A stretch of 64,000 nt of DNA from Umezawaea endophytica (lineage in GTDB: Bacteria; Actinomycetota; Actinomycetes; Mycobacteriales; Pseudonocardiaceae): contig NZ_JANYMP010000022.1 of the NCBI RefSeq assembly GCF_025061645.1, positions 86,072 to 150,071 on the forward strand, written 5' to 3'. Shown in pieces: positions 1-64,000 of the stretch. Each line of letters begins with the position of its first letter. The first letter of the stretch is position 1. The position numbers and the translations under genes are program-made. Under the pieces are notes generated by a model. The model worked only from the letters and a program-made list of their open reading frames with translations. It was not told the origin of the DNA and did no database searches.

Positions 1-35
1 AAACCCCCCACCGGATCTCCAGCGGTGGGGGGTTT
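1..35. terminator. Strong hairpin terminator at the window edge
   Basis: A perfect 13-bp inverted repeat (AAACCCCCCACCG at 1-13, its complement at 23-35) encloses a 9-nt loop. The A-tract on one side and T-tract on the other would let it work in both directions. It probably ends a gene lying just left of the window and insulates the gene that starts at 206. Nothing else is recognisable in 36-205. Confidence 0.8.
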
Positions 36-205
36 CGCGACTGTGGACTCCTGGCGCACCCCTCCAGCGCCGGGATTCCGCCCCCGGTGGAAGAGTGGGC
101 CGGGGACCTTCAAGAAATCTCAAAGGACCGTGACAGCGCGGCCGGTCGGCCGAATCCACGTGGAACCGCCCACCTCGCGCACGCCCACCTGGAACCATCC
201 CGGTC

Positions 206-952
206 ATGGTCCACCCGGTGAAACCGCGGCGCGTCGCCCTGCTCCTCGGCGTGATCGCCTCCCTGATCGGCCTGGGCCTCCTGCTGTCGCGCACGCCTGC
301 TGCGGAGTCCTCCGAACCTCCGCTGGGAAGCCCTCCCGCCGACCGCGGGAGCGCGGGCCCGGACTGGGTCGCCCAGCAGGTGCCGTGCACGCCGGGGCAG
401 GGCTGGGAGTTCAGCACCAGAGGTCTCGAAGATCCGGTCTTCCCGCTGGTCGACGCCGTGCGGGGCGTCGCGGGGTGGGCGAGGGTGAACCCCGGTCACA
501 CCTTCGTCGTCGGACCGAACAGCACCTCGGAGGGCTACTACGAGTACACGGTCGACTTCTTGGACACCGCGGGGAGCGGGCAGTTCCGGGTCCTCCGAGG
601 GCCGTTCGAGGGCACGCCGGTCGCGGTGGCGGACCACGAGGCCAACGCCACGGGTGACTGCGCCCCGGCTCGGAGGCTGGTCCGGCCCGACGGGACCGTG
701 CTCCAGCTCTACCCCGTCCACTCCAGCGAGCCCTTCGCGTCGTTGACCCAGACGATCCGGGTCTACACGCCGGGAGGAATGCGCTACGAGGTGGAGATGC
801 GCAACTTCGGCGCGAGCGCCTTGAACGGCACCATGACCCGGAAGTACAGCCGCGTCGGACCCGGCCGCGAGACCCTGCCGCTGGACGAGCGCCGGTTCGC
901 CGAGGCGGGGATCGCGTTCGCCGAGGCGGTTCCTCACGCTCGCCCGACCTGA
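206..952 (+). CDS. Exported or membrane-anchored protein of unknown function
   Basis: 248 aa. A short basic N-terminus (KPRR) is followed by one hydrophobic segment at about residues 9-27, then a Pro/Ser/Glu-rich linker, so the rest is predicted outside the membrane. There is no lipobox Cys, so it is either a signal peptide or an uncleaved anchor. The ectodomain has two Cys (about residues 61 and 152) that could form a disulfide. I recognise no family. The ATG at 206 puts the basic and hydrophobic stretch at the N-terminus, which supports this start. It lies 12 bp before the rhodanese gene and may be co-transcribed with it. Confidence 0.6.
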   Translation: MVHPVKPRRVALLLGVIASLIGLGLLLSRTPAAESSEPPLGSPPADRGSAGPDWVAQQVPCTPGQGWEFSTRGLEDPVFPLVDAVRGVAGWARVNPGHTFVVGPNSTSEGYYEYTVDFLDTAGSGQFRVLRGPFEGTPVAVADHEANATGDCAPARRLVRPDGTVLQLYPVHSSEPFASLTQTIRVYTPGGMRYEVEMRNFGASALNGTMTRKYSRVGPGRETLPLDERRFAEAGIAFAEAVPHARPT

Positions 953-964
953 CGACGTGGCACG

Positions 965-1312
965 ATGACGGGCGTGACCGTGCCGAACGTCGAAGTGTCC
1001 GAGGTCCCCGTCGAGCTGCCCGAGGGCAAGGTGCTGCTCGACGTGCGCGAAGCCGACGAGTGGGAGGCCGGGCACGCGCCCGACGCCCTGCACATCCCGA
1101 TGAGCGAGCTGGCAAGCAGGCTCGGGGAGCTGCCCGCCGACAGCGAGCTGTACGTGATCTGCCGCTCGGGCGGCCGGTCCGCCCGCGTCACCCAGTACCT
1201 CAACGCGAACGGCTGGGACGCCGTGAACGTCGACGGCGGCATGCAGCACTGGTCCGCCCAGGACCGCCCGCTCGTGGGCGGCGTCGGCGGCGCGGACCCC
1301 GAGGTCATCTGA
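965..1312 (+). CDS. Rhodanese-like single-domain sulfurtransferase
   Basis: 115 aa, one rhodanese fold and nothing else. The hallmarks are LLDVREADEW near residue 24, GHAPDALHIP near 36, and the active-site loop CRSGGRS with the catalytic Cys at 66. Family members carry a persulfide on this Cys and pass sulfane sulfur to a nucleophile such as cyanide, thiols or partner proteins; the physiological acceptor here is unknown. There is no signal peptide, so it is cytoplasmic. It sits between a secreted protein and a DUF4328 membrane protein with gaps of only 12 and 2 bp, suggesting one transcript. Family call is secure; role is not. Confidence 0.85.
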   Translation: MTGVTVPNVEVSEVPVELPEGKVLLDVREADEWEAGHAPDALHIPMSELASRLGELPADSELYVICRSGGRSARVTQYLNANGWDAVNVDGGMQHWSAQDRPLVGGVGGADPEVI

Positions 1313-1314
1313 TC

Positions 1315-2217
1315 ATGCAGCCGTTGCAGCCGATGCGCGTGGACTGGGTGGCGACCCCGCCTCCCGGTGCCTACCAGCGCAGGCTGCGGCGGTTCACGCC
1401 CCGCTACCAGGGGCCGCCGTCGTACCCCGTGCCGCCGAGGTGGGGTTTCCCGCTGCTCGCGTGGCGCTGGCCGACGTCGGTCATGGGCGACGCGGCGGTC
1501 CCCGTCTCGGTCGACCAGGTCCGCACCCGCGCCCGCGCCGCCGCGAACGCGCTGAGCCTCGCCGCCCTCACGGCCATCTGGGCCGCGGGCAGCGAGGTCT
1601 GGCGGTACGTGCTGCTCGCGCTCAGCCGGTACGGCGCCCTGTCACCCACCACCGTCGGCCTGTCCGACGCCATGGTCGTCTCGTCGGCCGTCGTGTCCTG
1701 GGTCGCGTCGGCGCTGGCCATCGTGCTCACGCTGCTGTGGCTGCGCCGGGCCAGGGACGCCGCGGCCGACGCGGCGGGCTACGCCCCGTCCCGCTCGGAC
1801 CTGCACGTCATCATCGGCCTGGTGGTGCCCGGCGTGAACCTCGTCGTGCCCGGATCGGTCGCGGCCGAACTGGAGCACGCCGCCCTCCGCGAACCGGCCG
1901 ACCGCCGCCCCAACCCGTCCAGGCTCCTGCGGATCTGGTGGGGCCTGTGGGTCATCACCGGCCTGTTCGTCGCCTTCACCCTGGTCTGGACGTTCCGCTC
2001 CAGCGTGCAGGCGCTGGCCGACGGCGTGCTGCTGCACGCGTTCGCCGACCTGCTCGCCGCCGCCGTCGCGATCACGACGATCCTGGTCGTCCGCCGCATC
2101 ACCACGCTGCTGCTGCCGGTCGACCCGTCGGCGGTGCGGTTCATGCGCGTGGTCGGCGTCAAGGACGCGCCCGAACCGCCGCTGCGCGCCGAGCGCTACG
2201 CCGGTTCGGCCCGCTAG
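1315..2217 (+). CDS. DUF4328-type multi-pass membrane protein
   Basis: 300 aa. A Pro/Arg-rich cytoplasmic N-terminus of about 60 residues is followed by several hydrophobic segments. The RAR motif after the second TM pair, the PGVNLVVPGSVAAELEHA stretch, and the WW/LW segment before the last TM pair match my memory of the actinobacterial DUF4328 family. Function unknown. The ATG at 1315 follows the rhodanese stop by 2 bp, so translation is probably coupled. The stop is a TAG inside the CTAG at 2214-2217, which also holds the stop of the opposing gene. Confidence 0.7.
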   Translation: MQPLQPMRVDWVATPPPGAYQRRLRRFTPRYQGPPSYPVPPRWGFPLLAWRWPTSVMGDAAVPVSVDQVRTRARAAANALSLAALTAIWAAGSEVWRYVLLALSRYGALSPTTVGLSDAMVVSSAVVSWVASALAIVLTLLWLRRARDAAADAAGYAPSRSDLHVIIGLVVPGVNLVVPGSVAAELEHAALREPADRRPNPSRLLRIWWGLWVITGLFVAFTLVWTFRSSVQALADGVLLHAFADLLAAAVAITTILVVRRITTLLLPVDPSAVRFMRVVGVKDAPEPPLRAERYAGSAR

Positions 2218-2471
2218 ACCACCTCGTTCTCCCAGTCGTCGGGCGCCCACAGCACGTCCACCGGGACCATCCGCGAGTAGTGCCGGACCGCCCGCTCGAC
2301 CGAGTCGTGCACCCCGAACATCGTCTTGCGCGTCTCCGGATCACGCCGGTACACGACGACGTCGGTCTCGTCGCCCTCGGTGATCCGCATGCCGAACGCG
2401 AACAGGGTGGCCTCATCGGTCACCAACGCGAAAAGGGTTGCCTCCATGAGGCCATCGTCCACTCGGGACAT
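2214..2471 (-). CDS. Small hypothetical protein
   Basis: 85 aa, acidic, no membrane segment or signal peptide, and no family recognised. The N-terminal region repeats an EATLFA/DEATLFA motif (residues about 10-24), which looks like a short internal duplication. A later Met (MEATLF, about residue 9) is a possible alternative start. It converges on the DUF4328 gene and shares a CTAG as a double stop with it. It is divergent from the XRE-DUF5753 regulator across an inverted repeat, which suggests control by that regulator. Codon bias supports a real gene. Confidence 0.55.
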   Translation of the reverse strand: MSRVDDGLMEATLFALVTDEATLFAFGMRITEGDETDVVVYRRDPETRKTMFGVHDSVERAVRHYSRMVPVDVLWAPDDWENEVV

Positions 2472-2495
2472 CCACTCGATCCGGTGAAGGAAAGT

Positions 2496-2518
2496 GGAAA
2501 TCCCGCTTCTGGATTTCC
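2496..2518. promoter_or_regulatory. Inverted repeat, probable operator of the XRE-DUF5753 regulator
   Basis: Perfect 8-bp arms GGAAATCC (2496-2503) and GGATTTCC (2511-2518) separated by 7 bp. The repeat covers the expected -35 region of the promoter whose -10 is CATACT at 2525-2530, and lies between two divergent genes. XRE-type regulators bind such repeats as dimers, so autoregulation is likely (inference). Confidence 0.5.
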
Positions 2519-2524
2519 CGTGGC

Positions 2525-2539
2525 CATACTCGGGTGATG
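2525..2539 (+). promoter_or_regulatory. -10 element with probable leaderless ATG start
   Basis: CATACT (5 of 6 to TATACT) at 2525-2530 is followed by a 6-nt spacer and ATG at 2537. No Shine-Dalgarno fits between, so a leaderless transcript beginning at or next to the ATG is the simplest reading. It also decides the start over the GTG at 2534. Confidence 0.4.
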
Positions 2540-3376
2540 CCGACGCGACCGCCGTTTCGCCGCCGCCGACTCGGGGCTCGACTCCAGGCGATGCGGGTCA
2601 GGGCGCGGATGACCCTCGACGACGCGGCGGCGGCCCTGGACAAGACGCGCAGCACCCTGCACCGCGTCGAGCAGGGCGAAACCCGCGCCGACATCCACCT
2701 GGTCCGCTCGATGATGGACCTCTACGACCAGTACGAACCCGACCTGGTCGAGCAGACCCGCCGCGCCGCGAAACCGGGCTGGTGGGTGTCGTACGGCTTG
2801 CAGGACACGGGGTACATCGACGTGGAAACCGAGGCATCGCACGTGCGGGAGTTCTGCCTGAGCTATGTCCCAGGTCTTCTCCAGACCGATGCGTACATGC
2901 GTGCCGTGTTCGAGGCACACCACCTCCAGCGCTCGGACCGGGAATTCGAGAACCAGGTCAAGGTGCGGCTGATCCGGCAGTTGCGGCTCACCGACTCGGA
3001 GGATTCGCTGGAACTGGTAGCACTGATCGATGAGGGGGTGCTGCGCAAGGAAGTCGGCGGAGTCAGCGTGATGCGCGGCCAGTTGCACCACCTACTGCTG
3101 GCAAGCCGGTTGGCTTCAGTGACCCTTCGGGTGTTGCCTGATCGCCTGGGCGCCCATCACGGCATGAACGGCGCGTTCATCGTGCTGGGGTTTCCCGAGT
3201 CAGATCCCGAGGTCCTCTACACCGAGTACGTCACCGGGTCACTGCACATCGAGGCAGACGCAGAGGTCAACGCTGCTAAACTTTTGTTCGAACACCTGCT
3301 ATCCAAGGCGCTGGATCCCGACAAGTCGGTCGCGCTGATCGAACGGGTGCTTGCCGAGCGCTTCGGCCCCGAGTGA
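2537..3376 (+). CDS. XRE-family transcriptional regulator with DUF5753 domain
   Basis: 279 aa. The N-terminal helix-turn-helix covers about residues 10-65 (recognition region DKTRSTLHRVEQGET). A DUF5753 domain of about 190 residues follows (EASHVREFCLSYVPGLLQT onward). This architecture belongs to the large actinobacterial family exemplified by BldB/WhiJ-associated regulators, which act with small DUF397 proteins; effectors are mostly unknown. Its stop TGA (3374-3376) lies 14 bp before the preferred DUF397 start, the canonical pair layout. The DNA-binding site is probably the inverted repeat just upstream. Third codon positions are slightly less G/C-rich than in neighbours from 2870 onward. 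Confidence 0.9.
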   Translation: MPTRPPFRRRRLGARLQAMRVRARMTLDDAAAALDKTRSTLHRVEQGETRADIHLVRSMMDLYDQYEPDLVEQTRRAAKPGWWVSYGLQDTGYIDVETEASHVREFCLSYVPGLLQTDAYMRAVFEAHHLQRSDREFENQVKVRLIRQLRLTDSEDSLELVALIDEGVLRKEVGGVSVMRGQLHHLLLASRLASVTLRVLPDRLGAHHGMNGAFIVLGFPESDPEVLYTEYVTGSLHIEADAEVNAAKLLFEHLLSKALDPDKSVALIERVLAERFGPE

Positions 3377-3378
3377 AA

Positions 3379-3390
3379 GAGGTGATCACA
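3379..3390 (+). promoter_or_regulatory. Near-perfect Shine-Dalgarno deciding the DUF397 start
   Basis: GAGGTGATC at 3379-3387 complements an extended stretch of the 16S rRNA tail and lies just before GTG 3391. This favours 3391 over the in-frame GTG at 3373 that overlaps the upstream stop as GTGA. Confidence 0.65.
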
Positions 3391-3636
3391 GTGTCTACTG
3401 TGGACTTCACCGGTGCGGTGTGGCGCAAGAGCAGTCGGAGCAGCGGTGCCAACAACAGCGCTTGTGTCGAAGTGACCTGGCGCAAGAGCAGCCGGAGCAA
3501 CGGCGGCAACAACGGCAACTGCGTCGAGGTCGCGTTCACCGGTCCCATGGTCGCCGTTCGGGATTCCAAGAACATCGCTACTGGTGTCCTGGCGTTCCCC
3601 GAGTCCTCCTGGTCGGCGTTCCTCAAGCACATCTAG
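3391..3636 (+). CDS. DUF397 protein with a duplicated signature motif
   Basis: 81 aa. The family has one N-terminal WRKSS..S...G..CVEV signature followed by VAVRDSK and a Trp-rich tail. Here the signature occurs twice in tandem, WRKSSRSSGANNSACVEV then WRKSSRSNGGNNGNCVEV, exactly 19 residues apart, before a single VAVRDSKN and the WSAFLKHI ending. DUF397 proteins are small partners of XRE-DUF5753 regulators, perhaps antagonists; their mechanism is not settled. The gene follows its regulator partner directly. The double motif makes it slightly longer than the usual 60-70 aa. Confidence 0.85.
   Translation: MSTVDFTGAVWRKSSRSSGANNSACVEVTWRKSSRSNGGNNGNCVEVAFTGPMVAVRDSKNIATGVLAFPESSWSAFLKHI
3421..3534 (+). 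repeat. 57-bp tandem duplication inside the DUF397 gene
   Basis: Units 3421-3477 and 3478-3534 both begin TGGCGCAAGAGCAG and end in a Cys-Val-Glu-Val codon run. The differences are mostly third-position or conservative, so the duplication is not brand new and has stayed in frame. Confidence 0.85.
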
Positions 3637-3687
3637 CGTCCAACTCGCGGATACCCCGCGGCCACCTCGGTCTGCCACGGTGGGTCC

Positions 3688-4692
3688 ATGCGGGCACTCG
3701 TGGCGGCTGTCGTGATCGGTTTGCTGGTTCCCGGCGTCGCGGACGCCCACGGGCGTTCGTTCGACCTCCAGGCCCACCGGGGTGGGATCGGGTTGACCGT
3801 CGAGAGCACGTTGGCGGCGTTCGACAAGGCGCTTGGCGTCGGTGTGACGACGCTGGAGCTGGACATCCAGATCACCTCCGACGGCCGCGAAGTCGTGACG
3901 CACGACCGGAAGACCAACCCGGCGAAGTGCGTCGACACGGCGCCCGCCACGCCCGGTGACCCGGCGTTCCCGTACGCGGGCAAGTACGTGCGGGACCTGA
4001 CGTTCGCGCAGGTCCGCACGCTCGACTGCGGGTCCCGCCGCTGGGAGCAGTACCCGGACCAGGAGCTGTCGCCCGGCGCGAGGATGCCGACGCTGCGGGA
4101 GGTCTTCGACCTCGCGCGCCGCCACCACGCGCGTGACATCCGCTTCAACATCGAGACCAAGGTCGAAGCCGCCGCACCGCAGGAAACCGCGCCGCGGGAG
4201 CAGTTCGTCCAGGTGGCCGCCCGCGAGATCCGGCGTTCCGGCTACCTGCGCAACGTCACCGTGCAGAGCTTCGACTGGGGCGCCCTGATGCGGATGCGCC
4301 AGGTGGAACCCCGCATCGCGCTGGTGGCCCTGACCCAGCCGGAGTTCCTGCGCCCCGGCTCGCCGTGGCTCGGCGGCCTCGACCTAGCCGATTTCGGCGG
4401 CAGTCCCGTCAAAGCCGTGAAGAGCTTCGGTGCCAGCGCTCTCTCGCCGGTCCACGGCAACCCGCAGGGCGGCAAGGTCGGCGACCCGGACTACGTCCCG
4501 TTCACCACGAAGGCCCTCGTCGACGAGGCCCACCGCGCCCACCTCGAGGTGATCCCGTGGACCGTCAACGACCCGGCGACGATGAACAAGCTGATCGACG
4601 ACGGCGTGGACGGCCTGATCACCGACTACCCGGACCGCCTCCGCGAAGTCCTGTCCGATCGGGGCTTCAGGCTCCCGCGCCGGTACCCGTGA
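3688..4692 (+). CDS. Secreted glycerophosphodiester phosphodiesterase
   Basis: 334 aa. A signal peptide (about residues 1-20, ending GVADA-HG) precedes a GDPD TIM barrel. AHRGG near residue 29, ESTLAAF near 39, the metal-binding ELDIQ segment and THDRKTN are the family catalytic signatures. NIETK, QSFDW and PWTVN mark later barrel strands. It would hydrolyse glycerophosphodiesters released from phospholipids or teichoic-type polymers to glycerol 3-phosphate and an alcohol outside the cell. The last 26 bp overlap the 3' end of the convergent P450 gene. A second, cytoplasmic GDPD lies at 6004. Confidence 0.88.
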   Translation: MRALVAAVVIGLLVPGVADAHGRSFDLQAHRGGIGLTVESTLAAFDKALGVGVTTLELDIQITSDGREVVTHDRKTNPAKCVDTAPATPGDPAFPYAGKYVRDLTFAQVRTLDCGSRRWEQYPDQELSPGARMPTLREVFDLARRHHARDIRFNIETKVEAAAPQETAPREQFVQVAAREIRRSGYLRNVTVQSFDWGALMRMRQVEPRIALVALTQPEFLRPGSPWLGGLDLADFGGSPVKAVKSFGASALSPVHGNPQGGKVGDPDYVPFTTKALVDEAHRAHLEVIPWTVNDPATMNKLIDDGVDGLITDYPDRLREVLSDRGFRLPRRYP

Positions 4693-5878
4693 GCCGCAGC
4701 TCGTGCAGGCCGCGGATGACGAACTCCGCGCGCCTGCGCGGTTCGGCGGCCAGTTCCGCGCCGGGTAGCTTGCGCGCCAACGCGCTCAGCGCGGCCTCGA
4801 CCTCGATGCGGGCCAGCGGCGCGCCGAGGCAGTAGTGGATGCCGGCGCCGAAACCCAGGTGCTGGTTGGGGAAGCGGCCGATGTCGAGCGTCTCGGGCTT
4901 GGCGAACACCAGCGGGTCGTGGGCGGCGGCGCCGAGCAGTGCGGCGATCTTGTCGCCCTCCCGCAACCGGTACCCGGCGATCTCGACGTCGGCGGTCGCG
5001 GTGCGCTCGAAGAGCTGCAACGGCGAGTCGAAGCGGATCAGCTCCTCGGCAGCGGTGGGCATCAGCGACGGGTCGGCGAGGAGCCTGCGCCACTGGTCGG
5101 GGTGGTGCATGAGGGCCAGGACGCCGTTGCCGACGACGTTCACGGTGGCCTCGTGGCCCGCCATGAGCAGCAGCACGGCGGTGGCGACCAGCTCGTCCTC
5201 GGTCAGCTTGCCGCCGTCGGTGTCGGTCACCGCGACGAGGTCGCTGACCAGGTCGGCGCCGGGGCTCCTGCGGCGCAGGGCGATCAGCTCGCGCAGGTAG
5301 GCGACGAACTCGGTGGACGCGCGTTCGGCGGCGTCCTTCCTGTCCTGCGGCAGGTCGAACTCGTACATCTTGACGATCGCGTTCGACCACGGCTGGAGCA
5401 GCGACCGCTCGGACGTGGGCACGCCCAGCAGTTCCGCGATCACCTCGACCGGCAGCGGCGCGGCGACGTGGGCCAGCAGGTCCGCCGAGCCCTCGTCCTC
5501 GACCTGCGCGCACAGCTCGTCGACCAGCCGGTCGGCCAGGTCGGCGATCCACGGTCTCAGCCGCTCCACGTGACCGCGGCCGAACGCGGCGGCGACCAGC
5601 CTGCGCAGCCTGCCGTGGGTCGGGGGCTCGTTCTCCAGCAGCGAGTTCCGGTGCAGGAGGTTGAACGAGGTGAACGCCTCGACGGGCTTCACGTCCGACC
5701 AGACGCGGCCGAGCGAGCGGTGGCGCAGCACGGCCGAACCGGCGGCGTGCGACACGGTGACCGCGATGCCCATGTCCTCGTGCCAGTGCACCTCGCCGCG
5801 CTCGCGCAGGGCGGCGAACACGGGGTAGGGGTCGGCGATGAACGCCGGGTCCCGCTGGTCGAATACGACACTGGTCAC
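4667..5878 (-). CDS. Cytochrome P450
   Basis: 403 aa, a typical soluble bacterial class I P450. The I-helix has AGHEAT at 240-245 with the usual acid/Thr pair, the K-helix EXXR is EELIR near 279, and the haem loop is FGAGIHYCLGAPLAR with the Cys ligand at 350. It needs ferredoxin and a reductase, neither of which is adjacent, so redox partners must be encoded elsewhere. The substrate cannot be read from sequence. ATG 5878 lies 125 bp from the divergent GDPD gene. It is an isolated gene, not part of an obvious biosynthetic cluster. Confidence 0.92.
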   Translation of the reverse strand: MTSVVFDQRDPAFIADPYPVFAALRERGEVHWHEDMGIAVTVSHAAGSAVLRHRSLGRVWSDVKPVEAFTSFNLLHRNSLLENEPPTHGRLRRLVAAAFGRGHVERLRPWIADLADRLVDELCAQVEDEGSADLLAHVAAPLPVEVIAELLGVPTSERSLLQPWSNAIVKMYEFDLPQDRKDAAERASTEFVAYLRELIALRRRSPGADLVSDLVAVTDTDGGKLTEDELVATAVLLLMAGHEATVNVVGNGVLALMHHPDQWRRLLADPSLMPTAAEELIRFDSPLQLFERTATADVEIAGYRLREGDKIAALLGAAAHDPLVFAKPETLDIGRFPNQHLGFGAGIHYCLGAPLARIEVEAALSALARKLPGAELAAEPRRRAEFVIRGLHELRLTGTGAGA

Positions 5879-6003
5879 GACCGGAACGCTATGTCGTCGA
5901 CCTGCGATAGTCCACGCGATGTGCTTGTCAGCTCAAATAGTTATCGTCCGGTTCACCTGCTACGAGTTGACCGCGAGCCGCAGGTCACGGACAGTTTCTC
6001 CTC

Positions 6004-6783
6004 GTGTCACCTCTCGTCGTCGCGCACCGCGGCGCCTCAGCGCACAGGGCCGAGCTCACGTTGGCGGCCTACGAACTAGCGATCGAGCAGGGTGCGGACG
6101 GGATCGAGTGCGACGTCCGGCTCACCGCCGACGGCCACCTGGTCTGCATCCACGACGACGTCGTGGACCGCACCTCCTCCGGCACCGGCCGGGTCAGCGA
6201 GATGACCCTGGCGCAACTGTCCGAACTGGACTTCGGGAGCTGGTACGACAACGAGCCGCAGCGCGTGCTGACGTTCGACGCGCTGCTCGACCTGGTGACG
6301 TCCTCGCGCCCGGACCTGAAGCTGTTCGTGGAGTCGAAGCACCCCGCGCGCTTCCCCGGCCGGATCGAGTGGAAGGTCGCCGCGACGCTGGGCAGGTACG
6401 GGCTGTCGAAGCCCGAGACCAAGGACGACGCGCGGGTGGTGATGATGTCGTTCTCCACGCTGGCCGTGCGCAAGCTGCGCGAGTACGCGCCGCGCCTGCC
6501 GACCGTGCAGCTCATCGAGAACATGGGGAAGCAGGGCCGGGACGGCTGGCTGCCGCCGTGGGCCGACTACGCGGGGCCCGGCGTGGACCTGGTGCGCGCC
6601 GATCCGGGTTACGTGGAGCGCTGCCGCGCCCAGGGGCACGACACGTACGTCTGGACGGTCGACGCGCCGGAGGACGTCGAGCTGTGCCGCGACCTCGGGG
6701 TGCGGTTCCTGGCCACGAACTCGCCCATCAAGACCCGTGAGCACCTCGCGGGCGAGGGGGAAAGCTCCGCCCAACTCGGATGA
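6004..6783 (+). CDS. glpQ1: Cytoplasmic glycerophosphodiester phosphodiesterase, GlpQ1-like
   Basis: 259 aa, GTG start, no signal peptide. AHRGASAHRAELTLAAYE replaces the usual PENT with RAEL; next come the ECDVRLT metal-site segment, CIHDD and the C-terminal YVWTVD strand. This matches my memory of mycobacterial GlpQ1 (Rv3842c), as does the nearby ferritin gene. The enzyme would recycle glycerophosphodiesters inside the cell. The SEC-C protein gene follows after 57 bp and may share the transcript. Symbol assigned from family memory and synteny, so treat as probable. Confidence 0.85.
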   Translation: MSPLVVAHRGASAHRAELTLAAYELAIEQGADGIECDVRLTADGHLVCIHDDVVDRTSSGTGRVSEMTLAQLSELDFGSWYDNEPQRVLTFDALLDLVTSSRPDLKLFVESKHPARFPGRIEWKVAATLGRYGLSKPETKDDARVVMMSFSTLAVRKLREYAPRLPTVQLIENMGKQGRDGWLPPWADYAGPGVDLVRADPGYVERCRAQGHDTYVWTVDAPEDVELCRDLGVRFLATNSPIKTREHLAGEGESSAQLG

Positions 6784-6840
6784 GCAGGTCGCGGTCGGAT
6801 AACTTTGCGCACTGAACTGCGAGCGCGAGGAGGGCCAACG

Positions 6841-7791
6841 GTGGCCAAGCGGACGGCCGTGAAGAACGCTGCGAAGCCGACTGACGGGGTCAACCCCCGC
6901 CAGCCGTGCCCGTGCGGCTCCGGCAAGAGGTACAAGGCCTGCCACGGCTCCGAAGGCGGCCCCGGCGACGTGATGGTGTCCCGTCCGTTCGAGGGACTGG
7001 CCTCGGAGTGCGAGCTCATCGCGCTGCGCGAGTTCGTGCCCGCGGCGACGGTGAAGCTGCCGCTCGTCAAGGGCGACCGCGAGATCACCCTCGCCACGGT
7101 GCTGCCGATGGCGGCGGCCGGTCTGGTGCGCGGCGACGGCACGGCGTTCGTCGGCCTCCAGGTGCAGATCAGGTCCGGCGACATCAGCCGCGACCTGGCC
7201 CGCGCCATCCAGTGGGCCGAGGCCGCCGAGGTCGGTGAGGCGCTGTCCGTCGTCGGCCCCGACAACGGCGAGAACCCCGGCCGCCTCCAGGACATCCTGG
7301 ACGTCGACGCCGAGCTGAGCCCCGAGCTGCACGACGACTTCGCCTGGTGGATGCCGCCGGACAACCAGCCCACCGGCGAGGTGGCGCTGTCGCTGGAGCG
7401 GGCGAACTCGGCGATCCTGCCGACCGCGCGCGTCGACGCCCCCGGCGTGAAGGCGGCCTACTGGGTCGACGCGGGCGACAAGGCGCACCTGCGCTGGGTC
7501 CGCCCGGAGGCCGAGGAGAAGCTGCTCAACGCGATGGCGCGCCTGCACGTGCGCGGCGAGCTGGACCTGGGCGAGGGCTCCCGCTACGCGGGCTCGTTCC
7601 GCGCGCACGGCCTGGTCGTGCCGGTGTGGGACCTGGACCGAGAGCTGCACTCCTCCGAGTGGGCCGGTCCCGCCGAGGCGCTGGGCAAGCGCCTGCTCGA
7701 CGCGCTGGCCAGCGTGGAGGCCGAGCCGATCACCGACGCCGAGCGGCGGGCCCGCGAGGGTCTGCGCGGCCGTCAGATCACCCTTCGCTAG
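6841..7791 (+). CDS. SEC-C motif protein, DUF5926-like
   Basis: 316 aa. A basic N-terminus (AKRTAVKNAAK) is followed by a SEC-C zinc motif CPCGSGKRYKACHG at about residues 22-35 (Cys, Cys, Cys, His ligands). A 270-residue domain follows that I associate with the actinobacterial DUF5926 family. SEC-C motifs occur in SecA tails and in nucleic-acid or ribosome-associated proteins; no enzymatic motif is visible. The GTG at 6841 has AGGAGGG 8 nt upstream and is preferred over the upstream in-frame start at 6805. A hairpin terminator follows at 7797-7827. Confidence 0.8.
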   Translation: MAKRTAVKNAAKPTDGVNPRQPCPCGSGKRYKACHGSEGGPGDVMVSRPFEGLASECELIALREFVPAATVKLPLVKGDREITLATVLPMAAAGLVRGDGTAFVGLQVQIRSGDISRDLARAIQWAEAAEVGEALSVVGPDNGENPGRLQDILDVDAELSPELHDDFAWWMPPDNQPTGEVALSLERANSAILPTARVDAPGVKAAYWVDAGDKAHLRWVRPEAEEKLLNAMARLHVRGELDLGEGSRYAGSFRAHGLVVPVWDLDRELHSSEWAGPAEALGKRLLDALASVEAEPITDAERRAREGLRGRQITLR

Positions 7792-7796
7792 CCGAC

Positions 7797-7827
7797 ACCT
7801 CGGGGAGCGGTCCATGCTCCCCGAGGT
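7797..7827 (+). terminator. Hairpin terminator of the SEC-C gene
   Basis: A perfect 12-bp stem (ACCTCGGGGAGC with its complement) closes a 7-nt loop, starting 5 bp after the stop codon. Its right arm runs directly into the first DnaA box. Confidence 0.8.
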
Positions 7828-7861
7828 TGTCCACAACGTTGTCCACAGGGGGTGTGGATAA
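7827..7861. promoter_or_regulatory. Cluster of three DnaA boxes
   Basis: TTGTCCACA at 7827-7835 and 7839-7847 are exact matches to the actinobacterial DnaA-box consensus. TGTGGATAA at 7853-7861 is the reverse complement of the E. coli consensus TTATCCACA. The third box abuts the GTG start of the DUF952 gene at 7862, so DnaA binding could affect that gene. No dnaA, dnaN or long AT-rich unwinding region accompanies the cluster. Confidence 0.65.
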
Positions 7862-8200
7862 GTGATCCTGCACATCACCAGCGTGGCCGAGTGGGCCACC
7901 AGCCGCGAGCGCGGCGAGGTCCGTCCGGACTCGCTCGCCACCGTCGGCTTCGTGCACTGCTCCGACCCCGGCAGCGTCCACCTGCCCGCGAACCTCCTCT
8001 TCGCGGGCCGCACGGACCTGCTGCTGCTGGTCGTCGACCCCGCCGGCCTGCCGGTGAAGTGGGAACCCGGCGAACCCGAGCACTCGACCGGCATCTGGTT
8101 CCCGCACGTCCACGGGCCGATCCCGGTGGATTCCGTGGTCCGCGTCCTCGACTTCGCGCCCGGCCCCGACGGCGAGTTCGTGCCGCCGACGTCGATCTGA
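7862..8200 (+). CDS. DUF952 family protein
   Basis: 112 aa, small cytoplasmic alpha/beta protein. FVHCSDP near residue 31 and the C-terminal WFPHVHGPIPVDSVV segment are typical of DUF952. Some DUF952 proteins have been proposed to resemble ADP-ribosyltransferase or cyclophilin-like folds, but no activity can be assigned here. The GTG start at 7862 immediately follows a DnaA box, and I see no clear Shine-Dalgarno, so the transcript may be leaderless. Family fairly sure, function unknown. Confidence 0.75.
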   Translation: MILHITSVAEWATSRERGEVRPDSLATVGFVHCSDPGSVHLPANLLFAGRTDLLLLVVDPAGLPVKWEPGEPEHSTGIWFPHVHGPIPVDSVVRVLDFAPGPDGEFVPPTSI

Positions 8201-8208
8201 CGGTCCGA

Positions 8209-8236
8209 GGCAACCAAGGACGTTCCACACGCGTGC
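8209..8236 (+). promoter_or_regulatory. Distal ECF-type promoter of the sigma-factor gene (copy 1)
   Basis: GGCAACC begins at 8209 and GCGTG at 8231, an offset of exactly 22 nt, identical to the copies at 8290 and 9605. An AACC-containing -35 and a CGT-type -10 are typical of ECF promoters. An imperfect inverted repeat (GGCAACC with GGTTGC at 8238) also overlaps this copy. Confidence 0.5.
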
Positions 8237-8289
8237 AGGTTGCGTGCCATTCGCCGACCCGTGCGTGATTTCCGACTTGCCCCGACACT

Positions 8290-8317
8290 GGCAACCGGTG
8301 CGGCTCCTCAGGCGTGT
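8290..8317 (+). promoter_or_regulatory. Proximal ECF-type promoter of the sigma-factor gene (copy 2)
   Basis: GGCAACCGGT, 6 nt, CCTC, 2 nt, GCGTGT. This whole pattern recurs base for base in spacing at 9605-9632 upstream of the second exported paralogue. The predicted start of transcription is near 8324, giving a leader of about 115 nt before the sigma gene. Confidence 0.65.
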
Positions 8318-8438
8318 GCCTTCCGTTGGCAGTCGTGGGGGCTGTCGGGGAGGGGGGCGTGCGGTGTTCGCACCAGTGCACGTCGGGGTCGCGGGGCACG
8401 GCGTCGGAGTGACCGCCGAGTTCAGCGGAGAGAGAGCG

Positions 8439-8927
8439 GTGGTGGAGGACTTCGCTGAGTTCGTCCGTGTGTCGTTGCCCGGTCTGCTCCGGTACGGCCA
8501 CGCGCTGACCGGCAACCCGCACGACGCGGCGGACCTCGTCCAGGGGGTGCTGGAGAAGGTCGGCTCCCGCTGGCAGTCCGTGCTCGGGAAAGGGCCCGAC
8601 CCGCTCGCCTACGTGCGGCGGGCGATGGCCAACGGGCACGTCAGCCGGTGGCGGAGGCTGCGCAGGGAGAATCTCGTCGCGGACTTCCCCGACTCGCCCG
8701 CGCAGGCCGAGGTCGACCGGCTGGAGCACGAACCGCTGTGGCAGGCCATGCGCGAACTGCCGCCGAGGCAGCGCGCGGTCGTCGTCCTGCGGTTCTACGA
8801 GGGCCTGTCGGAAGCGGAGATCGCCGACTCGCTCGGGGTCACGAAGGGCACTGTCAAGAGCCAGAACAGCAAGGCGATGGCTACGTTGCGGACGAAGCTC
8901 GGGTGGCTCGTGGAAAGGAGGGAATGA
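8439..8927 (+). CDS. ECF sigma factor, SigE family of actinobacteria
   Basis: 162 aa. Region 2 covers about residues 10-80 (YGHALTGNPHDAADLVQGVLEK, then YVRRAMANGHVSRWRR). Region 4 covers about 105-160 (LPPRQRAVVVLRFYEGLS, then a helix-turn-helix with LGVTKGTVKSQNSKA). The short form without region 3 fits the ECF class often annotated as SigE family. GTG 8439 (or 8442) follows GCGGAGAGAGAG. It ends in an ATGA overlap with a membrane protein gene, the usual place for an anti-sigma partner. Tandem GGCAACC promoters upstream suggest autoregulation. Confidence 0.88.
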   Translation: MVEDFAEFVRVSLPGLLRYGHALTGNPHDAADLVQGVLEKVGSRWQSVLGKGPDPLAYVRRAMANGHVSRWRRLRRENLVADFPDSPAQAEVDRLEHEPLWQAMRELPPRQRAVVVLRFYEGLSEAEIADSLGVTKGTVKSQNSKAMATLRTKLGWLVERRE

Positions 8928-9601
8928 CCGTGGACCTCGACGACGAGCTGCGCAGGCTGTTCCAGGACCAGAGGTTGGACATCCCGGTCAAACCGGGTGC
9001 GGACGACGCCGTCGTGACCGGCGCGCGCCGGGTGCGGCGCAGGCGCAGGGCGCTGGCCAGTGCCGGCAGCGCGTTCGCGGTGGCCGCGCTGGTGGCGGGA
9101 GGTGTCGCGCTCGCCGGTCTCGGCGGGCCTACGTCCATGCCCCCCGCGGGCCCGGCCCCGTCCACGGTCACCAAGACCGTCTCGGTGGAGCCGAGCACCC
9201 CCGTGAGCGGCTCCGTCGGCTACGGGGTGCTCAAGCTGGGGATGGCCGAGGCGGACGCGGTCTCGACCGGGTTCCTCACCAGGGGGCCGGACGACTCGCT
9301 GGGCTGCCACACGTACTTCACCCAGGGGCACCCGGACGCGGTGGGCGCGGTGGTCATCAGCCCGACGGCGGGCGTCGTCCGGATCACCCTCCCGGACGAC
9401 GCGAAGACGTCGATGGGCATCAGCGTCGGCGCGAGCGTGGCGGATCTGAAAGCGCGGTACCCCAAGGCCGTCGAACACGACTTCGGATTCACCGTCACCG
9501 CGAACGGCACGCCTTCATGGGTCTACGTCTTCCTCGTCGAGTCCGAAGCGGTGACGAGGATAAGAATGCAGCTCGACACGCGGGAATGCTTTCTCACCTG
9601 A
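8924..9601 (+). CDS. Membrane-anchored sigma-linked protein with LGCHTY ectodomain
   Basis: 225 aa. A cytoplasmic N-terminal part of about 45 residues (DDELRRLFQDQRLDIPVKPG, then a basic RRVRRRRRA stretch), one TM helix at about 48-70, a Pro/Thr-rich linker, and an exported domain of about 130 residues. The domain holds KLGMAEADA, LGCHTYFTQG, VVISPTAGV and a terminal RECFL; the two Cys probably pair. Position and topology suggest an anti-sigma factor, but the HxxxCxxC zinc motif of ZAS proteins is absent. The ATG overlaps the sigma stop as ATGA behind a strong AAGGAGGG. The exported domain is shared with the next gene. Confidence 0.7.
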   Translation: MTVDLDDELRRLFQDQRLDIPVKPGADDAVVTGARRVRRRRRALASAGSAFAVAALVAGGVALAGLGGPTSMPPAGPAPSTVTKTVSVEPSTPVSGSVGYGVLKLGMAEADAVSTGFLTRGPDDSLGCHTYFTQGHPDAVGAVVISPTAGVVRITLPDDAKTSMGISVGASVADLKARYPKAVEHDFGFTVTANGTPSWVYVFLVESEAVTRIRMQLDTRECFLT

Positions 9602-9604
9602 CGG

Positions 9605-9632
9605 GGCAACCGGTTTACCCCCTCGTGCGTGT
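9605..9632 (+). promoter_or_regulatory. ECF-type promoter of the second LGCHTY gene (copy 3)
   Basis: GGCAACCGGT at 9605, CCTC at 9621, GCGTGT at 9627: the same motif and spacing as the promoter at 8290. The predicted start near 9639 leaves about 26 nt including GGGGGAG before ATG 9665. This makes the downstream gene a likely member of the sigma factor regulon. Confidence 0.65.
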
Positions 9633-9664
9633 ACTGGACGTCCGACATCGCACGGGGGAGAAAC

Positions 9665-10348
9665 ATGAAGTTCGAACGCAAGTCCGCGACAATCATTTCA
9701 GGGGCCGCACTGGTGCTGGTCGCCGCGATCGGCGGTGGAATCGCGATCGGCGGGGGGAACGACAGCCCGGTCGCGGCGACCACCCCGGTCACGACGACCG
9801 CGAACACCACTGGCGCGTCGTCGTCCGTCCCACCGTCCAGGTCGGAGTCGACGCCCGCTCCGGTCACGCCCGCGGCGATCGAGACGGCGGCTCCGGTCGT
9901 GCAGGCCGTCAAGCACGATCAGGCGGGCAAGGCTGAGGCGACGGGCGAACTCCGACTGGGCATGAGCGAGGAGGAAGCCCTGGCGACCGGACTGCTCACG
10001 ACCCGCGGGAGCGACGACTACCTGGGCTGCCACACCTACTCCACCACGACCTTCCCGGACACGGAGAGGGCCGTGGTGATCAGCCCGACGAGCGGGCTCG
10101 CGCGCATCACGCATCCCAGCTCGTACCGCACGCTCGAAGGGATCGGCGTCGGCTCGACCGCGGGCGACATCCGGGACACCTACGTCAAGGCGAGTGAGAA
10201 CCGGCTCGGGTTCACCCTCTTCCCGTCCAACGAGTCGACGGGGTACTTCGTCTTCCTGCTCGGCGGCGAAGGCAGCCCGTTCCTCGACACCGACGTGGTC
10301 CAGCGGGTGCGGACGCAGCTCCTGGGCGCGGAGTGCTTCCTCGACTGA
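9665..10348 (+). CDS. Exported LGCHTY-domain protein, paralogue of the preceding gene
   Basis: 227 aa. The N-terminus is a signal peptide or anchor (basic KFERKS, hydrophobic at about 12-32), then a Thr/Ser/Pro-rich linker, then the same domain as the previous protein: RLGMSEEEA, LGCHTYSTTTFPD, VVISPTSGL, GIGVGSTAGDI, and terminal AECFLD. It lacks the cytoplasmic part of its neighbour, so it is not an anti-sigma candidate. It may be the exported effector or a ligand that competes with the sensor ectodomain (inference). Its own ECF-type promoter lies at 9605. A convergent-gene terminator follows. Confidence 0.65.
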   Translation: MKFERKSATIISGAALVLVAAIGGGIAIGGGNDSPVAATTPVTTTANTTGASSSVPPSRSESTPAPVTPAAIETAAPVVQAVKHDQAGKAEATGELRLGMSEEEALATGLLTTRGSDDYLGCHTYSTTTFPDTERAVVISPTSGLARITHPSSYRTLEGIGVGSTAGDIRDTYVKASENRLGFTLFPSNESTGYFVFLLGGEGSPFLDTDVVQRVRTQLLGAECFLD

Positions 10349-10355
10349 CGCCCAA

Positions 10356-10389
10356 CCGGCGCCCGCCCCGACCTCGGGACGGGCGCCGG
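10356..10389. terminator. Hairpin between convergent genes
   Basis: CCGGCGCCCG at 10356-10365 pairs perfectly with 10380-10389, and the pairing continues inward with one mismatch. It lies between the exported protein gene and the ferritin gene and can serve both. Confidence 0.65.
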
Positions 10390-10419
10390 CCGCAGGCGCT
10401 CAGGTGGGCGGGTGGAACG

Positions 10420-10977
10420 TCAGAGAGCCCCGCCCGCGGCGCGGGGAGCGTTGGAGTCGCCGTCCTCGCCGACGGACTCGCGGACGAGGAAGTTCTCCAC
10501 GTGGAACAGGTTGCCCTCGGCGCGGTCGACCACGGTGAGCAGCGTGCTCATCGACGCGACCTCCTCGACCTGCTCCTTGAGGAACCACTGGAGGAACTGC
10601 TCACCGATGTAGTCGCCCTCGTCGCGGGCGGTCTTCGCCAGCACCACGATCTGCTCGGTGACGTCCTTCTCCTGCTGGAGCGCGAGCGCGACGGGCTCGC
10701 GGGCGGCGGCGAACTCGGTGCGGACGTCGTCCACGCCCGGAATGGTCACCGGGAGGCCGTTGTCCATCAGGTACTGCACGATCATCATGGCGTGGTTGCG
10801 CTCTTCGAGGGCCTGCTTGTAGAAGTGCGACGCCAGGCGGGGCAGGTCCGCGTTGTCGTACCAGACCGCGACGGCGATGTACTGCTGCGAGGCGGTGAAC
10901 TCGTTGCGCACCTGGGCTTGCAGGAGGTCGTGGAACTTGTTGGTCTTCGTGCCGATTTTCTTCACGTTGAGAGCCAT
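10420..10977 (-). CDS. bfrB: Ferritin, BfrB-like iron-storage protein
   Basis: 185 aa, close to the 181 aa of M. tuberculosis BfrB. It is a four-helix ferritin: EFTASQQYIAVAVWYDNADL in helix A, HFYKQALEERNHAMMIVQYL in helix B with the ferroxidase E..H pair, and GEQFLQWFLKEQVEE in helix D. No haem-binding Met of the bacterioferritin type is obvious. It would form 24-mer cages that oxidise and store iron. ATG 10977 is chosen because MALNVKK matches the family start; the extra upstream residues do not. Two IdeR-like boxes upstream suggest iron-dependent induction. Confidence 0.9.
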   Translation of the reverse strand: MALNVKKIGTKTNKFHDLLQAQVRNEFTASQQYIAVAVWYDNADLPRLASHFYKQALEERNHAMMIVQYLMDNGLPVTIPGVDDVRTEFAAAREPVALALQQEKDVTEQIVVLAKTARDEGDYIGEQFLQWFLKEQVEEVASMSTLLTVVDRAEGNLFHVENFLVRESVGEDGDSNAPRAAGGAL

Positions 10978-11013
10978 GCTGCGACGGTAACCCAATGGTG
11001 GTAAGAATGCATT

Positions 11014-11032
11014 GCAGGTAAGGCTACTGTTC
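11014..11032 (-). promoter_or_regulatory. IdeR/DmdR-like iron box, promoter-proximal copy at ferritin
   Basis: Core AGGTAAGGCTA; about 13 of 19 positions fit the recalled consensus TWAGGTWAGSCTWACCTWA. It lies 37-55 nt upstream of the ferritin start. Weaker than the distal copy. Confidence 0.45.
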
Positions 11033-11053
11033 GTTTGGCGAGGTTATCCAAAC

Positions 11054-11072
11054 AAAGCTTAGGCAAACCTAC
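11054..11072 (-). promoter_or_regulatory. IdeR/DmdR-like iron box, distal copy at ferritin
   Basis: Core TTAGGCAAACCTA; about 15 of 19 positions fit the IdeR consensus. It is 77-95 nt upstream of the ferritin start, a distance that suits activation rather than repression, as described for M. tuberculosis bfrB. Confidence 0.6.
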
Positions 11073-11094
11073 GAATCACCTCGGACAAACGTTT

Positions 11095-11140
11095 GCGCGC
11101 GGTGTGGACCGAATGTCGCAATGCGATCCGCACCGCGCGC
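11095..11140 (-). terminator. Hairpin terminator after the arginine deiminase gene
   Basis: 14-bp arms GCGCGCGGTGTGGA and TCCGCACCGCGCGC with one mismatch, immediately downstream of the stop at 11154 on the minus strand. It separates arginine deiminase transcription from the ferritin control region. Confidence 0.65.
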
Positions 11141-11153
11141 TGTGATGACGATC

Positions 11154-12401
11154 TCAGACCAGCGCGGCCCGGTCGATCGGGCACGACATGCAGCGCGGCC
11201 CACCGCGGCCGGACCCGAGTTCGGAGCCGCTGATCCGCAGCACCTCGACCCCCGCGTCCTCCAGTCGGGCGTTGGTCTCCACGTTCCGCTCGTACGCGAC
11301 GACCAGGCCGGGCGCGACGGCGAGCGTGTTGTTCCCGTCGTCCCACTGCTCGCGCTCCGCGGTCACCGGGTCGAGACCGGTGTCGATCACCCGCAGCCGG
11401 TCGATGCCCATCGCCTCGGCCGCCGCCTCCAGGAACGGCACCGGGCCGTCCACGACCACGCCACCGCTGCCGTCGGCGCGGACCGGGAAGGCGGACAGCG
11501 TGTTGCGCACCGCCGGGTACATGACCACGGCGTCGCGGTCGACCATCGTGCACACGGTGTCCAGGTGCATGGTCGCGCGCTCCTGCACGATCGGCACGGC
11601 CAGCACGGTGTGCGCCAGGCCGTCGGCCAGCGCGGACCGGGCGAACGACTCCGCGCCCGCCGGGGTGGTCCGCTCGCCGACGCCGATCGCGAGCACGCCG
11701 GGCGCGAGCAGCAGCACGTCACCGCCCTCGACGGGCGCCGAGTGCGCGCCGTACGCGCGGCCGGTCTTGCGGAAGCGCGAGTGGTACGCGTAGATCAGGT
11801 CCGTCAGCGCCGTCTCGCGGTCGCGCGCGGGCAGCGCCAGCGACGTGATCGCGACCCGGTCGCCCACCCACACCGACGAGTCGCGGGTGAACAGCAGGTT
11901 CGGCAGCGGGTCGACCGCGAAGTCGATCGGGTGGTGCATCTTGCGCACCAGCGACGCGCCCTCGGCGGCGGGCAGCTCCTCGAACGTCATGCCGGTCATC
12001 AACGCCTGCGCCAGCGGCTCCGGGGCCAGGGTCGACAGGTGCGAGCGCAACGCGTCCGCCAGGTCGATGCCAAGGCGCCGCTCGTTGACCGCGCTGCGGA
12101 TGCCCGCGATCCGCGCCCGCTGGTCGGTCAGCGCCTCCTCCAGCAGGTCCGACAGCAGCAGCACCTCGGCGCCGCGCGAGGTCAGCACCTCGGCGAACGC
12201 GTCGTGCTCCTCCTGCGCGCGGGCCAGCCACGGCACGCCGTCGAACAGCAACTGGTCGTTGTTGCGCGGCGTGAGCCTCTTGAGCTCGTTGCCGGGGCGG
12301 TGCAGCAGCACCGTGCGCAGCGGCCCGACCTCGCTCTCCACCCTGGGGGCGGGGTGCGGTGAACCGTCGATGGCTTCCGTCTCAGCGATGTGCGCAGTCA
12401 C
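11154..12401 (-). CDS. arcA: Arginine deiminase
   Basis: 415 aa, the usual ADI length. Guanidine-modifying (GME) fold motifs are all present: LLHRPGNEL near the N-terminus, [10 protein letters not shown] with the substrate-binding Asp, [18 protein letters not shown] with the catalytic His, and the C-terminal SCP motif with the nucleophilic Cys at 407. It converts L-arginine to citrulline and ammonia in the cytoplasm. No arcB or arcC is adjacent, so it may act in acid or nitrogen metabolism rather than a local ATP-yielding operon. GTG 12401 is chosen from family length; no convincing Shine-Dalgarno is seen, so the start is provisional. Confidence 0.92.
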
Positions 12402-12540
12402 ATTTCGGAGGGTAACCCGTTCGCGAAGAAATAATCTGCGCCAAGTGGCCCAGATTGCGTGAAGTCGATCGTAAGAACGCCTGCAAGTAGTGAATTGTTC
12501 AGCAGATCGGGGTTTGGGCAAGCGAATCGTTGTTCGAGTG

Positions 12541-13335
12541 CTAGGGCAGCCAGGACACGTGGCCGCGGAGCACCGAGTAACCGACGAAAGCCACCACGTC
12601 GAGGATCGTGTGCGCCAGGACCAGCACCCACAGCCGGTTCGTCCGCTGCCACACCCGGCCGAACACCAGACCCATCACCACGTTGCCGACGAAACCGCCG
12701 AACCCCTGGTACAGGTGGTACGAGCCGCGCAGGACCGAACTCGCCAGCAGCGCCTTGTTCTCCGACCAGCCGAACTGCCGGAACCGGGTCAGCAGGTAGC
12801 CGACGACCAGCGCCTCCTCGGCCCACGCGTTGCCCGCGGCCGCGAGGATCAGCACGACGGGCCGCCACCACGTGTCGTCCAGCGTCGACGGCTGCACGGC
12901 GAGGTTGAAGCCCAGGTTGTAGGAGACCAGGTAGAACACCAGGCCGGGGATGCCGATGACCGCGGCCAGCCCGAGGCTGCCCAGCGCGTCCGGCCCGATC
13001 CGGGTCCGGTCCAGGCCGATCATCCCGAGCTTGATGCCGCCGCGCCACAGCAGGTAGAGGCCGAGCCCGCCCCACGCGGCCAGTTGCAGCACGCTGAGGA
13101 GCTGCGCGAGCAGGTCCAGCAGGTCGAACCGCGCCTGCTGCACGTTCAGCGCGACCGACTGCTGGCTCAGCGGGATCGGTCGCAGCAGGCTGTCCAGCAG
13201 CCGGACCAGGCTCCGGAGCCCGGACAGGCCGAGGGTCACGCTGAAGACGATCAGCAGCTCGACCTGGTAGCCGCGGTGCTGCTCCTTCGGGAGCACTTCG
13301 GGGAACGCGGGGCGTTCGGGTGACAGCCAGTTCAC
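12541..13335 (-). CDS. CPBP-family intramembrane metalloprotease (Abi/CAAX-like)
   Basis: 264 aa with about six to seven hydrophobic segments. The catalytic signatures of the CPBP family are in the C-terminal half in order: [13 protein letters not shown] (EE), [10 protein letters not shown] (R...H), and the final HTILD (H...D/N). CPBP proteins cleave membrane substrates or, in eukaryotes, prenylated CAAX proteins; bacterial roles include bacteriocin immunity and anti-sigma processing. Target unknown. GTG 13335; it is followed on the same strand by arginine deiminase after 139 bp, a gap with no other gene. Confidence 0.85.
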
Positions 13336-13380
13336 CTGTGCAAGCTAGCCGCGTCCGCGTTCTCGTGCTGTCGTCGCAGG

Positions 13381-14163
13381 TCAGGCCGTGCCGGTCTGGG
13401 CCAGGAACGGGCAGCCGACCAGGCGGCGCAGCTCGACCGAGAGCTCCTTCGACGACTCGACCGGGCGGGAGAACGCGATCCGCACGTCGTGGTCCGTGTC
13501 CGCGGCCTCCACCCGCAGCCGCAACCCGAACCGGTCGAGGCCCAGCGGGCGGACGTGGCCACCGCGCAACTCCTCCGGCAGGTGCTTCGCGAGCATCGAC
13601 ACCACGTCCCGGTGCGACAGCTCCAGGTGCCGCAGCCAGTGGTCCTCGTGCGCGCAGAACGGGTCCGGCGTCGCCGCAGCGAACTGCTCGGGCCGCAGCG
13701 AACTCGTGCCCTCGGCGTCGGCGATCACCATGGACGCCGGGCTCAGCCGCAGCACCGTGGCGCCGTGACCGGCGTCCAGCAGGCGGGGGTCCGCCTTCTG
13801 GTCGGCGACCGCGAGCACCTCGTCCCGCGCCTCCTGGCCGTCCAGCGCCCGGAGCCAGCCGGTGATCCACAGCAGGCCGCGGACCGGTTCGCGCAACTGC
13901 ACGGGCGCGTGGTCGGCGACCTCCAGCATCGCCGTCACCTCGGCGCGGGGCGCCTGCCACGCCGACGCGACCAGCGGGTGGTCGTCGGGCATCAGCAGCG
14001 TCGCGGTGCCGTTCGCGTGCACGTGGTGCAGCAGCGGGCTGATCCGCACGCCGTCGGTGGTGTCGCCCGCGGAGGGCAGCACGGCGGCTCGGCCGCCACG
14101 GGCGGCGATCGTGCGGGCGCGCTCGGCCGCGTGGGGGGCAGGCGGACGTCGGTGCTCGGTCAC
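13381..14163 (-). CDS. DUF2470 / HugZ-like flavin-barrel protein, iron-regulated
   Basis: 260 aa. The N-terminal two thirds look like a pyridoxamine-phosphate-oxidase-type split barrel (VRISPLLHHVHANGTATLLMPDDHPL; LITGWLRAL-type strand near 125). The last 80 residues are DUF2470 (HLELSHRDVVSMLAKHLPEEL). HugZ-type proteins of this build bind haem and release iron from it, so haem use or iron mobilisation is a reasonable guess. GTG 14163 has GGAGGTGAA 2 nt upstream, and an iron box sits directly against that ribosome-binding site, so iron repression fits the role. Confidence 0.72.
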   Translation of the reverse strand: MTEHRRPPAPHAAERARTIAARGGRAAVLPSAGDTTDGVRISPLLHHVHANGTATLLMPDDHPLVASAWQAPRAEVTAMLEVADHAPVQLREPVRGLLWITGWLRALDGQEARDEVLAVADQKADPRLLDAGHGATVLRLSPASMVIADAEGTSSLRPEQFAAATPDPFCAHEDHWLRHLELSHRDVVSMLAKHLPEELRGGHVRPLGLDRFGLRLRVEAADTDHDVRIAFSRPVESSKELSVELRRLVGCPFLAQTGTA

Positions 14164-14165
14164 CG

Positions 14166-14198
14166 TTCACCTCCAAAAGTTAGGTGAGCCTAACTTGG
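14166..14198 (-). promoter_or_regulatory. Iron box plus ribosome-binding site of the DUF2470 gene
   Basis: A perfect 8-bp inverted repeat AAGTTAGG / CCTAACTT spans 14177-14196 with a 4-bp centre. About 15 of 19 positions fit the IdeR/DmdR1 consensus. GGAGGTGAA follows at 14174-14166. A repressor bound here would cover the transcription start. It is the best-conserved iron box in the window. Confidence 0.75.
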
Positions 14199-14262
14199 AG
14201 TTGCCTGGAGACGGAAGACCTTCACCCGTCGTAACCTCTTCGTCGTCAGGCGGAGGTGGCCT

Positions 14263-14748
14263 GTGGCTGTGCCGAACAAGCCGTCCACCGAAGGTGCGGC
14301 CCGATACGACAAGTGGACCCGACGCTGCCTGGAACGCGCCAGTCGAAAGGCGCTGACCTGGTCCTTCATCGGCGTGCTCGCCTTCGTCGCCCAGTTGCTG
14401 CTCGTCTACCAGGTGGGCACGGCGTCGATCCTGCCCGTGTTCCTGCTGGTCGCGTCGGCCGTCGTCTTCGTCTTCATCCTCCGAAGACGTCCACCCGTTG
14501 GGATGATCCTCGGGAACGAGCCGTGGAACCAGGTCCAGGTCCGCTGGGAGGGCCGCTACCTCGTCGTCGCGGGCACCAGACCCGTCGTCCTCGCCGTCCA
14601 GGGCGTCGGCCCGCTCCTCCGCGGCCGGGTCCGCCGCCACCGCCGGGCTTGGCTGGTCGACCCGGACCAGGAGGGCCGCACGGTGGTCGCGTTCCGCGGG
14701 GTCCCGAAGCTCTTCCCGGCCAAGGTGCTGACACGGGTGTTTGGTTGA
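14263..14748 (+). CDS. Small membrane protein, first of a paralogous pair
   Basis: 161 aa. About 35 soluble residues (KWTRRCLERASRKAL), two adjacent TM helices at about 38-82, then a basic cytoplasmic tail of 75 residues with W..V.VRWEGRYL and KLFPAKVL. No family recognised. The next gene has the same plan and similar landmarks (DEWTARCLARADHRAL, two TM helices, WHAVNARF), so the two arose by duplication. GTG 14263 follows GGAGGTGGCC. The iron box upstream faces the other way, but lies only 66 bp away and could influence both genes. Confidence 0.6.
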   Translation: MAVPNKPSTEGAARYDKWTRRCLERASRKALTWSFIGVLAFVAQLLLVYQVGTASILPVFLLVASAVVFVFILRRRPPVGMILGNEPWNQVQVRWEGRYLVVAGTRPVVLAVQGVGPLLRGRVRRHRRAWLVDPDQEGRTVVAFRGVPKLFPAKVLTRVFG

Positions 14749-14778
14749 TCATCTCGATGGGGTATCTGTAGAGGTGAC

Positions 14779-15261
14779 ATGAGCACCGCGGAGACGATCA
14801 GCGACGAGTGGACCGCGCGGTGCCTGGCGCGCGCGGACCACCGGGCCCTCGGCTACCTGTCCCTGGCGATCGGCACCGCCCTCCTCGTCGTCGCGCTGTG
14901 GATGGCGCTCGACTCCAAGTGGGTCCTGATCCTCTTCCCCCTGTGCGTGGAACTGGCCGTCCCCGGCCTGCGCCACTTCATCGACCGCCCCAAGGTCAAG
15001 CGCCTCGTCCGCGACCACACCTGGCACGCCGTCAACGCCCGCTTCGTCCCCGGCCGCGCCCGCATCGGCAGGCAGGCGTTCCTGGAGATCGCGGGCTCCG
15101 ACCGCAGCTACCTCCGCGTCTCGGAGATGCCCGAGCGCGTCCGCGACCACGTCCGCACCACCGGCCGCCTGTGGATGGCGGGCCCGGACGACGGCGGCCG
15201 CACCGCCGTGATCACCGAACGGCACCTCTACCTGATCCTCGGCCGCATCGTGATCCGCTGA
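14779..15261 (+). CDS. Small membrane protein, second of a paralogous pair
   Basis: 160 aa. W..RCL.RA...AL opening, two TM helices at about 27-65, then a basic soluble domain rich in Arg (VKRLVRDHTWHAVNARF; ITERHLYLILGRIVIR). The fold beyond the membrane pair resembles a PH-like strand pattern, but I would not name it. It is separated from its paralogue by 30 bp and from the next gene by 27 bp, so the three probably form one transcript. Function unknown. Confidence 0.6.
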   Translation: MSTAETISDEWTARCLARADHRALGYLSLAIGTALLVVALWMALDSKWVLILFPLCVELAVPGLRHFIDRPKVKRLVRDHTWHAVNARFVPGRARIGRQAFLEIAGSDRSYLRVSEMPERVRDHVRTTGRLWMAGPDDGGRTAVITERHLYLILGRIVIR

Positions 15262-15288
15262 GGACTGAGGACCACGGAAAGGCAATCA

Positions 15289-15645
15289 GTGAACGAGATC
15301 GTGTTCCGCGTAGTCGACGACACGCTGACCGACACCCAGCTCGACGAGGCCCTGCACAAGCTGCTCGACGACCTCCTCGAACTCCACCTCGACGCCACCC
15401 GCCTGCGCACCGGCCAACCGCCCGTCGGCGCGGAGAAGGTCGAGGTCGGGATGGTGGTCGTGCAGGCCGTGACGGAGGCCGACGTCGCCAACCAGGTGGC
15501 CGAACGCGTCCGCGCGTGGTTCGCGGGCACCGGGGTGCAGCAGGTCGTCATCGAGGTCGGCGACACCTCCCTGGCGCTCGTCCAGGGCACCGACGACCAG
15601 CAGGAGCGGCTCGTCACGCACTTCAGCGGCGTGACCGCCCGCTGA
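15289..15645 (+). CDS. EACC1-like effector-associated component (orphan)
   Basis: 118 aa, soluble. The pattern is an N-terminal helix rich in Leu (LDEALHKLLDDLLELHLDATRL), a Pro/Gly turn, a strand-helix unit (VAERVRAWFAG), and a final VVIEVGDTSLAL strand followed by DDQQERLV. This matches my memory of EACC1-type components that pair with caspase, trypsin or TIR effectors in actinobacterial conflict systems. No such effector is adjacent here, so it is an orphan or serves a distant partner. GTG 15289. Family call tentative. Confidence 0.45.
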   Translation: MNEIVFRVVDDTLTDTQLDEALHKLLDDLLELHLDATRLRTGQPPVGAEKVEVGMVVVQAVTEADVANQVAERVRAWFAGTGVQQVVIEVGDTSLALVQGTDDQQERLVTHFSGVTAR

Positions 15646-15721
15646 GTCTCGCGCTGCACTTGCCCAATCCTTCCGCCACTTTGGGCCATGACTGAACTCC
15701 AGGCCCACGACCGCGGTGCGA

Positions 15722-15758
15722 ACCCGCCGACGTGCTCGACCCCGAGCCGTCGGCGGGT
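15722..15758. terminator. Hairpin between convergent transcripts
   Basis: An outer 11-bp stem (ACCCGCCGACG with its complement) and an inner 5-bp stem (GCTCG/CGAGC) separated by a single bulged T form one long hairpin. It sits between the EACC1-like gene and the end of the VWA-MoxR operon. Confidence 0.75.
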
Positions 15759-15772
15759 CGGCCGCGGGGTCG

Positions 15773-16963
15773 CTACCGGCCGACCGCGATGCCCGACTGC
15801 TCGGCCCAGGTCGCCACGTCCTCCCTCCGCAGCGCTGTCGCCAGCAGGTCTGGGAAGCGGTCCGGGGTGCAGGCGAACGCGGGAGCGCCAAGGTCGGAGA
15901 GCTTCGCGGCCAGTTCGTGGTCGTAGGCGGGCGTGCCGCTGTCGGAGAGCGCGAGCAGCACGACGACGGTGACGCCGCCCGCGACCAGTTCCCGCACCCG
16001 GCGCTGGAGTTCGTGCGCCACGCCGCCCTCGTACAGGTCGCTGATCAGCACCAGGACGGTGTCCGTCGGTCTGCGCACCAGCGATTGGCCGTACGCGACG
16101 GCGCGGTTGATGTCCGTGCCGCCGCCCAACTGCGTGGAGAAGAGCAGGTCGACCGGGTCGTTCAGGGTCTCGGTCAGGTCGACTACCTCGGTGTCGAACA
16201 CGACGAGCTTCGTGTCGATCGACTTCAGCGACGCCAGCGACGCGCCCATGACCGCCGAGTAGACGACCGAGTCGGCCATCGACCCCGACTGGTCGACCAG
16301 CAGGATCACGTCCCGCAGCGCCGCCGACCGGCTGCGGCGCTTGCGACCCGCCAGCGACTCCACGACGAGCGTGCGCTGATCCGGTTGGTAGTGCCGGAGG
16401 TTGGCCTTGATCGTGGTCGGCCAGTCCACGTCGGCGGGCCGAGGCCTGCGGGTGCGCTGCGAGTGGTCGACGGCCCCGTGCACCGCGGCCCTCAACCGGT
16501 CCGCCAGCCTGCGCTCGATGTCCTCGACCACCTTGCGCACCACCGCTCTCGCGGTCTCGCGGGTGCGGGCGGGGATCGCGGACGACAGCGACACCAGCGT
16601 GCCGACGAGACCCACGTCCGGCTCCACGCTGGACAGCAGTTCCGGCTCCAGCAGCAACTGGCGCAGGCCGAGCTTCTCCACCGCGTCCTTCTGCATCACC
16701 TGCACCACGGACGTCGGGAAGTACTTGCGGACGTCGCCCAGCCAGCGGTGCAGCACCGGTGCGCTGGACCCGAGCCCCGCGGTGCGCGTGCCGCCGTTCG
16801 GCGCGTCGCCGACGGTCCGCGCGCCCGCGCCGCCGCCGTACAGGCCGGTCAGCGCCGCGTCCCGCCGCTGGTCGTCCTCACCCAGCTCACCCATGCCCTC
16901 GGCGGCCGAGCCCAGCAGCAACCGCCACCGCCGCACCCGCTCCGCGTCCGTCGCCCCCGTCAT
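15773..16963 (-). CDS. VWA-domain protein, YehP-like
   Basis: 396 aa. The C-terminal half is a von Willebrand A / CoxE-like domain with an intact MIDAS: DQSGS at 224-228, a following Thr/Asp region, and LISDLYEGG near 315. The N-terminal half is alpha-helical and Leu-rich. VWA partners of MoxR ATPases act as substrate adaptors that bind Mg2+. It is the last gene of the six-gene minus-strand operon, 49 bp after the DUF5682 gene. In E. coli the comparable protein is, from memory, YehP (378 aa). The target of the complex is unknown. Confidence 0.8.
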   Translation of the reverse strand: MTGATDAERVRRWRLLLGSAAEGMGELGEDDQRRDAALTGLYGGGAGARTVGDAPNGGTRTAGLGSSAPVLHRWLGDVRKYFPTSVVQVMQKDAVEKLGLRQLLLEPELLSSVEPDVGLVGTLVSLSSAIPARTRETARAVVRKVVEDIERRLADRLRAAVHGAVDHSQRTRRPRPADVDWPTTIKANLRHYQPDQRTLVVESLAGRKRRSRSAALRDVILLVDQSGSMADSVVYSAVMGASLASLKSIDTKLVVFDTEVVDLTETLNDPVDLLFSTQLGGGTDINRAVAYGQSLVRRPTDTVLVLISDLYEGGVAHELQRRVRELVAGGVTVVVLLALSDSGTPAYDHELAAKLSDLGAPAFACTPDRFPDLLATALRREDVATWAEQSGIAVGR

Positions 16964-17012
16964 GCGCCCCCGCCCCCTTCAACCGTGGTCCCGATCGTTC
17001 GCGGCACGCGTT

Positions 17013-19235
17013 TCACGCCGACACCCCCGCCAGCAGCGCACGGACGTGCGCCGCCAACCGTTCCGCCACGGCCTCGTCCCACTCGCCCGACACCACGCCC
17101 GAGGACGCCGACGAGCCCAGCACGCGGTCGCCCAGCAGCCTGCGCTCGGCCGGGCTGAAGTCGCTGATCGCCTTGCGCAACAACGGAAGCGCGTCGTCGA
17201 AGTCGGCGGGCGCCAGACCGGACAGCCACTCGTCGACCAGGTCGAACAGGCGGGCGTCCGCCGCCAGCAGCGACGCTGAACCCCGCAGGAAACCCGAGAC
17301 GAACGCCGTCGCGCCGCTCGCCGTGCCGCCGTTCCACGACGTCGCCCGGTGCAGCCGGGCCGCCACCGCCGCGGTGTCCAGCTCACCCGCCTCCCACAGC
17401 AGGCGCGTCGCCCGCCCGGTCGGCAGGCCGTGCGCGTCCGGCATCCCCACCAGCGACCGCAGCGCTCGCCGCCACACCGCCTGGTGCTCCTCGTCGGCGG
17501 CCAGCCTGGCCGCGTCGTCCGCGCCGTTCACCGCGACCAGCGCGCGCTCGGCCGTCTCGTCGTCGACGCCCTTGCACGCCAACGGAAGGCCGACCGCGCC
17601 ACGGGCCAGCAGGCCGTGCAGCGCGACCCGGAGCAGTTCGGGGTCCGTGCCGCGGACCGAGCCGTACCGCACGGTCGTCGCCAGGTCGGGCAGCGCGCCG
17701 AGCAGCTCCACGGCGTCCGTCGCGGCGGCCGCGCAGCGGTCCAGCGCGGACCGGGCCGCGAGCACCGCGATCGGCAGTTCGCAGCCCACCGCGGTGGACA
17801 GCACCTCGGCGGCGGGCGCCACCCGGTCCGCGTCCCGCGCCCGTTGGCACAGCACGCGATCCGCCGCGGCCTCCACCGTCGTGCCGTGCCGCGCGGCGCC
17901 GCCGAGCGCCACGGCGAAGCCCGGATCCCACCGGACCTGCCACATCTCGGCGAACGTGCCCAGGCTCGACGTCGTGTCCGGGCGGCCCCACGGCACACCC
18001 AGGACTTCCAGCCTGCGCAACAACTTCGACCGCTCCCGCTCGTTGTCCTTGCGCAGGTCCAGTCTGTACGGCTTGCCCTCCAGGCTCGGCGGGAACCTCA
18101 GCTTCCGCTGCCACCGGGCCACGTCCGCGGCCAGCGGCGACCGCGGCACGCCCTCGCCGACCTCGCCCAGCCGTTCGCCGATCACCAGCTTCTCGTGCAC
18201 CAGCCTCAGCGGCACCTCGTCGCCGCCGCACAGCACGGCCAACGCGGCCTCGCTCACCTCCGACAGCCCCGGCGACGGCCTGCCGCGCAGCGCCGCGAGG
18301 GTGTCCGCCAGCCGCACCGCCTCGACCGCGCTCGCCGTCGACGCGGGCAGGTCTTCCGCCCGCAGCACCGACGCCGCCCGAGCGAACCAGCGCGGCACCG
18401 CGTCACCCCGCTCGGCGCACTCCCACAGGTGCGCGTACCAGCCGGGCGAGTCGACGCCCGCGCCGTAGCCCGACGACGACGCCAGCCGCCCGTGGCTCCA
18501 CGGCACCCACGTGCCCGACACCTTGCGCTTCGGCAGGCCCTTCAGCAGCGCGGCGTCCGCCGTCGCGGGGGGCAGCGCCCCCAGCGCGGGCACGTGCCAC
18601 GCCCCGCACACCACGACGACCGGCCCCTCGGTCTCCTTCAACGCCTTGCGCAGCGACTGCCGCATGTGCGCCTCGCGCCGCAGCGTCCGCTCGTCCACCT
18701 CGTCGGCGAACTCCTCGCGCAGCGCCGTCATCGCCTCCGCCACGGCACCGGCCAGCGCGCGCGGGTCGGCGCCCGCCGAGTGCTCGACCACGTCCTCCCA
18801 CCACCGCTCGGGGTCGTCGAACCCGGCGGCTTCGGCCAGCACGCCCAGCGGGTCGACCACCGCCCGCGGCTCGGACGGCTCCGCACCGAGCGACGCGGCG
18901 GCGGGCAGGTCGAAGAACCGCGCGGGCACGGCGTTGGCGCGCGCCCACGTCAGCGCCCGCCACTCCGGCGAGAACTCCGCGAACGGCCAGAACGCGGCCG
19001 CCGACGGCTCCGCCTCGTCGTGCAGCAGCAGCGCCACCGGCGGGACCAGCGACGGCAGGTGCTCCAGCAGCGCGTCGCCCTCCGGCGGACCCTCGATCAG
19101 CACGACCTCGGGCCGCACGGCCTCCAGCGCGGCGGCGACCATGCGGGCCGAGCCGGGCCCGTGGTGCCGGATGCCGAGCAGCACCACCCGGTCCGGCAGT
19201 GCCCGGTCCCGTCCGACCGGGTCGCGAGGAGCCAT
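17013..19235 (-). CDS. DUF5682 protein, YehM-like, with TraB/TIKI-type N-terminal motifs
   Basis: 740 aa. The N-terminal 250 residues carry GIRHHGPGSARM (about residue 21), the acidic VLIEGPPEG (about 48) and VVCGAWHVPALG (about 210). Two GxxH motifs around a conserved Glu are the layout of TraB/TIKI/EreA-type hydrolases, so an enzymatic N-terminus is possible (inference). The remaining 480 residues are helical repeats rich in Ala/Leu. The ATG overlaps the MoxR stop (TGATG), so the two are translationally coupled. From memory E. coli YehM (759 aa) belongs to the same group. No membrane segment. Confidence 0.72.
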   Translation of the reverse strand: MAPRDPVGRDRALPDRVVLLGIRHHGPGSARMVAAALEAVRPEVVLIEGPPEGDALLEHLPSLVPPVALLLHDEAEPSAAAFWPFAEFSPEWRALTWARANAVPARFFDLPAAASLGAEPSEPRAVVDPLGVLAEAAGFDDPERWWEDVVEHSAGADPRALAGAVAEAMTALREEFADEVDERTLRREAHMRQSLRKALKETEGPVVVVCGAWHVPALGALPPATADAALLKGLPKRKVSGTWVPWSHGRLASSSGYGAGVDSPGWYAHLWECAERGDAVPRWFARAASVLRAEDLPASTASAVEAVRLADTLAALRGRPSPGLSEVSEAALAVLCGGDEVPLRLVHEKLVIGERLGEVGEGVPRSPLAADVARWQRKLRFPPSLEGKPYRLDLRKDNERERSKLLRRLEVLGVPWGRPDTTSSLGTFAEMWQVRWDPGFAVALGGAARHGTTVEAAADRVLCQRARDADRVAPAAEVLSTAVGCELPIAVLAARSALDRCAAAATDAVELLGALPDLATTVRYGSVRGTDPELLRVALHGLLARGAVGLPLACKGVDDETAERALVAVNGADDAARLAADEEHQAVWRRALRSLVGMPDAHGLPTGRATRLLWEAGELDTAAVAARLHRATSWNGGTASGATAFVSGFLRGSASLLAADARLFDLVDEWLSGLAPADFDDALPLLRKAISDFSPAERRLLGDRVLGSSASSGVVSGEWDEAVAERLAAHVRALLAGVSA

Positions 19236-20347
19236 CAGGCGCCGCTCACCGTGTAGCCGGACGTGTCCAGGTCCTGGCAGGCCCGGTACAGGTCGCGCCA
19301 CTCGACGCGCTCCTTGATCACGGCCTCCAGGTACTCCTGCCACACCGCGCTGTCCGACACCCGGTCCTTCACCACCGCGCCGAGCAGGCCGGACGCCAGC
19401 TCGTCCGCGCCGAGCGAGCCGTCGCCGAAGTGACCGGCCTGCGCCATGCCGCCCGCGATCACCGAGATCGCCTCGGCCGTCGACAGGCTGCCGCTGGGCT
19501 TCTTGAGCTGCGTCCGCCCGTCCACCGTCGACCCGTTGCGCAGCTCGCGGAAGATCCGCACCACCCGGCGCACCTCGTCCAGCGCGGGTGGCTCGGTGGG
19601 CAGTTGCAGCGACCGGCCGAGCTGGGCGGCCCGCGCCGTCACGATCCGCACCTCGTCGTCCTCGGTCGCGGGCGGCGGCAGCACGACGGTGTTGAACCGG
19701 CGGGCCAGCGCCGACGACATCTGGTTCACGCCGCGGTCGCGGTCGTTCGCCGTCGCGATCACGGTGAAGCCCGGCACGGCTTGGACGTGCAGGTTCAGCT
19801 CCGGCACCGGCAGCGCCTTCTCGGACAGGATCGTGATGAACGAGTCCTGCACCTCCGCGGGCATCCGGCTCAGCTCCTCGACCCGCGCCACCGCGCCGGT
19901 CTGCATCGCCCGCAGCACCGGGCTCGGCACCAGCGCGGCCTCGCTCGGCCCCTCGGAGATCAGCCGCGCGTAGTTCCAGCCGTACCGCACCGACTCCTCG
20001 CTGGTGCCCGCCGTGCCCTGCACGACGAGCGTCGAGTCGCCGCTCACCGCCGCCGCCAGGTGCTCGGACAGCCACGACTTCGCGGTGCCCGGCACGCCGA
20101 CCAGCAGCAGCGCCCGGTCCGTCACGAGCGTGCCGACGGCCACCTCCACCAGCCGCCTGCTGCCCACGTACTTCGGCGTGATCACCGTGCCGTCCGGCAG
20201 GGTGCCGCCCAGCACGTACGTCACCACCGCCTGCGGCGACATGCGCCACCGCGGCGGGCGGGGCCGGTCGTCCGCCGCGGCCAGCGCGGCCAGTTCGGCG
20301 GCGTACTGCTGTTCCGCGGCGGGCCGCAGCACGGTTTCGGTCGTCAC
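19235..20347 (-). CDS. MoxR-family AAA+ ATPase, YehL-like
   Basis: 370 aa. Walker A is GVPGTAKS at 84-91. The Walker B position reads VARVEEL (156-159 region), with Glu-Glu instead of Asp-Glu. Sensor 1 is VIATANDRDRGV and the arginine region ALARRFNTVVL. MoxR ATPases form hexamers that remodel or activate proteins with VWA partners, such as cofactor insertion. The GTG start overlaps the DUF5691 stop as GTGA, and its own stop overlaps the DUF5682 start, so the stoichiometry of the set seems tightly controlled. Confidence 0.88.
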   Translation of the reverse strand: MTTETVLRPAAEQQYAAELAALAAADDRPRPPRWRMSPQAVVTYVLGGTLPDGTVITPKYVGSRRLVEVAVGTLVTDRALLLVGVPGTAKSWLSEHLAAAVSGDSTLVVQGTAGTSEESVRYGWNYARLISEGPSEAALVPSPVLRAMQTGAVARVEELSRMPAEVQDSFITILSEKALPVPELNLHVQAVPGFTVIATANDRDRGVNQMSSALARRFNTVVLPPPATEDDEVRIVTARAAQLGRSLQLPTEPPALDEVRRVVRIFRELRNGSTVDGRTQLKKPSGSLSTAEAISVIAGGMAQAGHFGDGSLGADELASGLLGAVVKDRVSDSAVWQEYLEAVIKERVEWRDLYRACQDLDTSGYTVSGA

Positions 20348-21774
20348 TGGACGGGTTCCTTCCGGTCGAAAGCCTGACTGAGCCTCATGCGGAGCCGCAG
20401 CACCTCGAGTTCGATCGAGTGCTCCGGCCACCGCTCGGTGACGCGCGCCCAGTTCGCGCCGAGCACCTCCGCGTCGCCCCGCGCCAGCAGCACGGCGGGC
20501 GGGCGCCCGGCCCGCCACCTCGGGTCGCGCATCGCGGCGTAGCGGTCGAGCAGCGCCGCCGTCGACTCCGCCGACCACGGCGCGGGCAACTGCGAGCACG
20601 CGTGGTCGAGCAGGTCGTAGTTCCACTGGTGGGACACCGCGATCACCGTGCGCGCGGACAGCTCCGCGGGCAGCGACGCCAGCATCTCCAGTTGTTCCAT
20701 GCCCGTCAGCGTCCGCGTCGCCGCGACCGCCCACGGGCTCGCGTCGACGGCCCGCGCCACCCGCTGCGCCACCCCGCGCAGCAGCGCCGCCGCCCACGGC
20801 CCCCGGCTCAGCACCTCGGCCGCGCCCTCGTCGTCGGTCGCCAGCCGGGCCGTCCAGTGCGCCGTCGGAACGCTCGCCGCGGCGGCCCGCAACCGGCCGG
20901 CGACGCCGACCTCGGACCCGTCGCGCAGCAGGTCCCGCGCCTCCTCCTGACCGGGCAGCGCCTCGGCCCACAGCTCGTCGGCCCGCACGTCGAACCCGCC
21001 GCCGACCAGGTGCAGACCCCGGTCCAGCCGCTCGGCCGCCCGCGCGGCCAGCGCCGACCCCGGCAGCAGCCGCAGCAGCCGCACCGCCTCGTCGTGCACG
21101 CCGATCGCCCGGTCGTCCAGCGCCGACTCCAGCAGCTCCTCGTCCTCGGGACCGAGCCCGGTCTCCAGCGCGCTCACCAGCGCCTGCCGGTCGACCGCCC
21201 GGCGCTGCGCCGCGAACTGCTCGACCAGGAACGCCCGCGTGCCCACCGGATCGGCCCGCCGAGCCCGCCGCAGCGCCGCCAGCCGCTGGGTGCCCGGCAG
21301 GTCGAGCACCTCGTCGAGGTCGACCAGGTCGGCCGACGCCCCAGAGCCGGTCGCCCACGCCCAGCCCGGCCGCGTCCCCGCCAGCCACCGGCCGCGCGAC
21401 CCCAGCACGGCGGCCACCGCCGACCGCAGGCCGGGGTGGCTCGTGCCCAGCGCCAGCAGCTCCGGCAGCGACCGGTGCTCGGCCACCACCCCCGCCGCCC
21501 GCGCCTTGCCGCACCACTCGGTCAGCAGCACCTGGTCGTCCACCGCCGCGATCTGGGTGAACACCTCCCGAGCCGCCACGCCGACGACCCGCTCCTCCGT
21601 CCTCGGCGCGGGCTCGAGCCCGGCCACCTCGACGACCACCGGCAGCGCCGCGCCGAACGCGGCGAGCCCACCCGCCGCGCAGTCGTCCAGCAGCGCCTGC
21701 GGCTCCCCACCACCGCGGTGCGCGCCGACCAGCAGCGACCGCACCGCGTCCTCCCACGCCGCCTGAACGCTCAC
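20344..21774 (-). CDS. DUF5691 helical-repeat protein
   Basis: 476 aa, soluble, Ala/Leu/Arg-rich and almost entirely helical (HEAT-like look). It begins with WEDAVRSLLVG, the usual opening of DUF5691 proteins. It is found from memory next to SWIM, MoxR, DUF5682 and VWA genes in many bacteria, so it is probably a scaffold of that complex. GTG 21774 overlaps the stop of the 61-aa gene as GTGA, and its own TGA overlaps the MoxR GTG in the same way. No catalytic motif seen. Confidence 0.75.
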   Translation of the reverse strand: MSVQAAWEDAVRSLLVGAHRGGGEPQALLDDCAAGGLAAFGAALPVVVEVAGLEPAPRTEERVVGVAAREVFTQIAAVDDQVLLTEWCGKARAAGVVAEHRSLPELLALGTSHPGLRSAVAAVLGSRGRWLAGTRPGWAWATGSGASADLVDLDEVLDLPGTQRLAALRRARRADPVGTRAFLVEQFAAQRRAVDRQALVSALETGLGPEDEELLESALDDRAIGVHDEAVRLLRLLPGSALAARAAERLDRGLHLVGGGFDVRADELWAEALPGQEEARDLLRDGSEVGVAGRLRAAAASVPTAHWTARLATDDEGAAEVLSRGPWAAALLRGVAQRVARAVDASPWAVAATRTLTGMEQLEMLASLPAELSARTVIAVSHQWNYDLLDHACSQLPAPWSAESTAALLDRYAAMRDPRWRAGRPPAVLLARGDAEVLGANWARVTERWPEHSIELEVLRLRMRLSQAFDRKEPVQ

Positions 21775-21956
21775 ACCGCACGCCCCGGCGCGGCCACGGG
21801 CACGACCCGGCGCTCCCGGCCCACGAGCGTCCGACCGGTGCCGCGGGCGGGCACGCAGCGCCGCGACGGGACGGTCAGGAGGCCGCGGAGAACGTCGTCC
21901 CACACGGGCTGGCTGGTCACGGGGGTACCTCCGGTCGAGGGGTTCGGGTTGGTCAC
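21771..21956 (-). CDS. Small 61-aa protein between SWIM and DUF5691 genes
   Basis: 61 aa, starting GTG 21956 inside a GTGA overlap with the SWIM stop and ending in a GTGA overlap with the DUF5691 start. That double coupling is the main reason to accept it. The N-terminal part has VWDDVLRGLLTVPSRR, which resembles the opening WEDAVRSLLVGAHR of the adjacent DUF5691 protein; the rest is basic (RTLVGRERRVVP). It may be a remnant of a duplicated DUF5691 gene or a true small subunit. Short enough to be missed by most gene finders. Confidence 0.55.
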   Translation of the reverse strand: MTNPNPSTGGTPVTSQPVWDDVLRGLLTVPSRRCVPARGTGRTLVGRERRVVPVAAPGRAV

Positions 21957-23239
21957 GCGACGACCTCCGGGGCCTTGCCGGGCTCCGCGACCGCGCCGAG
22001 GCGCAGGCCGTGGCCGTCCCAGACGCCCCAGGCGTCGAACGGTTCGCCGCCGGTCACGGCCAGCGCCCGGTCCAGGGCCACGTCGCCGCGCACCGGGAGA
22101 CCACGACGGCCCGCGTCGACCAGGAAGCGGACGTCGGCGCTGGCCCGGACGGCGGCGCAGCCGAGCGGGTGCAGGCGCTGCCACGGGTCGGCGCGGAGGG
22201 CTGGTTCGAGGCCCGCCAGCGCGTCGCGCCACGTCGCGGGTACGGGGATCGCGTCCGCCGGGCGTTTGCCGACCAGTTCGCCCGCGGCCACGCGGCGCGG
22301 GGGGACACCGGGGTACGGGTGCAGCGTGCCCGTCACCTCGGAGCCGTGGGGGAGCAGCGGCGGCGGCTTCGCGCCGGTGCCGGAGTGCTTCACGCCGACG
22401 ACCCACTCGGCCCGGTCCCTGGCCCAGATCCACTGCTGGACCGTGCGGAGCGGCCCGTCCTCGGTCTCCAGCCGCAGCAGCGCGACCCAGTGGTCCGACC
22501 AGGCGGGCGCCGACCGTGCCTGCTCCTCCGTCACGGAGAAGCCGAGCCGGGCCCGCACGACGTCGCTCAGCGGGCCTTCAGCGGTCTCGGAGAGCCGCGC
22601 CAGCAGGTGGAGGCCCCCGAGGCGATCCGCGGCGTCCACGGCCCACTGCGGGCCCCCTGCGGCCACGATGGCGTGCAGCTCGCCGATCGCCGTGGCGAGA
22701 CCCTTCGCCTGGGCGTCGACCATCCGGGCGGTGATCGAGTGCCACCAGGCCGCGTCCCGCCCCGGCAGGCCCGCGATGCCGGAGCCCGCCAGGTCGCTCA
22801 GCCAGTCGCGCAACGCCAGCACGCCGCCGCGCACGGCCTCCTCGCGCTTGTGCGCCGTCTTCTCCTTGGCGCGCGCCCGCCGCTCCACGGCCTCCGGCGA
22901 GGTGTCGGCGGGCACCGCGACCGCGTGCCGCTTCGCCACCCACTCGGACACCCAGTCCGGCACCGCCTCCTCGACCGCGACCTCGCCGCGGGCGTGCAGG
23001 AGCTGCACCGCCACCGCGTGCTTGCACGGGAACTTCCGCGACGGGCACGAGCACTTCGTCGCCCGGTCGCCGAGGTCGACGCACACCCGGTACGGGTTCT
23101 TGCCGCTACCGGGGCACGAACCCCACAGGACCTGCGCGGTCCGACCGAGGCCCGCCCACCCCGCGGCCCCGGCCAACCGGGTGGCGCTGCTCGCCACCTG
23201 GCTGTCCGGCGCCAGCTCCAGCACTGCCTGCGCGTCCAT
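21953..23239 (-). CDS. SWIM zinc-finger protein, YehQ-like
   Basis: 428 aa. The SWIM motif CxC-x6-CxH is CSCPSRKFPCKH with ligands Cys63, Cys65, Cys72 and His74. A Lys/Arg/Glu-rich coiled stretch follows (RRARAKEKTAHKREEA, about 108-125), then 300 residues of helical repeats. SWIM domains bind nucleic acid or protein. It is the first gene of the six-gene operon that contains the MoxR ATPase. ATG 23239 is chosen because it opens the domain cleanly. The hmgA stop is only 37 bp upstream on the same strand, so read-through from the homogentisate gene is possible. Confidence 0.8.
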   Translation of the reverse strand: MDAQAVLELAPDSQVASSATRLAGAAGWAGLGRTAQVLWGSCPGSGKNPYRVCVDLGDRATKCSCPSRKFPCKHAVAVQLLHARGEVAVEEAVPDWVSEWVAKRHAVAVPADTSPEAVERRARAKEKTAHKREEAVRGGVLALRDWLSDLAGSGIAGLPGRDAAWWHSITARMVDAQAKGLATAIGELHAIVAAGGPQWAVDAADRLGGLHLLARLSETAEGPLSDVVRARLGFSVTEEQARSAPAWSDHWVALLRLETEDGPLRTVQQWIWARDRAEWVVGVKHSGTGAKPPPLLPHGSEVTGTLHPYPGVPPRRVAAGELVGKRPADAIPVPATWRDALAGLEPALRADPWQRLHPLGCAAVRASADVRFLVDAGRRGLPVRGDVALDRALAVTGGEPFDAWGVWDGHGLRLGAVAEPGKAPEVVA

Positions 23240-23276
23240 GGTCGAGAAGTTATCGGCGAGCACCGACAAAAACAGG

Positions 23277-24455
23277 TCAATCCAGGTCGGGACCCCTTCG
23301 GGCCCAGGACCACGCGTACTTCGGGTCCTCGGTCGCCAGTGCGGCCTCACCCAGTTCCAGCGGGCGGAACGTGTCGACCATGACCGCCGTCTCGTCGAAG
23401 TACTCGACGCCCAGCGACGCCTCCACCGCGCCCGGCTGCGGCCCGTGCGTGCAGCCGGAGGGGTGCAGCGACAGCGACCCGATCCCGATGCCGGACCCCT
23501 TGCGGGCCTCGTAATCCCCGCCGACGTAGAACATCAGCTCGTCGGAGTCCACGTTGGCGTGGTTGTACGGCACCGGCACGGACAGCGGGTGGTAGTCGAC
23601 CTTGCGCGGCACGAACGAGCACACCACGAAGTTCGGGCCCTCGAACGTCTGGTGCACCGGCGGCGGCTGGTGCACGCGCCCGGTGATCGGCTCGAAGTCG
23701 CGGATGTTGAACGCCCACGGGTACAGGCAGCCGTCCCAGCCGACCACGTCGAACGGGTGGTTCGCGTAGGTGAACCTGGTCAGGCCCGCGCGGTGCCGCA
23801 CCAGCACGTCGACGTCCTCGCCGTCAACCAGCAGCGGCTCCACCGGGCCGCGCAGGTCGCGCTCGCAGAACGGCGAGTGCTCCAGGAACTGGCCCTTGCC
23901 GGACAGGTACCGCTTCGGCGGCCCGACGTGCCCGGTGGCCTCGAGGACCAGGATGTCCATCGGCTCGTCCGGAACCACCCGGTAGGTGCACGAAGTGGGG
24001 ATCACGACGTAGTCGCCGTCGCCCACGGTGATCGCGCCGTAGATGGTCTCGACGGTCCCGCCGCCGCTGCGCACGTAGAGCAGCTCGTCGCCGGCGGCGT
24101 TGCGGTAGAGCGGGCTCGGCGCGGAAGCGACCACGAACCCGATCGTCACGTCGGGGTTGCCGAACAGCGTGCGCCTGCCGGTCACGGCGTCGGCGCCCCC
24201 GTCCGGCCAGGTCAGGTCCGGTGTCTTGAAGTGGCGCGGCTTGAGCGGCAGGTTCGGCGCGGTCGGCCCGCGGGTGTCCTCGACGGTCCGCGCGTCCACG
24301 ATCGCGGTGGGCAGGAACCGGTGGTAGAGCAGTGCGGAGTCGGCGGAGAAGCCCTCCACGCCCATGAGCTCCTCCGCGTACAGCCCGCCCTCCGGATCGC
24401 GGAACTGGGTGTGGCGCTTTCGGGGGATCTCACCGACTTGGCGGTAGTACGCCAT
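23277..24455 (-). CDS. hmgA: Homogentisate 1,2-dioxygenase
   Basis: 392 aa. The C-terminal cupin holds the Fe(II) ligands: HANVDSDE near 299-306 and HPSGCTHGPQPG near 331-342. HPFDVVGWDG lies upstream. The enzyme opens homogentisate with O2 to maleylacetoacetate in tyrosine and phenylalanine breakdown. It is divergent from the two genes that complete the pathway (an unknown protein and fahA), with an IclR regulator after them, so this is a compact catabolic island. GGAGTGATC precedes ATG 24455. No hppD is in the window. Confidence 0.95.
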   Translation of the reverse strand: MAYYRQVGEIPRKRHTQFRDPEGGLYAEELMGVEGFSADSALLYHRFLPTAIVDARTVEDTRGPTAPNLPLKPRHFKTPDLTWPDGGADAVTGRRTLFGNPDVTIGFVVASAPSPLYRNAAGDELLYVRSGGGTVETIYGAITVGDGDYVVIPTSCTYRVVPDEPMDILVLEATGHVGPPKRYLSGKGQFLEHSPFCERDLRGPVEPLLVDGEDVDVLVRHRAGLTRFTYANHPFDVVGWDGCLYPWAFNIRDFEPITGRVHQPPPVHQTFEGPNFVVCSFVPRKVDYHPLSVPVPYNHANVDSDELMFYVGGDYEARKGSGIGIGSLSLHPSGCTHGPQPGAVEASLGVEYFDETAVMVDTFRPLELGEAALATEDPKYAWSWARRGPDLD

Positions 24456-24510
24456 GATCACTCCGGGCGTTCGATAGTCGGACATCTTTGTTCATTGACC
24501 GATACGCCAC

Positions 24511-24526
24511 TAGCGTGTCAGCCGTG
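24511..24526 (+). promoter_or_regulatory. -10 element with probable leaderless GTG start
   Basis: TAGCGT at 24511-24516 fits TANNNT and is 7 nt upstream of GTG 24524, with no Shine-Dalgarno between. It would drive the unknown-fahA pair, back to back with hmgA over only 68 bp, where an IclR operator is expected. Confidence 0.45.
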
Positions 24527-25390
24527 TCAAGCGCCTTCGAACTCCGTGCGCCAGGTCCACGCGGTACTCCGCCCCTGCTGGCAAGGCTTGTCGACGATGC
24601 CGCGTTGTTCCCCCCGGGCAACGCGTCGATGCCCGACGCGGTGCGCGGGCACCTCGACGCGCGCGTCGGCGAGTGGGCGGGAGCGATCGGCCTGTTCCTG
24701 TGTCCAGCGTCACGTCTGGCTGAGTTGATCACCGAGTTGATCAAGGTCAAGCCGGTCAAGCCGATCGCCCTGTCGTTGGTCATCGACACCGGCCTCGGCG
24801 GTGTCCCCAAGGCCGTGTCGATCGTCGAGTCCCGCAGCGAGCTGCTCGCCCTGCGCATGGTCGAGATGCCCGCGCCGTCCGACGTGGACGAGGTGTGGCT
24901 CGAACGCGTGTCGGAGTTCGTGCCCGAGGACGTGATCCGCGTGGTCGAGCCGAGGCGCGGGGGCGCCGAGTGGCTCGACGGCGTGCGCCGCGTCATCGAG
25001 CACGGGAGCTGGCCCAAGCTGCGCTGCGGCGGCGTCAGCAAGGAGAACTTCCCCAGCGTCGACGAGGTCGCCGACTTCCTCGCCGTCGTCACCCACAGCG
25101 GGGTCGCCTTCAAGGCCACCGCCGGTCTGCACCACGCCGTGCGGCAGACCGACGAGGCCACCGGCGTCACCCACCACGGGTTCCTCAACCTGCTGGTCGC
25201 GACCGCCCGGTCCCTCTCGGGCGGCGACGTCCGGGAAGCGCTGGCCAGCACCGACGGCGCGGCCCTCGCGGCCGAGGCGAGCAAGCTGGCCGACCCGGCC
25301 GCGCACGCCGTCCGCGGCGTCTTCGCGTCCTACGGCTCGTGCTCGCTCGCGGACCCGATCGCCGACCTCGACGCGCTGGACCTGCTGTGA
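24524..25390 (+). CDS. Uncharacterised protein of the homogentisate operon
   Basis: 288 aa, soluble, alpha/beta alternation compatible with a TIM barrel. The N-terminal region has LLARLVDDAALFPPGN. Conserved-looking polar residues cluster in the C-terminal half: KLRCGG near 178, FKATAGLHHAVR near 210 and HHGFLNLL near 230. I recognise no named family. It is translated in GTGA coupling with fahA and divergent from hmgA, so it should act on the same pathway. The step missing in the window is isomerisation of maleylacetoacetate, normally glutathione-dependent; actinobacteria lack glutathione. GTG 24524 is favoured by the -10 element; GTG 24515 is an alternative. Confidence 0.6.
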   Translation: MSSAFELRAPGPRGTPPLLARLVDDAALFPPGNASMPDAVRGHLDARVGEWAGAIGLFLCPASRLAELITELIKVKPVKPIALSLVIDTGLGGVPKAVSIVESRSELLALRMVEMPAPSDVDEVWLERVSEFVPEDVIRVVEPRRGGAEWLDGVRRVIEHGSWPKLRCGGVSKENFPSVDEVADFLAVVTHSGVAFKATAGLHHAVRQTDEATGVTHHGFLNLLVATARSLSGGDVREALASTDGAALAAEASKLADPAAHAVRGVFASYGSCSLADPIADLDALDLL

Positions 25391-26568
25391 CCTGGATCGA
25401 CGACCCGGCCTTCACCGGCGACGAGCCGTTCGGCCCGCAGACGCTGCCGTACGGCGTCGTCGACGCGGGCGTCGCGGTGCGCGTGGGCGACCACGCCGTG
25501 CCGCTGCGCCCGCTCGCGGGCTTCCTCGGCGACCGGCTGGCCGACCTGGTCACCGCGCCAACGCTCGACCCGCTGCTGCGGGCCGGGCGGCCTGCGTGGA
25601 GCGAACTGCGCGCCCGGCTCGTGGAGATGGTCGCCCTGACGGCGGCCCCGCGCGGCGCGTCCCTCGTGCCGATCGACGGCGCCGTCCTGCCGTTCACGGT
25701 CGCCGACTACGTCGACTTCTACTCGTCGCGGCACCACGCGGAGAACGTCGGCAAGATCTTCCGACCGGACAACGCCGCCCTGCCGCCGAACTGGACGCAC
25801 CTGCCGATCGGCTACCACGGCCGCGCGGGCACGGTCGTCGTGTCCGGCACGAACGTGGTCCGCCCGCACGGCCAGCGCCACGGCAAGCCGCACCCCGAGT
25901 TCGGGCCCAGCAGGCGGCTCGACGTCGAGGCCGAGGTCGGCTTCGTCTGCGGTGGCCCGGTCGCGTCCCGGCTGTCCACGTCCAGGGCGGTCGAGCACGT
26001 GTTCGGCGCGGTCCTGCTCAACGACTGGTCCGCCCGCGACGTCCAGGCCTGGGAGTACCAGCCGCTCGGCCCGTTCCTCGGCAAGTCCTTCGCCACCTCC
26101 GTCTCCGCGTGGATCACCCCGCTGGAGGCGTTCGCGGTCGCCAGGATCACCCCGCCGCCGCTGCCCAACCCGATCCACGACTACCTGGTCGAGGACCAGC
26201 CGTGGGGGCTCGACCTGAGCATCGAGGTCGAGTGGAACGGCACCGTCGTGTCCAGGCCCCCGTTCCGCGAGCAGTCGTGGACGTTCGCGCAGCAGCTCGC
26301 CCACCTGTCGGTCAACGGGGCCACCGTGCGGCCGGGCGACCTCATCGCGTCCGGCACGGTCTCCGGGCCCGAACGCGACGAGCGCGGCTCGTTCCTCGAA
26401 CTGAGCTGGGGCGGCCAACACCCGGTCGCCCTGTCCGACGGCACCGAGCGGACCTTCCTGGAGGACGGCGACACGGTGCGCATCACCGCCACCGCCCCCG
26501 GCGAGGACGGCTCGCTCGTCGGCCTGGCCGAAGTGGTCGGCACGATCGAGCCCGCCGACGGGAAGTAG
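25387..26568 (+). CDS. fahA: Fumarylacetoacetase
   Basis: 393 aa. FAH signatures in order: DFYSSRHHAENVGKIFRP near 110 (metal and catalytic His), IGYHGRAG near 140, RLDVEAEVGF with metal-binding Glu near 180, and LLNDWSARDVQAWEYQPLGP near 212 with Asp, followed by GKSF. It hydrolyses fumarylacetoacetate to fumarate and acetoacetate, the last step of homogentisate breakdown. The GTG start overlaps the preceding stop as GTGA. The IclR regulator gene follows within about 45 bp. Confidence 0.95.
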   Translation: MTWIDDPAFTGDEPFGPQTLPYGVVDAGVAVRVGDHAVPLRPLAGFLGDRLADLVTAPTLDPLLRAGRPAWSELRARLVEMVALTAAPRGASLVPIDGAVLPFTVADYVDFYSSRHHAENVGKIFRPDNAALPPNWTHLPIGYHGRAGTVVVSGTNVVRPHGQRHGKPHPEFGPSRRLDVEAEVGFVCGGPVASRLSTSRAVEHVFGAVLLNDWSARDVQAWEYQPLGPFLGKSFATSVSAWITPLEAFAVARITPPPLPNPIHDYLVEDQPWGLDLSIEVEWNGTVVSRPPFREQSWTFAQQLAHLSVNGATVRPGDLIASGTVSGPERDERGSFLELSWGGQHPVALSDGTERTFLEDGDTVRITATAPGEDGSLVGLAEVVGTIEPADGK

Positions 26569-26613
26569 GGCACTTTGGTCAGACCGCAGTCGGACCCGCG
26601 GGGACGCCTCCCC

Positions 26614-27255
26614 GTGCCCACCACGGTGTCCAAGGAGAGCTCGCTGACCCTGGAACGGGGTCTGGCGCTGCTCCAGGCGGTCGCCGACGCGGAGACGGAC
26701 GCGCCGAGCATCAGCGAACTCGCCGCCGCGATCGGCGCGAGCCGCGCCGCCGTCTACCGGCTGCTCGTACCGCTCCAGTCCAGGGGCCTGGTGCGGCGTG
26801 AAGGGTCGAAGGTGCGGCTGGGGCTGGGCGTGCTCAGGCTCGCGGCGAACGTGCTGCCGCAGTTGCGGATGGCCGCGCAGCCCGCGCTGCGCGAACTGGC
26901 CGACCAGGTCGGCGCGACCGCCCACCTCACCGTCGCCGACGGCAGCGAGGCCCAAGCGGTCGCCGTGGTCGAACCGTCGTGGACGGCGTTCCACGTCGCC
27001 TACCGCGTCGGCAGCAGGCACCCGGTCCACCGGGGCGCCGCGGGCAAGGCCATCGGCCTACCCCCGGACGTCCGCCAGTGGGTCCAGTCGACCGGCGAAC
27101 TCCAACCGGGCGCGTACGGGGTCGCGTCGCCGGTGCGGGGAGTGCCCGGACTGCGGGCCAGCGTGGGCGTGGTGGCCCTGGAACGGCTCGACGGTGAGTC
27201 CATCGGCCCCCAGGTGCTGCGGGCCGCACAGGACGTCGCAGCGGCGTTGAAGTGA
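26614..27255 (+). CDS. IclR-family transcriptional regulator
   Basis: 213 aa. N-terminal winged helix (LTLERGLALLQAVADAETD, then ISELAAAIGASRAAVYRLL) at about residues 10-75, then a shortened effector-binding domain (GATAHLTVADGSEAQAVAVV; HPVHRGAAGKAI). Members of the family control aromatic and homogentisate catabolism, so it probably regulates the divergent hmgA and fahA promoters with a pathway intermediate as effector. The start is uncertain: GTG 26614, GTG 26626 or an upstream TTG at 26575 are all in frame. Confidence 0.85.
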   Translation: MPTTVSKESSLTLERGLALLQAVADAETDAPSISELAAAIGASRAAVYRLLVPLQSRGLVRREGSKVRLGLGVLRLAANVLPQLRMAAQPALRELADQVGATAHLTVADGSEAQAVAVVEPSWTAFHVAYRVGSRHPVHRGAAGKAIGLPPDVRQWVQSTGELQPGAYGVASPVRGVPGLRASVGVVALERLDGESIGPQVLRAAQDVAAALK

Positions 27256-27266
27256 CTGTGAGTCAC
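27252..27266. promoter_or_regulatory. Short inverted repeat at the end of iclR
   Basis: GTGACT and AGTCAC with a 3-nt centre overlap the iclR stop codon. Arms of 6 bp are short; it may be a weak operator, part of a terminator or chance. Confidence 0.2.
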
Positions 27267-27339
27267 CATTCCGGTTGCTCTGGGATATCTTTCGTGCTAG
27301 TAGACCCGTGAGACACTGATGGTGACGTGAGGAGTAGTT

Positions 27340-27912
27340 GTGACTGCGATGCCGGTACCGCACTTGTTCACCGTCGCCGAATATGCCGCCCTCGGTGAGA
27401 TCGAGTCGGGCTACGCCGAATTGCAAGAAGGACATCTCCTCATGTCGCCTAGTCCGGCGGTGGACCACAACATCGCGTTCGGCGAGCTGTTCCTCCAGCT
27501 CGTCCCGCAGCTCCCCTCCGGTTTCCGGGCGATCCAGGACATCGATGTCGACCTTGAACTCGCGGAATCGGATCAGCCAGGGTTCGTTCGACGACCTGAC
27601 CTGGTAGTCGTCCGGCGCGATGCGGTTCGCAGGGTCGCTGGTGGAAAGGGCTTGCTCAGGGCATCCGAGGTCGTGCTCGCTGTTGAGATCGTTTCGCCGG
27701 GGTCTCGACGAACGGATTACACGGTCAAACGGGCTGAGTACGCCGATGCCGGAATTCCGAACTACTGGATCATCGACTTGGAGCCACCCGTGTCGTTGGT
27801 CGCCTGCCACTTGGCAGGCGATTTCGGTTATCAGGACGCTTCTGCGGTGACCGGGGAATTCACCACCTCCGAGCCCTTCCCGCTCACCGTCCGCGTCGAC
27901 CAGCTCGACTAG
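27340..27912 (+). CDS. Uma2-family PD-(D/E)XK nuclease-like protein (DUF820)
   Basis: 190 aa. Restriction-nuclease fold with RRPDLVVV (Asp87), LAVEIVSPGSRR (Glu116), then D126 and K130 in TDYTVK, and the family ending PNYWIID. Uma2 genes are numerous in actinobacteria and cyanobacteria and are often mobile; biological role is unknown. AGGAG lies 8 nt before GTG 27340. Codons are visibly more A/T-rich than in neighbours (for example the GAATTGCAAGAAGGA run near 27418), suggesting acquisition. The stop shares a CTAG with the convergent Mn exporter gene. Confidence 0.82.
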   Translation: MTAMPVPHLFTVAEYAALGEIESGYAELQEGHLLMSPSPAVDHNIAFGELFLQLVPQLPSGFRAIQDIDVDLELAESDQPGFVRRPDLVVVRRDAVRRVAGGKGLLRASEVVLAVEIVSPGSRRTDYTVKRAEYADAGIPNYWIIDLEPPVSLVACHLAGDFGYQDASAVTGEFTTSEPFPLTVRVDQLD

Positions 27913-28511
27913 CCGAAGACCGCCGCCCACAGCGCGACGAGGGTGAACGCGGCGAACACGAAACCGGCCACCCGCTGGATCAGGTGCGTGGGGATGCGGC
28001 CCGCGATCTTCCGGCCGACGAGCACCGCGATCCCGGCGACGGCGGTCAGGGCCAGCCACGCGCCGAGGCCGACGGCGATCGGGGTGCCGTAGCGGGCGGT
28101 GAGACCCGCGGTCGCGAGCTGCGAGGCGTCGCCCCACTCGGCGGCGAACAGGACGCCGAACGACGTGAGCGCGGACCGCAGGAACGGGGTGGCGGCGGCT
28201 CCGGAGCGGGAGGCGTCGGTCTCGTCGTCGTCCGGCTTGGAGAAGCCCTCGCGGAGCAGCATGAACGCGCCGACGCCGAACAGGACCGCGACCACGGCGG
28301 CGACGAGCTGGTCGGGCAGCAGGGTGATGGCGCTGCCGAACGCGACGGCCACGACGCACTGCACGGCGAACGCGGAGACCACACCGACGAACACCGGCCA
28401 GGCGCGGTAGCGCGTCGTCAGCACGAGGGTGGCGACCATCGTCTTGTCCGGCAGCTCAGCCAGGAAGATGATGGCGAAGGTGGTCGCCAGGGCGATGAAT
28501 GAGGTGGCCAC
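27909..28511 (-). CDS. TMEM165/GDT1-family Mn2+ exporter
   Basis: 200 aa with six TM helices in two related halves. Each half has the signature acidic motif: ELPDKT at 19-24 and EWGDAS near 108, the cation-binding site of the family. A cytoplasmic acidic loop (DDDETD) joins the halves. Members export Mn2+ (or exchange Ca2+/Mn2+ in eukaryotes). GTG 28511 with GGAG upstream is chosen because the in-frame ATG at 28604 lies inside the riboswitch. Control by a Mn-sensing riboswitch supports Mn2+ as substrate. Confidence 0.85.
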   Translation of the reverse strand: MATSFIALATTFAIIFLAELPDKTMVATLVLTTRYRAWPVFVGVVSAFAVQCVVAVAFGSAITLLPDQLVAAVVAVLFGVGAFMLLREGFSKPDDDETDASRSGAAATPFLRSALTSFGVLFAAEWGDASQLATAGLTARYGTPIAVGLGAWLALTAVAGIAVLVGRKIAGRIPTHLIQRVAGFVFAAFTLVALWAAVFG

Positions 28512-28581
28512 GAGTCTCCAGTCCGCATCGGACCCGGACGGAGGCGCAACAGACCCCGACCGGGCGTGTTGCACTACCCGG

Positions 28582-28714
28582 CCGGAGGTCTCGTTCGCCC
28601 ACACAAGGTGGGTGAGGGACCGGATCCCACGACTGGCGGATCAGTATGTCGATCACCTCGCCGCGCCACAGCCGTTGACGAGCGCTGGTGGCAGCGGGAA
28701 CTACTCCCCTCTGG
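28582..28714 (-). ncRNA. yybP-ykoY manganese riboswitch
   Basis: On the minus strand the hallmark GGGGAGTAG (28709-28701), the loop TCGTCA (28681-28676) and ACGAGACCT (28594-28586) occur in the right order and orientation. P1 can form between CCAGAGG at the 5' end and CCTCCGG at the 3' end with one mismatch. These are the conserved Mn2+-binding loops of the yybP-ykoY class. It lies in the leader of the TMEM165-type exporter, 70 nt before its start. Mn2+ binding should raise exporter synthesis. The rest of 28512-28855 holds the cydA promoter. Confidence 0.85.
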
Positions 28715-28782
28715 CACCACCCACGATACAGGTCGCATGCGCCACCGACGATGTCGACCACAGCACAGTCCTGGCCGGGCCG

Positions 28783-28858
28783 GGACCTAGGTCCTACCCG
28801 AACGGAGGACTGTCGCACCTGATCACGGCGGGTGCGGCGGACCTAGGTTCGAAGCGTG
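28783..28858 (+). promoter_or_regulatory. cydA promoter with a repeated GGACCTAGGT palindrome
   Basis: GGACCTAGGTCC (28783-28794) is a perfect 12-bp palindrome; GGACCTAGGTTC (28839-28850) repeats 11 of 12 bases 56 bp downstream. The second copy contains TAGGTT (28844-28849), a TANNNT -10 placed 6 nt before GTG 28856, so the cydA transcript is probably leaderless. The paired sites suggest a dimeric regulator acting at -10 and upstream, possibly by looping. Confidence 0.45.
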
Positions 28859-30325
28859 GAAGTACTGGATCTCGCGCGGTGGCAATTCGGCATCACCACC
28901 GTCTACCACTTCTTGATGGTGCCGCTGACGATTGGCCTCTCGCTGCTGGTGGCCTGCATGCAGACCGCCTGGGTGCGCACGGGCGACCGGCGCTACTACG
29001 CGATGACCAAGTTCTGGGGCAAGCTGCTGCTGATCAACTTCGCCATGGGCGTCGTGACCGGCATCGTGCAGGAGTTCCAGTTCGGGCTCACGTGGAGCGC
29101 GTACTCGCGGTTCGTGGGCGACGTGTTCGGCGCCCCGCTGGCGATGGAGGGCCTGGTCGCGTTCTTCGTCGAGTCGACCTTCCTCGGCCTGTGGATCTTC
29201 GGCTGGGACCGGCTGCCGAAGAAGGTCCACCTCGCCTGCGTGTGGGCGTTCTCGCTGGCCACCATCGCCTCCGCGTACTTCATCCTGGCCGCGAACTCGT
29301 GGATGCAGCACCCCGTCGGCGTCGAACTGGTCGACGGCCGCGCGCGCCTCACGTCGATCTGGGCCGTGCTGACCAACAACACCGTGCTGGCCGCGTTCCC
29401 GCACACGATCTTCGGCGCCTTCATGGTGGCCGCCGCGTTCCTGGTCGCCATCGCCGCCTGGCACCTGTGGCGCAAGTCCGACGAGGAGCCCGTGTGGCGC
29501 TCGTCGTTGAAGCTCGGCACGTGGGTCGGCGTGGTCGCGTTCGCGGGCGTCGCCGTCACCGGTGACTTCCAGGGCAAGCTGATGTTCGAGCAGCAGCCGA
29601 TGAAGATGGCCGCCGCCGAAGCCCTGTGCCACACCGAACAACCGGCGAGCTTCTCGGTGTTCGCGATCGGCGACCTGACCCGCTCCGACTGCGAGAGCGT
29701 CAAGAACGTCACCGTCCCCGCGCTGCTGTCCTTCCTGGCGCACAACGACTTCACCAGCGAGGTCAAGGGCATCGACGAGCTCGTCCCGCTGTACCAGGAG
29801 AAGTACGGCACGAACTACCCGGTCGACCCGCAGCTCGGCGAGCTGTCCGGGAAGCCGATCGACTACGTGCCCGTGCTGCCCGTGACCTACTGGGGCTTCC
29901 GGCTGATGATCGGGTTCGGCGGCATCTCGGTGGCCACCGGCGTGCTCGCGCTGTGGCTCACCCGCGGCGGCCGGGTGCCGCGCGGCCGGTGGTTCCCGAT
30001 CGCCGCGCTCGCGAGCGTCGCGACGCCGTTCCTGGCGAACAGCGCGGGCTGGATCTTCACCGAGATGGGCCGCCAGCCGTTCGTCGTCGTGCCCAACCCG
30101 TCCGGTGTGGACGGTGTCTGGATGTTCACCGCCAGAGCCGTGTCGTCGTCGACGGTGGGCGAGGTGCTCACGTCGCTGATCTCGTTGACGCTGGTCTACG
30201 GCGTGCTGGCGGTCGTCGAGGGGTTCCTGATCCGGCGCTACGTCCGGGCGGGCGTTGCGGGTGTGCTGCCACCCGCGCCACCGCCGGACGCCGAGAAGAC
30301 CGACGCACTCGCCTTCGCCTACTGA
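28856..30325 (+). CDS. cydA: Cytochrome bd oxidase subunit I
   Basis: 489 aa with about nine TM helices. His18 in FGITTVYHFL is the haem b595 ligand region. GMVTG-type helix 5 (NFAMGVVTGIVQEFQFG) and GRQPFVV (about residue 405) are family signatures. The Q-loop between TM6 and TM7 is of the short type. With CydB it oxidises menaquinol and reduces O2 to water at high affinity without proton pumping. It opens the cydA-cydB-cydDC operon, which runs into a histidine kinase gene. GTG start, probably leaderless. Confidence 0.96.
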   Translation: MEVLDLARWQFGITTVYHFLMVPLTIGLSLLVACMQTAWVRTGDRRYYAMTKFWGKLLLINFAMGVVTGIVQEFQFGLTWSAYSRFVGDVFGAPLAMEGLVAFFVESTFLGLWIFGWDRLPKKVHLACVWAFSLATIASAYFILAANSWMQHPVGVELVDGRARLTSIWAVLTNNTVLAAFPHTIFGAFMVAAAFLVAIAAWHLWRKSDEEPVWRSSLKLGTWVGVVAFAGVAVTGDFQGKLMFEQQPMKMAAAEALCHTEQPASFSVFAIGDLTRSDCESVKNVTVPALLSFLAHNDFTSEVKGIDELVPLYQEKYGTNYPVDPQLGELSGKPIDYVPVLPVTYWGFRLMIGFGGISVATGVLALWLTRGGRVPRGRWFPIAALASVATPFLANSAGWIFTEMGRQPFVVVPNPSGVDGVWMFTARAVSSSTVGEVLTSLISLTLVYGVLAVVEGFLIRRYVRAGVAGVLPPAPPPDAEKTDALAFAY

Positions 30326-30339
30326 GAGAGGGGACCGCC

Positions 30340-31347
30340 GTGGAAACGCTCTGGTTCTGCGTGATCGCCCTGCTCTGGCTGGGCTACTTCTTCCTGGAGG
30401 GCTTCGACTTCGGCGTCGGCATGCTCCTCCCCGTGCTGGGACGCGACGAGAAGGAACGTCGCGTCATGATCAACACCATCGGGCCGGTCTGGGACGGCAA
30501 CGAGGTGTGGTTGATCGTCGCGATCGGTGCCACGTTCGCGGCGTTCCCCGGCTGGTACGCGTCGCTCATCAGCACGGTGTACCTGCCCGTGCTGGTGTTC
30601 CTGCTGGCGCTGATCGGCCGGGGAGTCGCTTTCGAATACCGCGGGAAGGTCGACTCGGCGCGCTGGCGCGCCCGGTGGGACAAGGCGATCGTGGTCTGCT
30701 CGTGGCTCGCGCCGCTGACCGTCGGGCTGCTGATCACGTCCACCGTGCTCGGCCTGCCCATCGACGCCGCGGGCAACCGGGTCGGCTCGCCGTTCGCGTC
30801 GCTGCGCTGGGACACCCTCCTCGGCGCCGCCGCGATCACCGGCTACGCCCTGGTGCACGGCGCGGTGTTCACCGCGCTGAAGACCGAGGGCGACATCCGG
30901 GTCCGGGCCCGCGCGCTGGCGCTGCGGATCGCCCCGTTCGCCCTGCTGCCGCTGCTGGTGCTGCTGCTCGTCGTGCAGGTGCGGTCCGGCTCGGTGTGGA
31001 CGTGGGGCGCCGCGATCCTGGTCGCGCTGGCGGCGTTCGCGGCGATGGCCAGGCTCGCACTCGGCCGCGAGGGGCAGGCGTTCGCGCTGATGGGGCTGAC
31101 CATCGTCGCCGCCATCACCGCGCTGTTCGGCGCGCTCTACCCGAACGTCCTGCCCTCCACCCTCGACCCGGCGTTCTCGCTGACGGTCGCGAACGCCGCC
31201 TCCAGCCCGTACACGCTCACGGTCATCACCTGGGTCGCCGCGTTCGGCACGCCCGCCGTGCTCGTCTACCAGGGGTGGACCTACTGGGTGTTCCGCAAGC
31301 GCATCGGCACCCGCCACATCCCGCCCGTGCACGTCCCGTCGTCGTGA
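30340..31347 (+). CDS. cydB: Cytochrome bd oxidase subunit II
   Basis: 335 aa, about eight TM helices. The N-terminal signature FFLEGFDFGVGMLLP is present, followed by GPVWDGNEVWLI, both conserved in CydB. It forms the heterodimer with CydA; CydB carries no haem but is needed for assembly. GTG 30340 follows GAGAGGGG, 14 bp after the cydA stop. Its stop overlaps the cydDC start as GTGA. Confidence 0.95.
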   Translation: METLWFCVIALLWLGYFFLEGFDFGVGMLLPVLGRDEKERRVMINTIGPVWDGNEVWLIVAIGATFAAFPGWYASLISTVYLPVLVFLLALIGRGVAFEYRGKVDSARWRARWDKAIVVCSWLAPLTVGLLITSTVLGLPIDAAGNRVGSPFASLRWDTLLGAAAITGYALVHGAVFTALKTEGDIRVRARALALRIAPFALLPLLVLLLVVQVRSGSVWTWGAAILVALAAFAAMARLALGREGQAFALMGLTIVAAITALFGALYPNVLPSTLDPAFSLTVANAASSPYTLTVITWVAAFGTPAVLVYQGWTYWVFRKRIGTRHIPPVHVPSS

Positions 31348-34300
31348 AGGGGCCGCTCGGCGCGCTCCCCGCGCTATCCCGCTCGGCGAGGTGGGCGCTG
31401 GTCTGGTGCGCCGTGCTCGCCGCGGGCACCGCCGTCGCCACGGTCGTGCAGGCCGTGGCGCTCGCGACCGCCCTCACCGGCGGCTCGACGTGGGCGCTCC
31501 TGGCCTCGGCCGTCGTCGCGCGCGCCGTGCTGGCGTGGGTGACCGAGTCGGTCGCCGCCCGAGCCGCCGCGGGCGCGAAGGAGGAACTGCGGGCCGCGCT
31601 GCTCGACCGCTCGCTCGCACTGGGCCCGGACTGGATCACCGCCCGCGGCCCCGCCGAACTCGCCGTCCTCGCCACCAAGGGCCTCGACGCCCTCGACGCC
31701 TACTTCACCAGGTACCTGCCCGCACTGGTCACGACCGTCGTCGTCCCACCGCTCGTCGGCGCCTGGATCCTGCTCACCGACCCCACGTCCGCGCTGCTGA
31801 TCGCCGCCACCATCCCGCTGATCCCGGTGTTCGCGATCCTCATCGGCCTGTTCACCCAACGGCAGGTCGCGCACGCCGCGGACGTCACCGAACGCCTCTC
31901 CGGCTACCTGCTGGAACTGGTCCGCGCCCTTCCGGTGCTGACCGCGTTCAAACGAGCCGCCGCCCAGGCCAAGGCCGTCCGCGACGTCGGCGACCGCCAC
32001 CGCAGGGCCACGATGGGCACGCTGCGCGTCGCGTTCCTGTCGGCGCTGGTGCTGGAGATCGCCGCGTCGCTGTCGGTCGCACTGATCGCCGTCGGCATCG
32101 GCCTCAGACTGGTCTCCGGCGAACTGACCCTGCTCACCGGCCTGGTCGTCCTGATCCTCGCCCCGGAGTGCTACCTGCCGCTGAGAGCGGCGGGCGCGGC
32201 CCACCACGCCAGCGAGGACGGCCTCGAAGCCGTACGCCGGGTCGCGGAGATCACCGAGGAAACCCCAGTTCGGAAACCCTCGAACACCGCCCCTGGACCC
32301 ACACAGCCCCCGCCCGCCACTGGGGGGCGTCCCAGCACCAGTCTATCGGCTTCACCCGGTCGGGAAGGGGATGTCGATCTTGCCTGTGGACAACTGTCAG
32401 ACCTGTGGACAACCTGCGGCCAAACGGGTGATGTGGTCCTGGACGTCCGTGGCCTGCGCGTTCGCAGGCGGGACCGGGACGCGCCCGACGGCGTGAGCTT
32501 CACGGTCCGCGCGGGCGAGGTCCATCGGCTGGACGCGCCGAGCGGCGCGGGCAAGTCGACGACGATCGCGGTGCTGCTCGGTTTCGTTCGGCCGGACGCG
32601 GGGACGGTCCTGGTCTGCGGGAACGACCTGTCCACTGTGGATGCGGCGGCGTGGCGGCGGCACGTGGCCTGGGTGCCGCAGCGGCCCGCGTTCGCCGGGA
32701 CCACGGTCGCCGACGAGCTGGAACTGGCGATCGGACGGCGGCCGGAACCGGCGGAACTGGCCGACGTCGCCGCCGACCACCTTTGTGACCGGCGGGTTAA
32801 CGATCTGTCCACAGGCGAACGCCAGCGAGTAGCCGTGGCCAGGGCGCTGCTGAAGGTCCGCGCGGGGGCGCGGGTGCTGCTGCTCGACGAACCGACCGCG
32901 CACCTCGACCCGCCGACGGCGGCGCTGGTGATGGCCGCCGTCCACCGGGCCGCGGACGACGGGGTGGCGGTCGTGCTCGCCACGCACCGGGTGGTGGAGG
33001 CGGCGGACGAGCCGCGGCACCGGACGACCGTCCGAGCAGGAGCGGAGACGGCGGAGAACCGCACCAAGACGGGCAGGCTGCTGACCGCGCGAGCGCTTGC
33101 GGGCGCCTTGTTGGGCATCGCGGCACTGGGCAGCGGCGTGGCGCTGAGCGCGTTCGCCGCGTACCTGATCGCCCGCGCCGCCGAACAGCCGCCGATCCTG
33201 ACGCTGTCGGTGCTCGTGGTCGGCGTCCGGACGTTCGCGCTGGCCAAGGGCGTGTTGCGCTACCTGGAACGGCTCGTGTCGCACGAGGCCGCGTTCCGGC
33301 TGGCGGGTGATCTGCGAACCAGGCTGTGGGAGGCGCTGGTCCGGCTCGGGCCCGCGCGGGTGCGGCGCGATACCCTCCAGCGGCTGGTCGACGACACGGA
33401 CACGGTCCGCGACCTCGTGCCGCGCGTGCTGCTGCCGCCGATCGTGGCGGCAGGCGTCGGCGCGGGCGCGGTGGTGCTGTTCAGCCTGATCCTCCCCGCG
33501 GCCGGGGTGGCGCTGGCGGTCGCGCTGCTCGTCGGCGGACTGGCCGCGCCCGCGGTGGCGCTCGCGGTCGAACGGCGGGCCACCACCGTGCTCGCCACCG
33601 GCCGCCGACGACTCGGCGCGGACGTGTTCACCCTGCTCGACGCGGCGCCGGACCTCATCGCGTTCGGCGCGCACGAGCGCAAGCGCGCCGAGGTGGCGCG
33701 CCACGACGCCGAACTCGTCCGGCAGACCCGCAGGCAGGCGCTGGGCGCGGGGGCGGCCACCGCCGTCCTCCAGTTGACCACCGGTCTCGCCTCGCTGGTG
33801 TGCACGGTCCTCGCGGTCGGCACCGTCGACCCGCTGCTGGTCCCGGTGCTCGGACTCGTGCCGCTCGCGCTGGCCGAGGCGTTCGCCGGACTGCCCGCCG
33901 CCGCGCAGCAACGGGCCGCGCTGCGCCAGGCGCACCGGCGGCTGACCGAGGTGATCGACGGCGACGTCCAGCCCGAACGGGCGGACGGCATCGGCTGGCC
34001 GGGCGGCGAACCGGTGCTGGCGGACGTCGACCTCACCCTGCACGTGGGCTGGACGGCCGTCGTCGGACCGTCGGGCGCGGGCAAGTCGACGCTGTTCGCG
34101 CACCTGCTGGGGTTCCTCGGACGGCCCGCGGCGGCGGAGCGGATCGCGTGGTGCCCGCAGGAGCCGCAGCTCGTGTCCACGACCGTCCGGGAGAACCTGC
34201 GGATGGCCGACCCGCACGCCGACGACGACCGGCTGCGGGAAGCGCTGCTGCTCGCGGGCCTGCCGGAGTGGGTGGACCGGCTCGACACCCTCATCGGTAA

Positions 34301-34556
34301 CGGTGTTTTGTCCGGTGGGGAGGCGCAACGGGTCGCGCTGGCCAGGACGTTGCTGCACGACGCCGACCTGGTGCTGCTCGACGAACCCACCGCGCACCTG
34401 GACGAGCCGACCGCGCGAGCGCTGCTCGACCGGCTGGAGGTCGCGCTGCGCGGCCGCACCGTCGTGCACATCACCCACCGGCCCGAGGAAGCGGCGCGAG
34501 CCGACCTGGTGCTGGACGTCGCCGACGGGCACGTGCGGGAGCGGGCCTACCGTTGA
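31344..34556 (+). CDS. cydDC: Fused thiol-exporting ABC transporter CydDC
   Basis: 1070 aa: CydD TM domain (about 1-300), CydD ATPase (about 365-560), CydC TM domain (about 575-870), CydC ATPase (about 885-1070). CydD ATPase: Walker A reads APSGAGKST with Ala in place of the first Gly, signature LSTGE, Walker B RVLLLDEPTAHLD, switch His in ATHR. CydC ATPase: GPSGAGKST, LSGGEAQR, LVLLDEPTAHLD, HITHR. It exports reductant needed for bd oxidase assembly. The CydD linker (about residues 312-365) is low-complexity and contains two DnaA-box sequences. The fused form is usual in actinobacteria. Confidence 0.93.
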   Translation: MKGPLGALPALSRSARWALVWCAVLAAGTAVATVVQAVALATALTGGSTWALLASAVVARAVLAWVTESVAARAAAGAKEELRAALLDRSLALGPDWITARGPAELAVLATKGLDALDAYFTRYLPALVTTVVVPPLVGAWILLTDPTSALLIAATIPLIPVFAILIGLFTQRQVAHAADVTERLSGYLLELVRALPVLTAFKRAAAQAKAVRDVGDRHRRATMGTLRVAFLSALVLEIAASLSVALIAVGIGLRLVSGELTLLTGLVVLILAPECYLPLRAAGAAHHASEDGLEAVRRVAEITEETPVRKPSNTAPGPTQPPPATGGRPSTSLSASPGREGDVDLACGQLSDLWTTCGQTGDVVLDVRGLRVRRRDRDAPDGVSFTVRAGEVHRLDAPSGAGKSTTIAVLLGFVRPDAGTVLVCGNDLSTVDAAAWRRHVAWVPQRPAFAGTTVADELELAIGRRPEPAELADVAADHLCDRRVNDLSTGERQRVAVARALLKVRAGARVLLLDEPTAHLDPPTAALVMAAVHRAADDGVAVVLATHRVVEAADEPRHRTTVRAGAETAENRTKTGRLLTARALAGALLGIAALGSGVALSAFAAYLIARAAEQPPILTLSVLVVGVRTFALAKGVLRYLERLVSHEAAFRLAGDLRTRLWEALVRLGPARVRRDTLQRLVDDTDTVRDLVPRVLLPPIVAAGVGAGAVVLFSLILPAAGVALAVALLVGGLAAPAVALAVERRATTVLATGRRRLGADVFTLLDAAPDLIAFGAHERKRAEVARHDAELVRQTRRQALGAGAATAVLQLTTGLASLVCTVLAVGTVDPLLVPVLGLVPLALAEAFAGLPAAAQQRAALRQAHRRLTEVIDGDVQPERADGIGWPGGEPVLADVDLTLHVGWTAVVGPSGAGKSTLFAHLLGFLGRPAAAERIAWCPQEPQLVSTTVRENLRMADPHADDDRLREALLLAGLPEWVDRLDTLIGNGVLSGGEAQRVALARTLLHDADLVLLDEPTAHLDEPTARALLDRLEVALRGRTVVHITHRPEEAARADLVLDVADGHVRERAYR
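32385..32412. promoter_or_regulatory. Two DnaA boxes inside the CydD linker
   Basis: TGTGGACAA at 32385-32393 and 32404-32412 are exact inverse copies of TTGTCCACA, 19 bp apart, inside coding sequence. A one-mismatch copy CTGTCCACA lies at 32805. They encode a Cys-Gly-Gln / Trp-Thr-Thr-Cys-Gly-Gln stretch unlike the rest of the transporter. Confidence 0.5.
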
Positions 34557-35683
34557 GCGTCGTGGACCCCAGGCAGGTGCTCGCCGCGTCGACCGAGATC
34601 ACGTCAGCCGCGCTCGAGGGCGACGACCCCGACGCGGTGCTGCCGCTCGTCGTGCGCTCCGCCGCCGCGCTCACCGAAGCCGACCTCGGCCTGGCGATGC
34701 TCACGGCCGAGGACGGGCGGCTGGTCGTCGAGGCGTCCCACGGGTTCGGCTTCGACGGCGACCCCGTCGGCTCGGTGCTGTCCGCCCGCTCCGCCGCCGC
34801 CCGAGCCGCCAGGGGCGGGGTGCCGGTGGTCGCCGCCGACGTCACCACCGACCCGCGCACCGCGCCGTTCGTGCCCAAGTCGCTGCGCGGGTACGGGCCG
34901 TTCGCCGTGGCGCCGTTCGGCACCCGTGAACGCAAGATCGGCGCACTCGCCGTGTACCGCAAGCGCGGAGCGCCACCGTTCGAAGCGGACACCGTCGACC
35001 TGCTGGCCGCGTTCGCCGCGCAGGCCGGACTCGCCGTGGTGCTCGCCGAGGGGTCGACCGCGCGGCAGCGGGTGGCCGTCTACCAGGAGCGCGAACGGAT
35101 CGCCCGCGACCTGCACGACGTGATCATCCAACGGCTGTACGCGACCGGCGTGCAGCTCGACCTGCTCGGACGACGGCTCGGCAAGCAACTGGACGCCCGC
35201 GAATCGGCCCGGCTCGTCGAGGCCGTCGACCAACTGGACGAGACGATCGCCGAGGTCAGGGCCACCGTCCGAGCCCTGCGCCGCGCCGAACCCGGCAAAG
35301 CCGCCGACCGCGACCTGGTGGACTCGGTGCGCGCCGAGGTGCGGATAGCGGGCGAACTCCTCGGCTTCGACCCCGTGCTGGACGTCGAAGGCGACCCGGA
35401 CGACGTCCCCGCCGCACTCGCCGACCACGCCCGCGCCGCCCTGCGCGAAGCGCTGTCCAACGTGGTCCGGCACTCCGGCGCGCACTCGGTGGCGGTCGCC
35501 CTGCACCGCGAACCGGACCGGCTGCTGCTGCGGGTCGCCGACGACGGCTGCGGCATCCCCCGCGGCGTCGCCCGCCGAGGGCTGAGGCACCTGGAGGAAC
35601 GGGCGTTCGCGGCAGGCGGGAAGTCCGAGGTGACGTCGTCACCGCGCACCGGGACGACGATCACGTGGCAGGTGCCGTTGTGA
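34553..35683 (+). CDS. GAF-domain sensor histidine kinase, DevS/NarX type
   Basis: 376 aa, soluble. One GAF domain at about 25-165, a HisKA_3 dimerisation helix with the phospho-acceptor His188 in ERERIARDLHD, and a HATPase_c domain (EALSNVVRHSG, DDGCGI, GTTITW). The DLHDVIIQRLYATG motif is very like mycobacterial DevS, but there is one GAF domain instead of two. It is translated in TTGA overlap with cydDC (alternative GTG 34562), so it probably senses redox state, oxygen or NO and controls the cyd genes. The likely partner regulator is convergent at 36155. Confidence 0.88.
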   Translation: MSVVDPRQVLAASTEITSAALEGDDPDAVLPLVVRSAAALTEADLGLAMLTAEDGRLVVEASHGFGFDGDPVGSVLSARSAAARAARGGVPVVAADVTTDPRTAPFVPKSLRGYGPFAVAPFGTRERKIGALAVYRKRGAPPFEADTVDLLAAFAAQAGLAVVLAEGSTARQRVAVYQERERIARDLHDVIIQRLYATGVQLDLLGRRLGKQLDARESARLVEAVDQLDETIAEVRATVRALRRAEPGKAADRDLVDSVRAEVRIAGELLGFDPVLDVEGDPDDVPAALADHARAALREALSNVVRHSGAHSVAVALHREPDRLLLRVADDGCGIPRGVARRGLRHLEERAFAAGGKSEVTSSPRTGTTITWQVPL

Positions 35684-35798
35684 CTGGTGGCCGGTAGTCA
35701 TGGCGGGGCAGTGGCAGGACTGGTACCGCGTGAACGTTCCGATCGCCGATCGCCGCTACGTCGAACACCTGGCGGCAACGACCGTGAAGGAGGGCTGA
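35684..35798 (+). pseudogene. Remnant of a HigB/RelE-like toxin gene
   Basis: Directly after the kinase stop, 35684-35698 reads Leu-Val-Ala-Gly-Ser. After one extra base, 35700-35798 reads MAGQWQDWYRVNVPIADRRY... to a TGA. Together they match the C-terminus of phage-derived HigB/RelE-like toxins, whose tail reads roughly LVAGxKxGxWxxWYRxxIPxADxxYxxHL. The N-terminal two thirds are gone and the remaining part is frameshifted, so the toxin should be dead. The intact antitoxin follows after 3 bp. The 32-codon piece could still be translated from ATG 35700. Confidence 0.7.
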
Positions 35799-35801
35799 GG
35801 G

Positions 35802-36158
35802 ATGGGGCGTTCCTGGCGGGAGGTCAAGGCGGAGAAGGAGCGGCTGGACGTCGGGGCTGGGCGTGACGTGGTCGAGGTGCGGGCGGCGGCTCGTGCGCGG
35901 ACCCACGCCTACGTCGTCGGCTTCCGCCTGTCGGTGCTCAGGGAGCGGGCCGGGGTGACCCAGACCGAGCTGGCCGTGCGCATGGGGGTGAGCCAGCCCC
36001 GGATCAGCCAACTGGAGAAGGGCGAGCTGGGTGCGCTGGAGGTCGACACGGTCGACCGGTACGTGGCCGCCCTCGGTGGCCGCCTCAAGATCGTGGCCGA
36101 CTTCGACGACCACGAGGTGACCGTCTCCAGCAGTGAGGTCGACGGCCTCCGCGTCTAG
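35802..36158 (+). CDS. XRE-type antitoxin, orphan of a HigBA-like module
   Basis: 118 aa. N-terminal helix (SWREVKAEKERLDVGAG), then an XRE helix-turn-helix at about 43-98 (LRERAGVTQTELAVRMGVSQPRISQLEKGE) and the family tail RYVAALGGRLKIVADF. This is the antitoxin of phage-type HigB toxins. Strong AAGGAGG lies 9 nt before ATG 35802. Its toxin is truncated, so it may survive as a free repressor or protect against a related toxin elsewhere. Its stop shares a CTAG with the convergent response regulator, so the module is tightly wedged between kinase and regulator. Confidence 0.85.
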   Translation: MGRSWREVKAEKERLDVGAGRDVVEVRAAARARTHAYVVGFRLSVLRERAGVTQTELAVRMGVSQPRISQLEKGELGALEVDTVDRYVAALGGRLKIVADFDDHEVTVSSSEVDGLRV

Positions 36159-36784
36159 CGCGACCTCCTCGCCACCCACGCGGCGGCCTGGGTGCGGCGT
36201 TCCATTCCCAGTTTGGCGAGCACGGACGTGACGTAGTTCTTCACGGTCTTCTCCGCCACGAACAGCCGTTCGGCGATCTGCCGGTTCGTCATGCCCTCGC
36301 CGATGAGGTCCAGCACGCGGCGTTCCTGGTCGGTGAACGACGCCAGCGCGTCGGTCTCGACCGGGCGGCGCATGCGGGCCAGTACGCGGGCCGTGGTGAC
36401 CGGGTCGAGGAGGGAGCGGCCTGCGGCTACCTCGCGGACGGCGGTGACCAGGTCCTGGCCGCGGACCTGTTTCAGCAGGTAGCCGGAGGCGCCCGCCATG
36501 ATCGCGCCCACCAGCGCCTCCTCGTCGTCGAACGCGGTGAGCACCAGGCAGCGCGGGCCGTCGGGGAGGGCGCGCAGGCGTTTGCAGAGTTCGACGCCGT
36601 TGCCGTCGGGTAGCTGGACGTCGACCACGGCCACGTCGGGCATCGCGGACGACGCCCTGGCGACCGCTTCGGCCACCCCTCCCGCTTCCGCGACGACCTG
36701 GATGTCGTCCTCGTCGTCCAGCATTTCGCGCAGACCTCTGCGCACCACCTCGTGGTCGTCCACTAGCAACACGCGCACCGGCAC
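36155..36784 (-). CDS. NarL/LuxR-family response regulator, DevR-like
   Basis: 209 aa. Receiver domain at about 1-120 with acidic pocket DD (9-10), phospho-acceptor Asp55 in VVDVQLPD, and Lys in YLLKQV; LuxR helix-turn-helix at about 145-205 (LTDQERRVLDLIGEGMTNRQIAERLFVAEKTVKNYVT type). It is the likely partner of the GAF kinase at 34553 and may control the cyd operon. GTG 36784 is chosen at the start of the receiver (MPVRVLLVDDH); a longer form from 36835 is possible but adds non-family residues. Confidence 0.88.
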   Translation of the reverse strand: MPVRVLLVDDHEVVRRGLREMLDDEDDIQVVAEAGGVAEAVARASSAMPDVAVVDVQLPDGNGVELCKRLRALPDGPRCLVLTAFDDEEALVGAIMAGASGYLLKQVRGQDLVTAVREVAAGRSLLDPVTTARVLARMRRPVETDALASFTDQERRVLDLIGEGMTNRQIAERLFVAEKTVKNYVTSVLAKLGMERRTQAAAWVARRSR

Positions 36785-36844
36785 GAAACAACCGTACGGC
36801 GAATGCCGGTTCACGAGGGCCGCTCGTGTTGACACAGTTCAAGG

Positions 36845-37327
36845 ATGGTCGTTCGCCCCATCGAGGAAGCCGACCGGATAGTGGTCGGGCGTTTGGTACT
36901 GGAGCTTCAACGCGCCCACACGGCGGTCGCGCACGGGGAGGTGTTCTTCCCCGCGAGCCTTCCGGGGTTCCTCGTGGAGCAGCAGGACCGCGTCCTGGGC
37001 CTGCTGACCTACACGACCAGCGGTCCGGTGCTGGAGATCGTCACCATCGACGCGCTCCGCCGGGGCCGCGGGGTGGGCAGTTCACTGGTCGACGCGACGG
37101 TGGTGCGCGCGCGGGAACTCGGGTGCTCGCGCATCCGGTTGACGACGACGAACGACAACCTGGACGCGATGCGCTTCTACCAGCGGCGCGGGTTCAAGCT
37201 GGCGGCGTTGCGGCCGGACGCGGTGCGCGAATCGCGCCGCCTCAAGCCGGAGATCCCCGTGGTCGGGGACTACGGCATCCCCATCACGGACGAGCTGGAC
37301 CTGGAAAGACGCGTTTCGATCCGCTAG
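36845..37327 (+). CDS. GNAT-family N-acetyltransferase
   Basis: 160 aa, one GNAT fold. The acetyl-CoA loop is RRGRGVGSSL (near residue 68), followed by the conserved helix and NDNLDAMRFYQRRGFKLAALRPDAV near 106. The ending DAVRESRRLKPEIP resembles a small group of GNAT enzymes of unknown substrate. ATG 36845 has only a weak Shine-Dalgarno (CAAGG). It is followed by a hairpin and DnaA-box cluster, then the convergent macrodomain gene. Confidence 0.85.
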   Translation: MVVRPIEEADRIVVGRLVLELQRAHTAVAHGEVFFPASLPGFLVEQQDRVLGLLTYTTSGPVLEIVTIDALRRGRGVGSSLVDATVVRARELGCSRIRLTTTNDNLDAMRFYQRRGFKLAALRPDAVRESRRLKPEIPVVGDYGIPITDELDLERRVSIR

Positions 37328-37383
37328 TTGTGCACAGGCTTTCCCCAAGGTTGTCCACAGGTTTGTGCACAACCTGTGGCTAA
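37328..37383. promoter_or_regulatory. DnaA-box cluster between convergent genes
   Basis: TTGTCCACA (37351-37359) is an exact box. TTGTGCACA (37328-37336) and the palindrome TTGTGCACAA (37363-37372) differ by one base, and TGTGGCTAA (37375-37383) by one base from the inverse E. coli box. Four box-like sites in 56 bp; no coding role. Confidence 0.5.
37355..37379. terminator. Hairpin terminator within the DnaA-box cluster
   Basis: CCACAGGTT (37355-37363) pairs perfectly with AACCTGTGG (37371-37379) around a 7-nt loop. It can end both the GNAT and the macrodomain transcripts. It overlaps two of the DnaA boxes, so the repeat may have a structural rather than a DnaA-binding role. Confidence 0.6.
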
Positions 37384-38063
37384 CGTCTCGGTAACGGGCT
37401 GAAGACCTCGTCCCACGCCGCGGCGACCTGCCGCGCGCACGTCTCGGGCGCCACGCCGCCGACGCCGGTGCCGAGGCCGGGCATGGCGATGGTGCGCACG
37501 ACGTCGCGCACCGGCCTGCCGTCCTCCAACCGCCCGTCCTGCCACAGGCGCAGCACGGCCCTCGCCGCGAGGTACGGGTGCACCGTGTCCTCCGGCAGCC
37601 GCTCGCCGGGGTGGCGAACGGTGGGGGCGCTGATCAGCCAATGCGGCTCGGGTTCGCCGGTGGACACCAGCATCGCCTCGCCGACGGGCAGTTCACCGCC
37701 GTGCAGCGCGAGCACGGCGCTGCGCACCTGCGCCTCCACGTCGGGGAACGCCCGCGCGTAGACGGCGTCGATGCCGCCGCGCATCCAGCCGTAGGAGTTG
37801 GCCGGGCTGACCACGGCCTCGGCGATGATGTCGAGAACGGAGCCCCGGTGCACCCGGATCCCCGCTCGACCTTCCGCCACCGAGAGCCAGGCCGTGGCCA
37901 AGGGCTCGTCGACGGCGCACAACACGATCTGGGGAGCTGCCGGAGTGTTGATCTCACCCTCCGCATCGGGGGACACGCGGACAAGCATTCCAGTTGCGGC
38001 ACCCTCTTCGGAACCGGGTTGGGCACCGACCTGTCGCGTGATCCTCGACTCAACGTCGGTCAC
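37380..38063 (-). CDS. Macrodomain protein
   Basis: 227 aa. A poorly conserved N-terminus of about 45 residues, then a macro domain: VLCAVDEPLATAW, VVSPANSYGWMRGGIDAVYA near 85 (ADP-ribose loop NS..GxMxGGID), and MPGLGTGVGGV near 195 (second loop). Such proteins bind or remove ADP-ribose or O-acetyl-ADP-ribose. The form with SYGWMRGGID is close to a phage-tail-type or TARG-like macrodomain. GTG 38063; an internal ATG at 37988 is possible. It is divergent from pheA with 27 bp between starts. Confidence 0.82.
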   Translation of the reverse strand: MTDVESRITRQVGAQPGSEEGAATGMLVRVSPDAEGEINTPAAPQIVLCAVDEPLATAWLSVAEGRAGIRVHRGSVLDIIAEAVVSPANSYGWMRGGIDAVYARAFPDVEAQVRSAVLALHGGELPVGEAMLVSTGEPEPHWLISAPTVRHPGERLPEDTVHPYLAARAVLRLWQDGRLEDGRPVRDVVRTIAMPGLGTGVGGVAPETCARQVAAAWDEVFSPLPRR

Positions 38064-38078
38064 CGCAGGTCACCCTCG

Positions 38079-38093
38079 TATGGTTGGCCCGTG
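38079..38093 (+). promoter_or_regulatory. -10 element of pheA with probable leaderless GTG
   Basis: TATGGT at 38079-38084 is a TANNNT hexamer 6 nt upstream of GTG 38091. No Shine-Dalgarno is possible in the gap, so a leaderless transcript is likely. Confidence 0.5.
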
Positions 38094-39011
38094 CCGCGCA
38101 TCGCATATTTCGGGCCACAAGGGACGTTCACCGAACAGGCCGCCATCGGGTTCGTCCACCCCGGACGGGACGAACTCGTGCCGTACGAGACCGTGCCGCA
38201 AGCCCTCGCCGCCGTCCGCAGGAGCGAAGTGGACGCCGCCTGCGTGCCGGTGGAGAACTCCGTCGAGGGCGCCGTTCCCGCGACGATGGACGCGCTCGCC
38301 GAGGGCGAGCCGCTGGTCGCCGTCGCGGAGACCGTGCTGCCGGTGCGGTTCAGCGTCCTGGTCCGGCCGGGCACCGGGGTGGGGGCCGTGCGCACGGTCG
38401 CGAGCCACCCGCACGCACTCGCGCAGGTCCGGTACTGGCTGGAGGAGAACCTCCCCGAAGCCTCGGTCGTGTCGACGACGTCCACGGCCGCCGCGGCCGT
38501 CGCCGTCCAGCGCGGCGAGTTCGACGCCGCCGTGAGCGCCCCGGTCGCGGTCAACCACTACCCGCTGAGCGAGTTCGCGACGGACGTCGCCGACGTGGCG
38601 GACGCGAAGACCCGGTTCCTCTACCTGCGCCGCCCCGGCACGCTCCCCGAGCCGACCGGCTCCGACCGCACGTCCATGGTCGTGACGACCGCCGACCGGG
38701 TCGGCGCGCTGTCGGAGCTGCTCGTGGAGCTGGCGCTGCGCGGGATCAGCCTGACCAGGATCGAGTCCCGCCCCACCAAGGGCCGCCTCGGCGAGTACCG
38801 GTTCTACATCGACATGCTCGGCCACGTCGCCGAGCCGCGGGTGGGCGACGCCCTGGCCGCGCTGCACCGCCATTGCAGGCAGGTCCGGTTCCTCGGGTCC
38901 TACCCGCAGGCCGAACCGACCGTGAGCGGCGAACCGGTCGCCGCGAGCAACGAGGACTTCACCGCGGCCGCCGACTGGGTCGCCGCGGTGCGACGAGGGG
39001 TGGGCGCGTGA
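38091..39011 (+). CDS. pheA: Prephenate dehydratase
   Basis: 306 aa. Catalytic domain at about 1-185: RIAYFGPQGTFTEQAA, VPVENSVEGAV, SHPHALAQ, STTSTAAAA and the catalytic TRF motif in AKTRFLYL. A regulatory ACT domain covers about 198-280 with GALSELLVELALRGISLTRIESRP; ESRP is the phenylalanine-binding signature. It converts prephenate to phenylpyruvate for phenylalanine synthesis and should be inhibited by Phe. It is monofunctional, without chorismate mutase. GTGA coupling to the phosphoglycerate-mutase-like gene is the arrangement I recall in mycobacteria. Confidence 0.95.
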   Translation: MPRIAYFGPQGTFTEQAAIGFVHPGRDELVPYETVPQALAAVRRSEVDAACVPVENSVEGAVPATMDALAEGEPLVAVAETVLPVRFSVLVRPGTGVGAVRTVASHPHALAQVRYWLEENLPEASVVSTTSTAAAAVAVQRGEFDAAVSAPVAVNHYPLSEFATDVADVADAKTRFLYLRRPGTLPEPTGSDRTSMVVTTADRVGALSELLVELALRGISLTRIESRPTKGRLGEYRFYIDMLGHVAEPRVGDALAALHRHCRQVRFLGSYPQAEPTVSGEPVAASNEDFTAAADWVAAVRRGVGA

Positions 39012-39619
39012 GGTTGATGCTGGTGCGGCACGGTGAGACCGCGTCCAACCTGAAGATGGCCCTCGACTCGCTGCCGCCGGGGCCCCCGCTGACCGACCTC
39101 GGCCAGGAGCAGGCGAACCTCCTCGCCGCCGCGCTGGCCGACGAGCCCGTGGTGGCCGTCTACGCCAGCACGGCGGTGCGGGCGCAGCAGACGGCGGCGC
39201 CCGTCGCGGCGGCGCACGGGATGGCCGTCCAGGTCGTCGAGGGGGTGCAGGAGATCTTCTGCGGCGAGCTCGAAGGCCGCTCGGACCGCGAGGCGTACGG
39301 GATCTTCGTCAAGACCGCCGCGGAGTGGGCGGAGGGGCGGCTCGACCTGACGCTGCCGGGCGGGGAGAACGGCCGTCAGGTGGTCGACCGCTGCCTCGCC
39401 ACCATCGCGAGGATCACCGAAGGCGTCACCGAGGGCACGGTCGTGCTGGTCAGCCACGGCGGGGCCATCCGGTTGACGGGGCAGGCGCTCGCCCCGAACG
39501 TGACGGCGGGCCTGGCCGCGGGGGGTTTGCTGCCGAACACCGGCCGGGTCGTCCTGGAATCGGACGGCGACGGGTGGCGCTGCACCGCGTGGTCCGGTGT
39601 GGACATCCCGGTCGACTGA
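39008..39619 (+). CDS. Histidine phosphatase (phosphoglycerate-mutase-like)
   Basis: 203 aa. RHGET at 7-11 supplies the catalytic phospho-His (His8); the second His is in LVSHGGAIR near 153, and the acid residue region is EIFCGELEGRS near 85. The branch is a phosphatase rather than a true glycolytic mutase, and its substrate is unknown. The GTG overlaps the pheA stop as GTGA, which ties it to aromatic amino-acid synthesis or to the conserved core block. Confidence 0.87.
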   Translation: MRLMLVRHGETASNLKMALDSLPPGPPLTDLGQEQANLLAAALADEPVVAVYASTAVRAQQTAAPVAAAHGMAVQVVEGVQEIFCGELEGRSDREAYGIFVKTAAEWAEGRLDLTLPGGENGRQVVDRCLATIARITEGVTEGTVVLVSHGGAIRLTGQALAPNVTAGLAAGGLLPNTGRVVLESDGDGWRCTAWSGVDIPVD

Positions 39620-39638
39620 AACCTGTTAGCGCGGCTCA

Positions 39639-40847
39639 CTATTTCCGCAGCCTCACGGGCAATTCGACGAGACCGTTGTAGACGTACGTCGGCAATGGCT
39701 GGAGTTCGGCGGCGGGCACGGCGAGTTCCATGTCCGGAAAATGCGCGAACAGGGCGGGCAGCGCGATTGATGCCTCCATTCGGGCTAGTGGCGCGCCGAT
39801 GCAGTGGTGCACGCCGTGGCCGAACGCGAGGTGGTCCTTGTCCGTTCGGGTCAGGTCGAACTCGTCCGCGGTGCGGCCGTGCGCGACGGGGTCGCGGCCC
39901 GCGGCGCCGAACGCCAGCATGATCGGCTCACCGGCCCTGATCACGGTGTCGAAGCCGAGGTCGACGTCCTCGACGGCGTAGCGCAGCGGCAGGTGCTGCA
40001 CCGGGCCCTCCGCGCGCAGCGTCTCCTCGATCACGTCGATCCAGGTCGCGTCGCCCGCCTTGACCAGCTTGAGCTGGTCGGGGTGGGTGAGCAGCGCGGT
40101 GACGGCCTTGCACAGCAGGTTCGCGGTGGTCCCGCTGCCCGCGCCGATCATCAGGAGCAGCGCCGTGTTGACCTCGTCCTCGGTCAACCGGTCCTCGCCG
40201 TAGCGGGCGTTGATCAGGTCGCTGGTCAGGTCGTCGCCCTTGACCATGTACTTCGTCGCGACCAGCGCGCCGAGGCACGACGTGAGGTCCATGAAGTCGC
40301 GGTCGTCCGTGGCCGGGCGGTTGATCGCCTGGATGCTGTGCACGGCCCGGCCGCGGAACGAGTCGGGTATGCCCACCAGGTCGCACAGCGCCTCGGCGGG
40401 CACGACGTCGGTGAACGCGCGACGCAGGTCCAGCACCTCACCGGGTCGGGCGCGGCTCATGTCCCGCACCAGCCTGCCCACGGTCGCGTGCACGCGCCCC
40501 CGCACGCCCTCGACGCGGCGCGGCGTGAACGCGCTGCCCATCATCGTGCGGAGCCGCTGGTGGTCGCCCCCGTAGGTGGTGAAGGCGTTCACCGTCGAGA
40601 TGAACGAGCGCAGCGGCCAGTCGGTCGGCAGACCCGCGTAGGCGGGCCAGTGGCGCACCGGGTCGCGGGACACCCTGGGGTCCGCGCAGAGCCGCTTCAC
40701 GACCTCGTGCCTCGTCACCGACCACGCGGACACACCGCCGGGGAGCATTACCCGCGTCGCCGGACCCTTGGCCCTGAGTCTGTCGTTCTCGGCGTGCAGG
40801 AATCGCCCGGAGGGGTCGATCGTCGTCTGGCGAAACTGCGGCTCCAT
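39639..40847 (-). CDS. Cytochrome P450 with an altered I-helix
   Basis: 402 aa. The haem loop is FGHGVHHCIGAPLAR with Cys349, and the K-helix EXXR is EETLR near 275. The I-helix reads GAGSGTT (235-241): the usual A-G-x-E/D-T has Gly in the acid position, which normally delivers protons during O2 activation. This can indicate peroxide use or an unusual reaction. ATG 40847 with GGAG upstream is preferred over ATG 40904, because a sigma70-like promoter places the transcript start between them. No redox partner gene is adjacent. Confidence 0.9.
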   Translation of the reverse strand: MEPQFRQTTIDPSGRFLHAENDRLRAKGPATRVMLPGGVSAWSVTRHEVVKRLCADPRVSRDPVRHWPAYAGLPTDWPLRSFISTVNAFTTYGGDHQRLRTMMGSAFTPRRVEGVRGRVHATVGRLVRDMSRARPGEVLDLRRAFTDVVPAEALCDLVGIPDSFRGRAVHSIQAINRPATDDRDFMDLTSCLGALVATKYMVKGDDLTSDLINARYGEDRLTEDEVNTALLLMIGAGSGTTANLLCKAVTALLTHPDQLKLVKAGDATWIDVIEETLRAEGPVQHLPLRYAVEDVDLGFDTVIRAGEPIMLAFGAAGRDPVAHGRTADEFDLTRTDKDHLAFGHGVHHCIGAPLARMEASIALPALFAHFPDMELAVPAAELQPLPTYVYNGLVELPVRLRK

Positions 40848-40892
40848 GGTCACGGTCTCCGGTGTGATCGGTACGTGATCTGACGGAGCAGT

Positions 40893-40923
40893 ATTATCGT
40901 GCATTGTGGAAAATCACCGTCAA
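40893..40923 (-). promoter_or_regulatory. Sigma70-like promoter of the second P450 gene
   Basis: TTGACG at 40923-40918 and GATAAT at 40898-40893 are separated by 19 nt. The predicted start of transcription near 40886 lies downstream of ATG 40904, so translation should start at ATG 40847. Confidence 0.5.
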
Positions 40924-41004
40924 GTGATCCCGCGAGTCGCGCTCTAATGGCGTTCTTGTTCCGAACGGGCTGATGAGAATAGCTGTCGAACCCCTGTTCA
41001 CCGG

Positions 41005-41349
41005 CTAGCCCCAGCCCAGTTCGTGCAGGCGGGCGTCGTCGATGCCGAAGTGGTGGGCGATCTCGTGCACCACTGTGACGGCCACCTCGTTCACGACGTC
41101 GTCCTCGTCCTCGCAGAAGTCGAGGAGCGCGTCGCGGTAGATGAAGATCCGGTCCGGCAGCACGCCGCCGTAGTCCGAAGTCCGCTCGGTGAGCGCCACG
41201 CCGTGGTAGAGCCCGAGCAGCGTCGGCTCGTCCGGGTTGCGGTCCTCGATCAGCACGACGACGTTGTCCATCGCCGCCGCGAAGTCGGGCGGGATGAGGT
41301 CCAGCGCGTCGCCGACCAGTTCCTCGAACCGGTCGCGCGTCATCTCCAC
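41005..41349 (-). CDS. Small zincin-like metallopeptidase-family protein
   Basis: 114 aa. The C-terminal HEIAHHFGIDD (HExxH with a third ligand Asp) is the signature of the minimal MMP-like zincin family. The N-terminal FEELVGDALDLIPPDFAAAMDNVVVLIED is strongly conserved in this family. Its protease activity is unproven. It starts (GTG 41349, or ATG 41343) 2 bp after the septum-formation gene stop, so the two are coupled, the order I recall for Rv3835-Rv3836. Confidence 0.85.
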   Translation of the reverse strand: MEMTRDRFEELVGDALDLIPPDFAAAMDNVVVLIEDRNPDEPTLLGLYHGVALTERTSDYGGVLPDRIFIYRDALLDFCEDEDDVVNEVAVTVVHEIAHHFGIDDARLHELGWG

Positions 41350-41351
41350 CG

Positions 41352-42446
41352 TCACGACGTCTTGGAGGTCGTCGTGACCGACGTGGTGCTGGTCGCCGAC
41401 CCGCTCGGGTTCTGGCTCGACGACGGCGCGTTCGACCCCGACGGGACCTCGGAGTGCAGGGGGGCGCCGGTGGCCTCCGCCTGGCTGACGGCCGTGGTCT
41501 GGGGCGGGTTCGACGTGGTCAGGGGCGGCGCGTTCGGGTTGCGCACGGAACCGGCGAACGCCGTCAGCCCCGAGGCGTCCGCGGGGACGGCGCCGATCTT
41601 GCAGTTGACCTTGTGCGACCCGGCGGCCCAGCTCTCCGGCAGCCGGTTGTCCCAGGTCACGACCAGGCCCTTGCTCTTCAGGTCGGCCCCGCCGGAGTAG
41701 TCGGCCGCCATCGCGTCGCAGGTGGCGGGCAGCACCTCGTCCTGCTTCTCCGGCGCCGGGAAGTCCGCGCCGATCGTCGCGGCGAGGTCCACCACGCCGA
41801 CGATCTCGAACGTGTGGGGCTGGGCGCAGTCGACCGGGTCGCCGACGGACTTGCCGTTCAGGCCGAGGCACACGCCGGGGTCGTACACGTCCGACTGGTC
41901 CTGCTTCTTCGCCGTGCCGAACGACGGCAGCAGCCCGCCCGCCGGTCCGACGACCTGGAGACCGCAGCGCAACGTGCGGAAACCGGCGTTCCACTCCTGC
42001 TCACCGGGGTTGAGCGGCCCGACGGTGTACTTCCCGAACGGGTCGAACTTGCCGGCCAGGTAGTCCAGCGACGGCTTGGTGCAGTGGTCGAGGCTGATCT
42101 TCGCCCAGTCGGTGGCCGCCGGGTACTTCGCTTCCTTCGCGTACTCGGCGGAGATGTCCACCTTCCCGGTGACCTCGAACAGGTGCTGGTTGCCGCAGTC
42201 GACCTTCTTGACGTCCGACAGGTCGGGTTTCGCCCAGTTCAGGCAGTCCGCGGCTTCCGACTCGTAAGCTGGGTTGACGGTCGGCTTCGCGGTGTCCCCA
42301 CCTACCAGGCCACTGCCGCTGACCGGCCAGGATGTGAACGCGCTCAGCCCGAGGAGGAGGAACCCCCCCACGGACGCGCCGATCATGACCACCCGCGTAC
42401 CGCGAATGTGGCCACCACGACGAAACCGCTGAGCGCTCGCTGACAT
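41352..42446 (-). CDS. Septum-formation-domain membrane protein (Rv3835-like)
   Basis: 364 aa. One TM helix at about 20-40, then an extracytoplasmic region with two similar units, each with a Cys-rich DCxNW / VDCGNQHLFEVTGKVD or VDCAQPHTFEIVGVVD pattern, the Septum_form domain signature. The C-terminal 60 residues are a Ser/Thr/Pro-rich tail, a likely glycosylated stalk. Named for a link to septum formation in actinobacteria; the mechanism is unclear. Divergent from the YjfM-like gene. Confidence 0.8.
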   Translation of the reverse strand: MSASAQRFRRGGHIRGTRVVMIGASVGGFLLLGLSAFTSWPVSGSGLVGGDTAKPTVNPAYESEAADCLNWAKPDLSDVKKVDCGNQHLFEVTGKVDISAEYAKEAKYPAATDWAKISLDHCTKPSLDYLAGKFDPFGKYTVGPLNPGEQEWNAGFRTLRCGLQVVGPAGGLLPSFGTAKKQDQSDVYDPGVCLGLNGKSVGDPVDCAQPHTFEIVGVVDLAATIGADFPAPEKQDEVLPATCDAMAADYSGGADLKSKGLVVTWDNRLPESWAAGSHKVNCKIGAVPADASGLTAFAGSVRNPNAPPLTTSNPPQTTAVSQAEATGAPLHSEVPSGSNAPSSSQNPSGSATSTTSVTTTSKTS

Positions 42447-42566
42447 CTACTCCATGATGCCTGTGCCGACCGAGAGGCCCTCGACGTGGGGGAGGAGTGT
42501 TGCTTTTCGGACACTCGTCACCCGTTCGGCGGCTGATCTCTGTACCGTCCCCGCCGGGAGTGGCTG

Positions 42567-43265
42567 ATGACTGAGAACGACAGGTCCGGGACCTCTGGGA
42601 CACCCGAGACCGGACAGAACGCACCGACACCGCAGAGCGGCGGGCCGAGTTCAGGCGCGCCCGCGGGGGGCTCGACGCCCCCGCCCTACGTGCCCGCGGC
42701 CGAGCAACCGCCGCAGCAGCCGTCGAACCCGCGAGGCCGGATCCGGCAGCAGGACGGGTCGACCAAGCCGCGTCCGCCGTCACTGGCCGAGCAGCGCGCC
42801 CGTGAGCAGGCCCAGCGGGACCTGGTCGCGGCCGACCAGGCCCGCGAGGCGGAGTACGCGCGGAAGAAGAAGGTCCGCAAGCGGCTGCTCATCGGCGGTG
42901 GCGTGACGGTCGGCGTGGTCGCGCTGGTCGCGATCGGGTACGCGGCGCTGAGCCCGGACGACGTGACCGCCACCTGCACGACCAGCGACGACGTGGTGGT
43001 CGCCGACGACAACAACTGCGACGAGAACTACGCCCGTTCGCACGGCGGGTACTCGTCCGGCGGCTTCATCTACATGCCGATCGTCGGCGGGGGCTACAGC
43101 CAGTACCGCTACAACTACGGCGGCACCGGTGTCGTCGGGCAGAAGATCTCCGGCGGTACGACGGTGAAGCCGCCGAAGGCGAGCATCTCGACCAGGTCGG
43201 GCACCAGCATCCAGCGCGGTGGGTTCGGCGTGTCCAGCGGTGGCAGCAAGAGCGGGGGGAGCTGA
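42567..43265 (+). CDS. YjfM/YgiB-like single-pass membrane protein
   Basis: 232 aa. A long Pro/Gly/Gln-rich cytoplasmic part (1-100) with an Arg/Ala/Gln coil (AEQRAREQAQRDLVAADQAREAEYARKK), one TM helix at about 106-127, then an exported domain with CTTSDDVVVADDNNCDE (a likely disulfide) and a Gly/Tyr/Ser-rich tail (GGGYSQYRYNYGG, then GSKSGGS). The tail and its position just before a glutathionylspermidine-synthase-like ATP-grasp gene match YgiB/YjfM (DUF1190) proteins of enterobacteria. The actinobacterial form has a longer N-terminus. Role unknown; probably the surface partner or substrate of the ATP-grasp enzyme. Confidence 0.65.
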   Translation: MTENDRSGTSGTPETGQNAPTPQSGGPSSGAPAGGSTPPPYVPAAEQPPQQPSNPRGRIRQQDGSTKPRPPSLAEQRAREQAQRDLVAADQAREAEYARKKKVRKRLLIGGGVTVGVVALVAIGYAALSPDDVTATCTTSDDVVVADDNNCDENYARSHGGYSSGGFIYMPIVGGGYSQYRYNYGGTGVVGQKISGGTTVKPPKASISTRSGTSIQRGGFGVSSGGSKSGGS

Positions 43266-43266
43266 G

Positions 43267-44430
43267 TTGCGCCGAGGGACATCCCCGCCGCGGCCGAACT
43301 GGCAGCGGACGGTCTCGGAACAGGGTCTCGTGTTCGGGGCGCCCGCCAGGGGCGTGAACGGCGTCGAGCGCCCCTACTGGGACGAATCGGCGCACTACGT
43401 CTTCGAGATGAGCGACATCCTCTCGCTCGAAGCCGACGTGGAACTGCTGCACAGCATGTGCCTGGAAGCCGTGGACAACGTCGTGCTCACCGAGCGCTAC
43501 CGCGACTTCGGCATCCAGGAGTGGGTCTGGCCCGCCATCGCGGAGTCGTGGAAGCGGCGCGACCCGCACGTCTACGGGCGGTTCGACCTGCGCTACGACG
43601 GGTCGGGTCCGGCCAAGATGCTGGAGTACAACGCGGACACCCCCACCTCGCTGCTGGAGGCGGCGGTGCTCCAGTGGTACTGGAAGACCGAGGTGTTCCC
43701 GGACGACGACCAGTGGAACTCGATCCACGAGAAGCTGGTCGAGCGCTGGGGTGAGATCGGCGCGCTGCTGCCGTCGAACGAGCTGCACTTCACCTGGTCG
43801 TCGGCGGACACGTCCGGTGAGGACCACATCACGCTCGCCTACCTCCAGGAGACCGCGGCCGAGGCGGGCATGAACACCGTCGGCCTGTCCATCGAGGACA
43901 TCGGCTGGGACACGCTGCTCAAGAGGTTCGTCGACCTCGAAGAGGAGCGGATGAGCACCGTGGTGAAGCTCTACCCGTGGGAGTGGGTGGTCGACGAGCA
44001 GTTCGGCCGCCACGCGGTGGAGAGCCTGCCCGGCACGCTGTGGGTCGAGCCGCTGTGGAAGATGCTGCTGTCGAACAAGGCGCTGCTCGCGGTGCTGTGG
44101 GAGATGTACCCCGGCCACCCGAACCTGCTGCCCGCCTACCTCGACGATCCGGGGCTGCTCACGGAGTACGTGCGCAAGCCGCGGCTGGGCCGCGAGGGCT
44201 CGAACATCCAGATCGTCGCTCCCGGCTACGAGACCCAGACCGGCGGGGTCTACGGCAAGGAGGGCTTCGTCTACCAGTTGTTCGACCCCCTGCCCGAGTT
44301 CGACGGCTACCGGCCCGCTCTGGGCGCGTGGGTCGTCGGCGACCAGGCCGCGGGCCTGGGCATCCGCGAAACCACCGGTCTCGTGACCGATGACGGCGCG
44401 GCCTTCGTTCCCCACCGGATTGTCGAATGA
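43267..44430 (+). CDS. Glutathionylspermidine-synthase-like ATP-grasp ligase (YjfC/YgiC type)
   Basis: 387 aa, the same length as I recall for E. coli YjfC. It is an ATP-grasp fold without the N-terminal amidase of true glutathionylspermidine synthetase: RFDLRYDGSGPAKMLEYNADTPTSLLE near 110 is the substrate and Mg site, then KLYPWEWVVDE, LWVEPLWKMLLSNKALL, and YGKEGFVYQLFDPLP with the terminal ATP-binding Gly. It should ligate an amine to a carboxylate. TTG 43267 has GGGGGAG 5 nt upstream. Actinobacteria lack glutathione, so the substrate must differ from that of Gss. Confidence 0.8.
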   Translation: MRRGTSPPRPNWQRTVSEQGLVFGAPARGVNGVERPYWDESAHYVFEMSDILSLEADVELLHSMCLEAVDNVVLTERYRDFGIQEWVWPAIAESWKRRDPHVYGRFDLRYDGSGPAKMLEYNADTPTSLLEAAVLQWYWKTEVFPDDDQWNSIHEKLVERWGEIGALLPSNELHFTWSSADTSGEDHITLAYLQETAAEAGMNTVGLSIEDIGWDTLLKRFVDLEEERMSTVVKLYPWEWVVDEQFGRHAVESLPGTLWVEPLWKMLLSNKALLAVLWEMYPGHPNLLPAYLDDPGLLTEYVRKPRLGREGSNIQIVAPGYETQTGGVYGKEGFVYQLFDPLPEFDGYRPALGAWVVGDQAAGLGIRETTGLVTDDGAAFVPHRIVE

Positions 44431-44452
44431 AGCACCAGCACATGGAGGACCA

Positions 44453-44905
44453 GTGATCACCCAACTCGCGTTGGACCCCGGATTCGGTTCGACGATCGGT
44501 CGGGGCATCGGCGCGATCGCGCTGTACGCCGTCGTCGGCCTGATCCTGATGGTCGTGGGTTTCTACGCCATCGACTTCACGACGCCCGGCCAGCTCAGCG
44601 GTCTGGTCCGCACGGGCAAGCCGAACGCCGTCATCGTGACCGCCGCGGGCCTGTTCAGCATGGCGCTGATCATCGTCGTCGCGATCTACAGCTCCGAGGG
44701 CAAGCTGACCGAGGGCCTGCTCTACTCGTTGATCTTCGGCTTCGTCGGGATCATCGTCCAGGTGCTCGCCGTCCGCCTGCTGGAGTGGGTGACGCGCCTG
44801 GACATCGGCAGGCTCATCGAGTCCGAGAAGTTCGCCCCGGCGAGCGTCGTCGTGGCCAGCGCGCACGTGGCGCTGGGCCTCGTGGTGGCCGTCGCCATCA
44901 GCTAG
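44453..44905 (+). CDS. DUF350 membrane protein (YjfL-like)
   Basis: 150 aa with four TM helices: about 15-40, 55-80, 88-110 and 125-148. [10 protein letters not shown] after the first helix and [26 protein letters not shown] are typical of DUF350. Together with the two genes upstream it reconstitutes a YjfL-YjfM-YjfC-type set in a different order. GTG 44453 is supported by GGAGGA 4 nt upstream. Function unknown; a membrane platform for a polyamine-type modification has been proposed for such sets. Confidence 0.78.
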
Positions 44906-44940
44906 TGGATATCCGGGCGAGATCACGAGGGGTGGAGGAC

Positions 44941-44957
44941 TACCCTTACCCCTCGTG
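44941..44957 (+). promoter_or_regulatory. -10 element of serS with probable leaderless GTG
   Basis: TACCCT at 44941-44946 is a TANNNT hexamer 8 nt upstream of GTG 44955, and there is no Shine-Dalgarno. serS can thus be transcribed separately from the DUF350 operon. Confidence 0.35.
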
Positions 44958-46217
44958 ATCGACCTGAAGGCAGTGCGCGAGAACCCCGAAGCCGTCCGTG
45001 CGTCGCAGCGAGCGCGCGGTGAGGACGAGTCCGTGGTCGACGCGCTGCTGTCCGCGGACGAGCGCCGACGGGCCGCCATCTCCAGGGCGGACGCGCTGCG
45101 GGCCGAGCAGAAGCTGTTCGGCAAGCAGGTCGGCAGGGCCAAGGGCGAGGAGCGCGACGCGCTGCTGGCCAAGGGCAAGGAGATGGCCGCCGAGGTGAAG
45201 GCCGCGGAAGCCGAGCAGCACACCGCCGAGGCGGAGCTGACCGAGCTGCACCGCGCCATCCCGAACATCGTGCACCCGGACGCCCCCGAGGGCGGCGAGG
45301 ACGACTACGTCGTGCTCAAGCACGTCGGCGAGCCCCGCGCGTTCGACTTCGAGCCGCAGGACCACCTCGACCTCGGCGTGAAGCTCGGCGCGATCGACAC
45401 CGAGCGCGGCGCGAAGGTCGCGGGCTCGCGCTTCTACTTCCTCACCGGCGTCGGCGCGCAGCTCGAGCTGGCGCTGCTGAACATGGCCGCGTCGCTGGCC
45501 ACCGAGAACGGCTTCACCCTGATGATCACGCCCACCCTGGTGCGGCCGGAGATCATGGCGGGCACCGGCTTCCTCGGTGAGCACGCCAGCGAGGTGTACC
45601 GCCTCCGCGACGACGACCTGTACCTGGTCGGCACGTCGGAGGTGCCGCTCGCCGGCTACCACGCGGACGAGATCCTGGACGGCGAGCGCCGCTACGCGGG
45701 CTGGTCGTCGTGCTACCGCCGCGAAGCGGGCAGCTACGGCAAGGACACCCGCGGCATCATCCGCGTGCACCAGTTCAACAAGGTCGAGATGTTCTCCTAC
45801 GTGCGCCCCGAGGACGCCGAGGCGGAGCACGCGCGCCTGCTGGGCTGGGAAGAGGAGATGCTGGCCCGCGTCGAGGTCCCGTACCGGGTCATCGACACGG
45901 CGGCGGGCGACCTGGGCACCAGCGCGGCCCGCAAGTTCGACTGCGAGGCCTGGGTGCCGTCGCAGCAGGCCTACCGCGAGCTGACGTCGACGTCGAACTG
46001 CACGACGTTCCAGGCGCGGCGGCTCAACATCCGGTACCGCGACGAGAACGGCAAGTCGCAGATCACAGCGACGCTGAACGGCACCCTGGCGACGACCCGC
46101 TGGATCGTCGCCATCCTGGAGAACCACCAGCAGGCGGACGGTTCCGTGCGCGTGCCCGAGGCGCTGCGCCCGTACCTCGGCGGTCGCGAGGTCCTGGAGC
46201 CGGTCGCCGCCCGCTGA
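44955..46217 (+). CDS. serS: Seryl-tRNA synthetase
   Basis: 420 aa, class II aminoacyl-tRNA synthetase. The N-terminal antiparallel coiled coil (about 1-105, many Ala/Glu/Lys) binds the long variable arm of tRNA-Ser. The core has motif 2 ([17 protein letters not shown]), the Ser-recognition TSEVPL region near 240, and motif 3 ([19 protein letters not shown]) near 375. It charges tRNA-Ser and the selenocysteine tRNA if present. Complete, normal length; the start agrees with the family ([12 protein letters not shown]). Confidence 0.97.
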
Positions 46218-46287
46218 CGACCGATGAGTTCCGGGTCGCGCGGAGGTCAGAGCAGGTAGGACCGATGCCGACACCCGGAGGACCAGC

Positions 46288-46845
46288 ATGGCGAAGCTCA
46301 TCTACTCGATGATCACCTCGCTCGACGGCTACGCCGAGGCCGCGGAGGGCGGCCTCGGCACCGGAGCCGACGACGAGGAGGTGCACACCTTCGTCAACGA
46401 CCTGTTCCGCCCCGTCGGCACGTACCTGTACGGGCGGCGGATGTACGAGACGATGGTCTTCTGGGAGACCGCGCACACCGCGCCCGACGCGCCGCCGCAC
46501 ATCCTCCAGTACGCCCGCGACTGGCAGGCCGCGGAGAAGGTCGTGTACTCCACGACGCTGGAGTCGGTGACCAGCGCGAAGACCAGGATCGAGCGGACCT
46601 TCGACCCGGACGCGGTGCGCCTGCTCAAGGCCGAGGCCGAGGCGGACCTCACCGTCGACGGCCCGACCCTCGCCGCACAGGCCATCGCGGCGGGCCTGGT
46701 GGACGAGTACCACCTGTTCACCACCACGAGCGTGGTCGGCGGCGGCAAGCGGTTCTTCCCCGACGGCGTGCGCCTCGACCTCGACCTGGTCGAGGAGCGC
46801 GCCTTCGCGAGCGGGCTGGTCTACACGTACTACCGGACCCGCTGA
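46288..46845 (+). CDS. Dihydrofolate-reductase-like protein (RibD C-terminal family)
   Basis: 185 aa, single RibD_C domain: KLIYSMITSLDGYAE at the N-terminus, GTYLYGRRMYETM near 50 with the NADPH-binding GRRxYE, and DLTVDGPTLAAQAI near 115. Stand-alone members reduce unknown pteridine- or pyrimidine-like substrates, not folate in general. GGAGGACC precedes ATG 46288. It stands alone between serS and the convergent L-2-hydroxyglutarate oxidase gene; no terminator is evident. Confidence 0.85.
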   Translation: MAKLIYSMITSLDGYAEAAEGGLGTGADDEEVHTFVNDLFRPVGTYLYGRRMYETMVFWETAHTAPDAPPHILQYARDWQAAEKVVYSTTLESVTSAKTRIERTFDPDAVRLLKAEAEADLTVDGPTLAAQAIAAGLVDEYHLFTTTSVVGGGKRFFPDGVRLDLDLVEERAFASGLVYTYYRTR

Positions 46846-46863
46846 GCCGGTGGCGGCACCCGC

Positions 46864-48057
46864 CTAGTCGAGGTGCGCCACCGCGAGGTCCGCCACGTGC
46901 TTCGCGATCTCCAGCGAGCCCGTCGCGGCGGGTGACGGCGCGTTGAGCACGTGCACCTGGCGCGGCGCGCTCTCGATCAGGAAGTCGTCCACCAGCGAGC
47001 CGTCCCGCAGCATCGCCTGTGCGCGCACGCCCGCCTCGGCCTTGACCAGGTCGGCCTCCTGGACGGCGGGCACCAGCCTGGCCAGGCTCGCGGCGAAGCG
47101 CTTGCGCGAGAAGGAGCGGAGCACCTCCTCCAGACCTGTCCTGGCGAACTTGCGGGCCAGCTTCCAGGTGCCGGGGAACCTGGCCACGTCGACGAGGTCG
47201 CTCGGCGAGACGTCGCGCCAGCGGTAGCCCTCGCGGCGCAGGGCCAGCACGGCGTTCGGGCCCGCGTGGACGCTGCCGTCCAGCATCCGGGTCAGGTGCA
47301 CGCCGAGGAACGGCAGCGTGGGGTCCGGCACCGGGTAGATCAGGCCCCGCACCAGGTCGCGGCGGTCCGGGCGCAGCTCGAAGTACTCGCCGCGGAACGG
47401 CACGATCGTCGCGGCCGGGGTGAGGCCCGCCAGCTTCGCGACCCGGTCGCTGTGCAGGCCCGCGCAGTTCACCAGCGCTTCGGCCCGCACGACGCCCTGC
47501 GGGGTCGCGACCTCGACGCCGCCACCGGCCAGTGCCCGGCGGATGGCCAGCGCGGGGCTGTTCAGGCGCAGGTCGGCACCGTGGGCCTCCAGCTTCCTGA
47601 TCAGCGCGGAGCACACGGCGGGGAAGTCGATGATGCCGGTGCTCTCCACCCGCAGCGCGGCCACGCAGGCCACCTCCGGCTCGTACTCGCGGGCCTCGGC
47701 CGCGGAGATCAGCTTGGCGGGCACGCCGTTGGCCTCCGCCCGCTCGGCGAGCGCCATCAGCCTCGGCAGCTCCTCCTCGGCCGTCGCCACGACGAGCTTG
47801 CCGCAGACCTCGAACGGCACGCCGTTCTCACGGGCGAAGTCGATGATCGAGGCGTTGCCCGCCACCGACATCCGCGCCTTGAGCGATCCGGGCTTGTAGT
47901 AGAGCCCCGCGTGCACCACATTGCTGTTGTGGCCGGTCTGGTGGGCGGCCCAGTGCGACTCCTTCTCCAGAACGGTCACCTGGTTGCCGCGGTCGGCGAG
48001 CTCGGCGGCGGTCGCCAGTCCGACGATCCCCCCACCGATCACCACGATGTGCTGCAC
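46864..48057 (-). CDS. lhgO: L-2-hydroxyglutarate oxidase/dehydrogenase
   Basis: 397 aa FAD enzyme of the DAO family. Dinucleotide loop GGGIVGLATA at 8-17, VLEKE at 29-33, then HQTGHNSNVVHAGLYYKPGS near 40-58, which is diagnostic for LhgO. The substrate region VPFRGEYFEL near 225 and the FAD-closing NAPSPAATGSLEIAK near 376 are present. It oxidises L-2-hydroxyglutarate to 2-oxoglutarate and feeds electrons to the quinone pool. GTG start. Divergent from the first DegT gene. Confidence 0.92.
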   Translation of the reverse strand: MQHIVVIGGGIVGLATAAELADRGNQVTVLEKESHWAAHQTGHNSNVVHAGLYYKPGSLKARMSVAGNASIIDFARENGVPFEVCGKLVVATAEEELPRLMALAERAEANGVPAKLISAAEAREYEPEVACVAALRVESTGIIDFPAVCSALIRKLEAHGADLRLNSPALAIRRALAGGGVEVATPQGVVRAEALVNCAGLHSDRVAKLAGLTPAATIVPFRGEYFELRPDRRDLVRGLIYPVPDPTLPFLGVHLTRMLDGSVHAGPNAVLALRREGYRWRDVSPSDLVDVARFPGTWKLARKFARTGLEEVLRSFSRKRFAASLARLVPAVQEADLVKAEAGVRAQAMLRDGSLVDDFLIESAPRQVHVLNAPSPAATGSLEIAKHVADLAVAHLD

Positions 48058-48157
48058 GTCTCGCCCTCTCGTTCGTGTGACCCCGAGGTTACGGGGGTGA
48101 CCGGGGGTGCAGGTCAGGCACCTATAGACTCACCCGCGGTCGAATACTGGGAGTGGC

Positions 48158-49288
48158 ATGTCCGACACCATCGCTTTGGGTCAACCCACCGTCGGCGCGG
48201 AAGAGCTCGCGGCCGTCGCCGCGGTCTTCGAGACAGGCTGGCTCTCCGGGGCCGGACCGACCTGCGCGAAGTTCGAAGAGCGGTTCGCCGAGGTCGCCGG
48301 GGCCGAGCACGTGCTCGCCACGAACAACTGCGGCGCGGCGCTGCACCTGGCCCTCGAGGTCGCAGGCGTCCAGCCGGGTGACGAGGTCATCGTCGGCGAC
48401 TACACGTTCCCGGCGACCGGTCACTCGGTGATGTGGGCAGGCGCGAAGCCCGTCTTCGCCGACGTGCGCCCGGACATCTGGAGCGTCGACCCGGCCGCCG
48501 TCGAGGCGGCCATCACGCCGAAGACCGTCGGCATCCTCGCCGTCGACGTGTTCGGCCAGCCCGCCGACTACGACGAGCTGCGCGCCATCGCCGACAAGCA
48601 CGGCCTGTTCCTCATCGAGGACGGCGCCTGCTCATCCGGCGCGAGCTACAAGGGCAGGCCCGCGGGCGGGCTCGCCGACGCGGCCACCTTCAGCTTCCAC
48701 GGCCGCAAGGGCATCACCGCCGGTGAAGGCGGTGCGCTGACCACGAACAACGCGGAGTGGGCCGCCAAGGCCCGCAAGCTGCACACCTACGGCATCGAGC
48801 CCGCGCTCAGCCGCGAGGGCGCGCGCGAGCTGCCCGTGCCGTCGTTCGACGTCGCCGGCTACAACTACCGGATGTCGGACGTCATGGCGGGCATCATGCT
48901 CGCCCAGCTCGACCGGCTCCCGACGCTGCTCGCGAACCGCGCCCGCGCGGCCAAGGGCTACCAGGAGCTGCTCGACGGCGTCGACGGCCTGACCCTGCCG
49001 GTCGAGCTGCCCGACCGGGTCCACCCGTGGCAGTCCTACGTGGTGACCCTCGACCCGTCCGTCGACCGCGGCGAGGTCGCCATCCGCCTGCGCGAGCGCG
49101 GAGTGCAGTGCAACTTCGGCACGTACGCCTCGCACGTCCAGCCGGTCTACGGCCAGACCACGCCGTGCCCGGTGTCGGCGGACCTGTTCCGCAGGCACCT
49201 GGCGATCCCGATGCACGCCAACCTGACCGACGACCAGGTGGAGCGAGTCGCCAAGACGCTCCGCGAGGTGCTCAGCGAAGTCCGCTGA
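48158..49288 (+). CDS. DegT/DnrJ/EryC1-family PLP aminotransferase (first copy)
   Basis: 376 aa sugar aminotransferase. PLP Lys184 is in FSFHGRKGITAGEGG, the pyridine-N Asp is Asp155 in LIEDGA, and the stacking region is TNNCGAALHLAL near 55. It transfers an amino group from Glu or Gln to a keto-sugar nucleotide. It is followed by an NAD epimerase after 50 bp, so the two probably prepare one sugar nucleotide. GGAG lies 8 nt before ATG 48158, and a -10-like TAGACT lies near 48125. Confidence 0.9.
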   Translation: MSDTIALGQPTVGAEELAAVAAVFETGWLSGAGPTCAKFEERFAEVAGAEHVLATNNCGAALHLALEVAGVQPGDEVIVGDYTFPATGHSVMWAGAKPVFADVRPDIWSVDPAAVEAAITPKTVGILAVDVFGQPADYDELRAIADKHGLFLIEDGACSSGASYKGRPAGGLADAATFSFHGRKGITAGEGGALTTNNAEWAAKARKLHTYGIEPALSREGARELPVPSFDVAGYNYRMSDVMAGIMLAQLDRLPTLLANRARAAKGYQELLDGVDGLTLPVELPDRVHPWQSYVVTLDPSVDRGEVAIRLRERGVQCNFGTYASHVQPVYGQTTPCPVSADLFRRHLAIPMHANLTDDQVERVAKTLREVLSEVR

Positions 49289-49338
49289 GCGTTCACCCAG
49301 CACGTACCCGAGAGCCTCGACCACAGGAGTCACCCCGC

Positions 49339-50280
49339 ATGTCCTCGTCCCAGCGCACGGTCTTCGTCACCGGTGGAGCCGGATTCATCGGCATGCACGT
49401 CGTGCCGATGCTGCTCGAACGCGACTACAAGGTCCGCATCTTCGACAACATGTTCCGCGGTGACCGCGACAAGGTCGCCGAGCTGGTCGCGACCGGCAAC
49501 GTCGAGCTGATCGACCAGGACGTCCGCTACGGCGGCGCGGTGCAGAACGCGATGAAGGGCTGCGAGAGCGTCATCCACCTCGCCGCGGTCTCCATCAACA
49601 AGAGCGTCTCGGACCCGTACGAGAGCGTCGACATCAACATGGTCGGCAACCACAACGTGTTCGCCGCCGCCGCCGACCAGGGTGTGCGCAGGCTCGTGTA
49701 CGCGTCGTCCGCCTCGGTCTACGGCGACCCGAAGAAGCTGCCGATGCACGAGGACGACGAGCTGGCGCCGCTCACGCCGTACTGCATCGCCAAGCGCTCC
49801 GGTGAGGACCTGCTCGGCTTCTACGAGCGCACCAAGGGCCTGTCCTGGGTCGGCCTGCGCTTCTTCAACGTCTACGGCCCCGGCCAGAAGACCACCGCGT
49901 ACTACACCTCGGTGATCAACCACTTCGTGAACCGCCTGCGCCAGGGCCTGCCGCCGGTCATCGACGGCAAGGGCGAGCAGTCGATGGACTTCATCCACGT
50001 GACGGACATCGCCCGCTCGGTCGTCGCGGCGCTGGAGTCGGAGAAGGCCAACGTGCCGGTCAACATCGGCACCGGCATCGACACCACGGTCGCGGACCTG
50101 GCCAAGATCCTGATCAACGCCGTCGGCGTGGACGTCGAGCCGACGTTCAACCCGCGCGACGTGCTCGTGTCCCGCCGCGCGGCGGACATCACCCGTGCCA
50201 AGGAGGTGCTCGGCTGGGAGCCCACCATCTCGGTCGAGGACGGCATGAACGAGCTCGTCAAGCTCACCGCCACCACCTGA
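49339..50280 (+). CDS. NAD-dependent sugar-nucleotide epimerase/dehydratase
   Basis: 313 aa extended SDR. GGAGFIG at 12-18 binds NAD, ASSASVYG near 122 supplies the catalytic Ser, and Tyr148 with Lys152 (PYCIAK) complete the triad. FFNVYGPGQ and SMDFIHVTDIA are the usual substrate-side signatures. The protein resembles UDP-glucose/UDP-GlcNAc 4-epimerases, but the exact substrate cannot be read. AGGAG precedes ATG 49339. A hairpin terminator follows, so it closes a two-gene unit. Confidence 0.9.
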   Translation: MSSSQRTVFVTGGAGFIGMHVVPMLLERDYKVRIFDNMFRGDRDKVAELVATGNVELIDQDVRYGGAVQNAMKGCESVIHLAAVSINKSVSDPYESVDINMVGNHNVFAAAADQGVRRLVYASSASVYGDPKKLPMHEDDELAPLTPYCIAKRSGEDLLGFYERTKGLSWVGLRFFNVYGPGQKTTAYYTSVINHFVNRLRQGLPPVIDGKGEQSMDFIHVTDIARSVVAALESEKANVPVNIGTGIDTTVADLAKILINAVGVDVEPTFNPRDVLVSRRAADITRAKEVLGWEPTISVEDGMNELVKLTATT

Positions 50281-50295
50281 CCCAGCGGACCTGCG

Positions 50296-50322
50296 GACGC
50301 GGCCCCGAGCAGGGGCCGCGTC
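50296..50322 (+). terminator. Hairpin terminator after the epimerase gene
   Basis: A perfect 11-bp stem (GACGCGGCCCC with its complement) closes a 5-nt loop, 16 bp after the stop. The glycosyltransferase gene 29 bp later would need its own promoter or read-through. Confidence 0.75.
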
Positions 50323-50350
50323 GTCCGCGAACGGCCGAGGGGGTCGCCGG

Positions 50351-51550
50351 GTGCGCATCGCGGTAGTGAACAACTTCTTCCCGCCGAGGGTCGGGGGCAG
50401 CGCGCACCTCGCCTCGGCGCTCGCCGAGAGGTTCGTCCGGCAGGGGCACGAGGTGGTGCTCCTCACCGCCGCGTACCACGACGCGCCCGCCGAAGAGGTC
50501 GTCCGGGGCTACCGCGTGCACCGGCTGCCCGCGTTCGGCATGCCGCAGCTCGGCCTGTCGATCGACTTCGACATCACCTTCACCACCCGGCCGAGCAATC
50601 TGCGCCGGGTGTTCCGCGTCCTCGATGAGTTCCGGCCGGACGTCATCCACCAGCACGGCCAGTTCCTCGACCTGAGCTGGCTGACCGGCTGGTACGCCCG
50701 CAAGCGCGGGATCCCCGTGCTGCTGTCGGTGCACACGAGGCTGGAGAGCCGGAACAGGGCCTACTCGCTGCTGTTCCGCGCGCTCGACCGGTTCCTCGTC
50801 CGGCCGCTGATCGGGTTGGCCCGTCCCCGCTTCGTGATCATGGACGAGCTCGCGGCCACCTACTGCGCGGCGCGGTACGGCGCGGGCGAGGAGCGCTTCG
50901 AGCACATCCCGGTCGCGGTCGACCCCGAGTGGTGCGCGCAGCCGCCGACCAGGGACGTGCGGGCCGAGCTGGGCATCGGGACCGGGCCGCTGGTCGTGTC
51001 GCTGGGGCACGTGATCCCGCTGCGCGACCGGACGGCACTGGTCGACGCGATGCCGGGCGTGCTCGCCGAACACCCCGACACCAAGGTGCTCGTCGTCGGC
51101 CACCAGTACTACGACGCGTACCTGCGCCGGGCGGAACGGCTCGGGGTGGCGCACGCGTTCCTCAGCACCGGCGCCGTGCCAAGGGCGGACGTGCCCTCCT
51201 ACCTGGCCGCTGCCGACGTCGTCGCCCACGACCTCCAGGGCATAGGCTGTGGCACAGCGAGCCTGGAGGCGATGGCCGCCGGTAGGGCGACCATCTGCGC
51301 CGTGCGCGAGACCAACTTCCCCGGTGTCGAGCTGCGCAACTGGGACAACGCCGTGCTGGTCCGGCCGGACCACACCGAGGACCTCGTCACCGCGCTGAAC
51401 AGGTTGCTGGCCGACCCCGAGGAGCGGAGGCGGATCGCGTGCAGGCAGCGCGCCGTGGTGCTGGACGGGTTCACGCTGGACACGGTGACCCGCAAGCACC
51501 TCGACGTGTTCGAGTTGATGTCCGCTTCGACCCCGGCAGGGAAGCACTGA
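50351..51550 (+). CDS. Glycosyltransferase, GT4 family
   Basis: 399 aa, GT-B fold. N-terminal NNFFPPRVGGSAHLASALAE is the typical GT4 acceptor-domain opening. HQHGQFLDLSWLTG lies near 97. The donor domain has SLGHVIPLRDRTALVDA near 217, and the E..A..AGRATICAVRETNFPGVE segment near 312 holds the nucleotide-sugar-binding region. It probably adds the first or a later sugar to a lipid or polymer carrier at the cytoplasmic face. Its stop abuts the acyltransferase start (TGAATG), so the two are coupled. Confidence 0.88.
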   Translation: MRIAVVNNFFPPRVGGSAHLASALAERFVRQGHEVVLLTAAYHDAPAEEVVRGYRVHRLPAFGMPQLGLSIDFDITFTTRPSNLRRVFRVLDEFRPDVIHQHGQFLDLSWLTGWYARKRGIPVLLSVHTRLESRNRAYSLLFRALDRFLVRPLIGLARPRFVIMDELAATYCAARYGAGEERFEHIPVAVDPEWCAQPPTRDVRAELGIGTGPLVVSLGHVIPLRDRTALVDAMPGVLAEHPDTKVLVVGHQYYDAYLRRAERLGVAHAFLSTGAVPRADVPSYLAAADVVAHDLQGIGCGTASLEAMAAGRATICAVRETNFPGVELRNWDNAVLVRPDHTEDLVTALNRLLADPEERRRIACRQRAVVLDGFTLDTVTRKHLDVFELMSASTPAGKH

Positions 51551-52177
51551 ATGTTCTTCGACGACGAGCGCAGCAACCGGCTCCGGCCGCACATCCTGAC
51601 CGAGCTGGTCGGCCAGTTCATGAACGACCAGGAGCGGGCGAAGCTGTTCGGCCTTCCCGAGACGACCCGCATCCGCGAGCGCGCGAAGGTGATCAGCCCG
51701 GACCGCCTCAAGATCGGTGACCACTGCTGGATCGGCGAGGGCGCCGTGCTCGACGCCAGCGGCGGCATGGAGATCGGCGAGCACACCAGCATCGGGCTCA
51801 ACTGCCTGGTCTTCACGCACTCGAGCTGGCTCGCGAACATGATGCTGGAGAACCACTCGGGCACCGACCTGATCGAGCGCAAGCCGGTCCGCATCGGCAA
51901 GGGCTGCTTCATCGGCGGCAACAGCGTGATCATGCCCGGCGTGACGATCGGCGACTTCGCCACCGTGCAGCCGCTGTCGGTCGTGGCCAAGGACGTGCCC
52001 GAGCGCAGCCTGGTCGCGGGCAACCCGGCCAGGGTGTTCCAGCGCTACGACGACGAGTACATCCAGGGCGAGGCCGAGCGGGTGCGCGCGGAGAACAAGC
52101 GCCGCCGCGAGCTGGCCGAGGAACGCGGCGAGACCGTCGTCTGGGGAGCGCCCGCGGGCGAGTTCGACAAGCCCTGA
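51551..52177 (+). CDS. Left-handed beta-helix acyltransferase (hexapeptide family)
   Basis: 208 aa. Hexapeptide repeats run from about 55 to 165 (IGDHCWIGEGAVLDASG, IGEHTSIGLNCLVFTHSS, IGKGCFIGGNSVIMPGVTIGDFATV), with the catalytic His in FTHSS near 95 and the VAGNPARVF closing signature. It O- or N-acetylates a sugar, or transfers another acyl group, as a trimer. A Glu/Arg-rich C-terminal helix follows. Its position next to the GT and two DegT genes suggests it finishes an aminosugar. Confidence 0.87.
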   Translation: MFFDDERSNRLRPHILTELVGQFMNDQERAKLFGLPETTRIRERAKVISPDRLKIGDHCWIGEGAVLDASGGMEIGEHTSIGLNCLVFTHSSWLANMMLENHSGTDLIERKPVRIGKGCFIGGNSVIMPGVTIGDFATVQPLSVVAKDVPERSLVAGNPARVFQRYDDEYIQGEAERVRAENKRRRELAEERGETVVWGAPAGEFDKP

Positions 52178-52182
52178 CCCGT

Positions 52183-52217
52183 CACGCGGGTGCCGTCAGG
52201 CGCACGGCACCCGCGTG
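52183..52217. terminator. Bidirectional hairpin terminator
   Basis: A perfect 14-bp stem (CACGCGGGTGCCGT with its complement) closes a 7-nt loop between the acyltransferase gene and the convergent tachylectin-like gene. Confidence 0.8.
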
Positions 52218-52225
52218 GCGGTCCG

Positions 52226-54292
52226 CTAGACGATCGCGGCGTCGAGCGCGTTCTTCAGCACCAGCGACGACGTGGCGTCCAGCGCCAGCGACCCGTTGAA
52301 CGCGATGGAGCCGGTGCTGAACACCCAGCCGCCGCCCGGCCGGGTGAACTGGATCATCTCGGCGCCGTTGTCCCCGCCGCTGTTCTGCCCGACGGCGATG
52401 AGCTGGGCGCCGGGAGGGGACGGCACCGGCCTGCGGTCGACCTCCCACCCGCTGGCCGCCAGGTTGTACGACTGCGCGCCGAAGGTGTCGTTGTTCACCA
52501 GCCCGCTGCCGGCGAGGAACGGGTGCGCGGTGTTCGCCACCCGGTACGGGGCGAACGTCATGAACTCCGACCCGTCCCAGTCCGACCCGAGCACGGCCGA
52601 GGTCGGCTGCCCCAGGTTCGCGAACCACATCGGCTCGCGCAGCCCGCTCGTCGTGCGGAAGACCACCGAGTCGCCGTTCGCCGACCAGGACACCTTCTCG
52701 AACATCGTGTTCCCGCCGGTGGCGATCACGTGCCCGCCCGCGCCGAGGTAGGTGTTCACCCGGTCCTTCATCGTCTGCGACCAGTACTCCGCGTGGCTGC
52801 CGAGCACCAGCGCCTTGTACTGCCCGAGCCAGGTGCCGTCGGCGTCCAGGTCACCGTCCTGGTAGCAGTCGAACGAGTACCCCTTGGTGACCAGCCAGCG
52901 CAGCAGCAGTTGGTCCGAGTAGAACGTGTGGCTGAGGTTCGCCCGGTCGTCGGTCCACACGCTGTCGCTCGGCCGCAGCGACGCGATCGTCCGCTGCACC
53001 CCGGACTGGCCCGCGCTGCTGTACGCGTTGTGGCCCGCCCAGGTGTTGTAGGCGTTGTAGGTGTTGGTCGGCAGCATGACCGCGATCGGCGACGACGGCG
53101 CGGTCGGCTTCACCGCGAACGGGATGTCGAACCGGAGGTGCTGCACGCCGTTCAGCACCCCGCGCAGCCTGCACACGTACACCCCGGACCGCCACGTCGC
53201 CGGGATGGTGAGCGAGAAGTCCGGGGTCCAGCCGCAGCCGGTCGCCCGGTAGCCGCCGGGCAGCGGCTGGAGGCGGCCGGGCTGGCTGACCGGGCCCCAC
53301 ACGACGGTGCCCGGCGACTGCCCGCTCACGGCCAGCCGCTCGATGGTCGCCTCGACCGTGGTGAACGTGCTGGAGACCGGGAAGCCCTGGGTGTAGCCGG
53401 GGCGCGGGCTCAGGTCGTTCGCGTACCCCTGGAGCGCGGCCGTCGACTCGACGGAGAACCCGGCGCCGATCTGGAGCGGCGCGCCGACGTTGACCCAGGC
53501 GCCCGTCCAGTCACCGTTGATGGTCTCCGAGTTGACCAGCCGGAACCAGTTCAGCTTGTCGTCGTAGCCGGGTGTGGTCGCGGTGTCCAGCCACACCAGG
53601 TAGACCGTGCCCGCGGTGTTGGAGAACCAGGACTTGTTGGCGTCGTCGGAGAACCCGCTGCCGATCACCCATGGTTGACCGCCGTTGGTCCACGCGCCGA
53701 CGCCGTTGGTGCCGTCGCCCGCCAGGTAGCGCCACCAGTACAGGAGGTTCCCGCCCTGCGCGATGCCGAAGATCACGCCGTTCGGGTCGGCGAACACCGC
53801 GTAGTACTGCTTCCAGCCGCCGCTGATCACGGCGGCGCTGTTGGCGTGCCAGGCGCCCGCCCCGTTGGTGCCGTTGCCCGCCAGGTAGCGGAACCAGTGC
53901 AGGTTGCCGCTGGTGTCGATGGCGTAGAAGACGCCGTTCCACCCGCCGAAGATCCGCGGGTACGCCTGGAGCCCGGTGCGGATCACCGACCCGCTCGCCG
54001 CGTGCCAGGTCCCCGCCCCGGTGTTCGGATCGGTGAGCTGGTACTTGTACCAGCGCATGGACCCGTCCTCGCCGATCGCGAAGAGCTGGCCGTCCGCGGC
54101 GGCCAGCACGGTCTTGAACTGCTGCCACCCGCTGCCGATCGCGAGCCCGCCGCCGTTGCTCCACGACGCCGCGCCGGTCTGCCAACCCGAGTGCCGGTAC
54201 CACAGCAGGACCCCGTCGGCCTGGATCGCGTAGACGATCCCGGTACCCCCCGGTACGAGCCGGACGAAGCGTTGATTTTGGTCGTATGCCAC
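52226..54292 (-). CDS. Tachylectin-like propeller fused to an N,N-dimethylformamidase beta-subunit-like domain
   Basis: 688 aa. The N-terminal ~240 residues are five repeats of a tachylectin-2-type propeller (blades with VYAIQADGVLLWYRH, LFAIGEDGSMRWYKY, FYAIDTSGNLHWFRY, IFGIAQGGNLLYWWRY), spaced about 47 residues. The C-terminal ~430 residues resemble the DmfA2 C-terminal fold (LPTNTYNAYNTWAG, LVLGSHAEYWS, VIATGGNTMFEKV). GTG 54292 is preferred because of the Shine-Dalgarno just upstream. From that start there is no signal peptide, unusual for a lectin. It might bind sugars made by the surrounding locus. Confidence 0.68.
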   Translation of the reverse strand: MAYDQNQRFVRLVPGGTGIVYAIQADGVLLWYRHSGWQTGAASWSNGGGLAIGSGWQQFKTVLAAADGQLFAIGEDGSMRWYKYQLTDPNTGAGTWHAASGSVIRTGLQAYPRIFGGWNGVFYAIDTSGNLHWFRYLAGNGTNGAGAWHANSAAVISGGWKQYYAVFADPNGVIFGIAQGGNLLYWWRYLAGDGTNGVGAWTNGGQPWVIGSGFSDDANKSWFSNTAGTVYLVWLDTATTPGYDDKLNWFRLVNSETINGDWTGAWVNVGAPLQIGAGFSVESTAALQGYANDLSPRPGYTQGFPVSSTFTTVEATIERLAVSGQSPGTVVWGPVSQPGRLQPLPGGYRATGCGWTPDFSLTIPATWRSGVYVCRLRGVLNGVQHLRFDIPFAVKPTAPSSPIAVMLPTNTYNAYNTWAGHNAYSSAGQSGVQRTIASLRPSDSVWTDDRANLSHTFYSDQLLLRWLVTKGYSFDCYQDGDLDADGTWLGQYKALVLGSHAEYWSQTMKDRVNTYLGAGGHVIATGGNTMFEKVSWSANGDSVVFRTTSGLREPMWFANLGQPTSAVLGSDWDGSEFMTFAPYRVANTAHPFLAGSGLVNNDTFGAQSYNLAASGWEVDRRPVPSPPGAQLIAVGQNSGGDNGAEMIQFTRPGGGWVFSTGSIAFNGSLALDATSSLVLKNALDAAIV

Positions 54293-54297
54293 GGTGA

Positions 54298-54308
54298 ACC
54301 CCTCCCCT
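54298..54308 (-). promoter_or_regulatory. Shine-Dalgarno deciding the lectin-protein start
   Basis: AGGGGAGGGGT on the minus strand lies 5 nt before GTG 54292. The next upstream start would begin inside the terminator at 54367-54405. Confidence 0.6.
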
Positions 54309-54366
54309 TGATACGTGGGATGTATCGCCAAGGGGACGTTTGCTGTGACATGGATCACCTGAATGG

Positions 54367-54405
54367 CGCAGGGGGTGTGCTCCGTGACGGAGCACACCCC
54401 CTGCG
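54367..54405 (-). terminator. Very strong hairpin terminator of the Gfo/Idh-DegT operon
   Basis: A perfect 17-bp stem (CGCAGGGGGTGTGCTCC with its complement) closes a 5-nt loop (GTGAC), 13 bp after the Gfo/Idh stop. The longest perfect stem in the window; no T-tract, as common in high-GC actinobacteria. Confidence 0.8.
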
Positions 54406-54418
54406 ATCTCGCTGCTGG

Positions 54419-55399
54419 TCAGACGCCCGCGGGGGCGGCCTTCCTGTTCTCGAACACCTGCGCCACCACGCGGTGGGACGGCAGGATCGCGTCGCGCTCC
54501 TCGTCCGCGTCGACCGTTCCGGCCAGGATGTCCAGGAACCGGTCGAGCTGGGCGGCGAGCGGCTCGCGCGCCGAGACCAGCTCGGGGATCTCGATGATCG
54601 ACTGCTGGCGGTAGCCGCGGCCGTCCGGCGTCGCGGCGTCGTTCGACACGTGCCGGTAGATGGTCACGTCCCGGCGCAGCAGGTCGGCCTCGATCAGCCG
54701 GTCCAGCTCGGTGATCACCAGCGACCGGACCTTGCGCTGGCCGACCCGGCTCGCGGACACCGTCGCCAGGCCGCCGCCGTCGAACCGCAGCACGGTCTCG
54801 GCGATGTCCTCGGCGTCGTCGACCGACGTCGGGTGGAAGTAGCCGAAGCTGCCCTGCACGCTGACCGGGTCGACCCCGCCGAACGTGCGGATCGCCAGGT
54901 CGACGTCGTGCACCAGGAGGTCCCACGAGACGCCGGTGCGGATCCGCGGCGCGTACGGCGAGTGCCGCGTGGCCGCCACGTGCACCGGGCTGTCGACCAG
55001 CGACAGCGCCGTCAGCACGGCCGGGTTGTAGCGCTCCAGCAGACCGCACATCAACGGGATGCCGCGCTCGGCGGAGATCCGGACGACCTCCTCGCTGGCG
55101 GCCAGGCCGTCGCACACCGGCTTCTCGACCAGCAGCGGCTTGTCCTGCGCCAGCACGTCCAGCGCCAGGCCGTGGTGGAACTCGGTCGCCGAGGCGAGCA
55201 CGACCGCGTCGACGTCGGACAGGTCGCCGATCTCCGGCGACCAGGAGGCGTTGAACCGGTCCGCGACCGAACGCCCGACCTCCTCGCGCGGCTCGGCCAC
55301 GCGGACCAGGTCGCAGCGGTCGGACTGGGACAGCACGCGGGCGTGCAGCGAGCCCATCGTGCCGGTCCCGACGAGCAGGATCCGAGGACGTGCGGTCAC
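54419..55399 (-). CDS. Gfo/Idh/MocA-family oxidoreductase
   Basis: 326 aa. NAD loop GTGTMGSLH at about 12-20, the EKPVCDG motif (EKP Lys) near 91, and HDVDLAI near 167 with the family His. It probably oxidises a hydroxyl of a sugar nucleotide (as WbpB-like enzymes do at C3) ahead of the coupled DegT aminotransferase. The GTG overlaps the DegT stop as GTGA. The pair, with the hexapeptide acyltransferase at 51551, gives the oxidation, amination and acylation set used for 3-acylamino sugars (inference). Confidence 0.85.
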   Translation of the reverse strand: MTARPRILLVGTGTMGSLHARVLSQSDRCDLVRVAEPREEVGRSVADRFNASWSPEIGDLSDVDAVVLASATEFHHGLALDVLAQDKPLLVEKPVCDGLAASEEVVRISAERGIPLMCGLLERYNPAVLTALSLVDSPVHVAATRHSPYAPRIRTGVSWDLLVHDVDLAIRTFGGVDPVSVQGSFGYFHPTSVDDAEDIAETVLRFDGGGLATVSASRVGQRKVRSLVITELDRLIEADLLRRDVTIYRHVSNDAATPDGRGYRQQSIIEIPELVSAREPLAAQLDRFLDILAGTVDADEERDAILPSHRVVAQVFENRKAAPAGV

Positions 55400-56493
55400 G
55401 CGCCCAACACCTCCCGGATGGTGCCGACGATGGTGGCGAGCTCGTCGTCGGTCAGACCCGCGTGCACGGGGATCGACAGGCACTGCTCGGTGACGCGCTT
55501 GGCCACCGGCGTCTCGGACGCGATGACGTTCGGGTTGTCCTGGTAGCAGGCGTAGTCCGTGACCAGCTTCGGGTAGTAGATCCCGTTGCCGATGCCGCGC
55601 TCGGTCAGCTTGGCCGAGAACTCGTCGCGGGTGAGCGCCGCGTCCGCGGTCAGCAGCACGGTGTACTGGTGCCACACGTGCGAACGGCCCGCCAGCTCGG
55701 TCGGCGTGACCAGGCCGGGCACGCCCGCGAGGCCCTCGGACAGGGTCGCGGCGTTCGCCTTGCGCTTCGCGGTGATCTGCTCGATCTTCGCGAGCTGCGG
55801 GATGGCGACCGCGGCCTGGAGGTCGGTGAGGCGGTAGTTGTGGCCCGCCATCACGTACTCGTAGCGCTGCCTCATGCCCTGGTTGCGCAGGATCCGCAGC
55901 TTCTCGTTGACGGCGTCGTCATCGGTCGTGATGATGCCGCCCTCGCCGGTGGTGATGTTCTTCGTCGCGTAGAACGAGAAGCAGCCGAGGCCGAAGCTGC
56001 CCGCCGGACGCCCGTCGAACTTCGCGCCGTGGGCCTGCGCCGCGTCCTCGACGAGCGCGAGGCCGCGCTCCTCGGCGAGCGGGGCGATCTTGCCCATGTC
56101 GGCGGTCTGCCCGTACAGGTGGACCGGCATGAGGACCTTGGTCCGGGGCCCGATGGCGTCCGCCATCGCGTCCGGGTCCACGCAGAAGTCGTCCTCGCGG
56201 ATGTCCGCGAAACGCGCGGTGGCGCCCGCCTCCAGGATCGCGTTGAGGGTCGCGATGAAGGTGAACGGCGAGGTCACGACCTCATCACCCGGTCGCAGGT
56301 CCAGCGCCTGGATCGCGGCCACCAGCGCCGTGGTGCCGTTGTTCACGGCGACCGCGTGCTTCACGCCCGAGATCTCGGCGAAGGTGTCCTCGAAACGCTT
56401 CACCATCGGGCCCTGGGCGATGACTCCCGAGCGGAGCACTTCGAGCACGTACGGCTCCGCGTCGCGCACGTCGACAACGGTGATTGGGATCAT
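55396..56493 (-). CDS. DegT/DnrJ/EryC1-family PLP aminotransferase (second copy)
   Basis: 365 aa. PLP Lys178 is in FSFYATKNITTGEGG, Asp150 in LVEDAAQAHGA, and NNGTTALVAAIQAL lies near 51. The protein is nearer to WbpE-like 3-aminosugar enzymes than to the first DegT copy (inference from motif similarity). ATG 56493 starts MIPITVVDVR; five extra upstream residues from 56508 are possible. The 295-bp gap to the acyl carrier protein gene holds two palindromes and divergent promoters. Confidence 0.9.
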   Translation of the reverse strand: MIPITVVDVRDAEPYVLEVLRSGVIAQGPMVKRFEDTFAEISGVKHAVAVNNGTTALVAAIQALDLRPGDEVVTSPFTFIATLNAILEAGATARFADIREDDFCVDPDAMADAIGPRTKVLMPVHLYGQTADMGKIAPLAEERGLALVEDAAQAHGAKFDGRPAGSFGLGCFSFYATKNITTGEGGIITTDDDAVNEKLRILRNQGMRQRYEYVMAGHNYRLTDLQAAVAIPQLAKIEQITAKRKANAATLSEGLAGVPGLVTPTELAGRSHVWHQYTVLLTADAALTRDEFSAKLTERGIGNGIYYPKLVTDYACYQDNPNVIASETPVAKRVTEQCLSIPVHAGLTDDELATIVGTIREVLGA

Positions 56494-56528
56494 TCTCCGT
56501 CTTCCCATCGGGCGGGGCCGCGTGGAGA

Positions 56529-56545
56529 CAGACCGGTCCGGTCTG
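56529..56545. promoter_or_regulatory. Perfect 17-bp palindrome in the divergent regulatory region
   Basis: CAGACCGG, T, CCGGTCTG: 8-bp arms with one central base, 36-52 nt upstream of the second DegT gene. The size and symmetry fit a TetR- or GntR-type operator. No regulator gene is in the locus inside this window. Confidence 0.5.
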
Positions 56546-56715
56546 GCTCAGCAGCAGGTCAGGGAGCTGCTAGCACATGAGCGCAGCGAGCACCGTGGCA
56601 GGCTACCCGCGTTCACCGGCAGGAAATGCCGTGGGGTGGGCGGGCGTAACCCGGCCACTCGCGCCCGCGCGCCCGCCACCGCGGCTCTGCGGGTGCCGAG
56701 CACCGGCTACCCTCG

Positions 56716-56752
56716 TACTCTGGGCCGCCGACTCGCGGGTGCCAGCACCCGC
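56716..56752 (+). promoter_or_regulatory. Probable promoter of the acyl carrier protein operon with a leader palindrome
   Basis: TACTCT (56716-56721) fits a -10; the predicted start lies near 56728. GCGGGTGC and GCACCCGC (56735-56742, 56745-56752) form a palindrome with a 2-nt centre in the leader, about 40 nt before ATG 56789. Confidence 0.35.
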
Positions 56753-56788
56753 GCTGGACGTCGCAGGCCAGGACACGGGAGAACTCAG

Positions 56789-57028
56789 ATGGACTTGCAG
56801 CAACGGCTGCGCAGCACCTTCGTCGAAGCCCTCGGGCTCGGTGAGGGCGTCGACGTCGAGAACCTGAAGTACCGCGAGATCGAGGAGTGGGACTCGGTCG
56901 GCCACATGGCGCTGGTCGCGGCGATCGAGGACGAGTTCGACGTCCAGTTCGACACCGACCAGGTCATCGACATGAGCAGCTTCAAGGTCGCGCTCGACAT
57001 GCTGCGGGTACTGGGTGCCGGTGACTGA
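56789..57028 (+). CDS. Acyl carrier protein
   Basis: 79 aa, acidic four-helix carrier. The phosphopantetheine attachment Ser36 is in EEWDSVGHMALV. Helix II (VGHMALVAAIEDEF) is typical. It is the first gene of a coupled run (ACP, SDR, AMP ligase, LuxE-like, LuxC-like), so it probably carries the acyl chain on which those enzymes act, separate from the primary fatty-acid ACP. GGGAGAA precedes ATG 56789. No ketosynthase gene is in the window. Confidence 0.9.
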   Translation: MDLQQRLRSTFVEALGLGEGVDVENLKYREIEEWDSVGHMALVAAIEDEFDVQFDTDQVIDMSSFKVALDMLRVLGAGD

Positions 57029-57779
57029 CGCGCGGATCGACCTGTCCGGCCGGGTGGCGGTCGTCACCGGCGGCACCCGCGGCATCGGGCTGGCCACGGC
57101 GGACGCGCTCGCCGCGTCCGGCGCGACCGTCGTGCTGACCGGGCGGGACGAGGCCGTGGCGAAGCAGCGCGCGGGCGAGCTGGCCGAACGGCACGGGGCC
57201 GCGGTCAGCGGCCTGGCGCTGGACGTCACCGACCCGACCGCGGTCAAGGACGTGTTCCGGGCCATCGCGAAGGAGCACGGGCGCGTCGACGCGCTCGTCG
57301 CCAGCGCCGGTGTGCTGGAGGGCGCGCTGATCGGGATGATCGGCGACGACCACGTCGACCGGATGCTCGCCACGAACGTCAGCGGCACCATCGCGACCGT
57401 GCAGGCCGCGGCGCGCGCCATGATGCGCAAGAAGACCGGGTCGATCGTGCTGCTCGCGTCGATCGTCGGCGAGCGCGGCAACGCGGGCCAGCTCGTGTAC
57501 GCGGCCACCAAGGCCGCGGTCGCGAGCATCGCCAGGTCGTCGGCGAAGGAGCTGGGCCGCTACGGCATCCGGGTCAACGCCGTGGCCCCCGGCGTGATCA
57601 AGACCGACCTCACCGCAGGGCAGTCCGACGACGTGCTCGACCGGGTCGTCAAGGACACCGCGCTGAGCAGGCTCGGCGAAGCCGACGAGGTCGCGCGGGT
57701 GATCCGCTTCCTGGTCAGCGACGAGGCGTCGTTCGTGACCGGCCAGGTGCTCGGCGTCGACGGGGGGCTCGTGCTGTGA
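57021..57779 (+). CDS. FabG-like short-chain dehydrogenase/reductase
   Basis: 252 aa classical SDR. TGGTRGIG (16-23) binds NADPH; catalytic Ser147, Tyr160 and Lys164 (YAATK) are intact; VNAVAPG near 182 and GVDGGLVL at the end are FabG-like. It probably reduces a 3-keto (or another keto) group on the chain bound to the ACP encoded just upstream, whose gene it overlaps by 8 bp. GTG 57021 is preferred; GTG 57015 is in frame. Its stop overlaps the next start by one codon (GTGA). Confidence 0.88.
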   Translation: MTDARIDLSGRVAVVTGGTRGIGLATADALAASGATVVLTGRDEAVAKQRAGELAERHGAAVSGLALDVTDPTAVKDVFRAIAKEHGRVDALVASAGVLEGALIGMIGDDHVDRMLATNVSGTIATVQAAARAMMRKKTGSIVLLASIVGERGNAGQLVYAATKAAVASIARSSAKELGRYGIRVNAVAPGVIKTDLTAGQSDDVLDRVVKDTALSRLGEADEVARVIRFLVSDEASFVTGQVLGVDGGLVL

Positions 57780-59179
57780 GCCTGCTCGGCGACGGCGCTC
57801 GGCTGGTCGACGCGGCGGACGGCACGGAACTGGCGGGCGAGGACCTGCGCACGCGGGTCGCCGGGCTGGCCGCCGAGCTGTCCGCGCTGCCCGTCGGCGT
57901 GGTGTTCGCGCGCACGGCCGTCGACGTGCCGAGCGTGCTGCGCTACCTCGGCGCGTTCACCGCGGGCCGCCCGGTCGCGCTGCTGGACGCGGGCCAGGAC
58001 CGCGAGGTGCTGCTGGCGCTGGTCGCGGCCTTCCGCCCGGCCGCCGTGCTGGGCGCCGACGGGGACGCGCCGGACGGCTACCGGCCCGGCGAGGTCGGCG
58101 GACCGGCCTGGGTGCGCGAGGCCGCCGACGGCGTGGAGCCGCACCCGGACCTCGCCGTGCTGCTGCCCACGAGCGGGTCCACCGGCAACCCCAAGTTCGT
58201 CCGGCTGTCCAGGGCGGCCGTGCTGAGCAACGCCGAGGCCATCGCCGAGGTGCTCGACGTCGACGCCGCCGAGGTCGCCCCGACCAGCCTGCCGCTGCAC
58301 TACAGCTACGGCATGTCGGTGCTGAACAGCCACCTGCTGCGCGGCGCGACCGTGGTCGTCGAGGCCACCGGCGTGATGGGCAGGCCGTTCTGGCAGGCCG
58401 TGGCCGACCACAAGATCACGTCGCTGGCGGGCGTCCCGTACCACTACGAGATGCTCAAGCGCCTGCGCTTCGACCCGGCCAAGTACCCCAGCCTGCGCAC
58501 GATCACGCAGGCGGGCGGCAAGCTGCGCGAGGACCTGGTCACCGAGTTCAACGACAAGATGGTCGCGGCGGGCGGGCGGATGTTCGTCATGTACGGCCAG
58601 ACCGAGGCCGCGCCCCGGATGGCCACCGTGCCCGCCGGGAAGCTGGCCGAGAAGCTCGGGTCCGCCGGCCCCGCCCTCCCCGGTGGCGCGTTCGCCATCC
58701 GCACCGAGGACGGTGCCGAGACGACCGAGCCGGGCGTCGTGGGCGAGGTGCTCTACCGCGGGCCGAACGTGATGATGGGCTACGCGGAGTCGGAGGCCGA
58801 GCTGGCCGACGGCGACTCGCGCGGCGGCGTGCTGGAGACCGGCGACCTCGGCAGGCTCGACGAGGACGGCTACCTGTTCATCACCGGCAGGCTCAAGCGC
58901 ATCGGCAAGGTGTTCGGCAACCGCGTCAACCTCGACGACCTGGAACAACTGGTGCGGGCCTCGGGGTTGGACACCGGTGTGGTCGCCGCGGTGCCCGCGG
59001 GCGACAAGGTCGTCGTCTGGCTGGAGGACCGCGGTGCCGACACGCGCAAGGCGGTCGCCCGCGAACTCGCGGAGAGGCTGCACATGCACGTGTCCGGATT
59101 CGACGTGCGGGAGGTCGACGCCCTGCCCCTGCTCGCCAGCGGCAAGGTCGACTACCGCTCCCTGGAGGGACGGGCGTGA
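57776..59179 (+). CDS. AMP-forming acyl ligase (ANL superfamily)
   Basis: 467 aa, shorter than most acyl-CoA synthetases, with a reduced N-terminal domain. A3 loop TSGSTGNPK at 132-140, YGQTEA near 280 (A5), the ETGDLG (A7) and GRLKRIGKVFGNRVN (A8) motifs, and catalytic Lys457 in ASGKVDY (A10). It activates a carboxylic acid as an acyl adenylate; the natural acceptor is probably the linked ACP. GTG overlaps the SDR stop as GTGA, and it overlaps LuxE-like in the same way. Confidence 0.87.
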   Translation: MSLLGDGARLVDAADGTELAGEDLRTRVAGLAAELSALPVGVVFARTAVDVPSVLRYLGAFTAGRPVALLDAGQDREVLLALVAAFRPAAVLGADGDAPDGYRPGEVGGPAWVREAADGVEPHPDLAVLLPTSGSTGNPKFVRLSRAAVLSNAEAIAEVLDVDAAEVAPTSLPLHYSYGMSVLNSHLLRGATVVVEATGVMGRPFWQAVADHKITSLAGVPYHYEMLKRLRFDPAKYPSLRTITQAGGKLREDLVTEFNDKMVAAGGRMFVMYGQTEAAPRMATVPAGKLAEKLGSAGPALPGGAFAIRTEDGAETTEPGVVGEVLYRGPNVMMGYAESEAELADGDSRGGVLETGDLGRLDEDGYLFITGRLKRIGKVFGNRVNLDDLEQLVRASGLDTGVVAAVPAGDKVVVWLEDRGADTRKAVARELAERLHMHVSGFDVREVDALPLLASGKVDYRSLEGRA

Positions 59180-60243
59180 CAGCGATCGTTGAGGGTGTTT
59201 TCGGATTGGGCCAGTCCGAGCGCGAGGCGGCGCTGCTGCCCGCGCTGACGGAGCTGACCGAGCACCACCGGGCGCACTGCGAGCCGTACGACCGGATCCT
59301 CGGCTCGCTGGGCCACGCCCGCGGCGCCGACTTCGGGTCCGTCGAGCAGGTGCCGTGGCTGCCGGTGCGGATGTTCAAGCACCACGTGCTCAAGAGCGTG
59401 CCGGACGACCAGGTCTTCAAGGTCCTGACCTCGTCCGGCACCACCGGCGCCGAGGTGTCCCGGATCTACCTGGACAAGGAGGCCGCGGCCGACCAGCCCC
59501 GGTACCTGGGTCGCACGCTGCAAGCCGTGCTCGGCGAGAAGCGGCTGCCGATGCTGATGGTCGACACCATCGGCATCATCAAGAACCGGCGCTCGTTCTC
59601 CGCCCGCGGCGCGGGCGTGCTGGGCATGGCGAACTTCGGCCGCAAGCACGTCTACGCGCTCGACGAGGACGACCAGCCGGACGTCGAGGCCATCAAGGGC
59701 TTCCTGGCCGCGCACGGCGACGAGCCGTTCCTGATCTTCGGCTTCACCTTCATGGTGTGGCAGTACCTCTACGAGGTCGCCCGCGAGCACCGGCTCGACC
59801 TGTCCAACGGCATCCTGATCCACTCGGGCGGCTGGAAGAAGCTGATCGACCGCGCGGTCGACAACACCGAGTTCCGGCGCCGATTCGCGCAGGACACCGG
59901 GTTGACCCGGATCCACAACTACTACGGCATGGTCGAGCAACTGGGCACCGTGTTCGTCGAGGGGCCGTCCGGGAACTCGCTGTACTGCCCGGACTTCGCC
60001 GACGTCGTCATCCGCGACCCGGAGACCTGGGCCGAGCAGCCGGTGGGCGTGCCGGGGGTGATCGAGGTGGTCAGCACGGTGCCGCGCTCCTACCCCGGCC
60101 ACGCGCTGCTGACCGAGGACCTCGGCGTGGTGCACGGGATCGACGACGGCGACTGGCCGGGCAAGCGCTTCTCCGTGCTCGGCAGGCTGCCGCGCGCCGA
60201 GGCCCGCGGGTGTTCGGACACGTTCAGCGGAGGAGCGGCGTGA
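59176..60243 (+). CDS. LuxE-like acyl-protein synthetase
   Basis: 355 aa, LuxE family. Nucleotide loop TSSGTTG at 85-91, the conserved HSGGWKKL near 217, and YYGMVEQ near 254. A C-terminal Cys346 in RGCSDTF is positioned like the acyl-accepting Cys near the C-terminus of Vibrio LuxE. LuxE activates a fatty acid with ATP and hands it to LuxC via this Cys. No luxA or luxB is here, so light production is excluded. GTGA overlaps at both ends. Confidence 0.87.
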   Translation: MTAIVEGVFGLGQSEREAALLPALTELTEHHRAHCEPYDRILGSLGHARGADFGSVEQVPWLPVRMFKHHVLKSVPDDQVFKVLTSSGTTGAEVSRIYLDKEAAADQPRYLGRTLQAVLGEKRLPMLMVDTIGIIKNRRSFSARGAGVLGMANFGRKHVYALDEDDQPDVEAIKGFLAAHGDEPFLIFGFTFMVWQYLYEVAREHRLDLSNGILIHSGGWKKLIDRAVDNTEFRRRFAQDTGLTRIHNYYGMVEQLGTVFVEGPSGNSLYCPDFADVVIRDPETWAEQPVGVPGVIEVVSTVPRSYPGHALLTEDLGVVHGIDDGDWPGKRFSVLGRLPRAEARGCSDTFSGGAA

Positions 60244-61472
60244 GCAAGGTCCAGCAGCGTTTCCCGGCCGGGCCGGACGTCGAGGTCGACACCCTCGTCG
60301 CCGAGCTGTCCGGCGAGCCCGCGGGCGGCAGGCTGAAGGTCGGCGACGAGCGGGTCGTGGACTTCCTGGTGAAGTTCGCGCGCAAGCTGCTCGCGCCCGC
60401 GACCGCGCGGCGCTACCCGGAACTCGCCTCGCTCGGGTTCTTCCTGCGCCGGGGCGAGATCGCCAAGGCGCTGTCCACGATGGAGACCAGGGGTGACGCG
60501 CTGAGGTTCCCGCGCGGCCTCGTCTTCCACGTGCCACCGGCCAACGTGGACACCATCTTCGTCTACTCGTGGGCGCTGTCCGCGCTGGCGGGCAACCCCA
60601 ACGTGGTGCGCATCTCGTCCCGTTCGGCCGGTGCCGCGGAGACCGTGATCGAAGCCCTCAACGAGGCGCTCGCGGACGCGCACCCGATCATCGCGGAGAC
60701 CCAGCGCATGGTCACCTACGGCCGCGACGACGCGGTGACCGCCGCGCTGTCGGCCGCGTGCGAGCTGCGGGTGATCTGGGGCGGCGACCGGTCCGTTGCG
60801 GAGCTGCGCAAGCACCCGCTCGCGCCGAACGCCCGCGACCTCACCTTCCCCGACCGCGCGTCGTTCGCCGCGATCTCGGTGGCGGGCTGGCAGGCCGCGA
60901 CAGCCGAGCAGCGGCGCGACGCCGTGATCGGCTTCTACAACGACTCGTACTGGTTCGACCAGGCCGCCTGCTCGTCCCCGCGCACGCTGTTCTGGGTCGG
61001 CGACGACGCCGCCGCGCGGCTCGGCCGCGAGGAGTTCCGCGGCCTGCTGGGCGAAGTGGTGGCGAGCAAGAACTTCGTCGTCGAACCCGCGATGGCCGTG
61101 CAGAAGCGGGTGTCCGCCTACGGCGTCGCCGCGCAGGGCCACGCGACCGAGATCCGCTTCGACGGCAACGCCGTGGCGACCCTCGAACTCGCCGACCCGT
61201 CGGCCGTGCCGAGGGAGTGGCTCGGCGTCGGCACCTTCCCCCAGGCGGCGCTGACCAGCCTCGCCGAGTTCGCCGGGATCGTGCAGCGCAAGGACCAGAC
61301 GCTGAGCACGTTCGGCTTCTCCCGCGACGAGCTCGTCGACTTCGCGAACACCGTGGCGGGGCGCGGGATCGACCGGATCGTGCCGTTCGGGTCCGCCCTC
61401 AGCTTCGCCGCTGTCTGGGACGGCTACGATCTGCTGTCCGAGTTCAGCAGGCTCACCACGGTCAGCGTCTGA
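60240..61472 (+). CDS. LuxC-like acyl-thioester reductase
   Basis: 410 aa of the aldehyde-dehydrogenase-like LuxC family (PF05893). Catalytic Cys244 is in DQAACSSPR, as in Vibrio LuxC. NADPH-side motifs include VPPANVDTIF near 98 and GNPNVVRISSRSAG near 118. It reduces an acyl group passed from LuxE (or an ACP thioester) to an aldehyde. LuxC-LuxE pairs also occur from memory in O-antigen loci annotated RfbN. Start GTG 60240 overlaps the previous stop. Confidence 0.88.
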   Translation: MSKVQQRFPAGPDVEVDTLVAELSGEPAGGRLKVGDERVVDFLVKFARKLLAPATARRYPELASLGFFLRRGEIAKALSTMETRGDALRFPRGLVFHVPPANVDTIFVYSWALSALAGNPNVVRISSRSAGAAETVIEALNEALADAHPIIAETQRMVTYGRDDAVTAALSAACELRVIWGGDRSVAELRKHPLAPNARDLTFPDRASFAAISVAGWQAATAEQRRDAVIGFYNDSYWFDQAACSSPRTLFWVGDDAAARLGREEFRGLLGEVVASKNFVVEPAMAVQKRVSAYGVAAQGHATEIRFDGNAVATLELADPSAVPREWLGVGTFPQAALTSLAEFAGIVQRKDQTLSTFGFSRDELVDFANTVAGRGIDRIVPFGSALSFAAVWDGYDLLSEFSRLTTVSV

Positions 61473-61540
61473 GCCTGATGCCCGTGCCGCCGCAAGTCCC
61501 TGCCGCACATGGCAATACCAGCGACTCTCCTGGAGAGCAG

Positions 61541-62536
61541 ATGACGACCGCCGAAGCCGAGGTCCCAGCAACCGAGGCCGCCGCAGAGCAGAAGTCGACC
61601 AAGGCGTTGATCATCACCTGGGCCCGCAGGCTGTTGGTGGTCGTCGTGATCGCGTTCGCGGGCTACGCGCTGGTCACGAAGTGGAACGAGGTCTGGCACA
61701 CGCTGGCCGCCGTCGCCTGGCAGTCGAGCCTGCTCAGCCAGCTCGCCGTGATGGCGGCGATCCTGTTCAACACGATCGCCTGGCAGACCATCGTGGACGA
61801 CCTCGGCAAGCCGATCGGCATCTTCCGGGGCGCCCAGATCTGCCTCGTCGGCGGTCTCGGCAAGTACGTGCCGGGTTCGGTGTGGGCGTACCTGCTCCAG
61901 ATGGAACTCGGCCGCAAGGCGGGCCTGCCGCGCGCGCGGATCTTCACCGGCTCGCTGGTGCAACTCGGCATCGCGACGGTGGCGTCCCTGCTGCTCGGCA
62001 TCATCGCGCTGCCGGTGATCTTCGCGGAGACCCCGCAGGCGCTGTGGCTGTTCGCGCTGCTGCCGGTCGGTCTCGCCGCGCTGCACCCGAAGATCCTCAC
62101 CTGGGGCACCTCGCTGGTGCTCAAGACGTTGCGCCGCCCGCCGCTCGACCACCAGCTCAAGTGGTCGACCATCGGCAAGGTGCTCGGCTTCTCGCTGCTC
62201 GCGTACGCGGCCTTCGGCTCGCACATGTGGCTGTTGGCCAACTCGGTCGGCGCTCCCGGCGTGAGCGGCCTGCTGCTGTGCATCGGCGCCATGGCGATCA
62301 GCATGACCGCAGGCCTGTTCGCGTTCTTCCTGCCTTCGGGCGCGGGTGTCCGGGAGGCCGTCATCGTGGCCGTGCTGGCCGCCAGCGGCATCGACCCGGT
62401 GCAGGGCCTCGCGTTCGCGGTGGCGTCGCGGTTGATGTTCATCGTCGCCGACGTGGTCACCGCGGGCACGGCCGCCGCCATCGCGGCCTTCCGCCGCCGT
62501 ACCGCTCCGGGCGCACGGGCGCCGCAGGCGGCCTGA
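61541..62536 (+). CDS. Flippase-like integral membrane protein (LPG synthase TM / UPF0104 family)
   Basis: 331 aa with about eight TM helices starting at about 25. Family features: AWQTIVDDLG, GGLGKYVPGSVWAYLLQ near 105 (the central RxxGKYxPGxxW-like motif) and FLPSGAGVREAVI near 265. Members are found with O-antigen and teichoic-acid genes as putative lipid-linked sugar transporters. TGGAGAGCAG sits before ATG 61541. It is the last gene of the acyl-chain operon and is followed by a terminator. Confidence 0.82.
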   Translation: MTTAEAEVPATEAAAEQKSTKALIITWARRLLVVVVIAFAGYALVTKWNEVWHTLAAVAWQSSLLSQLAVMAAILFNTIAWQTIVDDLGKPIGIFRGAQICLVGGLGKYVPGSVWAYLLQMELGRKAGLPRARIFTGSLVQLGIATVASLLLGIIALPVIFAETPQALWLFALLPVGLAALHPKILTWGTSLVLKTLRRPPLDHQLKWSTIGKVLGFSLLAYAAFGSHMWLLANSVGAPGVSGLLLCIGAMAISMTAGLFAFFLPSGAGVREAVIVAVLAASGIDPVQGLAFAVASRLMFIVADVVTAGTAAAIAAFRRRTAPGARAPQAA

Positions 62537-62557
62537 CGCTCCTCGTCCCGCTCTTCC

Positions 62558-62591
62558 AGCGCCCCCCGAGCACACGTGCTCGGGGGGCGCT
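62558..62591 (+). terminator. Hairpin terminator after the flippase-like gene
   Basis: A perfect 14-bp stem (AGCGCCCCCCGAGC with its complement) encloses a 6-nt loop, 21 bp after the stop. It ends the acyl-chain operon. Confidence 0.8.
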
Positions 62592-62854
62592 GTCCGTCGT
62601 GGACGCGAATTTCCGTCCAAAGACGAGCCGGGCAACACCATCGGTGCGGCGTTTGGTTTCGTTACACCGTTCGACGTGAAGTCGGCCGTGTTTTCGAAAG
62701 TCCTCAATGAACTGTGGATGTTCGCCGCTGATCTCCAGATTCTGCTTTTCAAGTGAAGATTTTTCGGGCAGACTCGATCTCGGATCTGCTGACGCGAGTG
62801 CCGGTGGGGATTGCCTCGCGTCACCATTCATCACCACGGGGGGTTGGAACAAGC
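62592..62854 (+). other. A/T-rich leader of the LGFP-repeat gene
   Basis: About 260 bp with no gene on either strand. It is more A/T-rich than the rest of the window (for example TTTTCGAAAG at 62691 and AGATTTTTCGG at 62758), which fits a promoter region with a long 5' leader. No clear hexamer pair can be singled out. GGGGGG lies 14 nt upstream of ATG 62855 as a possible ribosome-binding site. Confidence 0.4.
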
Positions 62855-64000
62855 ATGTCTTCTCGTCGTTCTGTCTCGCTGGTCGCTGCCATTTTGGCGA
62901 CCACAGCGAGTCTTCTGCCTGCTCTGGCCGGAGTAGCGGGCGCGGACCCGACTTCGACGCCTTCGTCGTCGTCCGCGGTCTCCACGCCCGCGGAGTCCAG
63001 CGTCGCACCGCCCGCGCCGTCCAGCGCGACGCCACCTGCGGAGACCTCGGCTTCGACGCCGACCTCCAGCTCGGAGGCACCCGCGCCCGCCAAGGCCGAG
63101 GCGGTCGCCCCCGAGGCGGCCCTGAAGGCCGCCGCCGCCGACGACCCGTGGGAGCAGTCCCCGGTCTATACCAAGTGGCAGCAGCTCGGCGGCGCCGCGT
63201 TCGCGGGTGACCTGGTCGGCACCGAGGTCGTCCAGGCCAACGGCATTCGTTACGCCAGGTTCTCCAAGAACGTCACGATCACCCACGACGCCGCGAATGG
63301 CGCGCACTGGTTCTCCGGTGCCATCGCGGGCGTGTGGAATGGCACCACCAATGGTCCGGACGGCGCAATCAGCGTGGCGACCATGGACCAGGTCCCCGTT
63401 TCGCGTGGTTTCCAGGGGGGTGCGGCGTCCGCGTTCAGCAACGGCGTGTCCGTGTACTACTCCGACGCCTACGGCGCATTCCCCATCAGCGGGGCGATGC
63501 GGCAGAAGTACTGGGCGTACGGCAGCGTCAACGGCACGTTCGGCTGGCCGACCGCCGTGGAGAACGCCTGGGCCGACAACAACGGGGGCCCGACCCAGAT
63601 CACGTCCCAGAACTTCAGCGAGGCGGTCGCCCTCTTCAAGGGTCCGAGCGGCGTGGCCTACTGGATCAGCGGCGCCCTGCGCGACAAGTACCTCTCCGTC
63701 GACGGTCCGGTGGGCTTCAACGGCATGCTCACCGGTGACCAGACGGCCAGCGCCGGTTCCGGCTGGTACGTCGGCACCGAGACGGGCACCATCTACTGGT
63801 CGCCCAGCACGTCCGCTGTCCGGCTCGAAGGCCCGATCAACAGCAAGTTCTGGTCCGAGGGCGGCCCCAACGGTCGCTTCGGCTACCCGCTCGCGGACGT
63901 CGGCAAGGTCGGCGACGGCCAGTACGCGAACTTCACCACCCAGGTCACGGTCTTCCACTCGGACTCAAGGGGCACGCACTGGATCAGCGGTGCGCTGCGC
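62855..64000 (+). CDS. Secreted LGFP-repeat protein, 3' end beyond the window
   Basis: At least 382 codons, open to the edge. Signal peptide at about 1-31 (SRRSVSLVAAILATTASL, ending AGADP), a Ser/Thr/Pro/Ala linker to about 95, then LGFP-type repeats of about 50 residues: YTKWQQLGG, MRQKYWAYGSVNGTFGWPT, LRDKYLSVDGPVGFNG, INSKFWSEGGPNGRFGYPL. LGFP repeats bind cell-wall polymers in mycolata and relatives. A catalytic domain such as a peptidase may lie in the missing part. It may be the surface partner of the glycoconjugate locus (inference). Confidence 0.85.
   Translation, partial: MSSRRSVSLVAAILATTASLLPALAGVAGADPTSTPSSSSAVSTPAESSVAPPAPSSATPPAETSASTPTSSSEAPAPAKAEAVAPEAALKAAAADDPWEQSPVYTKWQQLGGAAFAGDLVGTEVVQANGIRYARFSKNVTITHDAANGAHWFSGAIAGVWNGTTNGPDGAISVATMDQVPVSRGFQGGAASAFSNGVSVYYSDAYGAFPISGAMRQKYWAYGSVNGTFGWPTAVENAWADNNGGPTQITSQNFSEAVALFKGPSGVAYWISGALRDKYLSVDGPVGFNGMLTGDQTASAGSGWYVGTETGTIYWSPSTSAVRLEGPINSKFWSEGGPNGRFGYPLADVGKVGDGQYANFTTQVTVFHSDSRGTHWISGALR

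Follow-up and report, generated by a model that had tools for sequence, protein, structure and literature searches.

Genes for an acyl carrier protein (ACP), a short-chain dehydrogenase (SDR), an AMP-forming ligase, a LuxE-like acyl-protein synthetase, and a LuxC-like acyl-protein reductase lie head to tail (56789-61472) among amino-sugar genes of the soil actinobacterium Umezawaea endophytica, which raises the question of what this gene set supplies to the locus. The stretch of DNA analyzed (the window) is 64,000 nucleotides long. In the reading considered best, with a probability of about 0.58, the cassette would supply the acyl group of an amino-sugar glycan: a small hydroxy-acid would be passed, via the ACP, onto an amino sugar.

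ORF prediction and a Pfam scan recovered all five overlapping genes named in the preliminary description (Table 1). Each junction among them overlaps, three by 4 bases and that between ACP and SDR by 14 or 8 bases, an alternative SDR start being GTG 57021. The catalytic residues are intact as previously listed and are conserved in relatives; the SDR residues Ser147, Tyr160, and Lys164 are numbered from GTG 57021 and become 149, 162, and 166 when counted from 57015. Third-position G+C content was 0.96 to 0.98 in the SDR, ligase, and LuxE ORFs, which supports their being genes. The ACP fell marginally below the Pfam cut-off (20.8 bits). Among the best 25 of 236 NCBIfam SDR models, the SDR was nearest to FabG models and was under the cut-off for all 25; it is a putative semialdehyde or ketone reductase, and the ligase is a putative hydroxy-acid--ACP ligase. 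The only PDB match to the LuxE-like protein at an E value of 0.1 was the LuxE of 7xc6. Compared to the NCBIfam luminescence models, LuxC and LuxE scored far below the cut-offs (27.8 bits of 750 and 56.1 bits of 550, respectively). The span previously given for a five-gene operon, 56789..62536, extends beyond these genes: they end at 61472, and 62536 is the end of a sixth gene (PF03706), which the title of that description did not count. The better start of this sixth gene, ATG 61541 with GGAG ahead of it, lies 68 bases past luxC, and the gene is thus not coupled by overlap. Its product may be flippase-like, as suggested before, and a homologue was present in 65 of 83 cassette loci.

Table 1. 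Predicted genes of the cassette and its flanks (positions in the window)
Feature	Position	Strand	Evidence or remark
DegT-family sugar aminotransferase DegT1	48158..49288	+	PF01041, 348 bits
NAD-dependent sugar epimerase/dehydratase	49355..50280 (start approximate)	+	PF01370, 178 bits
GT4-type glycosyltransferase	50351..51550	+	PF13439 and PF00534
Hexapeptide-repeat transferase	51551..52177	+	PF00132, 46.8 bits
Gfo/Idh oxidoreductase, GnnA-like (UDP-GlcNAc 3-dehydrogenase type)	54419..55399	-	NCBIfam NF040723; PDB 7bvj/7bvk
DegT-family sugar aminotransferase DegT2	55396..56508	-	PF01041, 396 bits; divergent from operon
Acyl carrier protein, 79 aa	56789..57028	+	Carrier Ser36 in WDSVGH; PF00550, 20.0 bits
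Short-chain dehydrogenase (SDR), FabG-like	57015..57779	+	PF13561, 215 bits
AMP-forming acid ligase, 467 aa	57776..59179	+	
LuxE-like acyl-protein synthetase	59176..60243	+	Acyl-acceptor Cys346; PF04443, 146 bits
LuxC-like acyl-protein reductase	60240..61472	+	Cys244
PF03706 membrane protein	61541..62536	+	PF03706 ("Lysylphosphatidylglycerol synthase TM region"), 57.4 bits

The flanking genes reported earlier (two DegT genes, Gfo/Idh, an epimerase, GT4, and an acyltransferase, here a hexapeptide transferase) were all confirmed. The epimerase/dehydratase domain begins at about residue 200 of ORF 48757-50280. The top NCBIfam model for the Gfo/Idh protein was NF040723, UDP-N-acetylglucosamine 3-dehydrogenase (UDP-GlcNAcDh_Arch), at 124.5 bits, below the cut-off of 450, and its sole PDB match at an E value of 1e-15 was 7bvj/7bvk. 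The earlier view of one coupled unit in an amino-sugar locus, its product probably joined to an amino sugar, is supported. A DegT gene was near the cassette in 80 of 83 loci; the genome of the window holds only 10 DegT genes in 11 Mb.

The five genes occurred in the order ACP-SDR-ligase-LuxE-LuxC in 82 of 83 actinobacterial loci, a recurrence not attributable to chance; the exception (L100) is missing the SDR gene. The order was also kept on a Deinococcus plasmid, and a Ponticoccus plasmid retained ACP-SDR-ligase-LuxE with luxC separate and inverted. Residues were conserved throughout: ACP Ser36 with Trp34, Asp35, and His39, ligase TSGSTG with Lys457, LuxE SSGTTG with Cys346, and LuxC Cys244 in 83 of 83 loci, and the SDR Ser/Tyr/Lys in all 82 matched loci. 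Within the window's family, 40 of 200 genomes carried LuxE, and LuxE of at least 57% identity was present in 3 of 396 genomes of a phylum sample, the window's own among them. The preliminary description had allowed that the genes might be scattered in related genomes or serve primary lipid metabolism; the conserved order speaks against the first, and the accessory distribution argues against the second.

In 67 of the 83 loci, the cassette had GnnA-like Gfo/Idh and DegT2 genes as neighbors. Pseudaminic-acid genes (PseB/PseI) were found in 6 of 83, the window's locus not being one of them, and no locus of the 83 had both sets at the thresholds of this analysis. PseB of L096 (484.3 bits; NCBIfam cut-off, 407.75) and PseI of L099 (461.1 bits; cut-off, 340.25) exceeded their cut-offs. 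In the cassette tree, the GnnA/LpxA type did not form one clade: the window's clade (n = 64) joined the pseudaminic clade before eight GnnA-type Micromonosporaceae.

A candidate sugar acyltransferase commonly accompanied the cassette. A gene for an LpxA-like protein was found in 63 of 83 loci, immediately upstream of ACP in 61 of the 63, and it occurred in 37 of 40 LuxE-containing versus 26 of 160 LuxE-lacking family genomes (Fisher test, P = 7e-20, with kinship ignored). By sequence, this neighbor is LpxA-like only, the curated LpxA level being missed (NCBIfam LpxA, 181 bits; cut-off, 226), with a C-terminal domain (PF13720) at 42.6 bits, above the cut-off of 24.5. The catalytic His was kept in 63 of 63 proteins, and the NQDLK loop of Escherichia coli LpxA was not conserved. 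The position corresponding to E. coli Gly173, which we take to be the acyl-chain "ruler," was Met in 57 and Leu in 6 of the 63, which argues against a long acyl chain. This residue does not track the cassette, since Met was also present in 4 of 5 LpxA-like proteins from cassette-free loci (Ala in the other). In the genome of the window, the LpxA-like gene is not adjacent to ACP; it lies 3.3 kb past luxC, outside the window. Its product shared only 42 to 51% identity with the ACP-upstream LpxA-like proteins, and nearer kin (65 to 84%) were also found in cassette-free genomes. The window operon itself contains no acyltransferase gene. Where the LpxA-like gene was missing (20 loci), a GNAT-family gene was present in 8, just upstream of the cassette in 7 (the GNAT domain was seen in both members scanned); of the other 12, 8 held a gene homologous to that for the hexapeptide-repeat transferase in the window. 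In the remaining four (L073, L091, L092, and L096), no acyltransferase was found.

A precedent in chemistry is the Vibrio cholerae O1 tetronate pathway (rfbKLMNO/wbe, VC0248-VC0252), proposed in 1995, in which perosamine is N-acylated with 2,4-dihydroxybutanoate, the product being 3-deoxy-L-glycero-tetronate. Both systems combine a carrier, an AMP-ligase (WbeL, 471 aa versus 467 here), and a LuxE-domain protein in one amino-sugar locus, that of V. cholerae being an O-antigen locus with perosamine as the acceptor, whereas the setting here is GnnA-like/DegT/LpxA-like in a Gram-positive organism. The LuxE and LuxC families with their active-site Cys residues are, at the sequence level, consistent with what a V. 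cholerae-type carboxyl reduction requires. RfbO is presumably the sugar acyltransferase beside the tetronate set, and RfbM presumably an iron-type alcohol dehydrogenase where the window's operon has an SDR; because of this difference, the operon is considered to work like the tetronate set without being a member of it. The Aeromonas flagellin glycosylation island group II carries orf1-orf3, luxE, and luxC next to pse genes, and in the excerpt of that report available, the five families (ACP, oxoacyl-ACP reductase, AMP synthetase, luxE, and luxC) are identical and listed in the same order (PMC7874193), although the glycan there is that of a Gram-negative flagellin. The likeness to RfbK-O and to Aeromonas orf1-luxC is one of gene families named in the papers, not of sequence alignment. 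Aeromonas flagellin masses of 102 Da and 376 Da fit C4H6O3, weakly, since the 376-Da sugar ion was also reported in strain AH-1. Flagellin islands of Dickeya and Enterobacteriaceae contain the same families (acpP, fabG, fadD, luxE, and aldH/luxC). In Dickeya, they share a cluster with vioA and an acetyltransferase gene, and a transketolase pair and a second fabG are additional. Compared to the luxCDE fatty acid reductase, the operon lacks LuxD and luciferase and has ACP, ligase, and SDR in addition. For the GnnA/GnnB/LpxA branch of lipid A synthesis, the likeness is that of top family for the Gfo/Idh protein and the LpxA-like neighbor; the differences are the scores below cut-off for both proteins and the Gram-positive host. 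The earlier label of a candidate new pathway is not supported as such: the five-gene set is in print for Aeromonas (PMC7874193), comparable sets are described for Enterobacteriaceae and Dickeya, and the V. cholerae tetronate pathway is a proposed precedent for the chemistry. The novelty lies in the setting: an actinobacterial cassette, present or absent as a unit inside GnnA-like/DegT/LpxA-like diaminosugar loci (the window's type) or in pseudaminic-acid loci, often with GNAT.

Gene content, order, residues, and genomic company were read directly from the genomes, and the folds of LuxC and the ligase are those of predicted structures; from these we infer the scheme that follows, with its acid, its sugar, each chemical step, the partner acyltransferase, and the glycan that results. 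LuxE would activate a small dicarboxylic acid, for which malate serves as the model, at one carboxyl as an acyl-AMP and move the acyl group to its own Cys; LuxC would take the acyl group onto its Cys and reduce it with a nicotinamide cofactor to a semialdehyde, which the SDR would convert to an alcohol. This reading of LuxE, LuxC, and SDR follows from the resemblance to the tetronate pathway. The AMP-ligase would activate the remaining carboxyl of the hydroxy-acid (e.g., 2,4-dihydroxybutanoate, "tetronate") and load it on ACP, and a sugar acyltransferase, LpxA-like in the window's lineage and probably GNAT in the pseudaminic-acid lineage, would N-acylate a nucleotide amino sugar with the ACP-bound hydroxyacyl group. 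The acceptor here is probably a 2,3-diaminosugar built by the GnnA-like Gfo/Idh protein and DegT2, and GT4 and the PF03706 protein would transfer the acylated sugar into a surface glycan. The earlier proposal that the enzymes are suited to loading an acyl group on a carrier and reducing a carboxyl via LuxE/LuxC is supported; the aldehyde, there the product, is more probably an intermediate.

It is unlikely that ACP carries a medium- or long-chain acyl group from which LuxE/LuxC make a fatty aldehyde, or an alcohol if the SDR takes part, as the lipid part of a glycolipid. The LuxC/LuxE families do use fatty acids in luminescence, and the best fold matches of the ligase model include fatty-acid ligases; that fold search gives no distinction between ligases for small, aromatic, and fatty acids. 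A "liposugar" has also been suggested in the reports on Aeromonas (PMC7874193) and on Enterobacteriaceae. However, the luminescence scores are far under the cut-offs, Pfam detected no ketosynthase (as previously stated), LuxD thioesterase, or desaturase within the operon, and a single fatty chain would hardly call for two acid-activating enzymes (ligase and LuxE). Sugar acyltransferases are frequent partners of the cassette, and the sole precedent with a known product involves a C4 hydroxy-acid. The earlier statement that luciferase is absent holds for the window proteins scanned (no LuxD thioesterase or luciferase among 20 ORFs, 39.6 to 64 kb). Outside the window, however, 4.8 kb past luxC with other genes between, lies a gene (L008:12392-13360) for a luciferase-like monooxygenase (145 bits to PF00296). 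This gene would suit a fatty aldehyde; against that, the PF00296 family is broad, and a look-alike gene was seen by eye in L110, a locus without the cassette. A fatty aldehyde as the product is the less likely outcome.

Being FabG-like, the SDR might equally reduce a 3-ketoacyl-ACP. LpxA enzymes use 3-hydroxyacyl-ACP as the substrate, and a 3-keto acid loaded by the ligase and reduced by the SDR might be transferred by the LpxA-like protein to a 3-amino group, with LuxE/LuxC forming a separate aldehyde branch or carrying acyl groups without reduction. The affinity to FabG models agrees with this scheme, which is nonetheless rather improbable: SDR, LuxE, and LuxC share one operon in 82 of 83 loci and both Cys residues are kept in all 83, favoring one linear pathway with true reduction. 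Least probable is that the aldehyde itself is the product, forming an imine with an amino sugar that the SDR or Gfo/Idh protein reduces to an N-alkyl sugar, or reacting with a ketol donor. The lack of an acyltransferase within the window operon points that way, as does the transketolase pair that adjoins the cassette in Dickeya and on the single Rhizobium plasmid analyzed, but no transketolase was found among the scanned actinobacterial neighbor proteins, acyltransferase genes often adjoin the cassette, and ACP and ligase would not be needed.

Most likely, the genes make a small hydroxy-acid and pass it to an amino sugar of the cell surface; for Gram-negative surface sugars, a pathway of this kind has been proposed before, and it is the actinobacterial setting that differs. 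More tentatively, many actinobacteria, which lack lipopolysaccharide, may run a lipid-A-like first step, with a GnnA/DegT 2,3-diaminosugar nucleotide N-acylated by an LpxA-like enzyme, in which an exchangeable five-gene cassette sets the acyl group (a tetronyl-type short hydroxyacyl-ACP made via LuxE/LuxC carboxyl reduction) and is used for pseudaminic acid in another lineage. If true, an acyl decoration would be predicted for the surface glycans of actinobacteria (Amycolatopsis, Lentzea, Saccharothrix, and many Micromonosporaceae), and the "fatty acid synthesis" label now on the cassette genes would be replaced. The V. cholerae tetronate genes, the flagellin "liposugar" genes, and the luxE homologues of nonluminous bacteria would then represent one mobile module for carboxyl reduction and N-acylation, and the LpxA-like enzymes would act as acyl-ACP-dependent sugar acyltransferases in bacteria that have no lipid A.

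The five-gene cassette described preliminarily, which encodes an ACP, an SDR, an AMP-ligase, a LuxE-like protein, and a LuxC-like protein, was borne out by the ORF check: all five genes are present in the order and at the position claimed and overlap at every junction. The coupled set is confirmed as an observation. The window covers positions 86072-150071 of contig C22 (G000:C22:86072-150071) in a genome of 11.02 Mb. Compared to Pfam models, the SDR, AMP-binding, LuxE, and LuxC domains scored above cut-offs, and the ACP fell just below its own. Features of the locus and of other loci discussed here are listed in the table. The 723-amino-acid protein encoded between the sugar genes has clear homologues at the equivalent position in two related loci (L023 and L024) and a weaker one in a third (L025). 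The gene cluster of the FAD-dependent oxidoreductase recurs in 15 of 84 loci clustered, and that of the luciferase-like monooxygenase (145 bits) in 18 of 84; a sequence that looks similar by eye lies in the cassette-free locus L110.

Coordinates of features in the window, elsewhere on contig C22, and at other loci
Feature	Location	Strand	Remark
FAD-dependent oxidoreductase (DAO family)	window 46864-48057	minus	locus edge
723-aa protein	window 52226-54397	minus	tachylectin and DMFA2_C domains
Gfo/Idh gene	window 54419-55399	minus	
PF03706 membrane-protein gene (sixth gene)	window 61541 (best start)-62536		after luxC
LpxA-like gene	C22:150794-151513		0.7 kb outside window
Luciferase-like monooxygenase, PF00296	L008:12392-13360		C22, outside window; 4.8 kb past luxC
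Genes of C22 beyond window			LGFP-repeat protein, LpxA-like, HAD hydrolase, luciferase-like monooxygenase, PIG-L-domain protein, GT2, GtrA protein
Second LuxE/LuxC locus, same genome	L117 (G000:C16:212000-231900) 4988-12488	minus	GNAT, LuxE, LuxC fused to AMP-binding domain, further AMP-binding protein, lysine/ornithine N-monooxygenase
Salmonella plasmid trio	L115 9821-14698		acyl-protein synthase, 802-aa AMP-binding protein, phenylacetate-CoA-ligase-like protein
Split transketolase pair, Rhizobium beringeri plasmid	L105:6329-8153		beside hexapeptide acyltransferase, ACP, ligase, LuxE, LuxC

LuxE orthologues were found in all three genomes of the genus (identity of at least 92%), in 40 of 200 genomes of a family sample, the same 40 that encoded LuxC, and in 3 of 396 genomes of a phylum sample, the window's own included (a fourth match, 23% identical, was left out). 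Family-sample counts of LuxC and the LpxA-like protein, a putative sugar acyltransferase, may be low, the best 9 to 14 candidates per genome having been scored. A contig scan confirmed at least 551 relatives, of which the 80 most LuxE-like were kept, a choice biased to close kin; with three loci from the genome samples (L016 to L018), these made up a set of 83 loci on 83 different contigs, the window's own excluded, and the 200-genome sample gives the fairer count. In this set (best 80 of at least 551, plus 3), the comparative genomics proposed in the preliminary description found the complete cassette, collinear and with all five genes oriented alike, at 82 of 83 loci, and a chance neighborhood was rejected on this ground; the sole exception, L100, lacks the SDR gene. 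Active-site residues were invariant across the relatives' cassette proteins. The five-gene order was also kept on a Deinococcus plasmid, and a Ponticoccus plasmid carried the cassette with luxC moved and inverted. One Rhizobium plasmid, examined out of 10 matching Rhizobium records, had these families arranged differently and also carried two transketolase genes; the setting of the split pair in L105 resembles that in a published Dickeya cluster, and the adjacent hexapeptide acyltransferase best matched the NeuD/PglB type, below cut-off. A contig labelled Rhodococcus rhodnii NRRL B-16535 showed the Kibdelosporangium aridum layout with near-equal identities (L027 and L029), and this record may be mislabelled or mixed.

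Neighbors of the cassette were classified with identity thresholds of our choosing (LpxA-like, 38%; the Gfo/Idh type termed GnnA-like, 37%; DegT2, the divergent sugar aminotransferase gene, 55%; PseB, 40%; PseI, 35%). Among the 83 loci (best 80 of at least 551, plus 3), LpxA-like, GnnA-like, and DegT2 genes occurred together at 59, GnnA-like and DegT2 without LpxA-like at 8, LpxA-like alone at 4, PseB or PseI at 6, and none of these at 6; at these thresholds, GnnA/LpxA-type and Pse-type genes occurred together at 0 of 83. The LpxA-like gene lay directly upstream of the ACP gene at 61 of the 63 loci having it. Of the 20 loci without it, 8 held a GNAT-family acyltransferase gene (domain seen in both of two family members scanned), divergent and just upstream of the cassette in 7 and 4 kb downstream in L099; of the other 12, 8 had a gene homologous to the hexapeptide gene in the window, and no acyltransferase gene was found at the remaining 4. 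Outside this set, a GNAT-like gene follows luxE in Ponticoccus, and a NeuD/PglB/VioB acyltransferase gene, above cut-off, follows luxC in Deinococcus. A DegT gene of some kind was present at 80 of the 83 loci; the window's 11.02-Mb genome has 10 DegT genes, so that about 0.02 would be expected per 21 kb.

In the family sample, the LpxA-like gene was present in 37 of 40 LuxE-positive versus 26 of 160 LuxE-negative genomes (Fisher test, P = 7e-20, kinship ignored) and, by coordinates, lay within 15 kb of LuxE on the same contig in 36 of those 37. Five of the 26 LuxE-negative loci were fetched (L107 to L111): L107, L109, and L110 had GnnA-like, DegT2, and PF03706 genes beside the LpxA-like gene, and L108 and L111 gave no match to these three at an E value of 1e-3. 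In L109, the PF03706 gene follows immediately on the LpxA-like gene, the cassette found at this place in most relatives being absent; L110 is closest to the window's own layout. By identity, the window genome's LpxA-like protein is closer to the L107 and L110 versions than to those upstream of ACP. None of the three LuxE-positive loci without an LpxA-like gene in the family sample (L112 to L114) had a GnnA-like or DegT2 match. This gene content suggests that the cassette is a unit that comes and goes within GnnA/DegT2/LpxA-like loci.

In L112 and L114 (genomes G454 and G505), ligase, LuxE, and LuxC genes occur with a methyltransferase-domain gene adjoining luxC; the SDR is more distant, and the ACP gave no match. 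In L114, a gene for a chorismate-binding enzyme follows 1 kb further on; the trio is perhaps in a natural-product setting there. The second LuxE/LuxC locus of the window's genome, L117, differs from the cassette and is similar to the Salmonella plasmid trio of L115.

A FastTree phylogeny of ligase, LuxE, and LuxC (90 sequences, rooted on Rhizobium by choice) placed the window in a clade of 64 GnnA/LpxA-type sequences (support, 0.93), 8 GnnA/LpxA-type Micromonosporaceae in a second clade (0.998), and 11 pseudaminic or unassigned loci in a third (0.97). The window's clade and the pseudaminic clade join (1.0) before the Micromonosporaceae. Each lineage thus has one setting, yet the GnnA/LpxA setting spans more than one cassette lineage.

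The literature drawn on comprised PMC7874193, PMC4875605, PMC7575072, PMC4772473, PMC3441752, PMC12208996, and PMC4691044; PMC7371886, PMC9290775, and PMC11420230 contributed nothing relevant. Aeromonas group II flagellin islands, found in 98 strains, are listed with ACP, 3-oxoacyl-ACP reductase, AMP synthetase, luxE, and luxC, and the authors' guess was a "liposugar" (PMC7874193). The same gene families are in print for Enterobacteriaceae and Dickeya, and a Riemerella paper, in which a mutant in a luxE homologue was made, points to a LuxE domain in Vibrio cholerae RfbN and to a 1995 tetronate proposal. The preliminary interpretation of the cassette stood in part, though not as a candidate new pathway as such: the gene set was already known elsewhere, and the actinobacterial setting is new. 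Morona et al. reportedly proposed the tetronate pathway for V. cholerae in 1995. The likeness of the V. cholerae Rfb and Aeromonas orf1-luxC sets to the cassette rests on published gene-family descriptions; we take RfbM to be an iron alcohol dehydrogenase and RfbO an acetyltransferase.

We favor, with a probability of about 0.58, the reading that the cassette supplies a small hydroxyacyl-ACP to an amino sugar of a surface glycan. LuxE and LuxC would reduce one carboxyl of a two-carboxyl substrate, the SDR would take their product on to the alcohol, and the ligase and ACP would activate the second carboxyl. Such a scheme would use all five proteins, fit the V. cholerae precedent, and explain the frequent sugar acyltransferase beside ACP; a substrate with two carboxyls would account for the presence of both the ligase and LuxE, each acid-activating, in a single operon. 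Here a 3-amino sugar is the probable acceptor, because UDP-GlcNAc 3-dehydrogenases are the best family match of the Gfo/Idh protein and LpxA is that of the LpxA-like protein, in each case below the NCBIfam cut-off; 7bvj, a PDB match of the Gfo/Idh protein, is presumably a GnnA. More specifically, and at somewhat less than even odds, a diaminosugar nucleotide made by GnnA and DegT could be N-acylated by the LpxA-like enzyme with the cassette's short hydroxyacyl group, with pseudaminic acid taking this place in another lineage.

A fatty-aldehyde glycolipid as the product, in line with the "liposugar" guess, is unlikely and was rejected as the best explanation. The catalytic His is retained by all 63 LpxA-like proteins of the locus set (best 80 of at least 551, plus 3), which have Met or Leu at the position of Escherichia coli LpxA Gly173, which we take to be the acyl-chain "ruler"; this residue, not specific to cassette-bearing loci, argues against long chains. 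Luminescence was also rejected: no luciferase or LuxD was found among 20 window ORFs scanned, and LuxC and LuxE cut-offs were missed; the PF00296 gene lies beyond the window. For the small hydroxyacyl reading, C4H6O3 has a computed mass of 102.03, and pseudaminic acid plus acetyl plus C4H6O3 one of 376.15; published data show a 102-Da unknown and a 376.14-Da pseudaminic acid derivative on Aeromonas AH-3 flagellin. This match was given little weight because AH-1 flagellin also shows a 376-Da sugar ion. Literature searches for dihydroxybutanoyl with pseudaminic acid, teichulosonic acids of Actinoplanes, and tetronate genes with alcohol dehydrogenase found nothing. A literature search on GnnA, GnnB, and LpxA found three papers, which appear to concern Gram-negative LPS, and we make no claim that actinobacterial LpxA-like proteins or the cassette in actinobacteria are unreported. 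In our assessment, the gene set is known and its chemistry is predicted; what is new here is its broad actinobacterial setting.
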